Source of the DNA: Glaciihabitans sp. dw_435
GTDB lineage: Bacteria; Actinomycetota; Actinomycetes; Actinomycetales; Microbacteriaceae
Reading direction: 5' to 3'
Length of the DNA stretch: 64,000 nucleotides
Assembly (NCBI RefSeq): GCF_018449675.1
Contig: NZ_JAAVUZ010000001.1
Span: 434,001 to 498,000, forward strand
A program made the position numbers and the translations under genes. Positions 1-64,000 of the stretch are shown in pieces. The notes beneath the pieces were generated by a model. The model did not search any database. It had not been told where the DNA came from and saw only the letters and a program-made list of their open reading frames with translations. Position 1 is the stretch's first letter, and every line of letters starts with the position of its first letter.

Positions 1-343
1 CGTCCAGGGCCGCCTCGTCCGGCACAAACCAGATGTGGTTACCCCGGTTGGACTCCCAGACGAAGTCGCGGAACGCGTCCGATTCCCGTTCCCACGCGGT
101 GACGTCTCCGATGACGGCCAGCCTCAGGTGATAGTTCACGACCTTCTGTGTGAGGTCGCCGGCGAAGAGTGTGCTCAGCCGGAAGAACGCGGGATCGAGG
201 CGCTCGACGGGCACAGCGATGACGTCGGCGTGGGTCATCCACGCGTTCCCAATGAGGTCTGATGTGTCGTTGGACGTCGCGATCAGCGGTCAACCGGGAT
301 CGATAAAGAGAACGACGGTGCCGTCCCTGTCGTCTGTGCGCAT
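1..343 (-). pseudogene. DUF4180-family protein, interrupted by an in-frame TGA and cut by the window edge
   Basis: Reading the minus strand from the ATG at 343, 17 residues (ending VVLFIDPG) are followed by TGA at 290-292. The same frame then continues open to the window edge with PLIATSNDTSDLIGNAW, later VERLDPAFFRLSTLFAGD, VVNYHLRLAVIGDV and ESNRGNHIWFV. These match the conserved core of DUF4180 proteins, as I recall the family, on both sides of the stop. A single sense codon changed to TGA (for example CGA) explains the break. A shorter product could begin at the ATG at 237 but would lack the first strand. The function of DUF4180 is unknown. The 3' end lies outside the window. Confidence 0.7.
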
Positions 344-406
344 GACAGAGACCGTAGGCGATGTGGGGTGCGTGTGGTCGATTGTTACGCGCACCGGGTT
401 CGGGCG

Positions 407-421
407 GACAATGGGCGGGTG
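407..421 (+). promoter_or_regulatory. Probable leaderless promoter -10 element of the AlkD-like gene
   Basis: GACAAT at 407-412 lies six bases before the GTG at 419. A TTGTTA at 382-387 could serve as a -35 element with a long spacer of 19. There is no purine-rich ribosome-binding site, which fits a leaderless transcript starting at or next to the GTG. Confidence 0.4.
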
Positions 422-1069
422 AGTGATGCCGGTGAGTTCGTTGACGCCGCGCTGCAACGGGAGGGCGACTGGTATCGCGCCGATGACGCACGGGAACGCC
501 TGGCGAGCAGCCTGAGCTTCTATGGGGCGTCGACCGGCGCCGTTCGCGGGGCGATCCGAGACATGGAGCGGCGGTATCCGGCGCTCGGCCACGACGAGAT
601 CACCGCGCTCAGCTCGGAACTGTGGTCGCTTCCGGTGTTCGAGCGACGGCAGGCGGCGGTAGTGCTGCTGCAGTCGGGACTCGGGATGCTGCGGGTATCC
701 GACCTGACCCGGATGGAAGGGTTTGTGCGCGGCGCTGGCCTGCGCGACCTGGTCGACCCGCTTGCGACCGATGTGATCGGCCCCTTGATCGATGGGCTCG
801 ATCGCGCGGCTCAGACGAAGGCCAGGGTCGTGCTCGACCGCTGGGTGCACGATCCGGACGTCTGGCTGTCGCGTGCCGCGCTGCTGTCGCCGTTGCGCGC
901 GTTGAAGGCGGGCCGGGGAGACTGGGACTGGTTCGCCCGTCACGCGAAGGCGCTGCGGGACGGCCCCATGGGTGGCGCCGATGACCGCGTGATCGTGGGG
1001 GAGGCGATCGATGCCGTGGAGGCGGAGGTCGCGCGGAGTCGCCCCGACCTCACGGTGGCGGGCGGCTGA
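419..1069 (+). CDS. DNA alkylation repair protein (AlkD-like HEAT-repeat glycosylase family)
   Basis: This 216-residue protein has the alpha-helical HEAT-like repeat pattern of the DNA alkylation repair enzyme family (AlkC/AlkD). These proteins remove bulky or cationic alkylated bases without base flipping. Recognisable segments are GAIRDMERRYP, LWSLPVFERRQAAVVLLQ and the C-terminal run with VLDRWVHDPDVWLSRAAL. The family arrangement of Trp and Asp residues around WVHDPDVWLSR is present. The GTG at 419 is preferred over upstream in-frame starts because a -10-like GACAAT sits six bases before it. It is transcribed divergently from the broken DUF4180 gene. The exact substrate is not shown by the sequence. 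Confidence 0.82.
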   Translation: MSDAGEFVDAALQREGDWYRADDARERLASSLSFYGASTGAVRGAIRDMERRYPALGHDEITALSSELWSLPVFERRQAAVVLLQSGLGMLRVSDLTRMEGFVRGAGLRDLVDPLATDVIGPLIDGLDRAAQTKARVVLDRWVHDPDVWLSRAALLSPLRALKAGRGDWDWFARHAKALRDGPMGGADDRVIVGEAIDAVEAEVARSRPDLTVAGG

Positions 1070-1165
1070 CGGTCTCCGACACACCCAGGCCGCTCACCTG
1101 CGAAGGGTGAAGAACACGTGCGCGGCCGGGATCACAATCGTTGTCTCTCCCGGAAGCAGGTAGTC

Positions 1166-1592
1166 ATGACGTCGTTCACGTACGGTCCCGTGGAATTTCT
1201 TCTCATCGCGTTCAACGATGACCGCCCATCACCGGAAGTGACGGGTGCCATCACCGAACTCATCGAATCGGAGACCATTCGGCTGCTCGACCTCGTGGTA
1301 GTCAGCCGGTCTGAGACGGGGGGAGATCAGTGCCGTCGATGTCGAGGACGTCAGCGACGAGTACGGGTTCGGAACCGTAGAACTCGAGGCGAGTGGGCTG
1401 GCGTCGGACAACGACATTCATGAACTGGCGGAGGAATTGCCCCTGGGCACCGCGGCGGCGCTGCTCGTGGTCGAGTTGTTGTGGGCGAAGAACCTGGCCA
1501 ACCGCATTGCCGATGCCGGCGGGTTTGTCGTGCACACCGACCGGATTCCGGCACCCCTGGTCAACGCGGTCCTGACCGAACTGAGCCGCTGA
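1166..1592 (+). pseudogene. DUF6325-family protein with a +1 frameshift in a G6 tract
   Basis: The ATG at 1166 starts MTSFTYGPVEFLLIAFNDDR, typical of DUF6325 proteins. This frame leaves the family pattern after VVVSRSETG, at six consecutive Gs (1318-1323). From there the family sequence continues one frame over (ISAVDVEDVSDEYGFG, then AEELPLGTAAALLVVELLW, ending VNAVLTELSR at TGA 1590-1592). With five Gs the gene would be one intact 141-residue frame. Possible causes are a real frameshift mutation, a homopolymer sequencing error, or a slippage-dependent product. A SHOCT gene follows 23 bp downstream. Such pairs are common in actinobacteria and may act in stress or membrane functions, but the role is unknown. 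Confidence 0.75.
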
Positions 1593-1615
1593 GAGTAGCG
1601 AGCATAGGAGGAATC

Positions 1616-1912
1616 ATGCCCCTGTTTAGACGTTTCGGGCGGCCCGGTCTTCTCGGCCTCGCGGCACGCACCGCTGTCGTCGCCGGGACCGCGACCGCAG
1701 TGACCGGCGGTATGCGGCGCCACCAGCAGGCCCGGGCCACGGAGGAGTGGCAGAGCGAGCAGTACGAGTCCGAGCAGGCCGCGGCAAACCTCCCGCCGGA
1801 GGCTCCGGGTGTGGACCTGGTGGCGGAACTGCAGAAGCTCGAGGCGCTGCGTCAGCAGGGCGTATTGAGCGACGAGGAGTTTGCGTCGGCGAAGGCGAAG
1901 TTGCTCGCGTGA
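1616..1912 (+). CDS. SHOCT-domain small protein
   Basis: This 98-residue protein begins with a basic segment and a weakly hydrophobic stretch (about residues 9-31, GLLGLAARTAVVAGTATAVTG) that could insert in or lie on the membrane. A charged linker follows, and the C-terminus is a SHOCT domain (DLVAELQKLEALRQQGVLSD and then EEFASAKAKLLA). SHOCT is a short helical hairpin found at protein ends and thought to mediate oligomerisation. The ATG at 1616 has a strong ribosome-binding site (AGGAGGAA). It probably forms an operon with the preceding DUF6325 gene. Its function is not known. Confidence 0.8.
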   Translation: MPLFRRFGRPGLLGLAARTAVVAGTATAVTGGMRRHQQARATEEWQSEQYESEQAAANLPPEAPGVDLVAELQKLEALRQQGVLSDEEFASAKAKLLA

Positions 1913-1952
1913 ATCGGGGCGCTCCCGCCCGGGGCATCCGCTGTCCTCGTCC

Positions 1953-2429
1953 CTATTCGGTGTTCTCGACCAGCGCTGCCAACTGGGCGGTGACGGCGTC
2001 CCATCCCTCGTAGAAGCCGAGTTCTTCGTGAAGCTCGCGCACGGCGCTCGTGGGGTGCAGCGCGGTTGCGACGTACTCGGTACCGAGGGAATGATCCGTC
2101 AGCGTGAAGACCGCGGTGATAAACGGGTCGGCGGCCGGGCGGAAACCCGCGACGAGCGCGGTCGTGAAAATGATGCGCTCGCCGGGGTCGACGGCGAGAA
2201 AGCATCCCGTCATGTGCGGAACGAAGTCGGAGCCGTCCTCGCTCATCAGCGTCTGGAAGGCGCCGCCGGGTCGCAGGTCCATCGCCGCGACCCTGCACAC
2301 GGCGGGCGCCGGAATCCACCACTGTTCGAAGGTCTCTGGCGTGGTCCACGCAGTCCACACGGCGTTGCGGGGAGCGTGGATGACCCGGGAGATGCTCAGG
2401 TCGAGTGCTGGGTCGATTCGGTCGGTCAT
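1953..2429 (-). CDS. SRPBCC / AHSA1-like domain protein
   Basis: This 158-residue protein has the START-like ligand-binding fold of the activator-of-Hsp90-ATPase homologue 1 (AHSA1) family. It shows LDLSISRVIHAPRNAVWTAW at the N-terminus, the family signature TTPETFEQWWIPAP, then MDLRPGGAFQTLM, and a C-terminal helix HEELGFYEGWDAVTAQLAAL. Members bind hydrophobic small molecules or act in stress and detoxification, but the ligand cannot be told here. The ATG at 2429 is preferred over an upstream extension that lacks family similarity. It converges on the SHOCT gene and diverges from the phosphoribosyltransferase gene. Confidence 0.85.
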   Translation of the reverse strand: MTDRIDPALDLSISRVIHAPRNAVWTAWTTPETFEQWWIPAPAVCRVAAMDLRPGGAFQTLMSEDGSDFVPHMTGCFLAVDPGERIIFTTALVAGFRPAADPFITAVFTLTDHSLGTEYVATALHPTSAVRELHEELGFYEGWDAVTAQLAALVENTE

Positions 2430-2555
2430 GTCGCGTCGTCCTTGTCGCGTCGAGGTTGCCGGGCGGGCAGATGCCCTCTCCCACTGTTGCGGATGAGGAG
2501 CCCGAATGACACTGGTGGAGACGGATTTCGGTGGCATGGAAGGGGATGCGTGGTC

Positions 2556-3197
2556 ATGGCGGGGGATGCTCCGGTGGTCTTCACGGACCGTGTCGACGCC
2601 GGTCGGAGGCTCGCAGCGCGGCTGGATCGCTTTCGTCACACGGATGCCGTGGTGGTCGGAATTCCCCGGGGTGGCGTTCCGGTGGCGTTCGAAATCGCCG
2701 CGGCACTGGGGCTGGAACTCGGGGTGGTCGTCGTGCGCAAGCTTGGGGTGCCCTTTCAGGAAGAGCTCGCGATGGGGGCCGTGGCCGAGGGTGGGGTCGT
2801 CGTGCTCGACCAGTCGCTCGTGAACTACTCCGGGCTCACTCCCGCCGGGATCGCAGCCCTTCGGGAGCGGGAGCGGACGGAAGTGGATGACCGTGCCGCC
2901 CTGTTACACGGACGGGCACGCCTCGACCTGGCCGGCCGCGTTGTCATCGCCGTTGACGACGGAATCGCGACGGGTGCGACGGCACGAGCCGCATGCCTCG
3001 CCGTCCGCGCGGGTGGTGCCGCCCGCATCGTGATGGCGGCGCCGGTCGCTCCCGCGGGATTCCGGATGGATGAGGCCGACGACGTGGTGTGCGTGGCCAT
3101 GCCCGACCGCTTTTTTGCGGTGGGCAGTCACTACACCGACTTCGCGGCGACGACGACGGACGAGGTGGTGTCGTTGCTCGCCCGCGTGCATCGGTAG
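2556..3197 (+). CDS. Phosphoribosyltransferase-family protein
   Basis: This 213-residue protein is of the type I phosphoribosyltransferase fold. An N-terminal segment has VVGIPRGGVPVAFEIA, and the PRPP-binding loop is VVIAVDDGIATGATARAA (two acidic residues, then a small/Thr-rich loop). The central FQEELAMGAVAEGG and the C-terminal PDRFFAVGSHYTDF match the stand-alone actinobacterial family that is often annotated as a putative phosphoribosyltransferase. The ATG at 2556 is preceded by AAGGGGA at a usable distance. The substrate base is unknown, so a role in purine or pyrimidine salvage would only be a guess. Confidence 0.83.
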   Translation: MAGDAPVVFTDRVDAGRRLAARLDRFRHTDAVVVGIPRGGVPVAFEIAAALGLELGVVVVRKLGVPFQEELAMGAVAEGGVVVLDQSLVNYSGLTPAGIAALRERERTEVDDRAALLHGRARLDLAGRVVIAVDDGIATGATARAACLAVRAGGAARIVMAAPVAPAGFRMDEADDVVCVAMPDRFFAVGSHYTDFAATTTDEVVSLLARVHR

Positions 3198-3219
3198 TCG
3201 GCGGTCGCGCAACGCAGCG

Positions 3220-5229
3220 TCAGCGGGCCCGGGGCCGCCGGATGAAGATCCTGCGTACGGTGCGGAGGATGCCGAGGAACCCGAGGAAACCGATGAACGC
3301 CCCGAGAAGGTCGAACAGGTGCAGCCCGGGAGCCAGCAGGGGTCCGCTGGACGAGACAATCAACACGATGGCGATGACGACCGCCGTGATCGACACCAGT
3401 ACGCCGAGCACTTCGGAGACGAGCACCCCGACGAACCACTGGTCAGCGGGGTCGGCAAGCGAGCGGACCCGCACGTTCAGCGTCCCGCGTTCGAGCTGGG
3501 AGCCGAGCGACTCGATCCGACGCGGGAGCTTGCGCGCGTAAGCAGAGACCACGGCCGCCTGGGCCTGAGCGGATATCGCGAGCCGCTTCACATTGAGCAT
3601 CCGCCGGGTCAACGCCGGAATGTGGGAGAGCGCGCGCTCGGCCATATCGAAGTCGGGCACGAGAACCTTGAGACACCCCTCCAGGGTCGCAAAGCTGCGG
3701 AAGGCGGAGGACAGCGTGGCGGGCAGTGCGATGTGGTGCTGCCGGATGACATCGAGCATGAGGGTGAAGATGGAGCTGCTGCCGCTCGGACGGTGCTGCA
3801 CAGTGGTCAGCACGACACCGATGTCGTGGCGAAACGCGTCGACGTCCGCATCATCCGGAACCTGGACGATCAGAAGGAGCGCGTCGGTTGCGGCGATGTC
3901 GTCCTCGGCAGAGGCGGCGAGAAGCAAGGTGGCCAGGTTCTGGCGCTGGCTTCTTTCGAGGATGCCGACCGCACCGAAGTCGATGAGCCCGAGATTGCCA
4001 TCGGGCTTCAGGATTACGTTTCCCGGGTGAAGGTCGGCGTGAAAAACCCCGTACACGAGAATCTGCTCGAGCACTGCGTTCATGAGTCCCACCGCGAGCG
4101 CGTCACGTTCCTCCGACGAGAGCGCCGCCAGTCGGTCGGTCGCCGCGCTGAGCGGCACACCCTCGACGATGTCCATCGTGATCATGCGCCGCGTGCTGGC
4201 GTCCGGGTAGAGCGTGGGCACTGTGATCGTGATGTCGTCGGAGTGGCGGTGACCGTCGATCAATCGCATCGTCGACCGGAGCATCTCCGTGTTGTTGTAT
4301 TCGACGCGATAGTCCAACTCGTCGAGCAGAGTCGTCGTAAACCCGCGCGCGATCGACTCCGCGTGAAGGTCCCGCGCCTGCAGGGAGTGCCGCTCCGCTC
4401 GCTCGGCCAGGCGCACGATGATGTCAACGTCGGCTTCGACCTGCGCCCGCGCGGTGGGCCGCTGCACCTTGACCACCACGGGTGTTCCGTCCACCAGAAC
4501 CGCCGTGTGGACCTGGGCAACGGATGCCGCGGCGAGGGGAGTCTCGGTGATGGAACCGAATACCTCGGCCACCGGTCGGCCGAGCTCCGCTTCGATCGTG
4601 GACAAAATGGTCTCCCACGGCAGCGTCGTCGCGGCCGACTGCAGGGATCCGAGGGCGCTGAGATACGGCTCGGGAATCAGGTCGCGCCGTGTGGACAGCA
4701 CCTGGCCCAGCTTGACGAACGTGACGCCCGATTCGTTGATGGTGTCGACGATGGCCGCCGCCCGCTCCTCTGACGTCGCGTGCCCACCGTTGGCGTGCGT
4801 GCGCCCGTGGAAGACCCACCCGACACCGCGACGGGACGCAATGGCCAGAATCTGCGCATACCGGCGGGTGCGCTTGCGCTGGCGGAGAGCTGCGCGAATT
4901 TCGGTGATGGGATTGCGGAGGGATGCCGTTGGCCAGACGAGCTCGAGAGCGACGAGTATTCCGACCCCGATCGCGAACACCCACGCGACGGACAGAACGA
5001 CGACGACGGTCGCGATGAGTGCGGAACTCTGCAGCGCTCCACTGGCAGAGACGATCCCGCTCTGCTTCGCGACCCAGAATCCGAATGGCAGCCCACAGAC
5101 GAACACGAGCACGCCGACCACGATGCTGCGGGGCCAGCCGACCGGCGTATCGAGGATCCTGCGGCTTGCGTACCCGACGAGGACCGCCGAGATCACACCG
5201 AGAACAACGATGAGGACATCGGCAAGCAT
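3220..5229 (-). CDS. ABC1/AarF (UbiB-type) atypical kinase-family membrane protein
   Basis: This 669-residue protein has N-terminal membrane segments (about residues 5-20, 36-55 and 68-98) and two more near the C-terminus (about 605-655). They enclose an ABC1/AarF kinase-like domain. Visible motifs are KLGQ (173-176), the ATP-site lysine in VVVKVQRP (K254), HADLHPGN (397-404) and LIDFGAVG (415-422). Family members influence isoprenoid quinone or lipid metabolism and are ADP/ATP-binding atypical kinases. The in vivo substrate in actinobacteria is not established. The start has GAGGGGA upstream, with a TAGGGT element further upstream on the minus strand. It is transcribed as a single gene. Confidence 0.85.
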   Translation of the reverse strand: MLADVLIVVLGVISAVLVGYASRRILDTPVGWPRSIVVGVLVFVCGLPFGFWVAKQSGIVSASGALQSSALIATVVVVLSVAWVFAIGVGILVALELVWPTASLRNPITEIRAALRQRKRTRRYAQILAIASRRGVGWVFHGRTHANGGHATSEERAAAIVDTINESGVTFVKLGQVLSTRRDLIPEPYLSALGSLQSAATTLPWETILSTIEAELGRPVAEVFGSITETPLAAASVAQVHTAVLVDGTPVVVKVQRPTARAQVEADVDIIVRLAERAERHSLQARDLHAESIARGFTTTLLDELDYRVEYNNTEMLRSTMRLIDGHRHSDDITITVPTLYPDASTRRMITMDIVEGVPLSAATDRLAALSSEERDALAVGLMNAVLEQILVYGVFHADLHPGNVILKPDGNLGLIDFGAVGILERSQRQNLATLLLAASAEDDIAATDALLLIVQVPDDADVDAFRHDIGVVLTTVQHRPSGSSSIFTLMLDVIRQHHIALPATLSSAFRSFATLEGCLKVLVPDFDMAERALSHIPALTRRMLNVKRLAISAQAQAAVVSAYARKLPRRIESLGSQLERGTLNVRVRSLADPADQWFVGVLVSEVLGVLVSITAVVIAIVLIVSSSGPLLAPGLHLFDLLGAFIGFLGFLGILRTVRRIFIRRPRAR

Positions 5230-5285
5230 GGTGAGATCCCCTCGGTAGTCGGCAGTGGCTCTACCCTAGGACGCTCCGGCGCTGT

Positions 5286-5963
5286 CTAGAACGACACAAT
5301 GCCCCGGATGCGGTGGCCGACGGCGATCGACTCACCGGACACGGCTGCTCGCGGGGACGTGAGAAACGTCACGAGGTCCGCGATCTGTTCGGGCGTGGAC
5401 TCGCCGGGGCGACCGTGCTCGATCGTGCTGCTGGGCGTCGGGGTCACCGTTCCGGGATTGACCGTGTTCACCGCGACGCCGGTGCCGGCGAGGTCGTCGG
5501 CCAGATTCTTCGCGGCGATGATGAGGGCTGCATTGCGGATCGAGCCGGTGATATTTCCCGTCGTCAACGCGTTTTGACCGCTGACGCCGACGATGCGGCC
5601 GAATCCCGATGCGCGCATGTGCGGGATGACCGCGTTCGCGAGTCGGAGGAAGGTCATCGACTTTGCCTCGAACGCATCCGCCACCTGGGCCGGGTCGGCA
5701 TTGCGGGACTGATCGAGCGTGCGGGCGCTCGGGGCGGCGGTTACGACGAGCCCATCGAGACGCCCGTGCTGGTCGAGCACGGTGGCGATGGCGGCGTCGA
5801 TGGACGCGGAATCGGAGGCGTCCACCACCACGTCTGCACTGCCGCCTCGCGCTGCCGTAACCACGACAGCGCCTTCCTGCCGGAGCTGAGCGGCGACGGC
5901 ACGCCCGATGAGTCCCGTTCCACCGACGACCAACACCACGCGATTCTTCAGATCCAGATCCAT
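5286..5963 (-). CDS. Atypical short-chain dehydrogenase/reductase family protein
   Basis: This 225-residue protein has a Rossmann N-terminus (VVLVVGGTGLIGRAVAAQL), a middle segment GRLDGLVVTAAPSA and a C-terminal VNTVNPGTVTPTP. At the active site the canonical Tyr-x-x-x-Lys is not visible: the stretch aligned to YSASKAAL reads GSIRNAAL, so Tyr and Lys are both replaced, although a Ser remains in IVGVSGQ. It probably binds NAD(P), but it either uses another chemistry or is non-catalytic. It lies alone between the ABC1-family gene and an alpha/beta hydrolase, all on the minus strand. Its substrate is unknown. Confidence 0.78.
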   Translation of the reverse strand: MDLDLKNRVVLVVGGTGLIGRAVAAQLRQEGAVVVTAARGGSADVVVDASDSASIDAAIATVLDQHGRLDGLVVTAAPSARTLDQSRNADPAQVADAFEAKSMTFLRLANAVIPHMRASGFGRIVGVSGQNALTTGNITGSIRNAALIIAAKNLADDLAGTGVAVNTVNPGTVTPTPSSTIEHGRPGESTPEQIADLVTFLTSPRAAVSGESIAVGHRIRGIVSF

Positions 5964-6055
5964 ACGCCCACCGTAGATGCCTGAAGCGATCTTCGGGCGC
6001 CGGGCAGGTCGGGTGTGACACCGACACGGTCCGCCGGGAAGGTAAGGAAGAGGCC

Positions 6056-7060
6056 TCAGTCGTCGACCGAGGGGTCGGCCGCGCGTCGCGCCCGCTTCAT
6101 CGCCTCCGCGTGCTTGGTCTTCCCCTCGGCGATGGCCTCGTCGTCGCCCCGGATGATGACGCCGATTTCCGTGGCGCGACCCGTGACCGCCTGGATCACA
6201 TCGGCGGCGGAGGGGTCGAAGTCCCTTTTCTCGTCCCCGGTGCCTGCATTCTCGTAGACGTGCAGTTCACGCGCTTCGGAGGGCTGGAACGGGTGCCGCG
6301 CGTGTTCGACGCACAGTCTCGCAACTTCCTGGGCGTGGGCGTGCATCACCGAGTGTGCCGCGTGCGGGATTTCCCACAGGCGCGACGACGGGATGAGACG
6401 GCCAGCCCGCTCGACCCAGGCCCTCGGCGCGACGGCGTCATATTCGCCGCGGATGATGAGGGTGTCCGCCGCGATGTGGGGCATTGCCCGTTCGATCGGG
6501 AACCGCATCATCTTCGGAAGGATTCGTGAGAACCACTTGACCCCACAGAACAGGTACGCGCTCACGGCGAGAAACTTCACCCGTCCCGGTTCGTGCACGG
6601 CCGCCTGAAGGAACCGGATTGCCTGCAGCCCAATGCGCCGCTCGTCGGGGTTGATGACGGGACCGATCAAAACAACAGTCGACAGCTCGGGCCTGCGCGC
6701 CGCCAGGTCGACGACGACCTGCGTGCCCATCGAGTGGCCGACGAGCACCGGGTCGTCGAGCCCGAGCGTGTCGATGACCCGACCGACGAGGTCCGCATAG
6801 TGGCGAATCGTCATGGCGGAGTCGGGATGGGGTACTCCGCCGAACCCGGGAAGATCGAGCGCGTGCACGGGCCCGAACTCGTTCAGGTTGGGAGCGAGAC
6901 GCTCGAAGTAGTTGGAGGAGACCCCGATGCCGGGAACGAGGATGAACGGCCGGGTGCCGGTGGTGCCGATCGTGCTGATGCGGACAAATACCGCGCCATC
7001 GTCCGAGTACACGCGCGAGACCGTGACATCCGTATCCTTCGTTCGAACGGTGCGGGCCAT
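6056..7060 (-). CDS. Alpha/beta hydrolase
   Basis: This 334-residue protein has the alpha/beta-hydrolase fold. The oxyanion region is FILVPGIGVSSNYFERL, the nucleophile elbow is GHSMG (Ser110), the acid is probably Asp209 in RGEYDAVAP, and a His lies in IPHAAHSVMHAH (about 236-239). About 60 residues follow the hydrolase core and look like an unrelated charged tail (EGKTKHAEAMKRARRAAD). An excellent ribosome-binding site, AGGAGGT, precedes the ATG at 7060. It may be an esterase or hydrolase of acyl or ring-cleavage products. The substrate cannot be inferred. Confidence 0.85.
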   Translation of the reverse strand: MARTVRTKDTDVTVSRVYSDDGAVFVRISTIGTTGTRPFILVPGIGVSSNYFERLAPNLNEFGPVHALDLPGFGGVPHPDSAMTIRHYADLVGRVIDTLGLDDPVLVGHSMGTQVVVDLAARRPELSTVVLIGPVINPDERRIGLQAIRFLQAAVHEPGRVKFLAVSAYLFCGVKWFSRILPKMMRFPIERAMPHIAADTLIIRGEYDAVAPRAWVERAGRLIPSSRLWEIPHAAHSVMHAHAQEVARLCVEHARHPFQPSEARELHVYENAGTGDEKRDFDPSAADVIQAVTGRATEIGVIIRGDDEAIAEGKTKHAEAMKRARRAADPSVDD

Positions 7061-7116
7061 GCGTGATTACCTCCTGGACTGACCATAAAGTGTTTCACAC
7101 GGCGCTGGCCGGGCCG

Positions 7117-7851
7117 TCAGCGCGGGGACAGCACGCAGAAGTCGTTGCCCTCGGTATCCCGAAGAACCTTCCACGGCACATCGCCCTGGCCGACGTCCGC
7201 CGGGGCACCGCCGAGCGACTGCAGGCGCGCGACCTCGGCGGCCTGATCGTCACCGGGGTAGGGCGCCACGTCGAGGTGAATGCGGGAGACCGCGGAGGCG
7301 GGGACGTCGCCGCGACGGAACTCCAGGAACGGACCAACACCCGCGGATGACCGGAGCCGGACGAGATCGTCGGTGGCGTGCAGCACGGTCCAGTCCATGG
7401 CCCCACCCCAGAACCGGGCCATCTCCCGCGGGTCCGCCGAGGCAACCACCACGACGGCAATCGGTCCCGTTTCCTCGTCGACCGCCAGCGGCTCCAACAC
7501 CCGGAAGACGTTGCCCTCCGGGTCGGCGAAGGCCGTGCTGGCGACGCCATCGGCCGATGGGGCGGATGTCGCGCCGAGGCCTGTCAGGTGGGTGATCAGT
7601 TCCTCGCGATGATCGGCAGACGCGGTGGCAAGTTCGAGGTACACCCGGTAGTGAACAGTTTCCGGATCGGGGACGGTGACGAGGTCAATGCAGACGGCGG
7701 TCGGATCCGGCCACGAGAAGCCGATGGGTTCGAGATTCGTGACGCCGGGACCCTCGCTGGAGATGCCCCAGCCAAGAGCGTTCGCCCAGAAGTGACCGAG
7801 CTCCGCGTCATCCCGAGCCTTAATATTCACCTGAACGAGTCGCAGCGCCAT
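7117..7851 (-). CDS. VOC-family protein with two glyoxalase-like domains
   Basis: This 244-residue protein is two tandem vicinal-oxygen-chelate modules. Domain 1 covers about residues 1-118 (LVQVNIKARDDAELGHFWAN, ending GVASTAFADPEGNVFRVLEP). Domain 2 covers about 125-244 (GPIAVVVVASADPREMARFW, ending VLRDTEGNDFCVLSP). The repeated pattern is that of the glyoxalase-like (Glyoxalase_6) family, whose members bind metals, antibiotics or small metabolites. The ATG at 7851 has no ribosome-binding site, but a TAGTGT (7858-7863, minus strand) lies six bases before it, suggesting a leaderless mRNA. The actual activity is unknown. Confidence 0.85.
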   Translation of the reverse strand: MALRLVQVNIKARDDAELGHFWANALGWGISSEGPGVTNLEPIGFSWPDPTAVCIDLVTVPDPETVHYRVYLELATASADHREELITHLTGLGATSAPSADGVASTAFADPEGNVFRVLEPLAVDEETGPIAVVVVASADPREMARFWGGAMDWTVLHATDDLVRLRSSAGVGPFLEFRRGDVPASAVSRIHLDVAPYPGDDQAAEVARLQSLGGAPADVGQGDVPWKVLRDTEGNDFCVLSPR

Positions 7852-7933
7852 GTCGCAACACTATTCATGGGGAGACCGATTGTGGGTAACGATGTGTCGG
7901 CGCCACCGGCTTTCTCGGTGTGGCTGTCGCTGG

Positions 7934-8290
7934 TCAGCGGGAGACGGCCGATGCTCGCTCGATGAACGACGTGAGCGTGCGGCTTGTTGCACCCAGCTGC
8001 TGAGCCTTCGCCTCCATCTCGTCCCGGATGGTCGCCATGCGGGTTACGACGTTCGAGCAGTCGTCGCGAAGAGGGTCGGTCGTGTTGCAGGAGAGGACTT
8101 CGCCGACCAGCGATGTCGGAAACCCGAGGTCAAGCAAGGTTCGGATGGTCCGGACGGTGTCGACGGTCGCCTCTGAGTACTCCCGATACCCGTTCGGCTG
8201 CCGCGTTGTCGCGATGAGCCCGAGCTCTTCGTAGTACCGAAGGGAGCGGGGACTGGTCTTCGTCTCCCGGCTGAGCTGACCGATGCGCAT
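7934..8290 (-). CDS. MerR-family transcriptional regulator
   Basis: This 118-residue protein has an N-terminal MerR winged helix-turn-helix (MRIGQLSRETKTSPRSLRYY, then EELGLI and PNGYREY). A coiled-coil dimerisation helix forms the C-terminal half (MATIRDEMEAKAQQLGATSR). Two cysteines in CNTTDPLRDDC at the domain junction could be sensory, but this is only suggested by their position. The ATG at 8290 gives the usual MerR start; an in-frame upstream ATG at 8329 would add 13 residues with no similarity. It is divergent from an epimerase gene, which it probably controls through the intervening MerR-type operator. Confidence 0.88.
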   Translation of the reverse strand: MRIGQLSRETKTSPRSLRYYEELGLIATTRQPNGYREYSEATVDTVRTIRTLLDLGFPTSLVGEVLSCNTTDPLRDDCSNVVTRMATIRDEMEAKAQQLGATSRTLTSFIERASAVSR

Positions 8291-8307
8291 GCGTTGTTCC
8301 TTCCCGC

Positions 8308-8337
8308 TTGACCTTAACACTGATGTCACACTTTATC
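8308..8337 (+). promoter_or_regulatory. MerR-type promoter/operator for the epimerase gene
   Basis: TTGACC (8308-8313) and TTTATC (8332-8337) are separated by 18 bp. The spacer contains the imperfect dyad CCTTAACAC/GATGTCAC, a layout typical of MerR-family targets, where an elongated spacer is remodelled by the regulator. It lies in the 88-bp gap between the divergent merR and epimerase genes. Confidence 0.55.
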
Positions 8338-8378
8338 GTGATGGAGACGCGGCGAACAGCGCTGCGGAACGGAGCATC

Positions 8379-9281
8379 ATGAACATCTTCATCGTCGGCG
8401 GAACGGGCTACCTCGGCTCGGTGGTTATCGAAAAGCTGATCGGTGCCGGGCACACTGTCTCCGCGTTGACGCGCTCGGAAGCGAGTGCGGCCCGTGTCCG
8501 GGAGAACGGGGCGGAGCCGGTGCCCGGATCGTTGGCGGACACCGAGATTCTCGCCGCATCGGCCCGTGACGCGGATGCCGTCGTTTACGCCGCGTCGGAC
8601 TACGCGTCGACGGAGGAATCCGTGCGCGAGGAGCTTGCCGCCGTGCAGGCGCTCGTGGACGGAGCGGGCGAGGCAGGTGCCGGAACACCGGTTATCTATA
8701 CCTCCACCGGACTTGTGTACGGCGCCAACGCCACGGACACCGACGAGGACGCGGTCTTGCCGGATGTCAGCGCCCAGCCCGTAAAGGTCGCTGCGGAACG
8801 CATCGTGCTCGGCGCGGCGGGGGTCACCGGCATGAGCGTTCGCGCCGGGCTGATCTTCGGGCGAGGCGGCACGGTGCTGCTGACCAGCCTCATTGCCGGC
8901 GCGCGGGCTCACGGCGCGGCGGCGTACATCGACGAGGGTGCGAACTCCTGGGCGCCGATTCACGTCGACGACCTTGCCGACCTGTACGTTCGTGCGCTCG
9001 AGCGGCCCGTCGCCGGCGCGTACAACGCGGTCGGAGATGTGCCGTTCACGTTCAAGGAACTCGCGGAGGCAATCGGAGACCTGACCGGTGCGCCGGCAGT
9101 GTCGATCCCGTTTGCCGTGGCCGAGCAAAGCATGGGCTCCGCCGTGACGACGCTGACGTCCACCAGTTCCCTCAGCGCGGCGAAGGCCCGCAGCACTTTC
9201 GGGTGGACGCCGGCCGCGGGCTCGCTGACCGATGATGTTCGATACGGGTCATACGCGAGCTCGGGAACATCCGCTTCCTAG
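8379..9281 (+). CDS. NAD-dependent epimerase/dehydratase (extended/atypical SDR)
   Basis: This 300-residue protein begins with a dinucleotide-binding motif, MNIFIVGGTGYLGSVVIEKL. It contains the segment VIYTSTGLVYGANATDTDED, in which Y follows the usual Ser/Thr-rich strand, and HVDDLADLYVRALER in the C-terminal half, the pattern of NAD(P)-binding epimerase-like proteins. The canonical YxxxK is not clear, so it may be an NmrA-like or other atypical member. The ATG at 8379 has GGAACGGAG upstream. The MerR-type promoter immediately upstream suggests it is induced by whatever signal the MerR protein senses. Confidence 0.82.
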   Translation: MNIFIVGGTGYLGSVVIEKLIGAGHTVSALTRSEASAARVRENGAEPVPGSLADTEILAASARDADAVVYAASDYASTEESVREELAAVQALVDGAGEAGAGTPVIYTSTGLVYGANATDTDEDAVLPDVSAQPVKVAAERIVLGAAGVTGMSVRAGLIFGRGGTVLLTSLIAGARAHGAAAYIDEGANSWAPIHVDDLADLYVRALERPVAGAYNAVGDVPFTFKELAEAIGDLTGAPAVSIPFAVAEQSMGSAVTTLTSTSSLSAAKARSTFGWTPAAGSLTDDVRYGSYASSGTSAS

Positions 9282-9318
9282 TCCGCGAGGGACGACGTGC
9301 CGATGAAGCTGGAACTGT

Positions 9319-9393
9319 TGGTGCCCCCAGGCAGATTCGAACTGCCGCCCCTGCCTCCGGAGGGCAGTGCTCTATCCCCTGAGCTATGGGGGC
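9319..9393 (-). tRNA. tRNA-Arg (anticodon CCG), CCA encoded
   Basis: On the minus strand a complete cloverleaf is visible. The acceptor GCCCCCA pairs with TGGGGGC; the D arm is GCTC...GAGC. The anticodon stem CTGCC/GGCAG carries the loop CTCCGGA, so the anticodon is CCG (reads CGG, Arg). The variable loop is four bases and the T arm is GGCAG/CTGCC with loop TTCGAAT. The discriminator is A, followed by an encoded CCA. Confidence 0.95.
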
Positions 9394-9405
9394 CCAGTGC
9401 GTAGC

Positions 9406-9420
9406 TAGATTAGCAGTATG
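9406..9420 (+). promoter_or_regulatory. Leaderless promoter -10 element of the PNPOx gene
   Basis: TAGATT at 9406-9411 ends six bases before the ATG at 9418, and no ribosome-binding site is present. The -35 region would fall inside the divergently oriented tRNA-Arg gene. Confidence 0.5.
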
Positions 9421-10077
9421 AGCATGGACGCCACTCTCCGCGATCGACTCCGGGCATTGCGAGTCTTCGGCGGTGAGCTTCCGAGATTCGATACGGATGC
9501 CACGCCCGCCGCACCCCTTCCACTGCTGGTTGACTGGCTGAACGAGGCGCTCGACGCCGGGGTATCCCAGCCGCACGCGATGTCACTTGCCACCACGGGC
9601 GCCGATGGAATCCCCGACAATCGCACCCTGCTGCTGAAGGATGTCGACGCCGAGGCCGTCTGGTTCGCATCGCTGTCGTCCGGTCCCAAGGGTCGGGAAA
9701 TCGCGGCGAACCCGCACGCCGCGCTCCTGCTGTACTGGCGCGAGCAGGGTCGACAGGTTCGGATCGTGGGTCGCGTGGAAGAGGGGCCCCGCGAGGTCAG
9801 CGAAGCCGACTTCCTCGCGCGCAGCCCCAACGCCCGGGCGTCCGCGATCGCGGGGGAGCAGAGCGAGCCGGTCGTGGACCGCGACGCCCGCGTTGAGGCC
9901 GCGCGCGAGAAGATTGCGGCGGAACCCGAGTACGTTCCGGCCGAGTGGGTCGCCTACCGAGTCATCCCGGACAGCGTCGAATTCTGGCAGGCAGAGCGCG
10001 AACGCGACCAGGTGCGGCTGCGGTACCTGCGCGACGCGGCGACCGGCGGCTGGTCGCGCGACATCCTCTGGCCGTAG
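9418..10077 (+). CDS. pdxH: Pyridoxamine 5'-phosphate oxidase family protein (PdxH-like)
   Basis: This 219-residue protein belongs to the FMN-binding PNPOx split-barrel family. It shows HAMSLATTGADGIPDNRTLL (substrate/FMN strands), FASLSSGPKGREIAANPHAA (conserved K/R-E-I region), LYWREQGRQVRIVGRVE and the C-terminal dimerisation segment with SVEFWQAERERDQVRLRYLR. PdxH makes pyridoxal 5'-phosphate from the pyridoxine or pyridoxamine phosphates. The C-terminal RLHDR-type motif of classical PdxH is altered to RDQVRLRY, so a related flavin oxidase (PhzG-like) is possible. The ATG at 9418 fits a leaderless mRNA; a second ATG lies at 9424. Confidence 0.75.
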   Translation: MSMDATLRDRLRALRVFGGELPRFDTDATPAAPLPLLVDWLNEALDAGVSQPHAMSLATTGADGIPDNRTLLLKDVDAEAVWFASLSSGPKGREIAANPHAALLLYWREQGRQVRIVGRVEEGPREVSEADFLARSPNARASAIAGEQSEPVVDRDARVEAAREKIAAEPEYVPAEWVAYRVIPDSVEFWQAERERDQVRLRYLRDAATGGWSRDILWP

Positions 10078-10079
10078 CG

Positions 10080-10601
10080 TCAGGCCGCGATGTCGGCGGC
10101 GGCCTCCGCGTGCTCGACCAGCGCCCTGAACGCACGGTCGTGGTAGATCAGCGGCTCCTTGCCGGGGGAGTGCCGGATGGAGGAGACGGCGAGCACGACG
10201 ATGGTGTGGTCGCCGGTCGGGATCTCCGCAGAAATCGTGCAGTCGAGCCAGGTGACCGATTCCTCGATGAAGATCGCTCCGGCATCGGTCGTGTGGGTCG
10301 ACACTCCCTCGAAGCGATCGCGGTTGCGCGAGGCGAGCTGGATGCAGACGTCCTCGTGATCGCGTCCGAGAACTGAGACGCCGATGCGTGCCGCGGTGCG
10401 CAGGAGCGGCCAGGTCGCGGAGGTGTCCTGCACCGAGAAGAGCACGAGCGGCGGGTCGAACGAGACGCCGACGGTGAAGGATGTCGCGACCAGCCCGGTC
10501 GGTACCCCGTCGACCATCGCGGTCAGTGCGGCGACGCCCGAGGGGAATCCGGCGAACGCGGTCTCGACGGCTGCGGTGTCGTGGACGGATACGTTCTGCA
10601 T
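10080..10601 (-). CDS. Flavin reductase family protein
   Basis: This 173-residue protein has the flavin-reductase-like FMN-binding fold: FAGFPSGVAALTAMVDGVPT, GLVATSFTVGVSFDPPLVLF, then SVLGRDHEDVCIQLASR and a C-terminal PLIYHDRAFRALV. Such proteins reduce FMN/FAD with NAD(P)H, often for a partner monooxygenase, but no monooxygenase is next to it. The ATG at 10601 starts the conserved domain; an upstream ATG would add 34 unrelated residues. It converges tightly (2 bp apart) on the PNPOx gene. The divergent gap of about 250 bp upstream (10602-10849) carries no gene and presumably holds both promoters. Confidence 0.85.
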   Translation of the reverse strand: MQNVSVHDTAAVETAFAGFPSGVAALTAMVDGVPTGLVATSFTVGVSFDPPLVLFSVQDTSATWPLLRTAARIGVSVLGRDHEDVCIQLASRNRDRFEGVSTHTTDAGAIFIEESVTWLDCTISAEIPTGDHTIVVLAVSSIRHSPGKEPLIYHDRAFRALVEHAEAAADIAA

Positions 10602-10849
10602 GCGGCGCGATTTCCGATCGGGAGTATGTAAATAGTGTGTGACATTCCCGCACGGCGGCGGGGGTCGAACCGACGGTGATGTGGCGGCCGGGTCATCCAT
10701 CACTCTTGTCGAATTGCTGATCGTGAGCGGAATTTATGACGAATAATGAACCGCCCGGTGTACGCACCCGGTCGACACCGCGATAGCACACCGGCGGCGG
10801 CCCGTACCGTCGCCAGCGTGAGCGCCCGCGGTCTGACATCATCGGGAAC

Positions 10850-11644
10850 ATGCAGCGAAACGTCTCAGCGCACCTCGAGCTCGACATCCGTGGCAACACC
10901 AATATGGTGTTCAGTCTCAGCGCCGCGCTGGGGGCGAATATCGCGTCCGAAAACCTGGACTTCATCCTCGACGGGGTGAAGCTCGACTCACGCGAACTGC
11001 ACGACATCCACGGCACGCGTCTGCACCACTTCGTCAGCGGCGCCGGACGCATGATCGTGGATTACAACGCGCAGATCGACGGGCGCGCGGAACCCGTCCC
11101 CACGGACGAGATCGACCTCATCACCTACTTACGACCGAGTCGCTACTGCCAGTCCGACAGCCTCGCACCGACCGCACGCTCCGAGTTCTGGGGTCTGACC
11201 GGCCACGTTCTCGTGCGCGCGATTGTCGACTGGGTGTTCAACCGTCTGCGCTACACCTCCGGCTCCAGCCTTCCGACCGACGGCGCCACCCGCACTCTGC
11301 TCAACCGCGAGGGCGTCTGCCGCGACTTCGCGCACGTCACGATCGCCATGCTGCGCGCCATGGAGGTGCCCGCCCGCATGGTCGCCGTGTACGCACCGGG
11401 GCTGTCGCCGATGGACTTTCACGCGGTCGTCGAGGCCTGGGTCGACGGCGAATGGTGGGTAGTGGATGCCACGCGCCTGGCGCCACGACAGAGCCTGCTG
11501 CGCATCTCCACCGGCCGGGACGCAGCCGACACCGCGTGGCTCACGAGCAACTGGACCGACCTCGCCGTGATGTCGATGCTGGTGACCGTGGCGGCTGACA
11601 GCCTTCCCTACGACGACGGCTACGAACTGGTGCAGCTGGGCTGA
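10850..11644 (+). CDS. Transglutaminase-like protease family protein
   Basis: This 264-residue soluble protein has an N-terminal beta-rich domain and a transglutaminase core. The whole catalytic triad is visible: Cys157 in GVCRDFAH, His191 in [10 protein letters not shown] and Asp206 in VVDATR. No signal peptide or membrane segment is seen, so it is probably a cytoplasmic cysteine protease or amidase of the transglutaminase-like superfamily. A weak -10-like CATCAT lies seven bases before the ATG at 10850, which might be leaderless. It is useful as an internal comparison for the catalytically altered transglutaminase-fold protein at 52055-54334. Confidence 0.86.
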
Positions 11645-11679
11645 CCCGCCCGCAGCACCGGCCGCTCTGGCCCCTCCGG

Positions 11680-11696
11680 TAGAATCTTGCCCTGTG
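11680..11696 (+). promoter_or_regulatory. Leaderless promoter -10 element of argS
   Basis: TAGAAT at 11680-11685 precedes the GTG at 11694 by eight bases. There is no Shine-Dalgarno sequence, so transcription probably starts at or within two bases of the start codon. No good -35 hexamer is visible. Confidence 0.5.
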
Positions 11697-13355
11697 AATC
11701 CCGCCGAACTCTCCGCCACCCTGCTCGCCATCGTCACGGGAGTGCTGGAGCGCCGCGGGTCATCCGAAAAGCCGACGATTGCCGACGTCCCCCTCGAGCG
11801 GCCGCGCAACCGTGATCACGGTGACTGGACGTCCAATATCGCGATGAAGCTCGCCAAGCCCGTGGGTGCGAACCCTCGGGAGCTCGCGGGCGAGATCGCG
11901 GAGGAACTCGGTAAGGCCGAGGGTGTGGCATCCGTCGATGTTGCCGGTCCCGGCTTCATCAACATCACGCTGGATGCCGCCGCAGCTGGGGCGATCGCGA
12001 AGACCATCGTCGACGCCGGGCCCGAGTACGGCAGGGGCGACCTCTACGAGGGCGTCACCATCAACCTCGAGTTTGTGTCGGCCAACCCCACCGGTCCGAT
12101 TCACATCGGCGGAACCCGCTGGGCGGCCGTCGGTGACAGCCTCGCGCGGATCTTCTCTGCCGAGGGCGGCATCGTCACCCGTGAGTACTACTTCAACGAC
12201 CACGGTGCACAGATCGACAGGTTTGCGCGCAGCCTGCTTGCCAGCTACCTCGGTGAGCCCGCTCCCGAAGACGGCTACGGCGGGGTGTACATCTCCGATA
12301 TCGCCGCGCGCGTGATCAACGACTACCCCGGAGACCTGTCCACCATCCCCACACGGGAAGAGGTGCAGGAGGTCTTCCGCTCGGTGGGCGTCGAGCTCAT
12401 GTTCGGTGACATCCGGGCGAGCCTGCACGAGTTCGGTGTCGACTTCGATGTCTACTTCCACGAGAACGAGCTGCACGAGTCTGGTGCCGTCGACCGCGCC
12501 GTAGCCCGCCTGCGCGAGCTCGGCCACATCTACGAGGCCGATGGTGCCACGTGGCTGCGCACCACCTCCTTCGGCGATGACAAAGACCGCGTCGTCATCA
12601 AGAGCGACGGGGAGGCCGCCTACATCTCGGGCGACCTTGCCTACTACCTCAACAAACGTGAGCGCGGGTTCGAGCGCAACATCATTTTGCTTGGTGCCGA
12701 CCACCACGGGTACGTGCAGCGCCTCATGGCGATGACCGCCGCGTTCGGCGATACGCCGTACGTCAACCTCGAGATCATCATCGGGCAGCTCGTCAACCTG
12801 GTGCGCGACGGAGAACCGCTGCGCATGAGCAAGCGCGCCGGCACGGTCGTCACGATGGAGGACCTCGTCGAGGTCGTCGGCGTCGACGCCGCCCGCTACT
12901 CGCTCGTGCGCTCCTCCACCGACACGCAGGTGGACATTGACCTCGACGTGCTGACCAAGCGCACCAACGACAACCCCGTCTTCTACGTGCAGTACGCACA
13001 CGCCCGCACCAGCGCGGTCGCGCGCAACGCCGCGGCATCCGGTGTCGACCGCTCGGTGTTCGACGCGAGCCTGCTCACGCACGAGACGGAGAGCATCTTG
13101 CTCGGATCGCTCGCCGAGTTCCCCCGCATCGTGCGCCAGGCCGCGGAGCTGCGCGAGCCCCACCGGATCGCGCGCTACGCGGAAGAGCTCGCCGGGTACT
13201 ACCACCGCTGGTACGACGCGTGCCGCGTGACCCCGCTCGGCGAAGAAGAGGTCACCGACGTGCACCGCACCCGCCTGTGGCTCAACGACGCCACCGGAAC
13301 CGTGCTGCGCAACGGCCTTGCCCTGCTCGGAGTCGGCGCCCCCGAGCGGATGTAG
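11694..13355 (+). CDS. argS: Arginyl-tRNA synthetase
   Basis: This 553-residue class I aminoacyl-tRNA synthetase charges tRNA-Arg. The N-terminal additional domain is followed by the catalytic domain with [20 protein letters not shown], which holds the HIGH-like HIGG. The KMSKS-like loop is [13 protein letters not shown]-terminal DALR anticodon-binding domain contains [15 protein letters not shown] and ends in [17 protein letters not shown], the usual ArgRS ending. Length is normal for the family. It heads a co-directional block of DUF2993, lysA, hom, thrC, thrB, rho, prfA and prmC, as in other Microbacteriaceae. A GTG start with a nearby -10 box suggests a leaderless transcript. Confidence 0.97.
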
Positions 13356-13357
13356 TC

Positions 13358-14287
13358 GTGAGCGACGACCCGGCTTCCCGCGACACCGATCCCCGAGACA
13401 CGGATCCCCGCGACACGGCTGTGATCCCCGGCACCGAGGTGACCCGGGAAATCCCGCCGGTAGAGCAGGGCGACACCCAGGTGCTCGAGCCGCTGGCGGG
13501 CGAACCGGTCGTCCCTCCGAAGAAACGTCGGCGCAGGGTCATCCTGCTCGCCTGGATTATTGGCGTCGTTGTCGTACTCGTCGCCGGATTCTTTATCGCC
13601 GAGCAGGTTGTGCGCTCCTATGCCACCGGGTACGTGCGCGACCAGATCGTGAAAACGCTGAGTCTGTCGGCGGATGACACGGTCGGCGTCGATCTCGGCG
13701 GCGGGCTGCTGATCCCACAGCTGATCGCCCGCAACCTCGACACCGTGCGCATCGCCGTGCCCGACCTGACCGTCGGATCGATCAACGGCAGCGCCAGCGT
13801 CGTGGCGCACGATATCCCGCTGGACCAGGATCAGCCGGTGAAGGAACTCGCCCTGCGTTTCAGCGTCGACGAGGAGGGTCTCAACTCCCTGCTGGCGACG
13901 GCGGCAGGAACCGATGTGCCGGTGACCGCGACTCTCGGTGACGGGCAAGTAACGGCGACCGCGGAGATCAGTGTGTTCGCCCTCAAGTTCCCGATCGCCG
14001 TGAGCTTCACCCCGGGAGCCACGAACGGCGAGCTGGTGCTGACGCCGTCATCGATCACCCTCAACGGTGCGAAGACAACGGCCGACGAGTTCCGCAACGG
14101 TCTCTTCGGAAGCCTCGCGACACCGCTGCTGGCCCCGCGAACGTTCTGCGTTGCCTCGGAACTGCCGTCGGACCTCGTTCTCGAGGGTGTGCGGGTTACC
14201 GACAAGCGTCTGGTCATCGCGATCAACGGCGATGGCGCGACCCTCGGCGGCGAGGGACTGACGACCAAGGGAACCTGCCCCGCCTGA
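13358..14287 (+). CDS. DUF2993 (LmeA-like) membrane-anchored protein
   Basis: This 309-residue protein has a Pro/Asp/Thr-rich cytoplasmic N-terminus (about 1-55) and one membrane anchor (about 60-82, VILLAWIIGVVVVLVAGFFI). An extracytoplasmic DUF2993 domain follows (SADDTVGVDLGGGLLIPQLI, LDTVRIAVPDLTVGSINGSA, ending LVIAINGDGATLGGEGLT). The mycobacterial member LmeA binds phospholipids and affects lipoglycan assembly, so a lipid-binding envelope role is likely. The GTG at 13358 begins two bases after the argS stop, implying translational coupling; the argS-DUF2993-lysA order is typical of the group. Confidence 0.85.
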   Translation: MSDDPASRDTDPRDTDPRDTAVIPGTEVTREIPPVEQGDTQVLEPLAGEPVVPPKKRRRRVILLAWIIGVVVVLVAGFFIAEQVVRSYATGYVRDQIVKTLSLSADDTVGVDLGGGLLIPQLIARNLDTVRIAVPDLTVGSINGSASVVAHDIPLDQDQPVKELALRFSVDEEGLNSLLATAAGTDVPVTATLGDGQVTATAEISVFALKFPIAVSFTPGATNGELVLTPSSITLNGAKTTADEFRNGLFGSLATPLLAPRTFCVASELPSDLVLEGVRVTDKRLVIAINGDGATLGGEGLTTKGTCPA

Positions 14288-14423
14288 TCGTGCCGCTCCA
14301 TGACGGCATCGCACATGCGTGGGCGAACGCGGGGCCGGTCGTGCCGGTAGGATTTAGACGGCTTCAGGGACCAAGCCGGGTTCGCTCGCCTCACTCGTTC
14401 AATATTCCGTGAGGTATTCGCCT

Positions 14424-15827
14424 GTGTCCGCCAACCCGCTCGCCCCGTCCTGGCTCTCCGTGCCCGACGACGCCAACGCGCTCGTTCCGACCGTCTGGTC
14501 GCAGAACGCTTCCCGCTCCGCGGACGGAGAGATCACCGTCGCCGGGGTCACCGCCTCCGAGCTCGCCCGCCAGTACGGCACGCCGCTGTTCGTGGTGGAC
14601 GAAGCCGACGTGAAGGACCGGGCCCGGGGCATCCGCGAGTCATTCGACCGGGAGTTTGCCCGCATCGGCGGCACCGCGAAGGTGTACTACGCCGGCAAGG
14701 CGTTCCTCTCCGTCGAGGTCGCGCGCTGGATGAACGACGCGGGTCTCAACATTGACGTGTGCAGTGGGGGAGAGCTCGCCGTCGCGCTCGCCGCGGGCGT
14801 TGACCCCGCGCGCCTCGGCCTGCACGGCAATAACAAGAGCCTCGCCGAGATCGACAGGTCGGTCGGCCTGGGCATCGGAGCCATCGTTCTCGACAGCCTC
14901 ATTGAGATCGAGCGGGTGGCGGATGCCGCGTCCCGCCACGGTCGCGTTCAGCCCGTGCGCCTGCGCATCAACTCAGGCGTGCACGCGTCAACCCACGAAT
15001 ACCTGGCCACCGCCCGCGAGGACCAGAAGTTCGGCATCCCGCTCGCGGAAGCCGCCGACGTGGTCGCCCGCATCCGGTCGCACGCGTCGCTGCGGTTCCT
15101 CGGACTCCACTCGCACATCGGGTCGCAGATCTTCGAGGCCGACGGATTCGCCGAGGCGGCCCGTCGCCTGTTCGCGGTGCACGCAGAGTTGCTGGCGGAT
15201 GGCCCGGTGCCCGAGCTCAACCTCGGCGGCGGCTTCGGAATCGCGTACACGAGCGTCGACAAGGCGCTGCCCATCGACGAGATCGCCGTGCGCTTCGCCG
15301 ACATCGTGGCGGAAGAGGCGGCAGCCCACAGTGTCGACGTGCCCGTGATCGCGATCGAACCGGGTCGCGCCATCATCGGGCCCTCGACGTTCACCCTGTA
15401 CGAGGTGGGCACGATCAAGGACGTCGTCGTTTCGCTCGACGACGACACCACCGCCGTGCGCAAGTACGTGAGTGTCGACGGTGGCATGAGCGACAACATC
15501 CGTCCGGCGCTGTACGGCGCCGACTACAGCGCGCGCATCGCCGGTCGGGTTTCCGACGCGGAGGCTGCCCTCGTGCGCGTGGCTGGCAAGCACTGCGAGA
15601 GCGGCGACCTCGTCGTGCTCTCCGAATACCTCCCCGGGGATGTCACCCCCGGCGACCTTCTCGCGGTTCCCGCGACCGGCGCGTACTGCTGGTCGCTCGC
15701 GAGCAACTACAACTACCTTGGCCGGCCTCCCGTCGTTGCCGTGCGAGACGGAGCAGTGCGAACACTGATCCGCGGAGAAACCGAAGAAGACCTACTGCGT
15801 CGCGACGCAGGATTGGACGCATCATGA
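14424..15827 (+). CDS. lysA: Diaminopimelate decarboxylase
   Basis: This 467-residue PLP enzyme (fold type III) converts meso-diaminopimelate to lysine. It has YYAGKAFLSVEVARW with the PLP lysine, the glycine-rich LNLGGGFGIAYT, IAIEPGRAIIGPSTFTLYEV, and the catalytic-site segment GKHCESGDLVV near the C-terminus. The GTG at 14424 follows GAGG at nine bases and is preferred; another GTG at 14409 would add five residues. A TAGGAT at 14348-14353 may be the -10 element of a promoter in the 137-bp gap after the DUF2993 gene. It overlaps hom by four bases, linking lysine and threonine synthesis. Confidence 0.96.
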   Translation: MSANPLAPSWLSVPDDANALVPTVWSQNASRSADGEITVAGVTASELARQYGTPLFVVDEADVKDRARGIRESFDREFARIGGTAKVYYAGKAFLSVEVARWMNDAGLNIDVCSGGELAVALAAGVDPARLGLHGNNKSLAEIDRSVGLGIGAIVLDSLIEIERVADAASRHGRVQPVRLRINSGVHASTHEYLATAREDQKFGIPLAEAADVVARIRSHASLRFLGLHSHIGSQIFEADGFAEAARRLFAVHAELLADGPVPELNLGGGFGIAYTSVDKALPIDEIAVRFADIVAEEAAAHSVDVPVIAIEPGRAIIGPSTFTLYEVGTIKDVVVSLDDDTTAVRKYVSVDGGMSDNIRPALYGADYSARIAGRVSDAEAALVRVAGKHCESGDLVVLSEYLPGDVTPGDLLAVPATGAYCWSLASNYNYLGRPPVVAVRDGAVRTLIRGETEEDLLRRDAGLDAS

Positions 15828-17161
15828 TCGAGTACCGCAACCTGCGCATCGCCCTTCTCGGCGGTGGCAGCGTTGGTGCCCAGGTCGCCGAGCTTCTGCT
15901 GAAGAACGGTGACGAGCTCGCCAGCCGCGCCGGAGCCGGACTCGAGCTCATCGGTGTCGCCGTTCGCGACATCGCGGCTCCGCGCACCACGGACATCCCC
16001 GCCCACCTGCTCACGACGGATGCGACGTCGCTGATTCTTAGCGCGGACATCGTGATCGAACTCATCGGAGGGCTCGAGCCCGCCCGCAGCTACATCCTGC
16101 AGGCGATCAACTCCGGCGCAGACGTCATCACCGCCAACAAGGCGCTGCTGGCGACCCACGGCCCCGAGCTCTTCGACGCGGCCGAGCAGGTCGGAGCACA
16201 GCTCTACTACGAGGCGGCGGTGGGCGGGGCCATCCCGATCATCCGTCCGCTGCGCGACAGCCTCGCCGGTGACACCGTCAAGCGCATCCTTGGCATCGTC
16301 AACGGCACCACCAACTTCATCCTCGACCTCATGGAGACCACGGGGGAGTCGCTCGAATCCGCTCTCGCGACTGCCACCGCGCTCGGGTATGCCGAGGCAG
16401 ACCCCACCGCCGACATCGAGGGCTACGACGCCGCGCAGAAGGCAGCGATTCTCGCCAGCCTCGCGTTCCACACCACCGTGCCGCTCGAGTCCGTCTACCG
16501 GGAGGGCATTTCCTCCGTCACGCTGGCGCAGGTCGAATCCGCACGTAAGGCGGGCTACGTCATCAAGTTGCTCGCCATCTGCGAGCGCGTGACCGACCCG
16601 GTGACGGGTGTCGAGGGCGTGAGTGCCCGCGTTCATCCGGCGCTGGTGCCCACGGGGCATCCACTCGCCGCCGTGCACGGGGCGAACAACGCCGTGTTCC
16701 TCGAGGCGGAAGCCGCCGGAGACCTCATGTTCTACGGCGCGGGTGCCGGTGGTATCGAGACCGCATCCGCCGTGCTCGGAGACCTCGTTTCCGCGGCACG
16801 TCGTCATGTCATCGGCGGACCCGGTGTTGCCGAATCGACCCACGCGAACCTGCCCGTGCTGCCCATTACCAGCGTGACCACGCGGTACCAGATCATCCTG
16901 TCGGTGGTCGACCAGCCCGGCGTACTCGCCGAAATCGCCGGTGTCTTCAGTGACAACGGTGTATCGGTGGAGGCCGTTGCCCAGTCCGCCGGATCGGGCG
17001 CGGGCCCGCTGGCGCGTACGGACGACTCGTCGTCCACCGCTACCCTAGTCATTGGCACTCACGAGGCCTCAGAAGCCGCCCTAGCCGCAACCGTCGCGGC
17101 CCTGGAAGCCAGCAATGTCGTGAGTTCCGTTGTGTCTGTACTGAGAGTCGAGGGACTGTAA
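15824..17161 (+). CDS. hom: Homoserine dehydrogenase
   Basis: This 445-residue enzyme reduces aspartate semialdehyde to homoserine with NAD(P)H. The N-terminal Rossmann domain starts IALLGGGSVGAQVAELLL. The catalytic domain has ITANKALLATHG, GAIPIIRPLRDSLAGD, GIVNGTTNFILD and YAEADPTADIEGYDAAQKAA. A C-terminal ACT domain (YQIILSVVDQPGVLAEIAGV) suggests allosteric feedback by threonine, as in other actinobacterial enzymes. The ATG overlaps the lysA stop by four bases, and thrC starts directly after its stop, so lysA-hom-thrC-thrB is one translationally coupled unit. Confidence 0.97.
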   Translation: MIEYRNLRIALLGGGSVGAQVAELLLKNGDELASRAGAGLELIGVAVRDIAAPRTTDIPAHLLTTDATSLILSADIVIELIGGLEPARSYILQAINSGADVITANKALLATHGPELFDAAEQVGAQLYYEAAVGGAIPIIRPLRDSLAGDTVKRILGIVNGTTNFILDLMETTGESLESALATATALGYAEADPTADIEGYDAAQKAAILASLAFHTTVPLESVYREGISSVTLAQVESARKAGYVIKLLAICERVTDPVTGVEGVSARVHPALVPTGHPLAAVHGANNAVFLEAEAAGDLMFYGAGAGGIETASAVLGDLVSAARRHVIGGPGVAESTHANLPVLPITSVTTRYQIILSVVDQPGVLAEIAGVFSDNGVSVEAVAQSAGSGAGPLARTDDSSSTATLVIGTHEASEAALAATVAALEASNVVSSVVSVLRVEGL

Positions 17162-18238
17162 GTGGCCAACCAGTGGCGCGGAGTACTCCGCGAATATGCC
17201 GATCGTCTGGATATTTCGGATGCAACGCCGATCATCACCCTCGGCGAGGGAGGCACCCCGCTCATTCCCGCGCCGGCGCTGTCTGCCCGCACGGGAGCCC
17301 GCGTCTACGTCAAGTTCGAGGGCATGAACCCGACCGGGTCGTTCAAGGACCGCGGAATGACGATGGCCGTCTCCAAGGCTGTCGAGCACGGCGCCAAGGC
17401 CGTCATTTGTGCATCGACCGGCAACACGTCGGCGTCTGCCGCGGCGTACGCCACCCACGCCGGCATCACCGCCGCCGTTCTCGTGCCCGAGGGCAAGATC
17501 GCCATGGGCAAGCTCGCTCAGGCGATCGCGCACAACGCGCAGCTGCTGCAGATCCAGGGCAACTTTGACGATTGCCTCGACATCGCCCGCGACCTCGGCG
17601 CCAACTACCCCGTGCACCTCGTCAACTCGGTCAACCCCGACCGCATCGAGGGTCAGAAGACCGCCGCGTTCGAGGTCGTCGAAGTGCTGGGCGACGCCCC
17701 GGACATCCACATCGTTCCCGTCGGCAACGCCGGTAACTACACCGCATACTCGCGCGGCTACACCGAGGACCTCGCCCGCGGCGCCACCACGAAGCTGCCG
17801 CGCATGTTCGGCTTCCAGGCTGCCGGCAGCGCCCCGCTCGTTGTCGGTCACGTCGTCAAAAACCCCGAGACGATCGCCAGCGCGATCCGCATCGGAAACC
17901 CCGCATCATGGGAGCTTGCCCTCGCCGCCCGTGAAGCGACCGACGGCTACTTTGGCGCGATCAGCGATGACATGATCCTCGAGGCGCACCACATCCTCTC
18001 CGCCGAGGTCGGCATCTTCGTGGAGCCCGCCTCCGCGATCAGTGTCGCGGGCCTGCTCGAGCGCGCCGCGGCCGGTCACATCCCCAAGGACTCGGTTGTC
18101 GTTCTCACGGTCACCGGCCACGGCCTCAAGGACCCCCAGTGGGCCCTGCGCACCGCAGACGGGTCCGACGTCACCCCGACCGTCGTCGCCGCCGACACCA
18201 GCGAGGTCGCGAGTGTTTTGGGACTGAGCAAGGCATGA
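17162..18238 (+). CDS. thrC: Threonine synthase
   Basis: This 358-residue PLP enzyme (fold type II) turns O-phosphohomoserine into threonine. Visible motifs are the PLP-lysine segment NPTGSFKDRGMTMAV, CASTGNTSASAAAYA and VPVGNAGNYTAYSRGY, which binds the cofactor phosphate. Its length is that of the short, actinobacterial/plant-like class. The GTG at 17162 abuts the TAA of hom with no spacer, so reinitiation is expected. The TGA overlaps the thrB ATG by four bases. Confidence 0.97.
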   Translation: MANQWRGVLREYADRLDISDATPIITLGEGGTPLIPAPALSARTGARVYVKFEGMNPTGSFKDRGMTMAVSKAVEHGAKAVICASTGNTSASAAAYATHAGITAAVLVPEGKIAMGKLAQAIAHNAQLLQIQGNFDDCLDIARDLGANYPVHLVNSVNPDRIEGQKTAAFEVVEVLGDAPDIHIVPVGNAGNYTAYSRGYTEDLARGATTKLPRMFGFQAAGSAPLVVGHVVKNPETIASAIRIGNPASWELALAAREATDGYFGAISDDMILEAHHILSAEVGIFVEPASAISVAGLLERAAAGHIPKDSVVVLTVTGHGLKDPQWALRTADGSDVTPTVVAADTSEVASVLGLSKA

Positions 18239-19170
18239 CGCTTCAGGGCCGGTCCGTGCTGGTCAAGGTGCCCGCAACGACGGCAAACCTTGGCCCGGGA
18301 TTCGACACGCTCGGGCTCGCCCTGTCGCTCTACGACGAGCTCACGGTCACCGTGCGCGAAGAGCCCGGCGTCTTCGTCGAGGTTCACGGCATCGGCGAGG
18401 GCGAAGTCCCGACCGATGAGACCAACCTCGTCGTCACGGCCATCGCCCACACCTTTGCCGCCTACGGCATCGAGATGCCGGGTCTCAACCTCATCGCACG
18501 CAACTCCATCCCGCACGGACGGGGAATGGGGTCGTCGGGCGCCGCGATCGTGTCCGGAATCATGGCCGCGAAGGGCCTGCTCGAGGGAGTCGTCGAGATC
18601 AGCTCTCAGGAGCTGCTCTCGCTCGCGACCGAAATGGAGGGGCACCCCGACAACGTCGCGCCCGCCCTGTTCGGTGGCCTCACCATCGCGTGGATGACAC
18701 CCGAGGGTCCGAAGCACAAGAAGCTCATCGTGCACCGCGGTGTGTCCCCGCTCGTCTTCGTGCCGGAAACCACGATGTCGACCGCGCTCGCACGGAGCCT
18801 GCAGCCGACGTCGGTACCCCACGCGGACGCCATCTTCAATGTCTCCCGATCCGCACTGTTGATCGCCGCCCTCATTCAGAGCCCCGAGCTACTGCTCGCC
18901 GCCACGGAAGACCGGCTTCACCAGAGCTATCGTGCAAGCGCGATGCCCGAGACTGACTCCCTCATCCAACTGCTGCGGGCCAATGACCTGGCCGCCGTAG
19001 TTTCCGGGGCCGGCCCGTCGATTTTGGTGCTGGGGAGCGACCCGGCGCAGCGCCTCGTTGCCGCCGAACTCGTGGCATCACAATCACTCACACCGTGGAG
19101 CGCGCTCATGCTCGCCGTGGACTTCAAAGGTGCTACTGTTGTTCCGCACCCGGTAGAAGCTCTGGCCTAG
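18235..19170 (+). CDS. thrB: Homoserine kinase
   Basis: This 311-residue GHMP-family kinase phosphorylates homoserine. Motif 1 is VKVPATTANLGPGFDTLGLA, the ATP-binding motif 2 is IPHGRGMGSSGAAIVSG, with EMEGHPDNVAPALFGGL and the C-terminal VVSGAGPSILVL (motif 3). It is the last gene of the lysA-hom-thrC-thrB run and overlaps thrC by four bases. After its stop there is a 139-bp gap to rho. That gap shows no clear terminator, so read-through into rho is possible. Confidence 0.97.
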   Translation: MTLQGRSVLVKVPATTANLGPGFDTLGLALSLYDELTVTVREEPGVFVEVHGIGEGEVPTDETNLVVTAIAHTFAAYGIEMPGLNLIARNSIPHGRGMGSSGAAIVSGIMAAKGLLEGVVEISSQELLSLATEMEGHPDNVAPALFGGLTIAWMTPEGPKHKKLIVHRGVSPLVFVPETTMSTALARSLQPTSVPHADAIFNVSRSALLIAALIQSPELLLAATEDRLHQSYRASAMPETDSLIQLLRANDLAAVVSGAGPSILVLGSDPAQRLVAAELVASQSLTPWSALMLAVDFKGATVVPHPVEALA

Positions 19171-19309
19171 CCAGAAGAACCCGGTTTGCACTCTTACTAG
19201 CAATCGCTAACCCGCAGATCTATCCTGCACACCCCGCGCAAGACTGCGAACAAGCGATCCGCTTACCTCTGAGATGTTCAGCGCTCAGAGTCGAAAGGAA
19301 ACCTTTTTC

Positions 19310-21687
<2,378 letters not shown>

Positions 21688-21688
<1 letters not shown>

Positions 21689-22767
21689 TGTTCGAATCGG
21701 TAAACTCGCTGCTCGTTGAGCACGACGAACTGCAGGAATTGCTCGCGGATCCGGAGCTTCACTCCGATCCAGTGCGCTCGAAGAAGGTCAACCGGCGCTA
21801 CGCCGAGTTGAGCCGAATCGTCGCGGCGTACAACGTGTGGCATGACCTGACGGATGACCTCGCCGCGGCCAGCGAAATGGCTGCGGAGGACGAGTCCTTC
21901 GCTGCGGAGGTCCCGGTTCTCGAAGAGAGCCTTGCCGCCGCAGAGGAGACTCTCCGTCGTCTGCTGATTCCTCGTGACCCCAACGATGGCCGCGACGTCA
22001 TCATGGAGATCAAGATGGGGGAGGGCGGAGCCGAATCGGCTCTGTTCGCCGCCGACCTGCTGCGCATGTACCTCCACTACGCGGAATCCAAGAAGTGGAA
22101 GACCGAGATCATCGAGCAGACCTCGAGCGATCTGGGTGGCTACAAGGACGTGCAGCTCGCCATCAAGGGCAACTCGACCGACCCCGCGCAGGGCGTCTGG
22201 GCTCACCTCAAGTACGAGGGCGGCGTGCACCGCGTACAGCGCGTGCCCGCCACCGAGTCGCAGGGGCGCATTCACACCTCGGCCGCCGGCGTTCTCGTCT
22301 TCCCCGAGGTTGACGAGCCCGAAGAGGTCGAGATCAACCAGAACGACCTGAAGATCGACGTCTATCGTTCGAGTGGCCCCGGTGGCCAGTCGGTCAACAC
22401 GACCGACTCCGCCGTTCGCATCACCCACTTGCCCACGGGCATCGTGGTCGCGATGCAGAACGAGAAGAGCCAGCTGCAGAACCGTGAGGCTGGAATGCGT
22501 GTGCTTCGTGCACGAATTCTGGCGCGCTATCAGGAAGAGGCGGACGCCGAGGCATCCGTCTTCCGCAAGAGTCAGATTCGCACCATGGACCGTTCCGAGC
22601 GCATCCGCACGTACAACTTCCCGGAGAACCGCATTGCGGATCACCGCACCGGGTACAAGGCGTACAACCTGGATGCCGTGATGAACGGTGCCCTCGAGCC
22701 CGTCATCGAGTCGTGCATCCACGCGGATGAGGAAGCCCAGCTCGCCGACATCGGTTCTGAGGCGTGA
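21688..22767 (+). CDS. prfA: Peptide chain release factor 1
   Basis: This 359-residue protein decodes UAA and UAG. The N-terminal helical domain is followed by the PCRF domain ([18 protein letters not shown]). The codon-recognition tripeptide region lies around [18 protein letters not shown], where RVPATE is the RF1-type P-A-T sequence. The catalytic GGQ is in [18 protein letters not shown]. The ATG overlaps the rho TGA by one base, and the stop overlaps the prmC start by four. PrmC methylates the glutamine of this GGQ, so the gene order is functional. Confidence 0.97.
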
Positions 22768-23654
22768 GCCTGACCATCGATCGAATGCATGCGGAACCCC
22801 TCCTGCTGGCCACGGTGCTTGATCGCGCCGTGGCCCAGCTCGAGACTGCGGGCGTCGTTTCGCCCCGCGTGGACGCCGAGCTGCTGCTCGGCCATGTGCT
22901 GGGTTTCAGCCGCGGCCAGATTCAGGCGAAGGCCGTAATGGATGCCACGATCACCGCGTCACAGCGCGACGAGGTCATCGCGGCCATCGCCCGACGTGCC
23001 GCGCGCGAGCCGTTGCAGCACATCACGGGGCTCGCCCCGTTCCGGTCGATGGAATTGTCGATCGGCCCGGGAGCCTTCGTGCCCCGGCCGGAGACCGAGC
23101 AGGTCGCCCAGTTCGCCATCGACGCACTGCGCGCAGTCGCGTCTCCGTCGCCGATCGGCATCGACCTCGGCACCGGAAGCGGCGCAATAGCTCTAGCCAT
23201 GGCGACAGAGGTGCCGCACGCCCGAATCTGGGGCGTCGAGAACTCGCCGCGTGCCTTCATCTGGGCGAAGCAGAACCGCGAGCTCGTCAAGGCGGACAAC
23301 GCCACCATGATCTTCATCGACCTCGCCGACGCGCTCCCCGAACTCAACGGGACAGTCGACGTTGTCATCTCCAACCCGCCGTACATCCCCACCGGGGCAA
23401 TTCCCCGCGACCCCGAGGTGCGTCTCTTCGACCCGGAGCATGCTCTCTACGGCGGCGACGACGGTCTCGACGTGGTGCACGCGGTGTCCGCGACGGCGCT
23501 GCGCCTGTTGCACAGCGGCGGAACGCTCGTGATGGAGCACGGCGAGCTTCAGGGAGCCGCGATCGCCGAGTTGTTGCGAGCGGATGGCTGGACCGCCGTC
23601 GCCACACACCGCGACTATCTCGGCCGCGACCGGGCCACTACAGCCCTGCGCTGA
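22764..23654 (+). CDS. prmC: Release factor glutamine N5-methyltransferase
   Basis: This 296-residue SAM-dependent methyltransferase modifies the GGQ glutamine of release factors. It has an N-terminal helical substrate-binding domain ([19 protein letters not shown]), [13 protein letters not shown], the SAM-binding motif [17 protein letters not shown] and the catalytic [15 protein letters not shown]. The GTG overlaps the prfA stop by four bases. After it, two reverse-strand genes separate it from tsaC, with which it is directly linked in many bacteria. Confidence 0.96.
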
Positions 23655-23705
23655 TCACCGCTGCACGGCCCTAGTGGCTGCCGTCGGGCGGTATGTGCCG
23701 CCGGG

Positions 23706-24338
23706 TTAGTGCGCGTCGACCGCCGTCGTGCGTGAGGCGGCGAATGACTCGATGGCGGCGCGCATGCCCGCCGGTGATGTGAAGTGGTGGGCGGTAATCC
23801 CCACGCCCGCCGCCGCGTCGACGTTGTTTTCCATGTCGTCGGCGAAGAACGCGTCGGAGGCCGCAACGCCGTACCGTTCGAGAACGCTCTCGAACACCGT
23901 CGGGTCAGGCTTGCGGGCGCCGTAGAAGCTCGTGGTCAGCAGGTGCTCGCCGAACAGCTCGACAAGCTCCGGAGCGAGGGTGTGCAGGTTCTCACCGGCG
24001 AGGGCTCCGTTATTCGTCAGCAGCGTGATCTGTCCGAGTTCCGATGCGCGGCGCACCGCGTCAATCGATTCGGGCCACGGGGTCATGGCTGAGGCGCGCA
24101 CGCGGAGCCAGTCGGCTCGCGAGACATCCGCCCCCAGCGCTTCGCAGAAGGCCGCGAGGTACTCGGTACCGGTGCGGAAGACGCCGGCCTCTGCTGCCAT
24201 CTCGCCCTCTGCGTGCCACCAGCGCTCGCGCAGCTCCTCGAGGCTCAGGCCTGTCAACTCCGTCATGCCGGCCATGCGTACTTGCCAGTCGTAGTCGTAG
24301 AGAACCTGGTCCATGTCGAAGATGAACAGCAAGGTCAT
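23706..24338 (-). CDS. HAD-superfamily hydrolase (paralogue B)
   Basis: This 210-residue protein has all four HAD motifs: I FDMDQVLYDYD, II LLTNNGAL, III lysine in GARKPDPTVF and IV FFADDMENNVDAAAGVG. The cap region lies between motifs I and II, as in the phosphoglycolate phosphatase/epoxide-hydrolase N-terminal-like group. The substrate is unknown. The ATG at 24338 overlaps the stop of the upstream HAD gene by four bases. The two proteins share the motif layout and about the same length, so they look like a tandem duplication that has diverged. Confidence 0.87.
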   Translation of the reverse strand: MTLLFIFDMDQVLYDYDWQVRMAGMTELTGLSLEELRERWWHAEGEMAAEAGVFRTGTEYLAAFCEALGADVSRADWLRVRASAMTPWPESIDAVRRASELGQITLLTNNGALAGENLHTLAPELVELFGEHLLTTSFYGARKPDPTVFESVLERYGVAASDAFFADDMENNVDAAAGVGITAHHFTSPAGMRAAIESFAASRTTAVDAH

Positions 24339-24961
24339 GAGTTTCTCGTTCGGAACGCCTCGATCGCTGCATCGAGATCGGCGACCGCTGAGGGATTACC
24401 CACCTCGAAGTGCTGGGCCGTGATGCCAATGGATGCTGCTCCGGCAACGTTCTCGGCCGAGTCATCCACAAAGAATGTGTCTTCCGGGCGGGCGCCATAT
24501 TTCTCGACGGCGAGCTGGAAGGCACGCGGGTCGGGCTTGCGCACGCCGATCTGGAAGCTCACGAGCAGGTTTCCACCGAGAATCTCGACGACCTCGGGGG
24601 CAACGAGGGGGAGCGATTCGACGAACGGCGACGGGTTGTTCGACATCAGCGAGACCGTGCCCAGGGTCGACGCGCGACGAAGGGCCGCAATGACGCCCGG
24701 GTTGGGGGTGCTCGCCTCCTGGCGGGCCTCGGCCCATTCCTGCAGCGTCATACGCGCGCCCGTGATCTCGGCAAATTTGTCGAGATATTCGGCAGAGGTC
24801 GGCCACTCGCCGCTCTCGGCGCGTCGTTCATACCCGGCGACCCACCAGCTCTTTGCCAGATGGTACTGGCTTACCCCGCTCAGGCGACTCTGCGCGGGAA
24901 GGCGCTTTCGGGAATCGTAGGCGTACAGGGTTCTGTCGTAATCAAAAAGGTAAAGGTCCAC
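24335..24961 (-). CDS. HAD-superfamily hydrolase (paralogue A)
   Basis: This 208-residue protein starts at GTG 24961 (MDLYLFDYDRTLYAYDSR). It has HAD motif I FDYDRTL, II LMSNNPSP, III GVRKPDPRAFQ and IV FFVDDSAENVAGAASIG, all intact, so it is probably a phosphatase acting on a small phosphorylated metabolite. It is first in a two-gene operon with its paralogue and is divergent from tsaC across only 57 bp. Longer in-frame starts would run into the tsaC coding region and are rejected. On the minus strand TACGGT (24971-24976) lies nine bases before the GTG, so the leader would be very short. Confidence 0.86.
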   Translation of the reverse strand: MDLYLFDYDRTLYAYDSRKRLPAQSRLSGVSQYHLAKSWWVAGYERRAESGEWPTSAEYLDKFAEITGARMTLQEWAEARQEASTPNPGVIAALRRASTLGTVSLMSNNPSPFVESLPLVAPEVVEILGGNLLVSFQIGVRKPDPRAFQLAVEKYGARPEDTFFVDDSAENVAGAASIGITAQHFEVGNPSAVADLDAAIEAFRTRNS

Positions 24962-25018
24962 GGTGGTACAACCGTATCGCGGCTGGTCATCAGGGGTGGC
25001 AGCTACGATGTACTGGAC

Positions 25019-25696
25019 ATGGCCTTTATCTACGACTGCTCGGTTGAGACCGAGCTGCTGACCGGTATGCGCCTCGCCCGCGCGGCGATTGGGCGCGGTG
25101 AGGTGATCGTCATACCCACTGACACTGTGTATGGGGTCGCCGTTGACGCCTTTTCCCCCGAAGCGGTGCAGCGCCTGCTCGACGCCAAGGGCCGCGGACG
25201 CCAGTCGCCGCCCCCGGTGCTCGTTCCCGGCATCCCCACGCTCGATGCCCTCGCAGAAACCGTTCCCGACGAGGTCCGGGCTCTTGTCGCCGCCTTCTGG
25301 CCCGGCGGCCTGACCGTGATCGTGAACGCCCGACCGTCCCTCGTCTGGGATCTCGGCGAGACCCGCGGAACGGTGGCGCTGCGCATGCCATCGGACCGCG
25401 TCGCACTCGAAATCCTCTCCGAGACCGGACCACTCGCGGTCTCCAGCGCCAATCTCACGGGTCATCCCGCCGCGCGCACCGCGACCGAGGCGTTCGACGC
25501 CCTCGGTGACTCGGTATCGGTCTACCTCGAGGCCGGCGTTGTCGGAGCGGGATATCCGGATGCCACGGAGCGTGGCTCCACGATCGTTGATGCCACCGCA
25601 CTGCACCTGCCCGAGGGCAAACTGCGCATCGTCCGCCACGGAGTCATCTCCGACCAGGCGATCTTCGACGTGGTGGGTGAAGACCGGTGCGCATAA
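25019..25696 (+). CDS. tsaC: L-threonylcarbamoyladenylate synthase (Sua5/YciO/YrdC family)
   Basis: This 225-residue protein makes threonylcarbamoyl-AMP from threonine, bicarbonate and ATP, the first step of t6A37 tRNA modification. It shows IPTDTVYGVAVDAFSPEAV, RGRQSPPPVLVPG, AFWPGGLTVIVNA, ALRMPSDRVAL and GPLAVSSANLTGHPA. The usual K-R-x-x-K-P-L loop appears here as GRGRQSPPPVL, a variant seen in many actinobacterial members. A TACGAT (25004-25009) ends nine bases before the ATG at 25019, giving an almost leaderless mRNA. The stop lies ten bases inside the next gene. Confidence 0.92.
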   Translation: MAFIYDCSVETELLTGMRLARAAIGRGEVIVIPTDTVYGVAVDAFSPEAVQRLLDAKGRGRQSPPPVLVPGIPTLDALAETVPDEVRALVAAFWPGGLTVIVNARPSLVWDLGETRGTVALRMPSDRVALEILSETGPLAVSSANLTGHPAARTATEAFDALGDSVSVYLEAGVVGAGYPDATERGSTIVDATALHLPEGKLRIVRHGVISDQAIFDVVGEDRCA

Positions 25697-26919
25697 TCTT
25701 CTACGTCCTGTTGACGGTGGTCTCCGGCCTGGTCACCTGGGGCCTCTCGATCGTCATCTACAAGCTCAGCCACCGGTTCCACTGGTATCCGAAGATCCGC
25801 GAGCGCGACGTGCACACCCGCCCGACGCCCCGGCTCGGGGGAGTGGCGATGTTTCTCGGTATCGTCGTGGCGATCGGGATCGCGTCGCAGATACCGCAGC
25901 TCAGCCTCGTCTTCTCCGAGGACCGCAAGATCTGGGCGATTCTCGCCGCCGCGCTCATCATCGTGGTGGTCGGTGTCGTCGATGACATCTTCGACCTTGA
26001 TTGGCTGACCAAGCTCGCCGGTCAGATCATTGCCGCGGGCGTTCTCGTCTGGGGTGGCGTCCAGATCCTCAGCCTCCCCATCGGTGGCATCCTGCTCGTG
26101 TCGTCCTTCCCGTCGCTGGTCATCACCGTGTTTCTCGTGGTCCTCGTGATGAACGCCGTCAACTTCATCGATGGTCTCGACGGACTGGTGGCCGGTGTCG
26201 CCATCATCGCCAACGGCGTGTTCTTCATCTACAGCTACCTGCTGCAGTCCAACGGCAGCACCGAGTACTTCAACCTGGCATCGCTGATCACCGCGGCGCT
26301 CATTGGCGCGTGCCTCGGCTTCCTGCCGCTGAACTTCCACCCCGCGAAGCTCTTCATGGGAGACGCGGGCGCGCTTCTGGTCGGCCTGTTGATGGCGGTG
26401 TCAGCCATTTCGGTCACCGGGGAGGTCGATCCGTCGGCCGTGGATGCGAACCAGTTTGGCCGCGGCGACCTGTTCCCCGCATTCATCCCGATTCTGTTGC
26501 CCCTGGCGATCCTCGTCATTCCCTTGCTCGACTTCGGACTGGCCGTGATGCGCAGGCTGCACGCGGGAAAGTCACCGTTCAGTGCCGACCGTCTCCACCT
26601 GCACCATCGGTTGCTCGATATGGGACATTCGCACCTGCACGCGGTGCTGATCTTCTACGCATGGACGGCGGTGGTAGCCGTTGGATGTCTCGCCTTCATG
26701 TTTGTGCCCTGGTACTGGGCGGTTGCATTCATCGTCGTCGGCCTCGCGGTCTCTGCTGTCTTTACCCTCGCGCCCCTGAGCCGCCGTAAGCGGGTTGAAG
26801 CCGCGGCCCAGTCGGCCAAGTCCAGCGCGAGCCCCGTGGCGCCGCAGATGGCCCGCCTCGACCCGCTGGACGTCGCGTCCGTCGATCCCCTTGATCCCCA
26901 GAAAGGAGTTGCCTCGTGA
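25687..26919 (+). CDS. Undecaprenyl/decaprenyl-phosphate GlcNAc-1-phosphate transferase (WecA/TagO-like)
   Basis: This 410-residue polytopic membrane protein of the MraY/WecA family has about 10-11 transmembrane segments. It transfers a HexNAc-1-phosphate from UDP-sugar to a polyprenyl phosphate, starting cell-wall polymer (arabinogalactan-like or teichoic-type) synthesis. Signature motifs are TPRLGGVAMFLGI, the catalytic aspartates VGVVDDIFDLDW, NFIDGLDGLVAGV, FMGDAGALLVG and LHHRLLDMGHSH. The last about 40 residues are hydrophilic. The GTG at 25687 overlaps the tsaC end by ten bases, and the stop overlaps the next start by four. Confidence 0.92.
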   Translation: MRIIFYVLLTVVSGLVTWGLSIVIYKLSHRFHWYPKIRERDVHTRPTPRLGGVAMFLGIVVAIGIASQIPQLSLVFSEDRKIWAILAAALIIVVVGVVDDIFDLDWLTKLAGQIIAAGVLVWGGVQILSLPIGGILLVSSFPSLVITVFLVVLVMNAVNFIDGLDGLVAGVAIIANGVFFIYSYLLQSNGSTEYFNLASLITAALIGACLGFLPLNFHPAKLFMGDAGALLVGLLMAVSAISVTGEVDPSAVDANQFGRGDLFPAFIPILLPLAILVIPLLDFGLAVMRRLHAGKSPFSADRLHLHHRLLDMGHSHLHAVLIFYAWTAVVAVGCLAFMFVPWYWAVAFIVVGLAVSAVFTLAPLSRRKRVEAAAQSAKSSASPVAPQMARLDPLDVASVDPLDPQKGVAS

Positions 26920-27371
26920 AGAGCGCACTCCCCGCCCTTAAACGCTCGCTGATCTACAACGCCTGGCTCGCCCTTGGCATCGCCGTGGTGGGTTCCATCG
27001 TCGGATGGTTCGTGGCTGGGGGAGCGGGAGTCGCCAGTGCGCTCGTCGGCACGGCCATGGCAGCGGTGTTCCTCGGAATCACCGCGGCAAGCATCATTGT
27101 TGCCAGCAAACCATCGCGTTCGGACATGTTGAGCCCGGCCTTCTTTGGCATCATCATGGGCGGATGGCTCGTGAAGTTTGTGATCTTCCTCGTGCTCGTC
27201 TTCATCCTCAAGGATCAAGCGTGGGTGCAGTCGGTTGTGCTGTTCCTCAGCATCGTCGTTGCGGTCATCGGCAGCCTCGTTGTCGACGTCCTCGTGGTCA
27301 CGAGAGCACGGGTACCATACGTCGACGTTGCTCTTCCTGGGAGTGCCTCAACGGGTGGACCAAACGACTAG
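26916..27371 (+). CDS. atpI: AtpI-like small membrane protein of the ATP synthase locus
   Basis: This 151-residue protein has four predicted membrane helices: about residues 12-35, 38-60, 74-95 and 104-128. It sits just upstream of atpB, where AtpI-like proteins (assembly or Mg2+/Ca2+ related) are encoded. Sequence similarity to classical AtpI is weak, so the name rests mainly on position and topology. The GTG at 26916 overlaps the preceding transferase gene by four bases. The next 100 bp before atpB include a run of six Ts (27425-27430) but no convincing hairpin. Confidence 0.65.
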   Translation: MKSALPALKRSLIYNAWLALGIAVVGSIVGWFVAGGAGVASALVGTAMAAVFLGITAASIIVASKPSRSDMLSPAFFGIIMGGWLVKFVIFLVLVFILKDQAWVQSVVLFLSIVVAVIGSLVVDVLVVTRARVPYVDVALPGSASTGGPND

Positions 27372-27491
27372 AAGTTCGGTCACCGCCTAATCTGTTGATA
27401 GGCTGTGGATCGATCACCCCCCATTTTTTCTATCGCCGCGTGATTTAACGCCCCGAATCTGGAGACAGCGCTGTTACACCACGCTCTCACA

Positions 27492-28292
27492 TTGTTTGCT
27501 CCTCTAGCCACCGAAGACGGTAGCGGCGGAGAGTTCGTCGGACCCTCGATCAACGAGTTCTTCCCCGACGCTGTTCTCTTCGTTGGTACGCCGTTCGAGA
27601 TGAACCGCATCATGATCATTCGCGTGATCGTGGTCGTTGCTCTCGTGCTCGTGTTCTGGCTCGGTACCCGCCGGATGAAGATCGTTCCCGGTCGCTTCCA
27701 GTCGCTGGTCGAGTGGGGTCTGTCCATTCCTCGCGACAGCATCGCGATCGACTTGCTCGGCAAGAAGGACGGCACGCGCTTCCTTCCCCTGCTGACCACG
27801 ATCTTCTTCCTCGTGATCGGAATGAACATCACCGGCATCGTGCCGCTGATGAACATCGCCGGCACGTCGGTGATCGGAATTCCGATCATCCTCGCGGTGA
27901 TCTCCTACGTCACGTTCATCTACGCGGGCGTCAAGAAGCACCCAGGCAAGTTCTTCAAGAACGCGCTGTTCCCGCCGGGAGTGCCGTGGGCGCTGTACAT
28001 CATCGTGACGCCGATCGAGTTCATCTCGACCTTCGTGCTTCGGCCCGTCACCCTGACGCTGCGACTGCTGATGAACATGATCGTCGGCCACCTGCTGCTG
28101 GTGCTGTTCTTCCTGGCAACCCAGTTCTTCTTCTTCCAGGTCGGCGGCCCCGCGGCGCTGTTCGGCGTCGGAACTCTTGCTTTCGGATTCGTGTTCACAC
28201 TGTTCGAAATCCTGGTCGCGGTACTTCAGGCCTACGTTTTCACCCTGCTCACCGCTGTCTACCTCCAGCTTGCGCTGGCGGACGAGCACTAA
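27492..28292 (+). CDS. atpB: ATP synthase Fo subunit a
   Basis: This membrane subunit of at least 266 residues forms the proton half-channels with the c-ring. It has TM helices, the essential arginine in FVLRPVTLTLRLLMNMIVGH and the C-terminal ILVAVLQAYVFTLLTAVYLQ. The annotated TTG at 27492 has no ribosome-binding site. A CTG at 27471, in frame and seven residues upstream (LLHHALTLFAP), has GGAGA five bases before it and may be the true start. It is the first gene of the atpBEFHAGDC operon. Confidence 0.93.
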   Translation: MFAPLATEDGSGGEFVGPSINEFFPDAVLFVGTPFEMNRIMIIRVIVVVALVLVFWLGTRRMKIVPGRFQSLVEWGLSIPRDSIAIDLLGKKDGTRFLPLLTTIFFLVIGMNITGIVPLMNIAGTSVIGIPIILAVISYVTFIYAGVKKHPGKFFKNALFPPGVPWALYIIVTPIEFISTFVLRPVTLTLRLLMNMIVGHLLLVLFFLATQFFFFQVGGPAALFGVGTLAFGFVFTLFEILVAVLQAYVFTLLTAVYLQLALADEH

Positions 28293-28300
28293 GTACCTAA

Positions 28301-28597
<297 letters not shown>

Positions 28598-28606
28598 GGC
28601 CCCCCA

Positions 28607-29164
28607 ATGGTTCGCACACTGATTACGGCCGCGGAGGCGGAGCACAACCCGCTCCTCCCGGAAACCGCTGACCTCGTTTGGGCCACGCTCGTTTTCGTTG
28701 TGTTGTTCATTGTTTTCTGGCGGCTCATCCTGCCCAGGGTCAAGACGACACTCGACGCTCGCGCCGAGATCATCGAAGGCGGCATCAAGAAGGCGGAGTC
28801 CGCTCAGGCGGAAGCCGCAGCTGCCCTCGACGAGTACAACAAGCAGCTCGCCGAGGCTCGCGCCGAGGCGGCTCGTATTCGCGAGCAGGCCCGTCTCGAC
28901 GGCACGAAGATCCTGAACGAGCTCAAGGAGCAGGCATCGGTTGAAGCCGCTCGCATCACTGCGAACGCGCTGACCACGATCGAGGCCGAGCGCCAGAGCG
29001 CGATCGTTTCTCTCCGCGCCGAAGTAGGGTCGCTCGCTATTGACCTCGCATCGGGTGTCATCGGCGAAAGCCTCAGCGACGACAAGAAGGCGTCGGCAAT
29101 TGTTGACCGCTTCCTTGCGGAGCTTGAGGACGCCGATTCCACCGACGAGAAGACGAAGGCATAA
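28607..29164 (+). CDS. atpF: ATP synthase Fo subunit b
   Basis: This 185-residue subunit has one N-terminal membrane helix (about residues 22-42, LVWATLVFVVLFIVFWRLIL). A long charged amphipathic helix follows (IIEGGIKKAESAQAEAAAAL onward) and dimerises as the peripheral stalk. It ends in an Ala-rich region that contacts delta. It is a separate b subunit, not the b-delta fusion found in mycobacteria. It lies between atpE and atpH with gaps of 9 and 3 bp. Confidence 0.95.
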   Translation: MVRTLITAAEAEHNPLLPETADLVWATLVFVVLFIVFWRLILPRVKTTLDARAEIIEGGIKKAESAQAEAAAALDEYNKQLAEARAEAARIREQARLDGTKILNELKEQASVEAARITANALTTIEAERQSAIVSLRAEVGSLAIDLASGVIGESLSDDKKASAIVDRFLAELEDADSTDEKTKA

Positions 29165-29167
29165 CAC

Positions 29168-29962
29168 ATGGGTTCAGCAACGAGAGAGGCACTCGCCTCA
29201 GCGGTCGGCGTGCTCGACTCGCTGACCGGCACGCCCGATCTGGCCACGGGAGAGCAGCTGTTCTCCGCCGGTCAGGTTATCGGCAACTCGGCGCCGCTTC
29301 GTGCCGCTCTCGCTGACCACACGGCAGAGGGAGTGGACAAGAGCGGCATCATCGGCGCCCTGTTCGGTTCCTTTACCCCGGGTGCACAGGCAGTTCTGCG
29401 CGCCGCAGTGGACGGCCGCTGGTCGAGCGAGGATGACCTTCTCGCCGGCATCGAAGAGCTTGCGATTCGCGCAACGGCCGCTTCCGCCCCGGCGGGACTG
29501 TCCATTGAGGCCGAACTGTTCACCTTCGCGCGGGCGGTCGCTTCCAACTCCGAGCTTGAGCTCGCGGTGGGAAGCAAGCTTGGCTCCGCGGAATCAAAGC
29601 TGTCGCTCGTTGACGAGCTTCTGGCCGGCAAGGCAAGTGCCCAGACGGTGGCAATCGTGAGGGCGCTCGTGCAGCAGCCCCGTGACCGTCGCGTCGGCGA
29701 ACTGCTTCGCTACGCGACATCCGTCGTCGCCGACCAGGCTGGCCTCACGGTCGCCACGGTCACGACTGCTGCTCCGATTGCACAGGCGCAGCTCGATCGT
29801 CTCATCAAGGGACTTTCCGCTCAGTACGGCCGCAGCCTCAGCGTCAACCAGGTCGTCGATCCCGCCATCCTCGGCGGCGTCCGCGTGCAAATCGGTGACG
29901 ATGTCATCGACGGCAGCGTGGCAACCAAGCTCAACGACCTCAGACTTCAGCTCGCTCGCTAG
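29168..29962 (+). CDS. atpH: ATP synthase F1 subunit delta
   Basis: This 264-residue delta subunit links the b stalk to the top of F1. It is longer than the about 180-residue E. coli protein, as usual in actinobacteria. The C-terminal part has the family pattern VTTAAPIAQAQLDRLIKGLS, VNQVVDPAILGGVRVQIGDD and VIDGSVATKLNDLRLQL. The extra length lies in the N-terminal helical domain. It starts three bases after the atpF stop. Confidence 0.95.
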   Translation: MGSATREALASAVGVLDSLTGTPDLATGEQLFSAGQVIGNSAPLRAALADHTAEGVDKSGIIGALFGSFTPGAQAVLRAAVDGRWSSEDDLLAGIEELAIRATAASAPAGLSIEAELFTFARAVASNSELELAVGSKLGSAESKLSLVDELLAGKASAQTVAIVRALVQQPRDRRVGELLRYATSVVADQAGLTVATVTTAAPIAQAQLDRLIKGLSAQYGRSLSVNQVVDPAILGGVRVQIGDDVIDGSVATKLNDLRLQLAR

Positions 29963-29995
29963 CGCGCTACGAACACTTCAGGAGTAAGGAACACA

Positions 29996-31633
<1,638 letters not shown>

Positions 31634-31657
31634 TCGGTCTAGGAACACAGGAGAAAC

Positions 31658-34046
<2,389 letters not shown>

Positions 34047-34048
34047 CC

Positions 34049-34309
34049 ATGGCCGAACTCAAGGTCAGTGTCGTCTCGGCCGATCACGAAGTGTGGTCGG
34101 GCGCGGCGAAGCAGATCATCGCACGCACGACAGAGGGTGAGATCGGTATCCTGCCTGGGCACGAGCCGATCCTCGCCATCCTGTCCGCTGGCGAGGTGCG
34201 CGTCACGACGATGGACGGCAACGTCATCACGGCAACCGCGTCTGACGGGTTCCTGTCCGTCGAGCACAACGTTGTCACCGTCGTCTCACGACAAGCAGAA
34301 CTGGTCTAA
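34049..34309 (+). CDS. atpC: ATP synthase F1 subunit epsilon (short form)
   Basis: This 86-residue subunit contains only the N-terminal beta-sandwich (LKVSVVSADHEVWSGAAKQI, EGEIGILPGHEPILAILSAG, ASDGFLSVEHNVVTVVSRQA). The C-terminal helical hairpin that inhibits ATP hydrolysis in E. coli and Bacillus (about 135 residues) is absent. Short forms are known in several actinobacteria. Loss of the helical inhibitory domain implies another way of limiting hydrolysis. Last gene of the operon. Confidence 0.93.
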   Translation: MAELKVSVVSADHEVWSGAAKQIIARTTEGEIGILPGHEPILAILSAGEVRVTTMDGNVITATASDGFLSVEHNVVTVVSRQAELV

Positions 34310-34377
34310 TTCGTTGCTGATCGCCGCCGCCGGCCCCTCGGGTGCCGGTGCACACGCGATCGCCGCAGTTTCACCTC

Positions 34378-34424
34378 ATCGACCGGGCTTCGCGGATTCA
34401 TTCGCGGGCCCGGTCGATTTTGCT
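34378..34424 (+). terminator. Rho-independent terminator of the atp operon
   Basis: An 11-bp perfect stem (34378-34388 with 34408-34418, ATCGACCGGGC/GCCCGGTCGAT) encloses an inner CGCG/CGCG stem and is followed by TTTT and TGCTGTT. It lies 69 bp after atpC. The rest of the 177-bp gap between atpC and yaaA shows no gene. Confidence 0.8.
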
Positions 34425-34486
34425 GTTAACTTCGTGCGATCGCTGAACCCGGGCGCCACGCCGGCGCCTGACCCCATCGCCACCTA

Positions 34487-35233
34487 GTGCTGGTGATTTT
34501 GCCTCCGTCCGAGACAAAGCGGGACGGCGGAGACGACACGCGCGTTCTCACGCTCGACGCCCTCAGCTACACCGACCTTAGTCTGGCGCGTGAGCAGGTT
34601 CTCAGCGCGCTTGTCGCGCTGTCGCACGACGATGCGACGGCAGCGAAGGCACTCAAGATCGGGCCGACGTTGATGTTCGAGGTGGCTCGCAACCGGGTCA
34701 TCCACTCGTCCCCGGTGATGCCGGCCATGGATCGCTATACCGGGGTGCTCTATGACGGGCTGGCGGCGGACACCCTCGATGCCGGCGCGCGCGCTTTCCT
34801 TGCGCAGCACGTCGTGGTGCACTCAGCCCTATTTGGTCTGGTGGGGGCGGGCGATCCGATACCCGCGTACCGGATGTCGCACGACACCCGGCTGCCGGAG
34901 CTGCGACTCAAACACCTCTGGCGCGCTCCGGTCTCGGCCGCGATCGACGCCCATGATGGACTCGTTCTGGATCTGCGGTCGGAATCGTACGTCGAGCTTG
35001 GTCCGGTTCCCACCGGTACGGAGCGCTACTACCTTCGGGTGCTGTCCCGCGGAGCGGATGGGACGAAACGGGCGCTCAACCACTTCAACAAGAAGGGAAA
35101 GGGCCAGTTTGTTCGGGCTCTCGCGCAGTCGGGAATCGATCATCCGACGGCCGATTCCCTGCTCGCATGGGCGGCGGCCAACAACATCACTCTGGAACGT
35201 GGCTCCGACGGCGAGCTCGACCTCCTAGTCTGA
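34487..35233 (+). CDS. yaaA: YaaA/DUF328 family peroxide stress protein
   Basis: This 248-residue protein opens with the family signature MLVILPPSETKRDGG. It then has AVYTGVLYDGL-like YTGVLYDGLAADTLD, VVHSALFGLVGAGDPIPAYR, LVLDLRSESYVELGP and the C-terminal HFNKKGKGQFVRALAQSGID. E. coli YaaA limits Fenton damage by lowering free iron under peroxide stress. The GTG start at 34487 has no clear ribosome-binding site. It follows the atp terminator and probably has its own promoter. Confidence 0.9.
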   Translation: MLVILPPSETKRDGGDDTRVLTLDALSYTDLSLAREQVLSALVALSHDDATAAKALKIGPTLMFEVARNRVIHSSPVMPAMDRYTGVLYDGLAADTLDAGARAFLAQHVVVHSALFGLVGAGDPIPAYRMSHDTRLPELRLKHLWRAPVSAAIDAHDGLVLDLRSESYVELGPVPTGTERYYLRVLSRGADGTKRALNHFNKKGKGQFVRALAQSGIDHPTADSLLAWAAANNITLERGSDGELDLLV

Positions 35234-35240
35234 GGCCATG
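35226..35240 (+). promoter_or_regulatory. Possible leaderless -10 element of the small membrane-protein gene
   Basis: TAGTCT (35226-35231) lies at the very end of yaaA, six bases before the ATG at 35238. This gives the same TANNNT-N6-start layout as other genes in the window. Co-transcription with yaaA is the alternative. Confidence 0.35.
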
Positions 35241-35717
35241 CAACCACACCCGCTTGACCCCGACACCGCGAGCATTCTCGGAATCGTCTTCCTGATCTAC
35301 GGACTCGTGATTGTGGCCGTGATCGTGGCGACCTACGTGCTGATGGCCATCGCGCTGAGCGCGTTCTTCCGCAAGGTGGGGGTCGCGGCCTGGATCGCGT
35401 GGATCCCGTTCTACGCGCACTGGAAGTGGCTCGAAGTGAGCGGGCAGCCCGGGTACCTGGCGCTGTTCTCGCTGATTCCGTATTTCGGGAGCCTGGTCAC
35501 CTCCATCTTCATTTACATCGGGATGTACCGTTCCGGCATTGCCTTCGGCAAGGACCCGAGCTTTGTTGTGCTCGGGATCTTCCTGCCCTTCGTCTGGCTC
35601 TTCATGCTGGGATCCCGGTCGTCCGTGTACCGGCCCGAGCTTCTTGCGGCCCGCGGATATCCCGCACCGCTCGTCGGGTACGGATCCGCGGTCGGCCCGT
35701 ACGCGCCGGCTGCCTGA
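35238..35717 (+). CDS. Small polytopic membrane protein (DUF5684-like)
   Basis: This 159-residue protein has about four hydrophobic segments: about residues 14-43, 50-60, 72-95 and 108-125. The pattern FFRKVGVAAWIAWIPFYAHW, then KWLEVSGQPGYLALFSLIPY, resembles DUF5684-type proteins, where an aromatic-rich loop joins short helices. The C-terminus is Pro/Tyr/Ala-rich. It starts four bases after the yaaA stop. No function is known. Confidence 0.7.
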   Translation: MQPHPLDPDTASILGIVFLIYGLVIVAVIVATYVLMAIALSAFFRKVGVAAWIAWIPFYAHWKWLEVSGQPGYLALFSLIPYFGSLVTSIFIYIGMYRSGIAFGKDPSFVVLGIFLPFVWLFMLGSRSSVYRPELLAARGYPAPLVGYGSAVGPYAPAA

Positions 35718-35737
35718 CCCCGGACCGTGGTGTGCAG

Positions 35738-36313
35738 CTAGCTGGCTCGCCAGCAGCCGGCGACGTGGTCGTCGACCATGCCGCCCGACTGCATCAGTGC
35801 GTACATGGTGGTGGGTCCCACAAACTTGAAGCCGAGCGCGCGCAGTGCCTTGCTCATCGCCGTCGATTCGGGGGTCACCGCGGGGATATCACCCGGCCCG
35901 GTGGGCCTGACGTGCGTTGCGGGGGCGAAGCTCCACATCAGCTCGTCGAGGGCGCCGGTGGCATTCGCGGTGAGCTCGATCGCCACGCGGGCGTTGGAGC
36001 GCGTCGCCAGGATTTTTGCGCGATTGCGGATGATCCGGGTGTCGAGCATCAGCGCTTCTACCTCGTCATCGTCGATTGCCGCGACCCGCTGCAGGTCAAA
36101 CCCGTGGAACGCGGCACGGAAGCCCTCCCGACGTCGCAGAATCGTGATCCAGGACAGCCCCGCCTGGAAGCCCTCGAGGCTGAGCTTCTCGAACAGCGGC
36201 TGATCGCCGTGAAGCGGGCGTCCCCATTCTTCGTCGTGATAGCGCAGATACTCGGGGTCGCTGCCCGCCCACGGGCACCGCGCGATGCCATCGGCGCCGA
36301 CGACGGCGCTCAC
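35738..36313 (-). CDS. tag: DNA-3-methyladenine glycosylase I
   Basis: This 191-residue protein belongs to the Tag family, which removes 3-methyladenine from DNA. It has ARCPWAGSDPEYLRYHDEEW, FEKLSLEGFQAGLSWITILR, EALMLDTRIIRNRAKI and FKFVGPTTMYALMQSGGMVD then DHVAGCW, covering the helix-hairpin-helix and metal-binding features of the family. The GTG at 36313 overlaps the ogt stop by four bases, so the two repair proteins are translationally coupled. Confidence 0.94.
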   Translation of the reverse strand: MSAVVGADGIARCPWAGSDPEYLRYHDEEWGRPLHGDQPLFEKLSLEGFQAGLSWITILRRREGFRAAFHGFDLQRVAAIDDDEVEALMLDTRIIRNRAKILATRSNARVAIELTANATGALDELMWSFAPATHVRPTGPGDIPAVTPESTAMSKALRALGFKFVGPTTMYALMQSGGMVDDHVAGCWRAS

Positions 36314-36825
36314 GCGGTGTGCTCGATGCCCTCGTGGTCGAGCAGCCACACCTTGGTGGGGATGCCGTTGCCGCCGCTGTAGCCGGTGATCTTCTTGTTC
36401 GTTGCGAGCACGCGGTGACAGGGCACGATGATCGGAATGGGGTTTGCGCCGACGGCGCCACCGACGGCCCGACCCGCGGTGGGGCGGCCCGTTGCCAGGC
36501 CGATTTCGCCGTAGGTCGCGACTTCGCCCCACTGCAGTGCGGCAAGTTCTGCCCACACGGACCGCTGGAATTCGGTGCCGCCGGTGGAGATGGGCAGGTC
36601 AAAATCGTGGCGCTCACCGGCGAAGTATTCGGACAGTTGCGCGGCGGCGCGCTCGAGAACGTCGGTGGACTTCTCCGGGACATCATCGAACGGCAGGGCG
36701 CCTGCGCGTTCAATGGACAGCGACGTGATGGATGTTCCGTCGCTGCCGACCTCGAGGCGGCCAATCGGAGACGGCACGCGACGCAGGTAGGCGGGGGATA
36801 CGGGGGGAGTTGAACGGGGGAACAT
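36310..36825 (-). CDS. ogt: Methylated-DNA--[protein]-cysteine S-methyltransferase
   Basis: This 171-residue suicide repair protein takes the methyl group from O6-methylguanine. The active-site motif IVPCHRV (Cys136) and the helix-turn-helix region with ATYGEIGLATGRPTAGRAVG are intact, as is the C-terminal GYSGGNGIPTKVWLLDHEG. There is no fused AraC-type domain, so it is the Ogt type and not Ada. It is the first gene of an ogt-tag operon. Together with the AlkD-like gene at 419 the window encodes three alkylation-repair activities. Confidence 0.95.
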   Translation of the reverse strand: MFPRSTPPVSPAYLRRVPSPIGRLEVGSDGTSITSLSIERAGALPFDDVPEKSTDVLERAAAQLSEYFAGERHDFDLPISTGGTEFQRSVWAELAALQWGEVATYGEIGLATGRPTAGRAVGGAVGANPIPIIVPCHRVLATNKKITGYSGGNGIPTKVWLLDHEGIEHTA

Positions 36826-36918
36826 GGTTTGACTGTAGCCGGGTCATCCGCCCCGCATCTGGCACTTTTCGGACATGGGGAAAGTTGGCGCGGACACCGT
36901 GAGGAGGAGGATAGGAGT

Positions 36919-37884
36919 ATGGCGAATATCGAGTACAGAACCCTTGGCAATTCCGGCCTGGTCGTGTCGACCGTTGGCCTCGGCTGCAACAACTTCGGCC
37001 GGGCGAAAACCGCGACCGAATCGCAGGAGGGGACCAACGCGCTCATTACTGCGGCGATCGATGCGGGTGTGACGCTGTTCGACACCGCGGACATCTACGG
37101 ATCCGAACGGGGGCTGAGCGAGACCCTCATGGGACACGGTCTCAAGGGGCGTCGCGACGAGATCGTGCTGGCGACCAAGTTCGGAATGGACATGGCGGGA
37201 ACGAACGGACCCGACTGGGATGCCCGCGGATCGCGCCGCTATATCCGGCTCGCGGTCGAGGCCTCGCTGCGGCGCCTGCAGACCGACTGGATCGATCTGT
37301 ACCAGTTGCACCGTCCCGACGGCATCACGCCGATTGAGGAGACGCTGAGCGCCCTCGACGACCTGATCACCGAGGGCAAGGTGCGCTACATCGGCCACTC
37401 GAACCTCGACGGATGGCAGATTGCCGATGCCGAATACGTCGCTCGCCTCGCGGGTCACGAGAAGTTCATCTCCGCGCAGAACGAATACAGCTTGCTGGAG
37501 CGCGATGTCGAGGTGGAAGTGCTGCCGGCCGTCAACGCGTACGGGCTTGGCTTTCTGCCGTTCTTCCCGCTCTACAATGGACTCTTCACGGGCAAGTACT
37601 CGCGCGGTGGCCAGGGCCCTGCCGACGGGCGCCTCACCGCGATCCGGCCCGAGGCGCTCGACGGTGTGCCGTGGGATCGCGTCGAGCGGTACCAGTCGTT
37701 CTGCGACGAGCGTGGGGTGACGATGCTGGCGGCGACGTTTGCGTGGCTGCTGGCGCAGCCGGGCGTCACGAGCGTGATCGCCGGGGCAACGAAGCCGGAA
37801 CAGATCGTGCAGAACGCCGAGGCGGCGACGGCGTGGGATGCCTCGACCGCCGACATCGCGGCGATCTCCGAGATCTTCGCCTGA
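36919..37884 (+). CDS. Aldo/keto reductase
   Basis: This 321-residue NADPH-dependent TIM-barrel oxidoreductase has the catalytic Asp and Tyr in LFDTADIYGSERGLSE, the Lys in VLATKFGMDMAG and the His in DLYQLHRPDGITPIEE. The cofactor-binding C-terminal LAQPGVTSVIAGATKPEQIV is present. It resembles the YajO/YhdN-type group; the substrate is unknown. The ATG at 36919 is preferred for its strong AGGAGGATAGGAG ribosome-binding site over an upstream GTG/ATG extension. It ends in front of a strong hairpin shared with yceI. Confidence 0.9.
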   Translation: MANIEYRTLGNSGLVVSTVGLGCNNFGRAKTATESQEGTNALITAAIDAGVTLFDTADIYGSERGLSETLMGHGLKGRRDEIVLATKFGMDMAGTNGPDWDARGSRRYIRLAVEASLRRLQTDWIDLYQLHRPDGITPIEETLSALDDLITEGKVRYIGHSNLDGWQIADAEYVARLAGHEKFISAQNEYSLLERDVEVEVLPAVNAYGLGFLPFFPLYNGLFTGKYSRGGQGPADGRLTAIRPEALDGVPWDRVERYQSFCDERGVTMLAATFAWLLAQPGVTSVIAGATKPEQIVQNAEAATAWDASTADIAAISEIFA

Positions 37885-37936
37885 CGCGAATGGTGCGCTG
37901 TCGAGACACGACAGACAGCGCCCTTAACGAACGAAG

Positions 37937-37981
37937 GGCCGGTGGCCGCCGCCAACACGAGGTTGAAGGCGGCCACCGGCC
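37937..37981. terminator. Strong hairpin, bidirectional terminator between convergent genes
   Basis: A perfect 14-bp GC-rich stem (37937-37950 with 37968-37981) and a 17-base loop lie between the ends of the aldo/keto reductase and yceI genes. No long T run follows on either strand, only short T-containing stretches on the minus side. Confidence 0.65.
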
Positions 37982-37995
37982 GCAGGGAAAAGAAA

Positions 37996-38553
37996 TTACG
38001 CGGCGGGCTGCAGAACGACCTGGATCTCCAGGTCGATCGAGACGGCCTCACCCAGGGTGAGTCCACCGGCCTCGACGGCAGCGTTCCAGCTGACGCCGAA
38101 CTCGCTGCGGTTGATCTTCGTGGAAGCGGTGACGCCGGCCTTCGTCTGTCCGTAGCCGTCGACGATAACGCCGCCGATCTCACCCTTGAGGGTGACGGAC
38201 TTGGTGACGCCACGCAGGGTGAGGTCGCCAACGATGGTCAGGTCTTCGCCGTCAACCTCGAAGGAGGTGGACTTGAAGGTCATGGTGGGGTATTCCTCGA
38301 CGAGGAAGAAGTCGCTCGTGCGCAGGTGGCCATCGCGGTCGGCCTGGCCGGTGTTCACGGAAGCGATGTCGACGGTGGCCTCGACGGTCGAGTCCTTGGG
38401 GTCCTCGGCGGTGACGACGGTGACGTCGAACTTCTCGAACGAGCCGCGGACCTTGCTGATCGCCAGGTGGCGAACGGAGAAGGTGAGGTCGGAGTGGGCC
38501 GGGTCAAGGGTCCAGGTTCCGGCGATGTACTTGGGGTCAGTTGTAACGGTCAT
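37996..38553 (-). CDS. YceI-family protein
   Basis: This 185-residue single-domain lipocalin-like protein begins GTWTLDPAHSDLTFSVRHLA. It then has SVNTGQADRDGHLRTSDFF, YPTMTFKSTSFEVDG, VGDLTLRGVTKSVTL and the C-terminal NRSEFGVSWNAAVEAGG. YceI proteins bind polyisoprenoids or amphiphiles and are often acid- or base-induced. No signal peptide is seen, which is common for the actinobacterial cytoplasmic versions. The ATG at 38553 starts MTVTTDPKYIAG; an upstream ATG adds four residues. Confidence 0.9.
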   Translation of the reverse strand: MTVTTDPKYIAGTWTLDPAHSDLTFSVRHLAISKVRGSFEKFDVTVVTAEDPKDSTVEATVDIASVNTGQADRDGHLRTSDFFLVEEYPTMTFKSTSFEVDGEDLTIVGDLTLRGVTKSVTLKGEIGGVIVDGYGQTKAGVTASTKINRSEFGVSWNAAVEAGGLTLGEAVSIDLEIQVVLQPAA

Positions 38554-38581
38554 AACACCATGCAAGCGTATGTTTCTGTGA

Positions 38582-38611
38582 ACTATTCCCGATTTAGGTG
38601 ACGTGTCACAA
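38582..38611 (-). promoter_or_regulatory. Probable promoter of yceI with a dyad at the -35 side
   Basis: On the minus strand TTGTGA (38606-38611) and AATAGT (38582-38587) are spaced 18 bp apart, about 28 bp before the yceI start. The -35 side overlaps GTGAC-N2-GTCAC (38598-38609), a possible regulator site. Confidence 0.42.
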
Positions 38612-38647
38612 AAATTTATCCAGCGTTAACAATTGGCCGCGCGCGAA

Positions 38648-40081
38648 CTACAGCTTCGTCCACGCTTCCGTGAGGACGGTTCGCAGAATTCCCTCGATCT
38701 CATCGAACTCTGCGGGGCCGATGGTCAGCGGGGGAGCGAGCTGGATGACGGGATCTCCGCGGTCGTCGGCACGACAGTAGAGACCTGCCTCGAAGAGTGC
38801 TTTCGAGAGGAATCCGCGAAGCAGGCGCTCCGACTCATCCGCATCAAAGGTTTCCTTCGTTGCCTTGTCCTTGACCAGCTCGATACCAAAGAAGTACCCG
38901 TCGCCGCGCACGTCGCCGACGATCGGCAGATCGCGCAACTTCTCGAGCGTCGCCCGGAACACGGGAGAGTTCTCCCGTACGTTTTCGAGCAGCTTCTCTT
39001 CCTCGAAGATGTCGAGGTTGGCGAGGGCAACGGCCGAGGACACCGGATGACCCCCAAACGTGTAGCCGTGATAGAAGGAGGTGTCGCCGTGCTTGAACGG
39101 TTCGTACAGCTTCTCGCTGATGATGGTTGCCCCGATGGGGGAGTAGCCGCTGGTCATGCCCTTCGCGCACGTGATCATGTCGGGCTGGAAGCCGTAGGTG
39201 GTCGAGGCGAACATGTTGCCGATCCGGCCGAAGCCGGTGATGACCTCGTCGGCGACCAGCAGCACGTCGTACTGGTCGCAAATCTCCCGCACGCGCTGGA
39301 AGTAGCCGGGAGGCGGAGGGAAGGCGCCGCCGCTGTTCTGCACGGGTTCGAGGAAGACGGCGGCAACCGTTTCCGGACCCTCGAACAGGATCATCTCCTC
39401 GATGCGGTTCGCCGCCCACTGGCCGAACAGGTACGGGTCGTCGCTCGGCGCACCCATTTCGGCCGCGCGATAGAAATTGGTGTTCGGTACGCGGAAGCCG
39501 CCGGGCGTCACGGGCTCGAACATTTCCTTCATGCCGGGGATGCCGGTGATGGCCAGTGCGCCCTGCGTGGTGCCGTGGTAGGCGACCGACCGGGAAATGA
39601 CCTTGTGCTTGGTGGGGCGGCCCTGCAGCTTCCAGTAATACTTGGCGAGCTTGAACGCCGTCTCCACGGCCTCGCCGCCGCCGGAGGAGAAAAAGACACG
39701 ATTGAGGTCGCCCGGTGCGTAGCCGGCGAGACGGTCGGCGAGTTCGATGGCGGCGGGGTGGGCGTACGACCAGAGCGGGAAGAAGGCCAGTTCTTCGGCC
39801 TGCTTGGCAGCGGCCTCGGCCAGACGCTTGCGCCCGTGACCCGCGTTGACGACGAAGAGTCCTGACAGCCCGTCGAAATACTTCTTGCCGGCGCTGTCCC
39901 AGATGTGATGGCCCGAGCCCTTGACGATGATGGGGACGCCACCGCCGTCCTCCATGATCGACTGGCGGTTGAAGTGCATCCAGAGGTGATCGCGCGCCTT
40001 TTGCTGAAGCTCCGCCTCGGAGAACTTGCTGCTGCCGGTCGCGCCGGCGGACGGGCTGACGTTCTGTTCCGTGGTTGTCAT
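38648..40081 (-). CDS. Class III aminotransferase (putrescine/GABA/beta-alanine type)
   Basis: This 477-residue PLP enzyme is of the omega-aminotransferase group. It has FFSSGGGEAVETAFKLAKYY, SYHG-like VAYHGTTQGALAITG, VAAVFLEPVQNSGG, VLLVADEVITGFGRIG and the PLP lysine K307 in TCAKGMTSGYSPIGA. The sequence resembles putrescine- or pyruvate-dependent diamine transaminases. The distance to a spermidine/putrescine transporter (18 kb away, on the far side of the kinase/Fn3 cluster) supports polyamine catabolism, but GABA or beta-alanine are alternatives. It overlaps the AsnC regulator gene by four bases, so it is its operon partner. Confidence 0.9.
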   Translation of the reverse strand: MTTTEQNVSPSAGATGSSKFSEAELQQKARDHLWMHFNRQSIMEDGGGVPIIVKGSGHHIWDSAGKKYFDGLSGLFVVNAGHGRKRLAEAAAKQAEELAFFPLWSYAHPAAIELADRLAGYAPGDLNRVFFSSGGGEAVETAFKLAKYYWKLQGRPTKHKVISRSVAYHGTTQGALAITGIPGMKEMFEPVTPGGFRVPNTNFYRAAEMGAPSDDPYLFGQWAANRIEEMILFEGPETVAAVFLEPVQNSGGAFPPPPGYFQRVREICDQYDVLLVADEVITGFGRIGNMFASTTYGFQPDMITCAKGMTSGYSPIGATIISEKLYEPFKHGDTSFYHGYTFGGHPVSSAVALANLDIFEEEKLLENVRENSPVFRATLEKLRDLPIVGDVRGDGYFFGIELVKDKATKETFDADESERLLRGFLSKALFEAGLYCRADDRGDPVIQLAPPLTIGPAEFDEIEGILRTVLTEAWTKL

Positions 40082-40560
40082 CGGGTTCCCCAGTTGTAGA
40101 ACTGCTTGTGAAGTCGGAGGTAGACGAACGTCTCTGTGGAGAGCACGCCCGGGATCGCACGGATCCTCTTGTTGAGCAGCTCGATGAGATCGTCATCGTT
40201 CTCGCAGACCACCTCCGCGAGGATGTCGAAACTTCCCGCCGTGAGAACGACGTAGTCGACCGATGTGATCTGTGCGAGAGCGTCGGCGACGGTGGTCGTG
40301 TCTCCCGACACGCGAACGCCGATCATCGCCTGGCGATAAAACCCCAGCTGCATCGGGTCGGTGACCGCGACGACCTGCATCACGCCGGAGTCGGTCAGCT
40401 TCTGCACCCGCTGGCGCACGGCCGCCTCGCTGAGGCCGACGGCCTTGCCGATTTCCGCGTAGGAGCGACGTCCGTCGTTCTGCAGCTGTTCGATGATTGC
40501 CTTTGATACGTCATCGAGCTGAATCGGCTTCGAGCTGGGGGTCCTCTGAGGCGCACTCAT
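40078..40560 (-). CDS. Lrp/AsnC-family transcriptional regulator
   Basis: This 160-residue protein has an N-terminal AsnC helix-turn-helix (LDDVSKAIIEQLQNDGRRSY, then AEIGKAVGLSEAAVRQRVQK) and a C-terminal RAM effector domain (VDYVVLTAGSFDILAEVVCE, ELLNKRIRAIPGVLSTETFV). It probably senses an amino acid or amine and controls the aminotransferase gene it overlaps. The ATG at 40560 has no ribosome-binding site but lies six bases after a -10 element, so the operon is probably leaderless. Confidence 0.93.
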   Translation of the reverse strand: MSAPQRTPSSKPIQLDDVSKAIIEQLQNDGRRSYAEIGKAVGLSEAAVRQRVQKLTDSGVMQVVAVTDPMQLGFYRQAMIGVRVSGDTTTVADALAQITSVDYVVLTAGSFDILAEVVCENDDDLIELLNKRIRAIPGVLSTETFVYLRLHKQFYNWGTR

Positions 40561-40595
40561 GGGTTGATTGTGGCAGTGACAACAGCGCGATACAA
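40561..40595 (-). promoter_or_regulatory. Promoter of the asnC-aminotransferase operon (leaderless)
   Basis: On the minus strand TTGTAT (40590-40595), a 17-bp spacer and CACAAT (40567-40572) lie six bases before the ATG. The spacing is ideal, and no Shine-Dalgarno sequence is present. Confidence 0.55.
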
Positions 40596-40701
40596 GCGAT
40601 TCCGCATCATTACGCGCGAATGACCATCGGAATCAGCAGGCGATGCGCCGTTGCCCCGCAGCATCGCGGACGAAGTGGGTGCCCGTAAAATACGTGATGA
40701 G

Positions 40702-40740
40702 TTACATCGGGGACTGAACTGCACCGACAATAGGACTGTG
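40702..40740 (+). promoter_or_regulatory. Possible promoter of the FHA/PP2C genes (leaderless)
   Basis: TTACAT (40702-40707), an 18-bp spacer and GACAAT (40726-40731) are followed after six bases by the GTG at 40738. The same GACAAT-N6-GTG layout precedes the AlkD-like gene at 419. Confidence 0.4.
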
Positions 40741-41292
40741 CACGAAGAACTCGACGATACTGTTGCCGCCCAACGCCCTTCCGGTGCCTCCGAGGCGACG
40801 TCGGAGCCAGACCTGGCAAACACCATCCGATCCAAATATGTGGTGTCAGCGGTAGCCGAGACAGTGCAGCCCAAACAGCGACCGAGAGATGCCAGCGGCG
40901 CTCTCGTTTCTGAGCCGGTCGCGCCAGCCCCGCCCGCGGCGCCCGCGATGTTCTACAGGTTCCGCATCTCCCGCACGGCGATCCCGCTCGATCTGCCCGC
41001 GTACATCGGACGCGCACCGCACCACCCGCGCATTGCGGCCGACCGGATGCCCCGTCTGGTGCGCGTTCCATCGCCGCTGCAGGAGGTGTCGTCCAGCCAC
41101 CTCGAGATCCGCCAGCTCGGCATGACCGTGGTGGTCACCGACCTGAAATCGACCAACGGCACCATCGTCAGCGTGCCGGGAACCCAACCGCGCAAGCTCC
41201 GGCAGAGTGAGTCGCTTGTCGTGTCGCCCGGCACTCTCATCGACATCGGCGACGGAAACATCATCGAGATTCTCCCGATGCAGAGTCTCTGA
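40738..41292 (+). CDS. FHA-domain phosphothreonine-binding protein
   Basis: This 184-residue protein has an unstructured N-terminus (about 1-80) and an FHA domain with the key motifs: GRAP (GR), VSSSHLEIRQLG (SxxH) and LKSTNGTIVSVPG (NG). The N-terminus carries two Thr sites of the kind phosphorylated by PknB-type kinases, LDDTVAAQR and LANTIRSKY. It therefore probably reports the activity of the nearby kinase. A GTG at 40738 is chosen because a -10-like element lies six bases before it; a TTG at 40651 would add 29 residues. It is coupled to the PP2C gene by a one-base overlap. Confidence 0.85.
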   Translation: MHEELDDTVAAQRPSGASEATSEPDLANTIRSKYVVSAVAETVQPKQRPRDASGALVSEPVAPAPPAAPAMFYRFRISRTAIPLDLPAYIGRAPHHPRIAADRMPRLVRVPSPLQEVSSSHLEIRQLGMTVVVTDLKSTNGTIVSVPGTQPRKLRQSESLVVSPGTLIDIGDGNIIEILPMQSL

Positions 41293-42086
41293 TGACCGAG
41301 ATCGGCACGAGTACCGCCGAGTTCACGGTCGCGCTTCCGGGGCATCCCGAATCTGTCGTTCGCCTGTCCTGGGCAGCGGCGACCGACGTCGGAAAGCGGC
41401 GCCGGGCGAACGAGGACAGCTATGTCGCCCGGTCACCCATGTTCGCCGTAGCCGACGGTATGGGCGGTCACGCCGCGGGGGACCTTGCCAGCGCCGCTGT
41501 TGTCACGCGCCTTGCAGAAATGACAACGACAGACTTTCTTTCGGCCGCCGCGGTGGACACGGCACTTGTCCGTGCCACGGAGGACATCGATGTCGTGAGC
41601 GTCGGTAACGACATGGGCGTCGGAACCACGGCGACGGGCGCGATCCTTGCCGTCGAGGGTGGCAAGCCATACTTCGGTGTCTTTAACGTCGGTGACAGCC
41701 GGGTCTATAGCTACACGCCGCACGAGCTGGTGCAGGTGACGACCGACCATTCGGTGGTGCAGGAGATGGTCGATTCCGGTCTGATCAGCAGGGCACAGGC
41801 GGAGATTCATCCGGACAGCAACATCATCACCCGTGCGGTGGGCTTCGGGGAAGCACCCGAGGTGGACTACTGGCTGGTGCCCATGCGGGCGGGACTTCGT
41901 TTGCTCATTTGCTCCGACGGGCTGACCAAGGAAGTGGACGACCACGGGCTCCTGGCGGAACTCGCCGCCGGCCACAGTGCGCTGGACACGGCCGCTGCCC
42001 TCGTGCAGGCGGCTCTCGATGCCGGAGGTCGCGACAACGTGACCACGATCATCGTCGACGTACTGTCGGTACCCGCCGAAAATTAG
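41292..42086 (+). CDS. PP2C-family Ser/Thr protein phosphatase
   Basis: This 264-residue PPM phosphatase has intact metal-binding motifs: RRRANEDSYVARSP, VADGMGGHAAGDLASA, VFNVGDSRVYSYT, TTDHSVVQEMVDSG, LLICSDGLTKEVDDHGL and GGRDNVTTIIVDV. It lacks the membrane segment and extracellular domain of PstP, so it is cytoplasmic. It should reverse phosphorylation by the kinase encoded next, acting on the two FHA proteins or on the kinase itself. The ATG shares one base with the upstream stop. Confidence 0.93.
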   Translation: MTEIGTSTAEFTVALPGHPESVVRLSWAAATDVGKRRRANEDSYVARSPMFAVADGMGGHAAGDLASAAVVTRLAEMTTTDFLSAAAVDTALVRATEDIDVVSVGNDMGVGTTATGAILAVEGGKPYFGVFNVGDSRVYSYTPHELVQVTTDHSVVQEMVDSGLISRAQAEIHPDSNIITRAVGFGEAPEVDYWLVPMRAGLRLLICSDGLTKEVDDHGLLAELAAGHSALDTAAALVQAALDAGGRDNVTTIIVDVLSVPAEN

Positions 42087-42095
42087 GCACGAAAC

Positions 42096-42124
42096 GCCGC
42101 CCCCCGTTCGGGGGTAGAGGCGGC
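42096..42124 (+). other. GC-rich hairpin between the PP2C and kinase genes
   Basis: GCCGC (42096-42100) pairs with GCGGC (42120-42124), and an inner CCCCCG/CGGGGG stem closes on a two-base loop, with a bulge at 42115-42119. No T run follows. It may be a weak terminator or attenuator 20 bp before the TACAAT box of the kinase gene. Confidence 0.4.
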
Positions 42125-42145
42125 TAAACCGTGACATGGCCTGCC

Positions 42146-42188
42146 TACAATGGACAGATCTGTCGACTGGGCGAAGGGGTGGACCTTG
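42146..42188 (+). promoter_or_regulatory. -10 element and ribosome-binding site that decide the kinase start
   Basis: TACAAT (42146-42151) overlaps the first possible ATG (42150), so transcripts from it would begin at about 42158. They then carry GAAGGGG (42172-42179) in front of the TTG at 42186. This favours TTG 42186 as the start. No convincing -35 is seen. Confidence 0.4.
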
Positions 42189-43604
42189 GTACGACGCCTT
42201 CCGTCCGTGCCTCCGGTGCTTCCGGGGTTCTCCCACGTGCACGTCCTCGGCTCCGGTGGCTTCGCCGACGTTTTCCTGTTCGAGCAGAATATGCCTCGCC
42301 GCCAGGTCGCCGTCAAGGTGATGCTCAGCGAGGTTGTCAACGACCAGGTGCGGCAGATGTTCCAGGCCGAGGCGAACCTCATGGCACAGCTCAGCGCACA
42401 TCCGTCGATCCTCACCGTGTACCAGGCGAGCGTGTCATCCGATGGGCGTCCGTACCTGGTGATGGAGCTGTGCTCCTCGTCGCTGAGCACGCGCTACCGC
42501 AAGGAACGCATTCCCGTCGCCGAGGTGTTGCGGATTGCGGTCAAGATCGGCAGCGCCGTCGAGACCGCGCACCGTGCGGGAGTGCTCCACCGTGACATCA
42601 AGCCCAGCAATATTCTGCTGACGGCATATGGGCATCCGGTGCTGTCCGACTTCGGTATCGCTGCGACGCGGAGCGAGATGGAGGGTCAGGAATCCGTCGG
42701 GATGTCGATCCCCTGGTCGGCCCCGGAGGTGCTTCTCGATGAAACCCCGGGAAGCGTCGCGTCCGAGGTGTGGTCGTTGTCGGCAACCGTGTACTCCCTC
42801 CTGGCTGGGAGGTCGCCATTTGAAGCGCCCGGGGGGTCGAATTCGTCCACGGACGTCATCAACCGCATCACCAAGGCGAAGCCCTTGCCCATTGGTCGCC
42901 CCGATGTGCCGGCGAGTCTCGAGCGCGTGCTCGCGGCCGGAATGGCCCGGAAACCCGAAAACCGCCCCGGGAGTGTGCTCGAGCTGATCCACGAGTTCCA
43001 GGCGATCGAGAGCGAGCTGGGCGTGGCCCAGACCGCCATCGAGGTGGCCATGGATGACTGGGCCCTGGCGACCGTTGCTGACTTCGAAGACCGCACTGCT
43101 GTTCGCGGTGTCGCAAGCTCGCTCGCTCGCCCGGGCGCGCGACGTCGCCGCCGCAGCGCGCTGGCAAACTCGATTCCCTCGGCCAGTAGTGTCGCGGTGC
43201 TCGAGAGCAATCCGTCCGTGCGGTCCGCCAGCGCGACCACGGAGCCGAAGAAGAGCATGCAGACTCTCGCGTGGGTACTCCTGGCCAGCGCCATCGTCGT
43301 AATTGCGCTGGGAGTCACCGCCACCTTCATTCTCGTTCGGGCGGGCAACACGAGCATTCCCGTGGTCGCTGATGTCCAGGCATCCGTGTCCGCACGGTCG
43401 GTGGAATTCACCTGGCAGGATCCGGGCATTGCCGCTACCGACACCTTCCAGATCACGGCGGACGGGCAGGTCAGCAATCAGCGATCGACCAGCTTTGTGG
43501 TGGATGCGACCGCGGGCGACCGGGTGTGCGTGACCGTGTCGGTCAATCGTGACGGTAAGACGGGGTCGGCCAGCGGCGAAAAGTGCGTGGACGTCGGAGA
43601 ATGA
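42186..43604 (+). CDS. Membrane Ser/Thr protein kinase with an extracellular Fn3-like domain
   Basis: This 472-residue Hanks-type kinase has the glycine loop LGSGGFADVFL, ATP lysine K44, catalytic D137 in HRDIKPSN and DFG at D155. A juxtamembrane region with EDRTAVRG leads to one membrane helix (about 359-385). The extracellular part of about 85 residues looks like a single Ig/Fn3-type domain with two cysteines, not PASTA repeats. It corresponds to the kinase (pkb2) of the bifidobacterial PFNA cluster. A start at ATG 42150 would add 12 residues (MDRSVDWAKGWT) but overlaps the -10 box. It is followed nine bases later by the giant Ig/Fn3 gene. Confidence 0.92.
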   Translation: MVRRLPSVPPVLPGFSHVHVLGSGGFADVFLFEQNMPRRQVAVKVMLSEVVNDQVRQMFQAEANLMAQLSAHPSILTVYQASVSSDGRPYLVMELCSSSLSTRYRKERIPVAEVLRIAVKIGSAVETAHRAGVLHRDIKPSNILLTAYGHPVLSDFGIAATRSEMEGQESVGMSIPWSAPEVLLDETPGSVASEVWSLSATVYSLLAGRSPFEAPGGSNSSTDVINRITKAKPLPIGRPDVPASLERVLAAGMARKPENRPGSVLELIHEFQAIESELGVAQTAIEVAMDDWALATVADFEDRTAVRGVASSLARPGARRRRRSALANSIPSASSVAVLESNPSVRSASATTEPKKSMQTLAWVLLASAIVVIALGVTATFILVRAGNTSIPVVADVQASVSARSVEFTWQDPGIAATDTFQITADGQVSNQRSTSFVVDATAGDRVCVTVSVNRDGKTGSASGEKCVDVGE

Positions 43605-43613
43605 CGCGGCGTC

Positions 43614-46600
43614 GTGATTAGGACATGGATACGCCGCCACCGCTCGCTGTTCTTTACCGTGACCAGTGGAGTGGTTGTTGCGGCACTCATCGTCGTCGTC
43701 GCCGTGACGTCGACGGGGTTCACCGCGCAGAAACTTGACCTTGGCGACGCCGCCGTGTGGGTGTCGAACGGGTCCAAGCAGGCCGTCGGTCGGGCAAACA
43801 CCGAGGTGCTCGAGCTCAATTCGGTGGTGTCCGGAACCGGCAGCGACGTTGATGTTTTGCAGGGTGGGTCGACGGTGCTCGCCCTCGACCACGGCACGAG
43901 CAAGCTGGACATCATCGATCCGGCGACGTCGGCTATCTCTGACAGCGTCCCGCTGCCGCCGAGTCGTCCGCAGGTCTACCTGGCCGGTGACACAGCGGTC
44001 ATTCTCGCCCGCGGGACGGGGCAGCTGTGGATCACGCCGGTCAGCCAGCTCAGCACATTCGATGCGGAGGCGACGCCCACCCTGAGCCTTGGCGCCGACA
44101 CCATCGCGAGCATGGATGATGACGGTCGTATGTTCGTCTACTCACCGACCGCTGGTGCCGTCTACCGCATCGACCCGGAGGTTTCCGATGCGGTCCGGTC
44201 GACGGACAAGGTCACGATTCCGGCGACCGGCGATCTCAGCATCACCTCCGCGGGCGCACGCTGGGTCGTGCTGGACGCGACCGCCCGGCTGCTCTACACG
44301 GCCGATGGAACAGCGAGCGTCCCCGATCTGGCCGCGGCGGCGATCCTTCAGCAGCCCGGAGGGGATGCGACCCGGGTGCTCGTCGCAGACTCCACGGGGG
44401 TCTATTCCGCGGCCCTGCCGTCCCGCGTGGTCACCAAGATCGACACCGGGCGGTCGGGGACGGCCGCGGCCCCCCTTATCTCCGGCGGCTGCGTCTTCAC
44501 CGCATGGACGAGCGGCCAGGCTTGGCGGCAGTGCGCGAACGATCCGGCGGAGGGGTCCGTCCTCCCACTCTCCGCGATGCCCGCCAACGCGGAGCTTGGC
44601 TTCCACAGCAACGGCGACCGCGTGCTCCTCAATGACGGACTCGCGGGCGACTCGTGGGCGGTGCAGGCTTCGGGAGAGCTCATCAACAACTGGGCGGAGC
44701 TCATCCCGCCCGACGCAGACCAGTCGCAGCAAGACAATAACGAAGACACCCCTCCAGAGCAGGACAAGATCCAGCAGCCGCCGGTGGCAGTGGATGACTC
44801 GTTCGGAGCTCGCCCCGGGCGCGCAAGCGTGCTGCCCGTGCTGCTCAATGACTACGACCCCAACGGGGACGTGCTGGCCATCGACAGCGTCGGTGAGCTC
44901 GACGGCAGTTTCGGGCACATCGACCTGATCAACGACGGCCAACAGTTGCAGATCACTGTGACGGACGAGGCGTCGGGATCGGCGACGATCCGGTACACGA
45001 TCAGTGACGGGCGGGGTGGGACTGCGTCCGCCTCGGTGAAGGTGACCGTACGCACTCCCGCGCAGAACTCACCTCCGCAGCAGGTGCGATCGAGTACCGC
45101 GACGGTGGCGACCGGTGGACGGGTGACCACGCAGGTGCTGGGCGACTGGGTTGACCCCGACGGTGACGCGTTCTTCCTCAGCGCGGCATCCGCCCCCGCT
45201 CCCAATATTGTGACCTCGCGTCCGCAGGGGTCCGTGGTGTTCACGGACTCCGGTTCCGGGGCCGCGCTCAAGCAGGTGGCAATCGTTGTGTCGGATGGCT
45301 CGGCCGAGGGCACGGGAACCATCGCCATTACCGTGCGCGCCCAGGGCAAGGTTCCCATCGTCGCCGATCCCTTTATCGTGGTCGTCACCGCGAACTCCGA
45401 GGTGACGGTTCTCCCGCTCGAACACGTGCGGGGAGGAACCGGCGCGGTGCGGCTCAACAGCGTGCCCGCGCGCACGGGGTCGACAGTCACCCCCAGCTAC
45501 GAGGCGGGATCATTCCGCTTTACGAGTTCGCAGGTCGGCACCCACTACCTCGATTACGTGGTCACCGACGGTGACCTGTCGGCGACCGGCGTGGTGCGGG
45601 TAGAAGTCATCTCGCCTCCCGACGCCAACGCAAAGCCCGTCACCATTCCGAAGACGGTGTTTGTGCGGTCGCTGCAGACCGAGCGCGTGGACGTTGCCGG
45701 AACCGACATCGACCCGGCCGGAGGTGTCTTGCTCGTCACGGGAATCTCCGGTCTTCCCACCGCGTCCGGCGTCTCCACCGAGGTGCTCGAGCAGCGGTAT
45801 GTGCAGGTGCGGCTGAGCGCCCCGATCGACCAGCCGGTGACCTTCAACTACACCGTCAGCAACGGGCTCGCCGAGGCGCAGGGGATCATCACTGTCATCG
45901 AGATCGCCTCCCCGAGCCGGTTGCAGCCGCCCGTCGCCAACGATGACGAGATCACCGTGCGAGTCGGGGCGGCCATCGATATCCCGGTGCTCGACAATGA
46001 CGAGCACCCGGACGGCGAAGCGCTGACCCTGCTTCCCACCCTCGCCCGTGGTCTCCCTTCCGGCGCCGGTCTGCTCTTCGGCTCCGGCCGCGTGCTGCGC
46101 TACCTTGCCCCCGATCACACGGGCAACTTCACCGCCGTGTATCAGGTCGACGGCCCGGACGGCCAGAGCGCGCGGGCGCAGGTGCGCATCGCCGTGCGCG
46201 AGGCGGATGTCGCCACGAACAACGCTCCCGTGCCGTCGCCGATCGTCGCGCGGGCGCTCGCGGGGGAGACGGTGACCATCGCCGTCCCGCTGTCGGGCAT
46301 CGACCCCGACGGTGACTCTGTGCAACTCATCGGCCAGGCCACGAACCCGCAGAAGGGGTCGGTGGTGAGCGTCGATGCCGACTCGATCACCTACCGTGCC
46401 GGTGACTACTCCGTGGGAACGGACAGCTTCACGTACACGGTCGTCGACGCGCTCGGAGCGCGCGCGACCGGGACCGTCCGTGTCGGAATCACCGCGCGGG
46501 CGGATGGCGCCAGGAATCCCGTCGCGATCCTCGACGAGATCACCGTGCGTCCGGGGGTCACCGTCTCGGTGCAGGTGCTCGCCAACGATTCCGACCCCGA

Positions 46601-49600
46601 CGGCCGGCCGCTGCACGTCGTGAGCGTTGTTCCGAACGATCCGGTCACCCGCGCCTCGGTCGCCAACGAGCTGGTGTCGATCCGTCCACCTGACGTGCCG
46701 GGAACGTACGGTGTCGTCTACACGATTGACAACGGGTTCGGCGGGACGAGCTCGAACTTCGTCCGAGTGACCGTCGACCCGAATGCTCCTCTTGCCTTCC
46801 CGGTCGCGGGGGACACGGTGCTGACGCTCACCGACATCCTCGACCACCCGACCGTGGACGTCGCGGTGCTCGGCCACGTGTTCTTTGCCGACGGAAGTCC
46901 GTCCGCGCTCGGCGTGACCATCGATCCCGCTTACAGTTCGCGTGCGCAGGTGCTCGCCAACAAGCGCGTCCGGGTGACCGTGGAGAACGACAGCCAGATC
47001 ATCCCGTTCCGGGTCAGCCATCCCCAGGACCCCAACGTCTTCTCCTACGCCTTCATCTGGGTGCCCGGATTCCGGGATGCCCTGCCCCAGCTCAACCGCA
47101 ACGCGCCCGCCCTCACGGTCGCCAGCGAGGCGAAGCTCGTGATCCACCTCAATGATTACGTGCTCGCCGTCGGCGACAAGACGGTTCGGCTCACCGACGC
47201 CGGTTCGGTGACCGCCACGCACAGCAACGGAACCAACCTCGTCGTTGGGCCCGAGACCCTCACCTTCACCTCGGCGGACCGCTATTTCGGCGCAGCATCG
47301 ATCTCCTTCGAAGTGACGGACGGGGAATCAGCGGATGACCCGAATGGGCACACCGCGATTCTGGTGCTGCCCATCACGGTGTTGCCGCGTGAGAACCAGC
47401 CACCCACGTTTGCCGGCGCGGTGCTCGAGGTCGAGCCCGCGGAGTCGAAGCAGATCGACCTCGTGCGACTGACCAACTACCCCTACCCGGACGACACCGG
47501 CGAGCTGGTCTACACCGTCCTGAGCCCGCTTCCCGTCGGATTCACCTATGCCCTGTCCGGCCACCTCCTCACCCTGCGAGCCAACGAATCCGCCGCCACC
47601 GGCAGCATCACCAACATTTCCATCGGAGTGCGGGACAGCGCGTCGACCGGCCAGGCGGGACGCATCCAGCTCAACGTGGTGCCCTCGACGAAACCGCTGG
47701 CAACCGCGGCGACGGACGTGACCCAGGTGCGCCGGGGCGAGACATCCACCGTCGACGTCCTCGCCAACGACGCGGCGACCAACCCGTTCCCGGCGACGCC
47801 GCTGAGGGTCGTCGCGATCAGGGGAGTGGGAGGCAACCAGCTTCCCAAGGGCATCGCAGTCTCGCCCAGCCGCGACAAGAGCGAGCTCGCCGTGACGGTC
47901 GCCGCGTCCGCGAAGCCAGGCGAGACGGAACTTCAATATCAGATAGCGGATGCCACGGACGACCCCAACCGGTACGTGTGGGGCACCGTGCGCATCTCCG
48001 TGCAGGACAGGCCCGACCCGGTCTCCAATGTGCGGGTGGCGAGCTTCGCCGATCGGCAGCTCACCGTCGCCTGGAACAGTGGATCGTCGAACAACTCGCC
48101 GCTGACCGGGTACCACGTGGATCTCGCCGACCCGGCGACCGGCGCCGTGCTGGGAAGCGCCGACTGTGCCGGAGCGCAGTGTGAGGTCGCCACTCCGGGC
48201 AACGGACCGGACAACGCCGTGCGAATCGTGGTCGTCGCGAAGAATGCCGTGGGTGATTCCGACCCGGCGCAGAACGCCACCAACGTCTGGTCGGATGTGG
48301 TTCCGGATGCCCCCGCCAACGTGACCGCGACGCCGCTTGACCACGGCTTCCGCGTCCGCTGGGCCAAACCCGTCAACTCAGGCGGCGGTTCCGAGATCAC
48401 GAAGTACGTCCTTGACGTCGACGGTCTGCCGACGATCGAGGTGAGCGTGAACCCGCTGGACGCGCCCGGCACGCAGTACAGCCGCACCGTCACCGACCCC
48501 GGCATCGCGAACGGGTCGACCGTCGCGTTCAGCATCTCGTCGAGGAATTCGGCGGCGTCGACGCTCGCCTCGTGGAAGAAGGCAACCGGAGCGGCGCATC
48601 CGGCCGGCGATCCCGACCGCAAGGCCGCGCCGACCGCCTCCGCCGACATCGGCGAGGGAACGACCGCGACGCTCACCTGGCCGGGCGGATTCTCCGACGA
48701 CGGACGGCCGATCACCGAGTACTTCGCGGCGGTCTACACGAACGTCGCTCCGCTGTGCACGGTGGCGGGTGACCTCCCGGGACTGCCGCAGGTGGGTATC
48801 GCGAGTCCCGTGATCAAGCACGTGGGAACCGCGACGAGCACCACGTTCACGGGGCTGGCCCCGGACACACGCTACAAGTTTGTGGTGTTTGCCTTCAACG
48901 GTATGGGGTGCACCTCGAGCGTCGTCGTCGAAGCGACTCCCCGGGCACGGCCGGGCACCGTTACCTCGATTTCCACCCTGGCGGCGGACGGGTCATCCAC
49001 TCCCGAGCCGAACGGTGACTTCGCCTGGGATTACAAGCTGCGCTCGTTTACGACGACCACCATCGCCAGCCGCGCGTCCGACACGTTCATCTACAAGCTC
49101 AGCGGCGGGTCGATCGATGGCACGGAGCGCGGTCCGCGCACGCTGGGTTCCTTCCTCACGGCCGACGGCCAGCAGTATGGCGAGCGTGTGTCGGTGCAGG
49201 TCAAGGCCTGCCGTACGTATTCCGATGTCGGCACACCGCTGTGCAGCGCGAACTGGTCGGCGCCCTTCCCCGTGGGCGTGCCCGTGAGCAACAGCGCCCT
49301 CGGCGGACAGAACTTCACGCAGACTCCCGGCCAGGCCGTGCCGGCGCCGGACCCGACCGATCCCGCCGACCCGCCCGTCACGCCCGTGACGACGCCGGCG
49401 ACCGGCCAGTACAGCTGGACGTCTGCGCCTGCCGGCAACGGATACGATGCGGTGACCTATTCGTGCGGCGGTGGTGAGAGCGCGCTCGGGTCTGGCGCGG
49501 GCACGTGTGACGTGACCGAGTCGACGACGACGGATGACTCGGGCACGGCGGTTCCGACGGGCGACTTCCCCAGCCTCACCGTCACGATCACGGCCAACGG

Positions 49601-49646
49601 AACGCAGTATGTGAGAACGTACACATGGCAAAGCTTTCACTCGTAA
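43614..49646 (+). CDS. Giant surface protein: N-terminal anchor, propeller-like domain, tandem Ig-like repeats, Fn3 domains
   Basis: This 2010-residue protein is anchored by one N-terminal membrane helix (about 12-32). Residues 38-365 have the repeated hydrophobic/Gly pattern of a beta-propeller (LDIIDPATSAISDSVPLPPS, GAVYRIDPEVSDAVRS). An acidic/Gln spacer (about 366-385) leads to roughly ten cadherin-like/tandem Ig-like modules (about 390-1460) marked by DPDGD-type calcium-site-like motifs. Fn3 modules follow (about 1463-1780, PVSNVRVASFADRQLTVAWN, PDAPANVTATPLDHGFRVRW). A Pro/Thr-rich linker and a C-terminal domain with two cysteines close it. There is no LPXTG motif. It matches the fn3 gene of the PFNA cluster in position; the ligand is unknown. 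Confidence 0.9.
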   Translation: MIRTWIRRHRSLFFTVTSGVVVAALIVVVAVTSTGFTAQKLDLGDAAVWVSNGSKQAVGRANTEVLELNSVVSGTGSDVDVLQGGSTVLALDHGTSKLDIIDPATSAISDSVPLPPSRPQVYLAGDTAVILARGTGQLWITPVSQLSTFDAEATPTLSLGADTIASMDDDGRMFVYSPTAGAVYRIDPEVSDAVRSTDKVTIPATGDLSITSAGARWVVLDATARLLYTADGTASVPDLAAAAILQQPGGDATRVLVADSTGVYSAALPSRVVTKIDTGRSGTAAAPLISGGCVFTAWTSGQAWRQCANDPAEGSVLPLSAMPANAELGFHSNGDRVLLNDGLAGDSWAVQASGELINNWAELIPPDADQSQQDNNEDTPPEQDKIQQPPVAVDDSFGARPGRASVLPVLLNDYDPNGDVLAIDSVGELDGSFGHIDLINDGQQLQITVTDEASGSATIRYTISDGRGGTASASVKVTVRTPAQNSPPQQVRSSTATVATGGRVTTQVLGDWVDPDGDAFFLSAASAPAPNIVTSRPQGSVVFTDSGSGAALKQVAIVVSDGSAEGTGTIAITVRAQGKVPIVADPFIVVVTANSEVTVLPLEHVRGGTGAVRLNSVPARTGSTVTPSYEAGSFRFTSSQVGTHYLDYVVTDGDLSATGVVRVEVISPPDANAKPVTIPKTVFVRSLQTERVDVAGTDIDPAGGVLLVTGISGLPTASGVSTEVLEQRYVQVRLSAPIDQPVTFNYTVSNGLAEAQGIITVIEIASPSRLQPPVANDDEITVRVGAAIDIPVLDNDEHPDGEALTLLPTLARGLPSGAGLLFGSGRVLRYLAPDHTGNFTAVYQVDGPDGQSARAQVRIAVREADVATNNAPVPSPIVARALAGETVTIAVPLSGIDPDGDSVQLIGQATNPQKGSVVSVDADSITYRAGDYSVGTDSFTYTVVDALGARATGTVRVGITARADGARNPVAILDEITVRPGVTVSVQVLANDSDPDGRPLHVVSVVPNDPVTRASVANELVSIRPPDVPGTYGVVYTIDNGFGGTSSNFVRVTVDPNAPLAFPVAGDTVLTLTDILDHPTVDVAVLGHVFFADGSPSALGVTIDPAYSSRAQVLANKRVRVTVENDSQIIPFRVSHPQDPNVFSYAFIWVPGFRDALPQLNRNAPALTVASEAKLVIHLNDYVLAVGDKTVRLTDAGSVTATHSNGTNLVVGPETLTFTSADRYFGAASISFEVTDGESADDPNGHTAILVLPITVLPRENQPPTFAGAVLEVEPAESKQIDLVRLTNYPYPDDTGELVYTVLSPLPVGFTYALSGHLLTLRANESAATGSITNISIGVRDSASTGQAGRIQLNVVPSTKPLATAATDVTQVRRGETSTVDVLANDAATNPFPATPLRVVAIRGVGGNQLPKGIAVSPSRDKSELAVTVAASAKPGETELQYQIADATDDPNRYVWGTVRISVQDRPDPVSNVRVASFADRQLTVAWNSGSSNNSPLTGYHVDLADPATGAVLGSADCAGAQCEVATPGNGPDNAVRIVVVAKNAVGDSDPAQNATNVWSDVVPDAPANVTATPLDHGFRVRWAKPVNSGGGSEITKYVLDVDGLPTIEVSVNPLDAPGTQYSRTVTDPGIANGSTVAFSISSRNSAASTLASWKKATGAAHPAGDPDRKAAPTASADIGEGTTATLTWPGGFSDDGRPITEYFAAVYTNVAPLCTVAGDLPGLPQVGIASPVIKHVGTATSTTFTGLAPDTRYKFVVFAFNGMGCTSSVVVEATPRARPGTVTSISTLAADGSSTPEPNGDFAWDYKLRSFTTTTIASRASDTFIYKLSGGSIDGTERGPRTLGSFLTADGQQYGERVSVQVKACRTYSDVGTPLCSANWSAPFPVGVPVSNSALGGQNFTQTPGQAVPAPDPTDPADPPVTPVTTPATGQYSWTSAPAGNGYDAVTYSCGGGESALGSGAGTCDVTESTTTDDSGTAVPTGDFPSLTVTITANGTQYVRTYTWQSFHS

Positions 49647-49659
49647 TGGAGAACCAAGA

Positions 49660-50631
49660 ATGACCATGACACCCGAACAGGCCATCTGGTTCTCGGAGAC
49701 CTTCGCGCGTCTCGTCACGAACGTCGAGAAAGTGGTCATGGGGAAGACCTTTGTCATCCGACTCGGCTTCACCTCGCTGCTGAGCGGCGGGCACCTGCTG
49801 CTGGAGGATTTCCCCGGCACGGGAAAGACCTCCCTCGCGCGCGCCATGGCGCAGACGGTGCAGGGAACGAGCAGCCGGGTGCAGTTCACGCCCGACCTTC
49901 TGCCCGGCGACATCACCGGTGTCAGCATCTTCGATCAGCGCACCAACGACTTCGAGTTTCACCACGGGCCGATCTTCGCCAACATCGTGCTGGCCGACGA
50001 AATCAACAGGGCAAGCCCGAAGACCCAGGCGGCGTTGCTCGAGGTCATGGAGGAGGGACGGGTGACCGTTGACGGCGTCAGCCACGACGTGGGAAGCCCG
50101 TTCATGGTCATCGCGACCCAGAACCCCATTGAACAGGCGGGCACCTACCGGTTGCCCGAGGCGCAACTCGACCGTTTCCTCATGAAGACCTCGATCGGGT
50201 ACCCCGACCACGCGTCGACCCTTCGCATTCTCGAGGGAGCGGAGACGTCCGCCCACACCGTGACGCTGAACAGCATCGTCACCGCGGAGGTCGTGCTGAG
50301 CATGGCAGCGCTGGCCCGTACCGTGCACGTCGACCCGTCCATCAATGACTACATTTCCCGTCTCGTCGACGCGACCCGGTCGGCCGTCGAGGTCAGGCTC
50401 GGCGTGAGCGTGCGCGGAGCGCTGGCGCTCGTGCGGGCTTCCAAGACACTCGCCGCCGCCAACGGCCGCCACTACGTGATTCCGGATGACGTCAAGGCGC
50501 TGGCCGAACCCGTGCTCGCGCACCGGCTGGTGTTGGACCCCGAGGCCGAGTTCGAGGGTGTCACCACCTCCAGCATCATCGCCCAGATCCTCATCGAGAC
50601 TCCGCCACCGAGTGACAGGCAAGCCGTGTGA
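49660..50631 (+). CDS. MoxR-family AAA+ ATPase
   Basis: This 323-residue AAA+ ATPase has Walker A LEDFPGTGKTSLARAM (K56), Walker B FANIVLADEINRASPKTQAA (D113), a sensor-1 region VIATQNPIEQAGTYRLPEAQ and the C-terminal lid with HYVIPDDVKALAEPVLAHRL. MoxR proteins remodel or activate partner complexes, nearly always alongside DUF58 proteins, as here. It starts 13 bases after the giant gene, and its stop overlaps the DUF58 start by four bases. Confidence 0.95.
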   Translation: MTMTPEQAIWFSETFARLVTNVEKVVMGKTFVIRLGFTSLLSGGHLLLEDFPGTGKTSLARAMAQTVQGTSSRVQFTPDLLPGDITGVSIFDQRTNDFEFHHGPIFANIVLADEINRASPKTQAALLEVMEEGRVTVDGVSHDVGSPFMVIATQNPIEQAGTYRLPEAQLDRFLMKTSIGYPDHASTLRILEGAETSAHTVTLNSIVTAEVVLSMAALARTVHVDPSINDYISRLVDATRSAVEVRLGVSVRGALALVRASKTLAAANGRHYVIPDDVKALAEPVLAHRLVLDPEAEFEGVTTSSIIAQILIETPPPSDRQAV

Positions 50632-52058
50632 GCACGCGAACCGGTCGAACCACGTCGCGCTCCGTTGGCGCACGCTCGGTCACCGCACGTTCGACGCGGG
50701 CCGCCGACGCGTACTCGACGACCACAACCTCCGGACGCACGGATGGCCTGACGAATGCCCGTACCCGCATCGTCGGTACCCGGCAGGGACCGCTCGCCGA
50801 CTTCGTGATCGCCGTGGTCCGGGTCTCCGGTGCCGCGCTGGTCAGTCTTCACCGCGTGACGAGACGTGCGACAGCCGTTGTGACTCCCGTCGGATGGGCG
50901 GTACTGCTCGCGACCCCCCTCGCCTTCGTGTTCGGGTACGGGCTGGGCTGGACCGAGCTTGTCGTCACGGGGTGGGCGCTGAGCGGTGTCCTGGTTCTCG
51001 CTGCCCTGTACCTGATCGGCCGCACGACGCTGTCCGTTGAGTTGCGCCTGGTTTCCCACCGCGTCGTCGTCGGTGAGGGGGCCGGGGGTTCCCTTGTTGT
51101 TCGGAACTCCCGTCGGCGGCGGGTGTTTGGCAGCACCGTGGAAGTACCCATCGGTCAGGGCCTCGCAGAATTCCCGCTTCCGAGCCTCGCCCGCGAATCA
51201 CAGCTGGAGCGCGAGTTCATCCTGCCCACCGAGCGCCGGGGCATCGTGACGGTCGGGCCCGCGCGCACCGTGCGCGCCGATCCCATCGGGCTCGTCCGGC
51301 GTGAGCTTGTCTGGACGGACACGACCTCCCTCGTGGTGCACCCGCGCACGATCGCGATCCCCAGTACGACGACGGGATTCGTGCGCGACCTCGAGGGGAA
51401 CGCGACGAGGGACCTCACCAGCAGTGACATCGCTTTCCACGCGTTGCGTGAGTATCAGCCCGGAGACGAACGCCGAAACATCCACTGGAAATCGACGGCG
51501 AAGACCGGTCGCTACATGGTGAGGCAATTCGAAGAGACCCGCCGAAGCCACCTGGTGATCGCGCTGAGCCTTGCACGCACCGACTATGCGACCGACGACG
51601 AGTTTGAGCTGGCTGTCAGCGCTGCCGGATCCCTCGGTGCGCGCGCGATCGCCGATACCCGGGACGTGACAGTCGTCGTCAGCGAGGCGACGCCGGAGTT
51701 TGCCAAGCGCAAGGTGTTCGCCGTTCGTCCGCTGTCCACCCTGACGCGGGCGCGTCTGCTCGACGATCTCGCCGTGGTGCAGAGCGCGGATACCGCGCTG
51801 AGGATCGAGGATGTCGCGCACGTGACGGCAGACCTCGTGACCGGTGTCTCCGTGGCGTTCCTCGTCTGCGGTTCCGGTGCGACCGTCGGTCAGCTCCGGG
51901 CGGCCTCCACCCAGTTCTCTGCCGGTGTCGAAGTCGTCGCGATCGTGTGCGACCCGGACACGGTTCCCGGGCTGCGCAGGGTGGCCGGTCTCAGCGTGTT
52001 TACGATCGGTTCCCTCCAGGACCTCCAGAAGTCGCTGGCACGATCGGCGGCGGTATGA
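50628..52058 (+). CDS. DUF58-family membrane protein
   Basis: This 476-residue protein has a Ser/Thr/Arg-rich N-terminus of about 55 residues and two membrane helices (about 88-110 and 113-132). A beta-rich segment precedes the DUF58 signature (LREYQPGDERRNIHWKSTAK, TGRYMVRQFEETRRSHLVIA). The C-terminal part resembles a von Willebrand A-like fold with a conserved Asp region. DUF58 proteins are typical partners of MoxR ATPases. Its precise function is unknown. It overlaps both neighbours by four bases. Confidence 0.9.
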   Translation: MSTRTGRTTSRSVGARSVTARSTRAADAYSTTTTSGRTDGLTNARTRIVGTRQGPLADFVIAVVRVSGAALVSLHRVTRRATAVVTPVGWAVLLATPLAFVFGYGLGWTELVVTGWALSGVLVLAALYLIGRTTLSVELRLVSHRVVVGEGAGGSLVVRNSRRRRVFGSTVEVPIGQGLAEFPLPSLARESQLEREFILPTERRGIVTVGPARTVRADPIGLVRRELVWTDTTSLVVHPRTIAIPSTTTGFVRDLEGNATRDLTSSDIAFHALREYQPGDERRNIHWKSTAKTGRYMVRQFEETRRSHLVIALSLARTDYATDDEFELAVSAAGSLGARAIADTRDVTVVVSEATPEFAKRKVFAVRPLSTLTRARLLDDLAVVQSADTALRIEDVAHVTADLVTGVSVAFLVCGSGATVGQLRAASTQFSAGVEVVAIVCDPDTVPGLRRVAGLSVFTIGSLQDLQKSLARSAAV

Positions 52059-54334
52059 GAGCCGCTCGGCCCAGCGCCAGCTTCATCGTCCTCAACACGC
52101 TCGCCCTGTGGCTCGCGGTGGGAGTCGCCGCGTGCGCGCTCTGGCCGATTTACCGCACCCCACAGGTCGTGGTCGTGGTGGCGGTCACCGTCGTCGTCGC
52201 CTCGCTCATTGCGATTCTCGGGGCGGTCTTCCGCTGGTCGGCACCCATCGTGGCCGGAGCAACCCTGCTCGCCTACTTCGCGTTCGGGGTACCGCTGGCG
52301 GTACCGTCGCAGGCCACGAGCGGTATCGTTCCCACGCTGACGGGTCTGCGCGAGCTGATCCTCGGGGCTGCGTTCGGGTGGAAACAGCTGCTGACCATTT
52401 CGCTGCCGGTGGGAAGTTACGAGTCGTTGCTGGTGCCGTTTTACCTGCTGATTCTGGTGGTGACGGTCGTCGCGGCATCCGTCGCCCTCCGCTCCCGCCA
52501 TGGCGACCTTGCGGTGCTTGGCCCGATCGCCCTGTACGTGATTGCCCTCGTGTTCGGCGGCGAGACTCCGTTCTTGCCCGTGGTGCTGCCGCTCGCCCTG
52601 CTGTCGGTGACGCTGCTCTGGATCAGTTGGCGACGCTGGTACCGACGGCACGTCAGCATCCGCAGCCTGACGACCAAGCAGGATTCCGAGCGCACCAGCG
52701 CCGACAGCAGGTTCACCGGGGTTCGTGCGGGGATCGCTGCGACGGTGCTGCTCGCGATCGCCGCGGGGGCCGCCGTCGTGGTGGTTGCTGCCCTGCCCCC
52801 GGCAAGTGCGCGTGAGGTGCTCCGCGCGGCGACGGTGCAGCCGTTCGACCCGCGGGATTCCACGAGTCCGCTCGCAGCTTTCCGCACGTACTGGCAGGAG
52901 CCGACCGTCGACGACGTGCTGCTCACGGTGCGGGGACTGCCAAAGGGCGCACGGCTGAAGCTCGCCACGCTCGACAGTTACAACGGCGTCGTGTACTCGG
53001 TGGGAAGTTCGGTTGTCGACAGCGCGTCGGGCTCCTTCACCCGTCTGCCGTTCGAACTCGATCAGAGCGCCGTGCGGGGAACGCCCGCGACGCTCACGGT
53101 CGACGTCGGCGACTACGCGGGGATGTGGGTGCCGAGTGCCGGAGCGCTTGAGCGCTTCGCGGTGACCGGGGGAGCGGATGCCACGGAACTGCGCAATTCG
53201 TTCTACTACAACACCACCACGGGGTCGGCGGTCGTCCTGGACGGCCTCGCCGCCGGCGACAGCTACTCGATCGATACGGTTCTGCCGGATCAGCCCACGG
53301 TTGCGCAGTACCCCACCCTGCAGGCGGGGACGGCGCAGGTTCCGCCGCTCGGCGCTGTGCCGGCGGAACTCAACTCCGTTCTCGCGTCCTATGTGGCCGG
53401 CGTCAAGGGCCAGGGAAACCAGCTGGTGGCAATGCTCGCCGGGTTGGCCCGCGATGGGTACGTCAGCCACGGGGTGGGCGCGGACGCCGTACCGAGCCGA
53501 TCCGGTCACTCCATCGACCGCATCAGCGAGTTGCTGACCGACCAGCGAATGATCGGCGACGCCGAACAGTTCTCGGTGACGGCCGCGCTGATGGCTCGGC
53601 AGCTGGGGTTCCCTGCCCGTGTCGTCATGGGATTCGTGCCCGAATCATCCGCCGACGTGCAGCAGGTGCGTGGGCGGGACGTGTCCGCCTGGGTGGAGGT
53701 CGATACCCGGGAGTACGGATGGGTCGCCATCGACCCCAACCCTGCGGTGCGCGACATCCCGGCAGAGCAGCCGCAGGACCCGACCCGCATCTCCCGTCCA
53801 CAGAGCGTTGTGCCGCCGGTGGTCTCGGACCCCGCGCCCGTCGACCGCCAGACGACGCCGGACAGCGAACAGAACGACCCCGCCACGACGGACCCGGTGC
53901 TCGCGATAATCCTCGCCGTCGCTCGTGTCGTCGGGTGGGTTGCCGTGGGCGTCGCCGTGCTGATGGCCCCGTTCCTCGTCGTGATTGCGGCAAAGGTGCG
54001 CCGTCGGCGCAGGCGTCGCCGCGCGACATCCACTCTCGACAGAATTCGTGGCGGGTGGAGCGAGTTCGAGGACAGCGTGCTCGATCACGGATTTGACCCG
54101 CCGGCGACCGCGACCCGCAGTGAGGTGGCCGCCGTTGTCGGTGGGACGCAGCCGTTCGTGCTCGCGGCGGTGGCGGACCGTGCCGTGTTCTCTCCGTCCG
54201 AACCGGACGTGGCCGAGGCCGACCTCGTGTGGACGTCGGTTCGCGAGCTCACCGCCTCGCTGAACTCCGGCAAGACGCGGTGGCAGCGGCTGCGGGCGCG
54301 CATCTCGCTGCGCTCCATGGGCCGACGGATATAG
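52055..54334 (+). CDS. Transglutaminase-fold membrane protein with altered catalytic triad
   Basis: This 759-residue protein has about five N-terminal membrane helices (about 10-185) and one more near 232-255. A large extracytoplasmic region leads to a transglutaminase-like core (about 460-565). A C-terminal helix (about 620-645) and a basic cytoplasmic tail with DUF4129-like features close it. Where active enzymes have a Cys, this reads GDAEQF (Ala503), and where they have a His it reads DVSAWVEV (Ser544). Only the Asp remains (Asp560 in VAIDPNP). It is therefore probably a scaffold or binding protein, not a crosslinking enzyme. It corresponds to tgm of the PFNA cluster. Confidence 0.88.
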   Translation: MRAARPSASFIVLNTLALWLAVGVAACALWPIYRTPQVVVVVAVTVVVASLIAILGAVFRWSAPIVAGATLLAYFAFGVPLAVPSQATSGIVPTLTGLRELILGAAFGWKQLLTISLPVGSYESLLVPFYLLILVVTVVAASVALRSRHGDLAVLGPIALYVIALVFGGETPFLPVVLPLALLSVTLLWISWRRWYRRHVSIRSLTTKQDSERTSADSRFTGVRAGIAATVLLAIAAGAAVVVVAALPPASAREVLRAATVQPFDPRDSTSPLAAFRTYWQEPTVDDVLLTVRGLPKGARLKLATLDSYNGVVYSVGSSVVDSASGSFTRLPFELDQSAVRGTPATLTVDVGDYAGMWVPSAGALERFAVTGGADATELRNSFYYNTTTGSAVVLDGLAAGDSYSIDTVLPDQPTVAQYPTLQAGTAQVPPLGAVPAELNSVLASYVAGVKGQGNQLVAMLAGLARDGYVSHGVGADAVPSRSGHSIDRISELLTDQRMIGDAEQFSVTAALMARQLGFPARVVMGFVPESSADVQQVRGRDVSAWVEVDTREYGWVAIDPNPAVRDIPAEQPQDPTRISRPQSVVPPVVSDPAPVDRQTTPDSEQNDPATTDPVLAIILAVARVVGWVAVGVAVLMAPFLVVIAAKVRRRRRRRRATSTLDRIRGGWSEFEDSVLDHGFDPPATATRSEVAAVVGGTQPFVLAAVADRAVFSPSEPDVAEADLVWTSVRELTASLNSGKTRWQRLRARISLRSMGRRI

Positions 54335-54372
54335 TTGACGAAGGCTTTAGAACTGCGAGAGGGTTTCACGCC

Positions 54373-55470
54373 ATGACCTGTACCTCGTGCGGAGCCGAGC
54401 TTCCCGCTGGCGCCATGTTCTGCGGCGAATGCGGTCGCTCCGTCAGTGCGCGGGATGCCGCGGCGGCAGCTCCCCGCTGCGAGCAGTGCAACGCCGTGCT
54501 GGGCAAGGCCGACATCTTCTGCGGCGTGTGCGGATTCGTGGTGCGGTCGGCGCTCACCATGCCAGGGCCGCGGGACACTGTTGCCCTCAACCGGGACGAG
54601 CTGATCGCCGGATTCGCCAGCCTCGATGAGCAGCACGTGACGCCGGTGTCGACGTCGTCTGTTCCCGTGGTGACGCCCCGAGCGGACCCCGCGCCCGTCC
54701 GCGTCCCGACGCCCGAGCCGACACCCGGGCCAACGAATGCGCCGACGAATGCGCTCACGAGTGCGCCGTCCGCGTCCGCGGCGCGCCCCGTGCCGTCGCC
54801 GCCGCCGGGTGCAATTCGGCGTGGTGTCCAGCTTCCGCCGGCGTCGCCCGCTCCGATTGTCTCCGAGCCGGTGTCCGCAGTGCCGCCGTTTTCCACCGCT
54901 GTTCCCGCGGCCGACTCCGCTGTGCCCGTCGCGCCTCCCGTGTCCGCGGTGCCCCCGATCTCGACAGCCCCGCCCGTCTCTGCGGCGCCCCCGATCTCGA
55001 CCGCGTCGCCCGCGCCCTCGACTTCCCCCGCGCCTCGTCCGGCGTCGCCGGCTCAGCCTCCCGCCGCGGTGAGCGACCTGGACCTCGATGATCTCGACGT
55101 CGACGACCTCGAGAAGACCCGCATCGTGCGTCGCTCCGACCGGGGCGAGCGGTTCGTGCTCCAGTTCAGCACCGGCGAGAGCTTCACGGTCTACGGCTCG
55201 GGACTTCTCGGCCGCAACCCGCGCCCACAGCCCAGCGAGTTTTTCGACAACCTCATCGTCATTTCCGACCCGGGCAAGTCAGTCTCGAAGACCCACCTCG
55301 AGTTCGGCCAGGAGGCGGGAGCGTTCTGGGTCTGCGACAGGTTCTCCGGCAACGGTTCCGTCGCCCGGGAACCCGAACAGCAAGCCAGACGCCTGGACGC
55401 AGGCAAGCGCTACCGCATCGCCCGTGGAACCCGAATCGACATCGGCGAACAGTTCCTCATCGTCAGCTGA
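54373..55470 (+). CDS. Zinc-ribbon and FHA-domain protein
   Basis: This 365-residue protein starts with two zinc ribbons (CTSCGAELPAGAMFCGECG and CEQCNAVLGKADIFCGVCG). It continues with a long Pro/Ala/Ser/Thr linker (about 90-235) that includes repeats of PVSAVPPIST, and ends with an FHA domain (about 250-365: LLGRNPRP, SVSKTHLEF, GNGSV). Just before the FHA domain DLEKTRIVRR resembles the regulatory Thr of GarA-type proteins, so binding may switch between trans partners and its own phosphothreonine. It precedes the EccC-like ATPase by 90 bp. EssC-type motors of firmicutes carry FHA domains in the same chain, so a partnership is plausible. Confidence 0.88.
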   Translation: MTCTSCGAELPAGAMFCGECGRSVSARDAAAAAPRCEQCNAVLGKADIFCGVCGFVVRSALTMPGPRDTVALNRDELIAGFASLDEQHVTPVSTSSVPVVTPRADPAPVRVPTPEPTPGPTNAPTNALTSAPSASAARPVPSPPPGAIRRGVQLPPASPAPIVSEPVSAVPPFSTAVPAADSAVPVAPPVSAVPPISTAPPVSAAPPISTASPAPSTSPAPRPASPAQPPAAVSDLDLDDLDVDDLEKTRIVRRSDRGERFVLQFSTGESFTVYGSGLLGRNPRPQPSEFFDNLIVISDPGKSVSKTHLEFGQEAGAFWVCDRFSGNGSVAREPEQQARRLDAGKRYRIARGTRIDIGEQFLIVS

Positions 55471-55560
55471 CCGCTCCTCCCCACCCGTGTCTCAGCCCCG
55501 GCTGTGCACGCTTCTCCGAGTTCCGTGCCACGACGGCTACCCGGGTGATTTCATCGGATC

Positions 55561-58551
55561 GTGTCATCCGCCGTTTCGGTCCCGCCCCAGCCACCCAGCG
55601 GTTCGCCGCGCCCATCGCGCCTGGCCCTGCCGCGACCACCGGAGACCCCGCGAGCGCACCCATTTCCGATGCTGGCGACCCTGGCGCCCGTCGCGGCGTC
55701 TGTCGGCCTCTGGCTGCTGACGTCCTCACCGTATGCACTGCTGTTCGCCGTGCTTGGTCCCGTCATCGCCATTGCCAGCGTCGGTGACTCGCGGCTCGAC
55801 TCCCGAAGGGTACGCAAGAAAGAACGCGCCCGATTCGATAGGGACTACGAACGCACCCGTCAGCTCATCGCCTCCATGCACCGCAGCGAGTCAGCGGGGC
55901 TGGCGAGGCTTGCGCCGTCCGCACGGTCGCTCATCGACGCTCCCGATCACGATCCCGAGAGGTGGCGTGCAGATCTCACACGACCTGTCCCCATTCGGCT
56001 GGGAACGGGCAGGGTTCACAGTGCACTGGAGGTGGACACGGATGCCCCGGGGCAGGTGTCGCCCTCGGTCGAGGCGCGCCTCACGGAGCTCCGCGAGGAG
56101 GCACGCTTTCTGCCAGCCGCTCCCATTGTGACGGACGCGCGACTCGGAGTCGGGTGTGTCGGGCCTCCGACCATCGCTGCTGCTGCCGCCCGGGCAATCG
56201 CGGTGCAGGTGGTGGCGGCCCTGCCACCCGACCGGGTCGGCGTTGCCGTTCCCGACGGCCAAAGTGCCTGGCGCTGTCTCGACGGGATTCCGCACCGGAT
56301 CGTGCGACGGGAGGCGTCGGACGGGTGCGACGCCATCGTCCTGTCGCCCGGGGGCGTCCCTCCCGAGGTGGTCATCGCCGTGGCGCCCACCCTGGAGGCA
56401 CTGCCACGCTCGACCCGCGTCGTCGTCGCGGTCGGCGGTTCCGGCGCGGAGGTTGTGCGGCATCCCGACGCAGACGCGATCGGACCGGTCGAGGTCGAGT
56501 TCGTCACCGCGGAAGACGTTGCAGGCTGGGCGGCGCGCATCGCCCGGCGCGCAGCTATCGACGGAGTGGGTCCGCAACACACCCGGATTCCGGCGAGCGC
56601 TGACCTGGAGCCGTTGCTGCGCGAACCCAGCGATGGAGGCCGGGGGCTTGAGTGCGACATCGGCATCGGTGACGCGGGAATGGTCGCCGTGGATCTGGTT
56701 GCCGACGGACCCCACGCCATCGTCGGCGGCACGACCGGGAGCGGAAAGAGCGAGCTGCTGATCAGCTGGGTCCTTGCCATGGCCGCGGGCAGGGCACCCA
56801 CCGAGGTCAGCTTCCTGTTCGTCGACTTCAAGGGCGGCGCCTCCTTCGATCCTCTCGAGTCGCTCCCGCACTGCGTCGGCGTCATCACCGACCTCGACAC
56901 GACCGAGGCCCTCCGGGCGCTGACCAGCCTGCGGGCAGAGGTGCGGCGCAGGGAAAAACTGCTTGCGGCAGTTCGGGCGCGATCGTTGGACGATATGCCG
57001 CACGCCGATGCGTTCGCCCGGCTGGTCATCGTGGTGGACGAATACGCCGCCGTGGTCGACGAATATCCCGACCTGCACGCCCTCTTCACCGACCTCGCCG
57101 CGCGGGGGCGGTCCCTCGGGATTCACCTGGTGCTGTGTACGCAGCGCCCCGGGGGAATCGTTCGGGACGGAATCCTGGCGAACAGCGGCCTGCGAATCTC
57201 GCTGCGCGTCACCAGCGCCGCTGACAGCACCATGATCATCGGAACGGATGACGCTGCAGCGCTTCCCCCGGATGTGCCGGGCCGCGCGCTGATCGCTACC
57301 TCCGGCACTTCACCCCGTGCGGTCCAGGTCGCACGGGCCGCGGCGGCGGACATCGCTGCCGTGGCCGGACGGTGGGCGTCCGCCGAGCGAGCGCGGCGGC
57401 CGTGGTGTGAACCCCTGCCCGTGATACTGACGCCGGGCGAGTTTGCTTCTGTCGTGGCATCCCGCGCCGTCGACGGCAGCATTCCTTTCGGTCTGGCGGA
57501 CCTCCCCGACGAGCAGCGTCGGGTGGTCGCGCACTACACGCCGACCGTCCACGGCAACCTCGCCGTGATCGGGGGCGCCGGATCCGGCAAGACCCGCTTT
57601 CTCGACGCACTGGGTCGTGCGCCTTCCTCCGCCACGGTCGTCCCTGTCGCCGGCGACCTCGCGTCCATCTGGGACGCCGTGACGGGCGCGCTTACCGAGC
57701 CGGACCCCGGGCACGTTCTCTTACTTGATGACGTGGACGCCGTGGTCTCGTCCTGCCCGGATGACTACGCCGCGGGGCTCATCGACAGGATCACGCGACT
57801 GCTCCGCGAGGGGCCAGGGGTGGGTGTTCACACGGTGGTGACGATGCAGCGTGTTCCCGGGAGCCTGCACGGCCTCGTCGCCCTCTGTGGCCAAACGCTC
57901 TTGCTACGCATGCCGAACCGGCAGGAGCATCTTCTCGCGGGAGGCGACACGCAGAGCTGGGCACCGGACCTGCCGCCCGGCGCCGGCTGGTGGCGAACAA
58001 CGCGGGTGCAGATCGTTGCGGGGGAGACGCCGCCGCCCGCGCGCGTTTCCGCCCGTTCGTGGACAGTGGATGTCGCGACCGACCCGAGCGCGACAGTGAT
58101 CGTTTCCTCGCGGGCCGCTGCGCTCGCCGGGGAGCTCCGCACCACCCTCCCGTCACGCGCGGTTACAGAGTTGACGTCCGCAGCGCAGGACCCGCGGGCA
58201 CTTCTTGTGTCCCGGGGGGATCCGCTTCCGTCGGTGCTGGTGGGGGATCCCTCTCAGTGGCAGGCGCACTGGGGAGCAATCGGCGAACTTCGAAGCAGCA
58301 TGAGCGTGATTTTCGACGGATGTTCCGTGGCGGACTTTCGCACGCTGACGGGCCTGCGGGAACCCCCGCCTCCGCCGTTATCCGGCGAGAGGGCCGGCTG
58401 GCGCGTGACGCCGGACGGAAACGTGCAGCGCGTCACACTCGAACTGGCCACGGAAGGGAGGCCGCCCAGCGGGCCACGCCACCGGGCGCGGCGCATCCCC
58501 GTTCATCCGGAACCCCTAACCATTGATTCCGCAGGAATATGCGTCGGTTAG
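55561..58551 (+). CDS. FtsK/SpoIIIE-family ATPase, EccC-like
   Basis: This 996-residue protein has a Pro-rich N-terminus, two membrane helices (about 38-72) and at least two ATPase domains. The first has Walker A GTTGSGKS (K396) and Walker B VIVVDEYA (D493). The second has GGAGSGKT (K677) and VLLLDDVDA (D723). The segment SEVSFLFVDFKGGASFD-like VSFLFVDFKGGASFDPLESL and LVLCTQRPGGIVRDGILANS are typical of EccC/EssC type VII secretion ATPases. It lacks the third ATPase of EccC. No WXG100 substrate, EccB, EccD or EccE gene is present in the window. The GTG at 55561 is the first usable start. Confidence 0.9.
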   Translation: MSSAVSVPPQPPSGSPRPSRLALPRPPETPRAHPFPMLATLAPVAASVGLWLLTSSPYALLFAVLGPVIAIASVGDSRLDSRRVRKKERARFDRDYERTRQLIASMHRSESAGLARLAPSARSLIDAPDHDPERWRADLTRPVPIRLGTGRVHSALEVDTDAPGQVSPSVEARLTELREEARFLPAAPIVTDARLGVGCVGPPTIAAAAARAIAVQVVAALPPDRVGVAVPDGQSAWRCLDGIPHRIVRREASDGCDAIVLSPGGVPPEVVIAVAPTLEALPRSTRVVVAVGGSGAEVVRHPDADAIGPVEVEFVTAEDVAGWAARIARRAAIDGVGPQHTRIPASADLEPLLREPSDGGRGLECDIGIGDAGMVAVDLVADGPHAIVGGTTGSGKSELLISWVLAMAAGRAPTEVSFLFVDFKGGASFDPLESLPHCVGVITDLDTTEALRALTSLRAEVRRREKLLAAVRARSLDDMPHADAFARLVIVVDEYAAVVDEYPDLHALFTDLAARGRSLGIHLVLCTQRPGGIVRDGILANSGLRISLRVTSAADSTMIIGTDDAAALPPDVPGRALIATSGTSPRAVQVARAAAADIAAVAGRWASAERARRPWCEPLPVILTPGEFASVVASRAVDGSIPFGLADLPDEQRRVVAHYTPTVHGNLAVIGGAGSGKTRFLDALGRAPSSATVVPVAGDLASIWDAVTGALTEPDPGHVLLLDDVDAVVSSCPDDYAAGLIDRITRLLREGPGVGVHTVVTMQRVPGSLHGLVALCGQTLLLRMPNRQEHLLAGGDTQSWAPDLPPGAGWWRTTRVQIVAGETPPPARVSARSWTVDVATDPSATVIVSSRAAALAGELRTTLPSRAVTELTSAAQDPRALLVSRGDPLPSVLVGDPSQWQAHWGAIGELRSSMSVIFDGCSVADFRTLTGLREPPPPPLSGERAGWRVTPDGNVQRVTLELATEGRPPSGPRHRARRIPVHPEPLTIDSAGICVG

Positions 58552-58690
58552 TGCTGATTTCGTGAAATTCTTGTTACATCATAGGCGAACTGCTCACTAT
58601 TTTCGTGTCAGTCGCCCCGCCTGTGCCAGTATCGAGCAACGAGTTTCGTCCCCAGTGACCAAAGATCACTTCCGGTGAAGGAGATGCCTC

Positions 58691-59896
58691 ATGCGAGGGT
58701 TGCCCGAAGATCCATTCATCCGCCGCCTCGTGCAGCAGGCACGTTCGTCGCAGGTGAGTCGTCGCTCCCTGCTGGCTACCGGTACCGCAGGCGCCGCGGC
58801 CCTGGCTCTCGCCGCGTGCAGCACGGGCGGCAAGGCAGCGCCCACGGCCGCTGCCGACAAGTCGGCGTCCGACAAAACTCTCGCGTGGGACAACTGGGCC
58901 GCCTACATCGACGAAGATGACGCCGGCAACTACCCCACGCTCCTCGCCTTCGAGAAGGAGTCAGGCATCAAGGTGACCTACGGCGTCAACGTGGACGACA
59001 ACAACACCTACTACGGCAAGATCAAAGACCAGCTCGCGCTCGGTCAGGACACCGGTGCAGATCTCGCCTGCCTCACCGACTGGATGGTCAGTCGGCTCAT
59101 CCGTCTCGGGTACGTGCAGGAATTCGATCTAGACAAGATTCCCAACTCGAAGAATTTGCTGACGTCGCTGCAGAACCCCGACTTCGACCCCGGTCGCAAG
59201 AAGTCGCTTCCCTGGCAGGGTGGCTTCGCGGGCATCGCGTGGAACAAGGAGAAGGTCCCCAATGGGCTGAAGTCCGTGTCGGACCTGTGGGATTCATCTC
59301 TCAAAGGCCGGGTCGGCGTGCTCTCGGAGATGCGCGACACGATCGGCCTGATCATGCTCGAGCAGGGTGTCGACATCTCCAGCGACTGGAAGACCGACAA
59401 GTTCATGGACGCGATCGACGTGTTCCAGAAGCAGATCGACGACGGCCAGATCCGAAACGTTAAGGGGAACGCGTACCTCGAAGACCTCAAGAGCGAAGAC
59501 ACGCTTGCCGCGATCTGCTGGTCGGGCGACATCACGACCCTGAACGCCGAAGCCGGCGACAAGTGGGAGTTCGTGATTCCCGAGGCAGGCGGCACCATCT
59601 GGAACGACAACTTCATCGTCCCCATCGGTTCGCCGCGAAAGTCCAACGCCGAGGAACTGATGAACTACTATTACCAGCCCGAGGTTGCCGCCGAGGTCGC
59701 CGCGTGGGTCAACTACATCACTCCCGTCGAGGGTGCCCAGGCCGCCATGGAAAAGATCGCGCCGGAACTCGTCGACAATCAGCTCATCTTCCCGAATGAC
59801 GAGACGCTCGCCACCGCCCACATCTTCCGCACGCTGACCGGCGCGGAGGAGAGCGAGCTCGGCGCCGCGTTCCAGGCGATCCTGCTGGGGTCGTAA
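58691..59896 (+). CDS. Spermidine/putrescine-type ABC transporter substrate-binding lipoprotein
   Basis: This 401-residue protein has a twin-arginine-like signal (SRRSLLATG) that ends in a lipobox (LAAC), so it should be exported folded and lipid-anchored. The mature part is PotD/PotF-like (LAWDNWAAYIDEDDAGNYPT, FEKESGIKVTYGVNVDDNNT, VPWQGGFAG-like LPWQGGFAGIAWN). The ATG at 58691 has GAAGGAG seven bases upstream. TTGTTA and CACTAT 18 bp apart (58571-58576, 58595-58600) could be its promoter. It is the first gene of a four-gene operon; the specificity (putrescine or spermidine) cannot be read directly. Confidence 0.92.
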   Translation: MRGLPEDPFIRRLVQQARSSQVSRRSLLATGTAGAAALALAACSTGGKAAPTAAADKSASDKTLAWDNWAAYIDEDDAGNYPTLLAFEKESGIKVTYGVNVDDNNTYYGKIKDQLALGQDTGADLACLTDWMVSRLIRLGYVQEFDLDKIPNSKNLLTSLQNPDFDPGRKKSLPWQGGFAGIAWNKEKVPNGLKSVSDLWDSSLKGRVGVLSEMRDTIGLIMLEQGVDISSDWKTDKFMDAIDVFQKQIDDGQIRNVKGNAYLEDLKSEDTLAAICWSGDITTLNAEAGDKWEFVIPEAGGTIWNDNFIVPIGSPRKSNAEELMNYYYQPEVAAEVAAWVNYITPVEGAQAAMEKIAPELVDNQLIFPNDETLATAHIFRTLTGAEESELGAAFQAILLGS

Positions 59897-61092
59897 TGGC
59901 CGATTCGTTCGCGTCCTCCGGCGCCGATCTCCGTCTCGAGGGCATCACCAAGAGATTCCCCGGCTTCACCGCCATCGAGGATCTCAACCTCACCATCCCG
60001 GCCGGATCCTTCTTTGCGCTCCTTGGTCCCTCCGGTTGTGGCAAAACGACAACGCTGCGCCTCGTGGCGGGACTCGAAGAACCAACGGCAGGCAAGATCC
60101 TGATCGGTGGCAAGGACGTCACCACGACCAAGACGTACCAGCGCCCCGTCAACACCGTCTTCCAGAGCTACGCGCTCTTCCCCCACATGAGCGTCTTGGA
60201 GAACGTTGCGTTTGGCCTCAAGCGTCGCAAGATTGCGGATGCCACGGGCAAGGCCCACGAAGCACTCCGTCTGGTTGAACTCGACCACCTCGCCGCGCGC
60301 AAGCCCGTGCAGCTCTCCGGTGGGCAGCAGCAGCGCGTCGCCCTCGCCCGTGCCATCGTCAACCGACCCGCCCTCCTCCTGCTCGACGAGCCCCTTGGCG
60401 CGCTGGATCTCAAGCTGCGGCGCCAGATGCAGCTGGAACTCAAGACCATTCAGGAAGAGGTCGGATTGACCTTCCTCCACGTCACCCACGACCAGGAGGA
60501 AGCCATGACGATGGCCGACACGGTCGCGGTGATGAACAAGGGACGCATCGAACAGATGGGTGCACCGGAGGAACTGTACGAGCTACCCCGCACGGCCTTC
60601 GTCGCCAACTTCCTGGGGCAGTCCAACCTCTTCACCGGCAACGTCAGCAGCCACACCTCCGATGCTCTCACCGTCGTCGTCGAGGGGCAGAAGATCGTCG
60701 TGCCGTCGGCTCGGGCGCAGCGCCACGGGGGAGCGGTCACCGTCGGAGTTCGCCCCGAGAAGCTGCTGCTGCACACGTCGGAGCCCACCGTGACATCCGC
60801 CCAGAACATGCTGGGCCCGGGACGGGTCATCGACGTTTCCTTCAGCGGTGTCAGCACCCAGTACATCGTTGCGATCCCCGGATTTGCGCCGATCACCGTG
60901 TTCGCCCAGAACATGGTCTTCGGACCCGTTGCCCAGGTGGGAACAGAGGTCTGGGTTGTCTGGCAGATCGAGCACGGCTTCGGACTTGCGGATGACCCGG
61001 ACGAAGCACCGCGTTTCTCGTCGGACACCGACACCGCATCGATCGCCGTGCAGAAAAAGAAGGCCCTCCTCACCGAGCTCGAGGGTTCCTGA
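59896..61092 (+). CDS. potA: Polyamine-type ABC transporter ATP-binding protein (PotA-like)
   Basis: This 398-residue ATPase has Walker A LGPSGCGKTTTLRLV, a Q-loop VFQSYALFPHMSVLENV, the signature LSGGQQQRVALARAIV, Walker B LLLLDEPLGALD and the His switch VTHDQEEAM. A C-terminal TOBE-type regulatory domain (VGVRPEKLLLHTSEP) is present. Its start shares one base with the stop of the substrate-binding gene. Confidence 0.95.
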   Translation: MADSFASSGADLRLEGITKRFPGFTAIEDLNLTIPAGSFFALLGPSGCGKTTTLRLVAGLEEPTAGKILIGGKDVTTTKTYQRPVNTVFQSYALFPHMSVLENVAFGLKRRKIADATGKAHEALRLVELDHLAARKPVQLSGGQQQRVALARAIVNRPALLLLDEPLGALDLKLRRQMQLELKTIQEEVGLTFLHVTHDQEEAMTMADTVAVMNKGRIEQMGAPEELYELPRTAFVANFLGQSNLFTGNVSSHTSDALTVVVEGQKIVVPSARAQRHGGAVTVGVRPEKLLLHTSEPTVTSAQNMLGPGRVIDVSFSGVSTQYIVAIPGFAPITVFAQNMVFGPVAQVGTEVWVVWQIEHGFGLADDPDEAPRFSSDTDTASIAVQKKKALLTELEGS

Positions 61093-61094
61093 CC

Positions 61095-62009
61095 ATGGCG
61101 TTCGGAGCATTCGCGGGCAACGCCGTCGCGGTCGATCAGGCACCGCGGCGCCGGAGCAAGGTGGCGCTGCTGCTTCTGCTCCCGGGCATTCTCTACCTGG
61201 TGTTGTTTTTCCTTGTGCCGCTCGTCTCGCTCGTCATCACGTCGCTGCAGGCACCGTCGGAGTTTGGGGATATCGGCGAGTACCAGACCGCCTTCCGCTG
61301 GGAGAACTACACCACCGCGATCACGCAGTACGGCGCTCAAATCCTGCGGTCGTTCGTGTACGCGCTGGCGGCGACGGTCTTCGCGCTGTTGTTCAGCTAC
61401 CCCCTCGCTTATTTCATCGGCGTGAAGGCACGTCGATGGCCGCTGCTGCAGAACCTTGCGCTCGTGCTCGTGATCGCTCCCTTCTTCATCAGCTTCCTGC
61501 TGCGCACGCTCGCCTGGAAGTCGCTGCTGTCAGACGAGTCTTTCGTGGTGACGTCGCTGAAGGCCCTCTCACTTCTCGGCCCCGATGCGCACCTGACAGG
61601 CACGCCGGCCGCGGTGATCTTCGGTCTCACGTATAACTTCATCCCGTTCATGACGCTTCCGCTGTACGCCTCCCTCGAGCGACTCGATACGCGGTACCTC
61701 GAAGCGGGCGGCGACCTGTACGCGGGGCCGTTCACCACCTTCCGCAAGATCACCGTCCCGTTGTCGATGCCGGGAATCGTCTCAGGCGTGCTGCTGACGT
61801 TCATTCCGGCCGCCGGCGATTACATCAACGCGAGTCGCGAATTCCTCGGAGGTAGCGGCACCACGATGATCGGAAACGTGATTGAGAGCAACTTCCTGAT
61901 CCAGCTGAACTATCCGGCCGCGGCATCCATGTCCATCATCTTGATGGCAGTGATCCTCGTACTCGTCGGAGTGTATGTGCGCAGAAGCGGAACGGAGGAC
62001 CTGCTGTGA
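61095..62009 (+). CDS. potB: Polyamine-type ABC transporter permease (PotB-like)
   Basis: This 304-residue inner-membrane permease has about six helices: about residues 20-45, 83-105, 112-135, 170-185, 216-240 and 266-290. The EAA loop is YLEAGGDLYAGPFTTFRKIT then VPLSMPGIVSGVLLT. It begins two bases after potA, and its stop overlaps the next start by four bases. Confidence 0.93.
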   Translation: MAFGAFAGNAVAVDQAPRRRSKVALLLLLPGILYLVLFFLVPLVSLVITSLQAPSEFGDIGEYQTAFRWENYTTAITQYGAQILRSFVYALAATVFALLFSYPLAYFIGVKARRWPLLQNLALVLVIAPFFISFLLRTLAWKSLLSDESFVVTSLKALSLLGPDAHLTGTPAAVIFGLTYNFIPFMTLPLYASLERLDTRYLEAGGDLYAGPFTTFRKITVPLSMPGIVSGVLLTFIPAAGDYINASREFLGGSGTTMIGNVIESNFLIQLNYPAAASMSIILMAVILVLVGVYVRRSGTEDLL

Positions 62010-62872
62010 CCCTGCAGGAAGCTCGCTCATTGGCCACGGGCGTCACGGCGCCTCCGACCCGGGACCGGCGCAGGCGCGTGGGACTCGGTTCCTGGCTACT
62101 GCCCACCTATACGGTGCTCGCCCTGGTGTTCCTGCTCATCCCCATCGTCTACACGCTGGTGTTCTCGTTCAACGACTCGATCAAGTCGAACATCTCGTGG
62201 CGTGGTTTCACCCTCGACAAGTGGTTGCACGTGTGCAACAAGCAGGAGATCTGCCAGGCATTCGGCAACAGCATCATCATCGGCGTGGTGGCGACCGTCA
62301 TCGCGACGATTCTCGGCACCATGATCGCGATTGCCCTGGTGCGGTACCGCTTCCGCTTCCGGTCGGCGATCAGCCTGTTGCTGTTCCTCCCCATGGCCAC
62401 ACCCGAGGTTGTACTGGGTGCGGGCCTTGCCGCCGAGTTCCTCAGCGCTGGCGTTCAGAAGGGCATGACGACGATCATCATCGCCCACACCATGTTCTGC
62501 ATCAGCTTTGTGGTGGTGACGGTCAAGGCCCGCGTGGCGAGCCTGGACCCCGCGCTGGAGGAAGCGGGTCGCGACCTCTACGGTTCGCCCGCGCAGGTGT
62601 TCTGGCGTGTCACGTTCCCGCTGTTGCTACCCGGCATTGTTGCGGCCGCCCTGCTGTCATTCGCCCTGAGCTTCGACGACTTCATCATCACGAACTTCAA
62701 CTCGGGCGCTGACACCACATTCCCCAAGTACATCTACACGGCCGCCGCCCGTGGCATCCCGGCGGAGGCGAACGTGATCGCGTCTGCCGTGTTCCTGCTG
62801 GCACTGGTCATCGTGATTGCCACCCAGGTGTCCGCCGCGGCACGCCGCAAACGCCTGGCCAACACGCGCTAA
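62006..62872 (+). CDS. potC: Polyamine-type ABC transporter permease (PotC-like)
   Basis: This 288-residue permease has about six helices: about residues 28-55, 88-115, 123-145, 152-172, 204-226 and 254-276. The EAA loop is LEEAGRDLYGSPAQVFWRVT and SFDDFIITNFNSGA is typical of PotC. It pairs with potB to form the channel. The GTG at 62006 overlaps potB by four bases. The 96-bp gap to the convergent asparaginase gene has no clear terminator. Confidence 0.93.
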   Translation: MTLQEARSLATGVTAPPTRDRRRRVGLGSWLLPTYTVLALVFLLIPIVYTLVFSFNDSIKSNISWRGFTLDKWLHVCNKQEICQAFGNSIIIGVVATVIATILGTMIAIALVRYRFRFRSAISLLLFLPMATPEVVLGAGLAAEFLSAGVQKGMTTIIIAHTMFCISFVVVTVKARVASLDPALEEAGRDLYGSPAQVFWRVTFPLLLPGIVAAALLSFALSFDDFIITNFNSGADTTFPKYIYTAAARGIPAEANVIASAVFLLALVIVIATQVSAAARRKRLANTR

Positions 62873-62968
62873 CGAGTGCTGGCGCCCGCATCGCGAGCGC
62901 GGTGTGACACCAGGCGCCGATCGTGCCTGTACCTCGAGCGTCCCGTGGATCAGAGGCGCCGTACGGGG

Positions 62969-63952
62969 CTACACCTCGAACGTCGTGTGGATGTCTCCGA
63001 CGAGCTCGGCCCCGCCGGTGACCTTCTCCAGCGTTGCCGCGAGCACGGCGTCCGCGCCGGACTGATCCACTGCGCCCACGGATACGAGAAGAGTGAGCGC
63101 GACAAGAGTCGCCGCGCGCAGGCTGCCATCGAGGATCTTGACGGCGACGGCCGTGCCATCCGCCGTCCCCATGATCATCACGCCCTCGGCGCCGAGCTTC
63201 GCGACGATGCCCAGGTTCTCGATGACGACCGTGTTTGCGCGCCCCGGTCCGTCGATGGCCCAGGGGTTCTCAAGAATGGCGGCAGTGAGGCGCGCACCAT
63301 CGGTATCGCCGCCACCGGTGACCTTGCCAACCGCGCGGGCGAGGCCGGTGAGCGAGACCGCGTGCACCGGAGCCCCGCACCCGTCAACACCACTGTGCTC
63401 GATGCTCTCGCCGGTGAATTCTTCGACCACCGAGCGGACGAGCGACTGCAGGGGGTGCCCGGGCTCGAGGTAGCCCTCGACAGGCCACTCGTTGCGCACA
63501 CAGGCAAGCAGGAATGCGGCGTGCTTTCCCGAGCAGTTCATGTAGATGGGAGATGAGGCTCCACCGGCTGCGTACACCGCCGCGCGTGACGCCGGGTCAC
63601 CGGGCCAGTCGGCGGGACACCCGAGTGCATCCTCGCCAATGCCGGCGCTCGCCAGAATCGCTCTCACCACGCGCACGTGCTCGGGAGTTCCTGCGTGGCT
63701 TGCGGTCGACAGCACGAGCTGCTCGTCCTCGAGGGTCGCCCCCGCGCGCTGCACGGCAATCGCCTGCAGCGGCTTCAGCGTGGAGCGGGGATAGATCAGT
63801 GCTGAGGTATCACCGAGCGACCGGAGCACCTCGCCCGTGGCATCCACCACAATCGCGGCTCCCAGATGCCGGGACTCGATCCAGCCACTGCGCTCGAGAA
63901 CGGCGAGCTCGACCGATCCGTCAGCTGTCAGCGGACGCGGCGCGACGATCAC
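62969..63952 (-). CDS. L-asparaginase, bacterial type II family (amidohydrolase)
   Basis: This 327-residue protein belongs to the L-asparaginase II family found in rhizobia and actinobacteria, unrelated in fold to E. coli AnsB. It shows YPRSTLKPLQAIAVQRAGA, LSTASHAGTPEHVRVVRAIL, IYMNCSGKHAAFLLACVRNE, SGVDGCGAPVHAVSLTGLAR and IENLGIVAKLGAEGVMIMG. It hydrolyses asparagine to aspartate and ammonia. The GTG at 63952 overlaps the stop of an upstream gene by four bases, so it is the second gene of an operon that starts outside the window. Confidence 0.93.
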   Translation of the reverse strand: MIVAPRPLTADGSVELAVLERSGWIESRHLGAAIVVDATGEVLRSLGDTSALIYPRSTLKPLQAIAVQRAGATLEDEQLVLSTASHAGTPEHVRVVRAILASAGIGEDALGCPADWPGDPASRAAVYAAGGASSPIYMNCSGKHAAFLLACVRNEWPVEGYLEPGHPLQSLVRSVVEEFTGESIEHSGVDGCGAPVHAVSLTGLARAVGKVTGGGDTDGARLTAAILENPWAIDGPGRANTVVIENLGIVAKLGAEGVMIMGTADGTAVAVKILDGSLRAATLVALTLLVSVGAVDQSGADAVLAATLEKVTGGAELVGDIHTTFEV

Positions 63953-64000
63953 AGCGCGGCGAACCCGTCGGCGATCACGCCGAGCGCGTCTACGAGCAGC
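63949..64000 (-). CDS. C-terminal fragment of an unidentified protein upstream of asparaginase
   Basis: The minus strand reads LLVDALGVIADGFAAL and then TGA (63949-63951), in the frame that overlaps the asparaginase GTG. This is the last 16 residues of a gene running off the window. It is too short to assign a family. Confidence 0.5.
   Translation of the reverse strand, partial: LLVDALGVIADGFAAL

What the first reader, a model, noticed from the sequence alone, without database searches (positions are those of the whole stretch)
54373..58551. Separate zinc-ribbon/FHA protein next to a two-ATPase EccC-like motor, without WXG100 genes
EssC motors combine FHA domains with membrane helices and three ATPases. 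Here FHA and motor are separate genes and the motor has two clear ATPase domains. No WXG100 or other Ecc/Ess gene is in the window. It may be a reduced type VII-like export system, with the Ig/Fn3 protein or an unknown product as substrate.
Basis: partly seen in the sequence, partly recalled or inferred. Interest (0 to 1): 0.62.

Follow-up and report, generated by a model that had tools for sequence, protein, structure and literature searches.

The report
Short type VII motor, distant partner
An actinobacterium carries a shortened version of the type VII secretion motor beside a phosphate-reading FHA protein, and across its family this motor is kept almost only together with one small secreted-type protein encoded far away, which suggests a split, phosphorylation-controlled secretion system.

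Summary
54373-55470 encodes a double zinc-ribbon/FHA protein. 55561-58551 encodes a 996-aa EssC/EccC-family motor: membrane stalk, D0, D1, D2 and a P-loop-free remnant where D3 would be. They end a co-directional nine-gene cluster: FHA, PP2C, kinase, Ig/Fn3, MoxR, DUF58, transglutaminase, ZnR-FHA, motor. Its core has the order of the Bifidobacterium PFNA operon. In other actinobacterial families these genes lie beside a full FHA-EssC and WXG100 genes, so this looks like a reduced T7SSd-like locus, not a DNA translocase. The genome has a second EssC+WXG100 locus and a second PFNA set without a motor.

'Without WXG100 genes' is true of the locus, not of the genome. One unlinked WXG100 gene, mostly beside a histidine kinase gene and with a YxxxD/E tail, occurs in 111 of 112 short-motor genomes of the family and in 7 of 48 others. 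Both were lost together repeatedly on an RpoB tree. Of 13 genomes with full EssC but no short motor, none has it. The PFNA gene tgm shows no such link.

My reading: a split, phospho-regulated T7SS-like exporter with a WXG100 partner encoded in trans. Fn3 is more likely an envelope part than the substrate. Export itself is untested.

The parts
54373..55470 (+). ZnR-FHA protein (365 aa): double zinc ribbon 3-54, disordered Pro-rich linker, FHA about 260-365
55561..58551 (+). Short EssC/EccC-family motor (996 aa): membrane stalk about 37-117, D0 about 144-334, D1 about 364-604, D2 about 625-840, P-loop-free remnant about 843-961
40651..41292 (+). FHA-domain protein (213 aa as ORF from TTG; true start uncertain)
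41292..42086 (+). PP2C-type Ser/Thr phosphatase
42150..43604 (+). Membrane Ser/Thr protein kinase (in the place of Pkb2 of the PFNA operon)
   Evidence: TM segment and Fn3-like tail by sequence reading
43614..49646 (+). 2010-aa Ig/tandem-95/Fn3 protein with N-terminal membrane anchor
   Evidence: anchor by sequence reading
49660..50631 (+). MoxR-family AAA ATPase
50628..52058 (+). DUF58 protein
52055..54334 (+). Membrane transglutaminase-like protein (TgpA_N + Transglut_core); ORF open from 51947, ATG at 52055 overlaps the DUF58 stop (start by sequence reading)

Best explanation
The two genes are the motor end of a reduced, T7SSd-like (PFNA-type) type VII secretion locus. Shown by computation: the motor is an EssC/EccC relative with membrane stalk, D0, D1 and D2. 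The FHA domain that EssC carries fused sits in separate proteins. Kinase, phosphatase, Ig/Fn3, MoxR, DUF58 and transglutaminase genes form one cluster with it. An unlinked WXG100 with a YxxxD/E tail (G000:C11:4473-4760, behind a histidine kinase gene) is kept almost exactly where the short motor is kept. Inferred: the kinase and PP2C set the phosphorylation of a partner read by the FHA proteins, which gates assembly of the motor at the membrane; the motor, driven mainly by D1, engages that WXG100 protein in trans and exports it, alone or with cargo; Ig/Fn3 forms or lines the envelope passage; MoxR-DUF58-transglutaminase helps assemble or modify it. Because the D3 pocket that binds WXG100 tails in EccC is missing, recognition must use D2, the remnant or another protein.
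For: Family scores EssC > EccC >> FtsK. D1 tree: short motors one group (82/99, not a starred branch) inside the EssC set, FtsK apart (100/100). AlphaFold model pLDDT 87; VIA Z 35.1 to T. curvata EccC (344-965, 601 aligned, 6.7 A), and 14/15-337 to EccC5/EccC3 stalk-DUF, Z 16.2-16.5. PFNA genes found upstream of a full EssC in 5 of 23 named EssC loci: Lentzea, Dactylosporangium, Propioniciclava, Aeromicrobium, Dietzia; and in 11 unnamed loci chosen because searches put tgm and EssC close together (L140-L145, L147-L151), 8 of the 11 with a WXG100-like ORF in the stretch. Of 10 such small proteins tested, 9 match PF06013 at E<=0.0014, 4 above cut-off. Unlinked WXG100: 111 of 112 motor genomes, 7 of 48 without; genomes >=90% complete 102 of 102 against 4 of 43; the 124 genomes outside the 36 where the idea arose 90 of 91 against 6 of 33. 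Full EssC but no short motor: 0 of 13, two weak hits counted as absent; short motor as the only motor hit: 7 of 7. Dependent against independent loss: likelihood ratio 44.5 (130 genomes) and 68.6 (123 genomes). tgm against motor: 17 of 21 and 13 of 15, p 1.0. YxxxD/E and WxG in 21 of 21 distinct genes looked at (the 20 best plus that of G015), histidine kinase ORF beside it in 18 of 21. FHA pThr-site residues invariant.
Against: No export was observed, and no physical motor-WXG100 contact was tested. The WXG100 persists without a motor hit in 7 of 48 genomes, among them three near-complete genomes of one genus (G015, G159, G220) and G130 (97% complete), so it may have another role. On strongly supported branches only, the independent-pairs test does not reach significance: 5 pairs differing in WXG100, on average 4.8 concordant, 0 discordant, median p 0.0625; 7 pairs differing in motor, 4.4 concordant, 2.6 without difference, median p 0.125. 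Some fitted rates sit at their bounds and the two fits disagree on which gene is lost first. D3 is missing, so the known WXG100 docking site is absent. D2 Walker A is not conserved (22 of 35). In 5 of 16 fetched relatives' loci the motor is not next to the ZnR-FHA/Fn3 cluster. The D1 tree does not place the short clade inside the PFNA-EssC clade, so 'derived from' that locus rests on gene content. Homology of Ig/Fn3 to TsdI was not tested.
Confidence: 0.55

Rival explanations
1. The short motor is no longer a secretion motor: with kinase, PP2C and FHA proteins it is a phospho-regulated membrane ATPase that remodels the envelope or the Ig/Fn3 protein. The WXG100 is then an intracellular or accessory partner.
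For: Longer end branches in the short clade than among PFNA-type EssC (by eye); D3 gone and D2 decaying; second context PP2C(-FHA)-motor without Fn3 beside it; WXG100 outlives the motor in some genomes.
Against: D1 Walker A Lys and Walker B Asp-Glu are invariant in 35 of 35; membrane stalk and D0 are kept; the retained partner bears the T7 export motif.
Confidence: 0.22
2. Two independent things: the unlinked WXG100 is exported by the rpoC-linked EssC system, and the co-occurrence with the short motor reflects shared ancestry of the genomes.
For: The genome has that EssC with its own WXG100 neighbour. Both traits cluster on the RpoB tree, and the pairs test on strong branches is not significant.
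Against: 0 of 13 genomes with EssC and no short motor keep the gene; 7 of 7 whose only motor hit is the short one keep it. The likelihood test takes the tree into account. tgm shows no such link.
Confidence: 0.1
3. A remnant on the way out: the locus is decaying and has no present function.
For: Truncated forms of 1024, 711 and 318-338 aa (D1 only) in small genomes. In some genomes the PFNA cluster stands without a motor.
Against: Open frames with invariant D1 residues in 35 aligned motors; 112 of 160 family genomes keep a motor; three species of one genus keep a D1-only form.
Confidence: 0.08
4. A DNA translocase of the FtsK kind.
For: PF01580 FtsK_SpoIIIE match; D1 alone also fits the FtsK motor structurally (Z about 30).
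Against: EssC model 233.9 bits against 60.9 for FtsK; tree; EccC-type stalk and D0; a separate FtsK-like protein on C6 groups with an annotated FtsK.
Confidence: 0.03

Closest known systems
T7SSd of Actinomycetota (Garrett, Higginson, Palmer 2024, PMC11217815; abstract, sections 7 and 9 and passages seen)
   Same: EssC-family membrane motor, Ser/Thr kinase, FHA with a conserved pThr site, large Ig-like membrane-anchored protein; phosphatase and extra FHA protein as in the sister type T7SSe.
   Different: Motor lacks the fused FHA and an intact D3; no WXG100 gene in the cluster; MoxR, DUF58 and transglutaminase genes present (the paper's main text has 0 occurrences of MoxR or transglutaminase).
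PFNA operon of Bifidobacterium (pkb2-fn3-aaa-atp-duf58-tgm, then prpC, hyp, fha; PMC8430577 and PMC6803598, passages seen)
   Same: Same five core gene kinds in the same order, plus phosphatase and FHA genes.
   Different: Here FHA and PP2C come first, a ZnR-FHA gene follows tgm, and a T7-type motor closes the cluster. The passages name no motor and call the cluster unique to bifidobacteria, though they note that the MoxR-DUF58-transglutaminase trio is common elsewhere.
EccC/EssC secretion ATPases (4nh0, 7b9f, 4lya)
   Same: Stalk, D0, D1 and D2 by fold and sequence.
   Different: In the place of D3 a stretch of about 120 aa without P-loop; D2 Walker-A Lys not conserved.
EssC + WXG100 locus between rpoC and rpsL in the same genome (L040)
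   Same: Same motor superfamily; EssC model matched over 213-1504 of 1508 aa, adjacent WXG100.
   Different: 1508 aa, FHA fused, own WXG100 next door, no PFNA genes next door.

Membership tests
T7SS in general (EccC/EssC motor + WXG100) | EccC/EssC-type membrane ATPase | tested here: met
   below NCBIfam equivalog cut-offs
T7SS in general (EccC/EssC motor + WXG100) | WXG100 gene in the locus | tested here: not met
   in 17 motor genomes the nearest same-contig WXG100 above cut-off is 196 kb away, though many lie on other contigs of draft genomes
T7SS in general (EccC/EssC motor + WXG100) | WXG100 partner anywhere, tied to the motor | tested here: met
   by co-occurrence only; the pairs test on strong branches is not significant; physical link untested
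T7SS in general (EccC/EssC motor + WXG100) | Motor-dependent secretion | not testable with these tools
   needs a secretome
T7SSd | TsdC with fused FHA and the full set of C-terminal NTPase domains | tested here: not met
   no FHA in the motor, no third P-loop
T7SSd | Membrane Ser/Thr kinase TsdD | tested here: met
   PF00069 140 bits; orthology to TsdD not tested
T7SSd | Large Ig-like envelope protein TsdI | tested here: inconclusive
   2010-aa Ig/Fn3 protein; sequence relation to TsdI not tested
T7SSd | TsdH small TM protein | not tested
   -
T7SSa (ESX) | EccB, EccD, EccE, mycosin | not tested
   no family search for these; the own-genome search with the motor found only the short motor, the C49 EssC and the FtsK-like C6 protein
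PFNA operon | Order kinase-fn3-MoxR-DUF58-tgm | tested here: met
   family level only, Bifidobacterium sequences not compared
FtsK/SpoIIIE DNA translocase | ATPase phylogeny with FtsK | tested here: not met
   the two FtsK rows apart at 100/100
FHA domain | FHA fold and pThr-site residues (G-R, SxxH, N-G; motif recalled) | tested here: met
   Pfam score just under cut-off

The most novel reading that the evidence does not exclude
A split type VII secretion system. A D3-less motor, switched by a kinase/PP2C/FHA module, exports a WXG100 protein encoded in an unlinked two-component-system operon. The machine can be pared down to a D1-only ATPase of 318-338 aa (three species of one genus, 1.3-1.4 Mb genomes) and still be kept together with that WXG100 gene. 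If so, neither D3 nor cis-encoded WXG100 is needed for T7 export.
Probability: 0.3. Interest if true: 0.75.

Novelty: new variant of a known kind. Interest (0 to 1): 0.6.

Why it matters
It links two things described apart, the bifidobacterial PFNA operon (read as host-cytokine sensing) and the kinase/Ig-type T7SSd, and shows this gene set in Microbacteriaceae and other actinobacteria, which makes host sensing less likely to be the primary function. It gives a natural motor without the D3 docking pocket and a WXG100 candidate partner found by co-loss, so the question of which parts of EccC/EssC are needed to recognise substrates becomes testable in harmless bacteria.

Tried and rejected
Considered and rejected: a DNA translocase; a hidden WXG100 between the genes (gaps 90 and 139 bp; no PF06013 hit in C1); Ig/Fn3 as substrate; the short motor as a stand-in for a lost EssC (both coexist in this genome). 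Rfam at gathering threshold found nothing in 40000-60000; no sigma-70-like promoter or terminator-like site in 54200-58800. The independent-pairs test on strongly supported branches did not reach significance.

Limits: motor calls for the 160 genomes were read by me from the listings. The listing behind the 96 clear calls came before the WXG100 search, but I wrote the classification down after it. The other 16 (small or divergent) were looked up after it (42 chosen genomes). Counting those 16 as motor-negative gives 95 of 96 against 23 of 64. One search did not list all its matches, so full-EssC status is known to me only for the 36 genomes and those. RpoB sequences were fetched for 130 of 160, motor-negative genomes first. 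The 36 genomes in which the idea arose are inside the 160; the other 124 were tallied alone. Weak WXG100 hits in G006, G151 and G019 (1e-7 to 1e-8) were counted as absent. The D1 tree's bootstrap had not settled. The WXG100 profile was iterated on its own hits; ten of its proteins were checked with Pfam and one (L147) matched nothing. Window queries at a fixed E-value may miss diverged neighbours.

Literature: in the listings I saw no title or abstract start that joins MoxR/DUF58/transglutaminase with a type VII motor; PMC8191103 (prophages of Mycobacterium chelonae, listing only) holds the words MoxR, DUF58, type VII and WXG100 and was not read. The library is open-access PMC only. Rosenberg 2015 was not read; its D3-binding result is taken from passages of PMC6954902. 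OdhI/GarA-like phospho-switching is recalled. Names rpoB, rpoC, rpsL and atp genes are by sequence reading. That the window's family is Microbacteriaceae is inferred from named relatives.
Full report
What is there. The two reported genes are real and adjacent. [quoted passage not shown] The FHA score is a hair under Pfam's cut-off, but the model of residues 259-365 matches solved FHA domains (best Z 14.2, 91 residues aligned, 1.6 A), and the phosphothreonine-site residues are invariant in the 21 aligned rows. 55561-58551 encodes a 996-aa motor. Its best curated model is EssC (233.9 bits), then EccCa and EccCb; FtsK scores 60.9; all are under the cut-offs. The AlphaFold model (35 sequences, mean pLDDT 87, pTM 0.70) has a membrane hairpin with a long stalk helix, a D0 domain that fits the EccC5/EccC3 stalk-DUF region (Z 16.2-16.5), D1 and D2 that fit T. 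curvata EccC (Z 35.1 over 601 residues, 6.7 A), and a C-terminal stretch of about 843-961 without a P-loop where D3 would be. The D1 Walker-A Lys is kept in 35 of 35 aligned motors, the D2 Lys in 22 of 35.

The cluster. The genes are the last two of a co-directional set on the + strand: FHA protein, PP2C, Ser/Thr kinase, 2010-aa Ig/Fn3 protein, MoxR, DUF58, transglutaminase, ZnR-FHA, motor. The core order kinase-fn3-MoxR-DUF58-tgm is that of the PFNA operon of Bifidobacterium, which in some species also carries a phosphatase and an FHA gene (PMC8430577, PMC6803598; passages seen).

Relatives. Among 59 relatives, 55 have a hit to the motor at 1e-20, EssC and other kin included; I count window-type motors in 21 of the 36 family genomes after looking at truncated forms. 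In 16 relatives' loci fetched around the motor, 11 have ZnR-FHA directly before it (9 of them with MoxR-DUF58-tgm upstream, 8 of these with an Fn3 hit too; 2 cut by contig ends), 4 have PP2C before it instead (one with FHA), and 1 has neither. Of 80 named loci, 57 carry a motor that matches the window's better than the EssC query, nearly all Microbacteriaceae by title, and 23 carry an EssC-type motor. In 5 of those 23 (Lentzea, Dactylosporangium, Propioniciclava, Aeromicrobium, Dietzia) PFNA genes were found upstream of the EssC. In 6 of them the run is tgm-ZnR/FHA-PP2C-FHA-kinase-EssC (L140, L144, L145, L149, L150, L151), in five others a shorter or turned form (L141, L142, L143, L147, L148). 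8 of these 11 have a WXG100-like ORF in the stretch. Of 10 such small proteins from named and unnamed loci, 9 match PF06013 at E<=0.0014, 4 of them above cut-off, and one (L147) matches nothing. So the window's cluster has the gene content of a T7SSd-like locus (PMC11217815, sections read), minus the fused FHA, D3 and WXG100. The D1 tree puts the short motors in one group (82/99; bootstrap not settled) within the EssC-type set, apart from FtsK (100/100), but not inside the PFNA-EssC group, so the line of descent is not settled.

The rest of the genome. A second, 1508-aa EssC with FHA and an adjacent WXG100 sits between rpoC and rpsL (neighbours named by sequence reading). A second PFNA set (PP2C-FHA-kinase-Fn3-MoxR-DUF58-tgm), without motor, ZnR-FHA or WXG100 hit beside it, is on contig C48. 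A third locus holds a lone WXG100 right behind a response regulator and a histidine kinase gene (G000:C11); it passes the curated WXG100 cut-offs (60.1 bits Pfam; 62.3 bits NCBIfam). In 17 motor genomes none of 44 WXG100 genes above cut-off lies nearer than 196 kb to the motor on the same contig; many are on other contigs.

A partner in trans. Across 36 family genomes the lone WXG100 type is in 21 of 21 with a short motor and 1 of 15 without. It is in 0 of 13 that have a full EssC but no short motor (weak hits in G006 and G019 counted as absent), and in 7 of 7 whose only motor hit is the short one. In 160 family genomes it is in 111 of 112 with and 7 of 48 without (Fisher 1e-29); at >=90% completeness in 102 of 102 and 4 of 43; in the 124 genomes outside the first 36 in 90 of 91 and 6 of 33. 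On an RpoB tree of 130 genomes the motor needs 12 changes and the WXG100 gene 10, mostly on the same branches by eye. A dependent model beats an independent one by a likelihood ratio of 44.5 (p 5e-9), or 68.6 without low-completeness genomes (123 genomes). Some rates lie at their bounds and the two fits disagree on which gene goes first. On strongly supported branches alone the pairs test is not significant: 5 pairs that differ in WXG100 (4.8 concordant on average, none discordant, median p 0.0625) and 7 that differ in motor (4.4 concordant, 2.6 without difference, median p 0.125). As a contrast, tgm shows no association with the motor (17 of 21 against 13 of 15, p 1.0). The WXG100 has W-x-G and Y-x-x-x-D/E in 21 of 21 distinct genes examined, the 20 best and that of G015, and a histidine kinase ORF beside it in 18 of 21. 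Against this, three near-complete genomes of one genus, G130 and three incomplete ones keep it with no motor hit, so it may do something else as well.

Mechanism. Shown: motor family, domain make-up, FHA competence by conservation, cluster, and co-loss with an unlinked WXG100. Inferred: kinase and PP2C set a phospho-mark read by the FHA proteins; this gates the membrane motor, which threads or releases the WXG100 protein, driven chiefly by D1; the Ig/Fn3 protein, anchored in the membrane, forms the envelope part, as proposed for TsdI; MoxR-DUF58-transglutaminase assists assembly. In EccC the WXG100 tail docks in the D3 pocket (PMC6954902, passages); with D3 gone, recognition must lie elsewhere. 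A motor without Fn3 or tgm (G018) and Fn3 clusters without motor (G005, G006, G030, G033) speak against Fn3 as the main cargo.

Verdict. I rate it a new variant of a known kind. The trans WXG100 link is the part most worth a bench test.

Noticed in passing
G012:C1:447516 (L191:9226-10182); G156:C1:407492; G217:C1:384571: In three species of one small-genome genus (1.3-1.4 Mb) the motor is reduced to a D1-only ORF of 318-338 aa. In G012 it sits just before potD/potA with Lrp and aminotransferase genes upstream, as in the window, with no hit to the other cluster genes in the stretch.
   Followed up: partly
L165 (G000:C48:60000-79900), 4323-18723: Second PFNA set in the same genome, PP2C-FHA-kinase-Fn3-MoxR-DUF58-tgm, with no motor or WXG100 hit beside it; perhaps it serves the rpoC-linked EssC.
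   Followed up: partly
L040:9895-16218 (G000:C49): EssC (1508 aa), WXG100 and a DUF5684-FHA protein between rpoC and rpsL (neighbours by sequence reading).
   Followed up: partly
L046, L049, L050, L054, L056: Second motor context: DUF4192 (checked in L050 and L054) and/or PP2C (one with FHA) before the motor, with ATP synthase genes in the stretch by sequence reading and no Fn3/MoxR/DUF58/tgm run next to it.
   Followed up: partly
L196:8872-11820, L197:7581-11420, L194:8113-10095, L195:8521-10389: Short-type or intermediate motors (623-1280 aa) in other families of the order that score higher with the short-motor profile than with the single EssC query.
   Followed up: no
window 54373-55470, just before the FHA domain (about residues 245-256): A D-x-E-x-T-R-I-V-like stretch, present by eye in 14 of 21 aligned rows, placed like the phospho-switch Thr of OdhI/GarA (recalled).
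   Followed up: no
G000:C11:1902-4763 (L057): Response regulator, histidine kinase and WXG100 genes in a row, 33 bp between kinase and WXG100; the same trio in G015, which has no motor hit (L198).
   Followed up: partly
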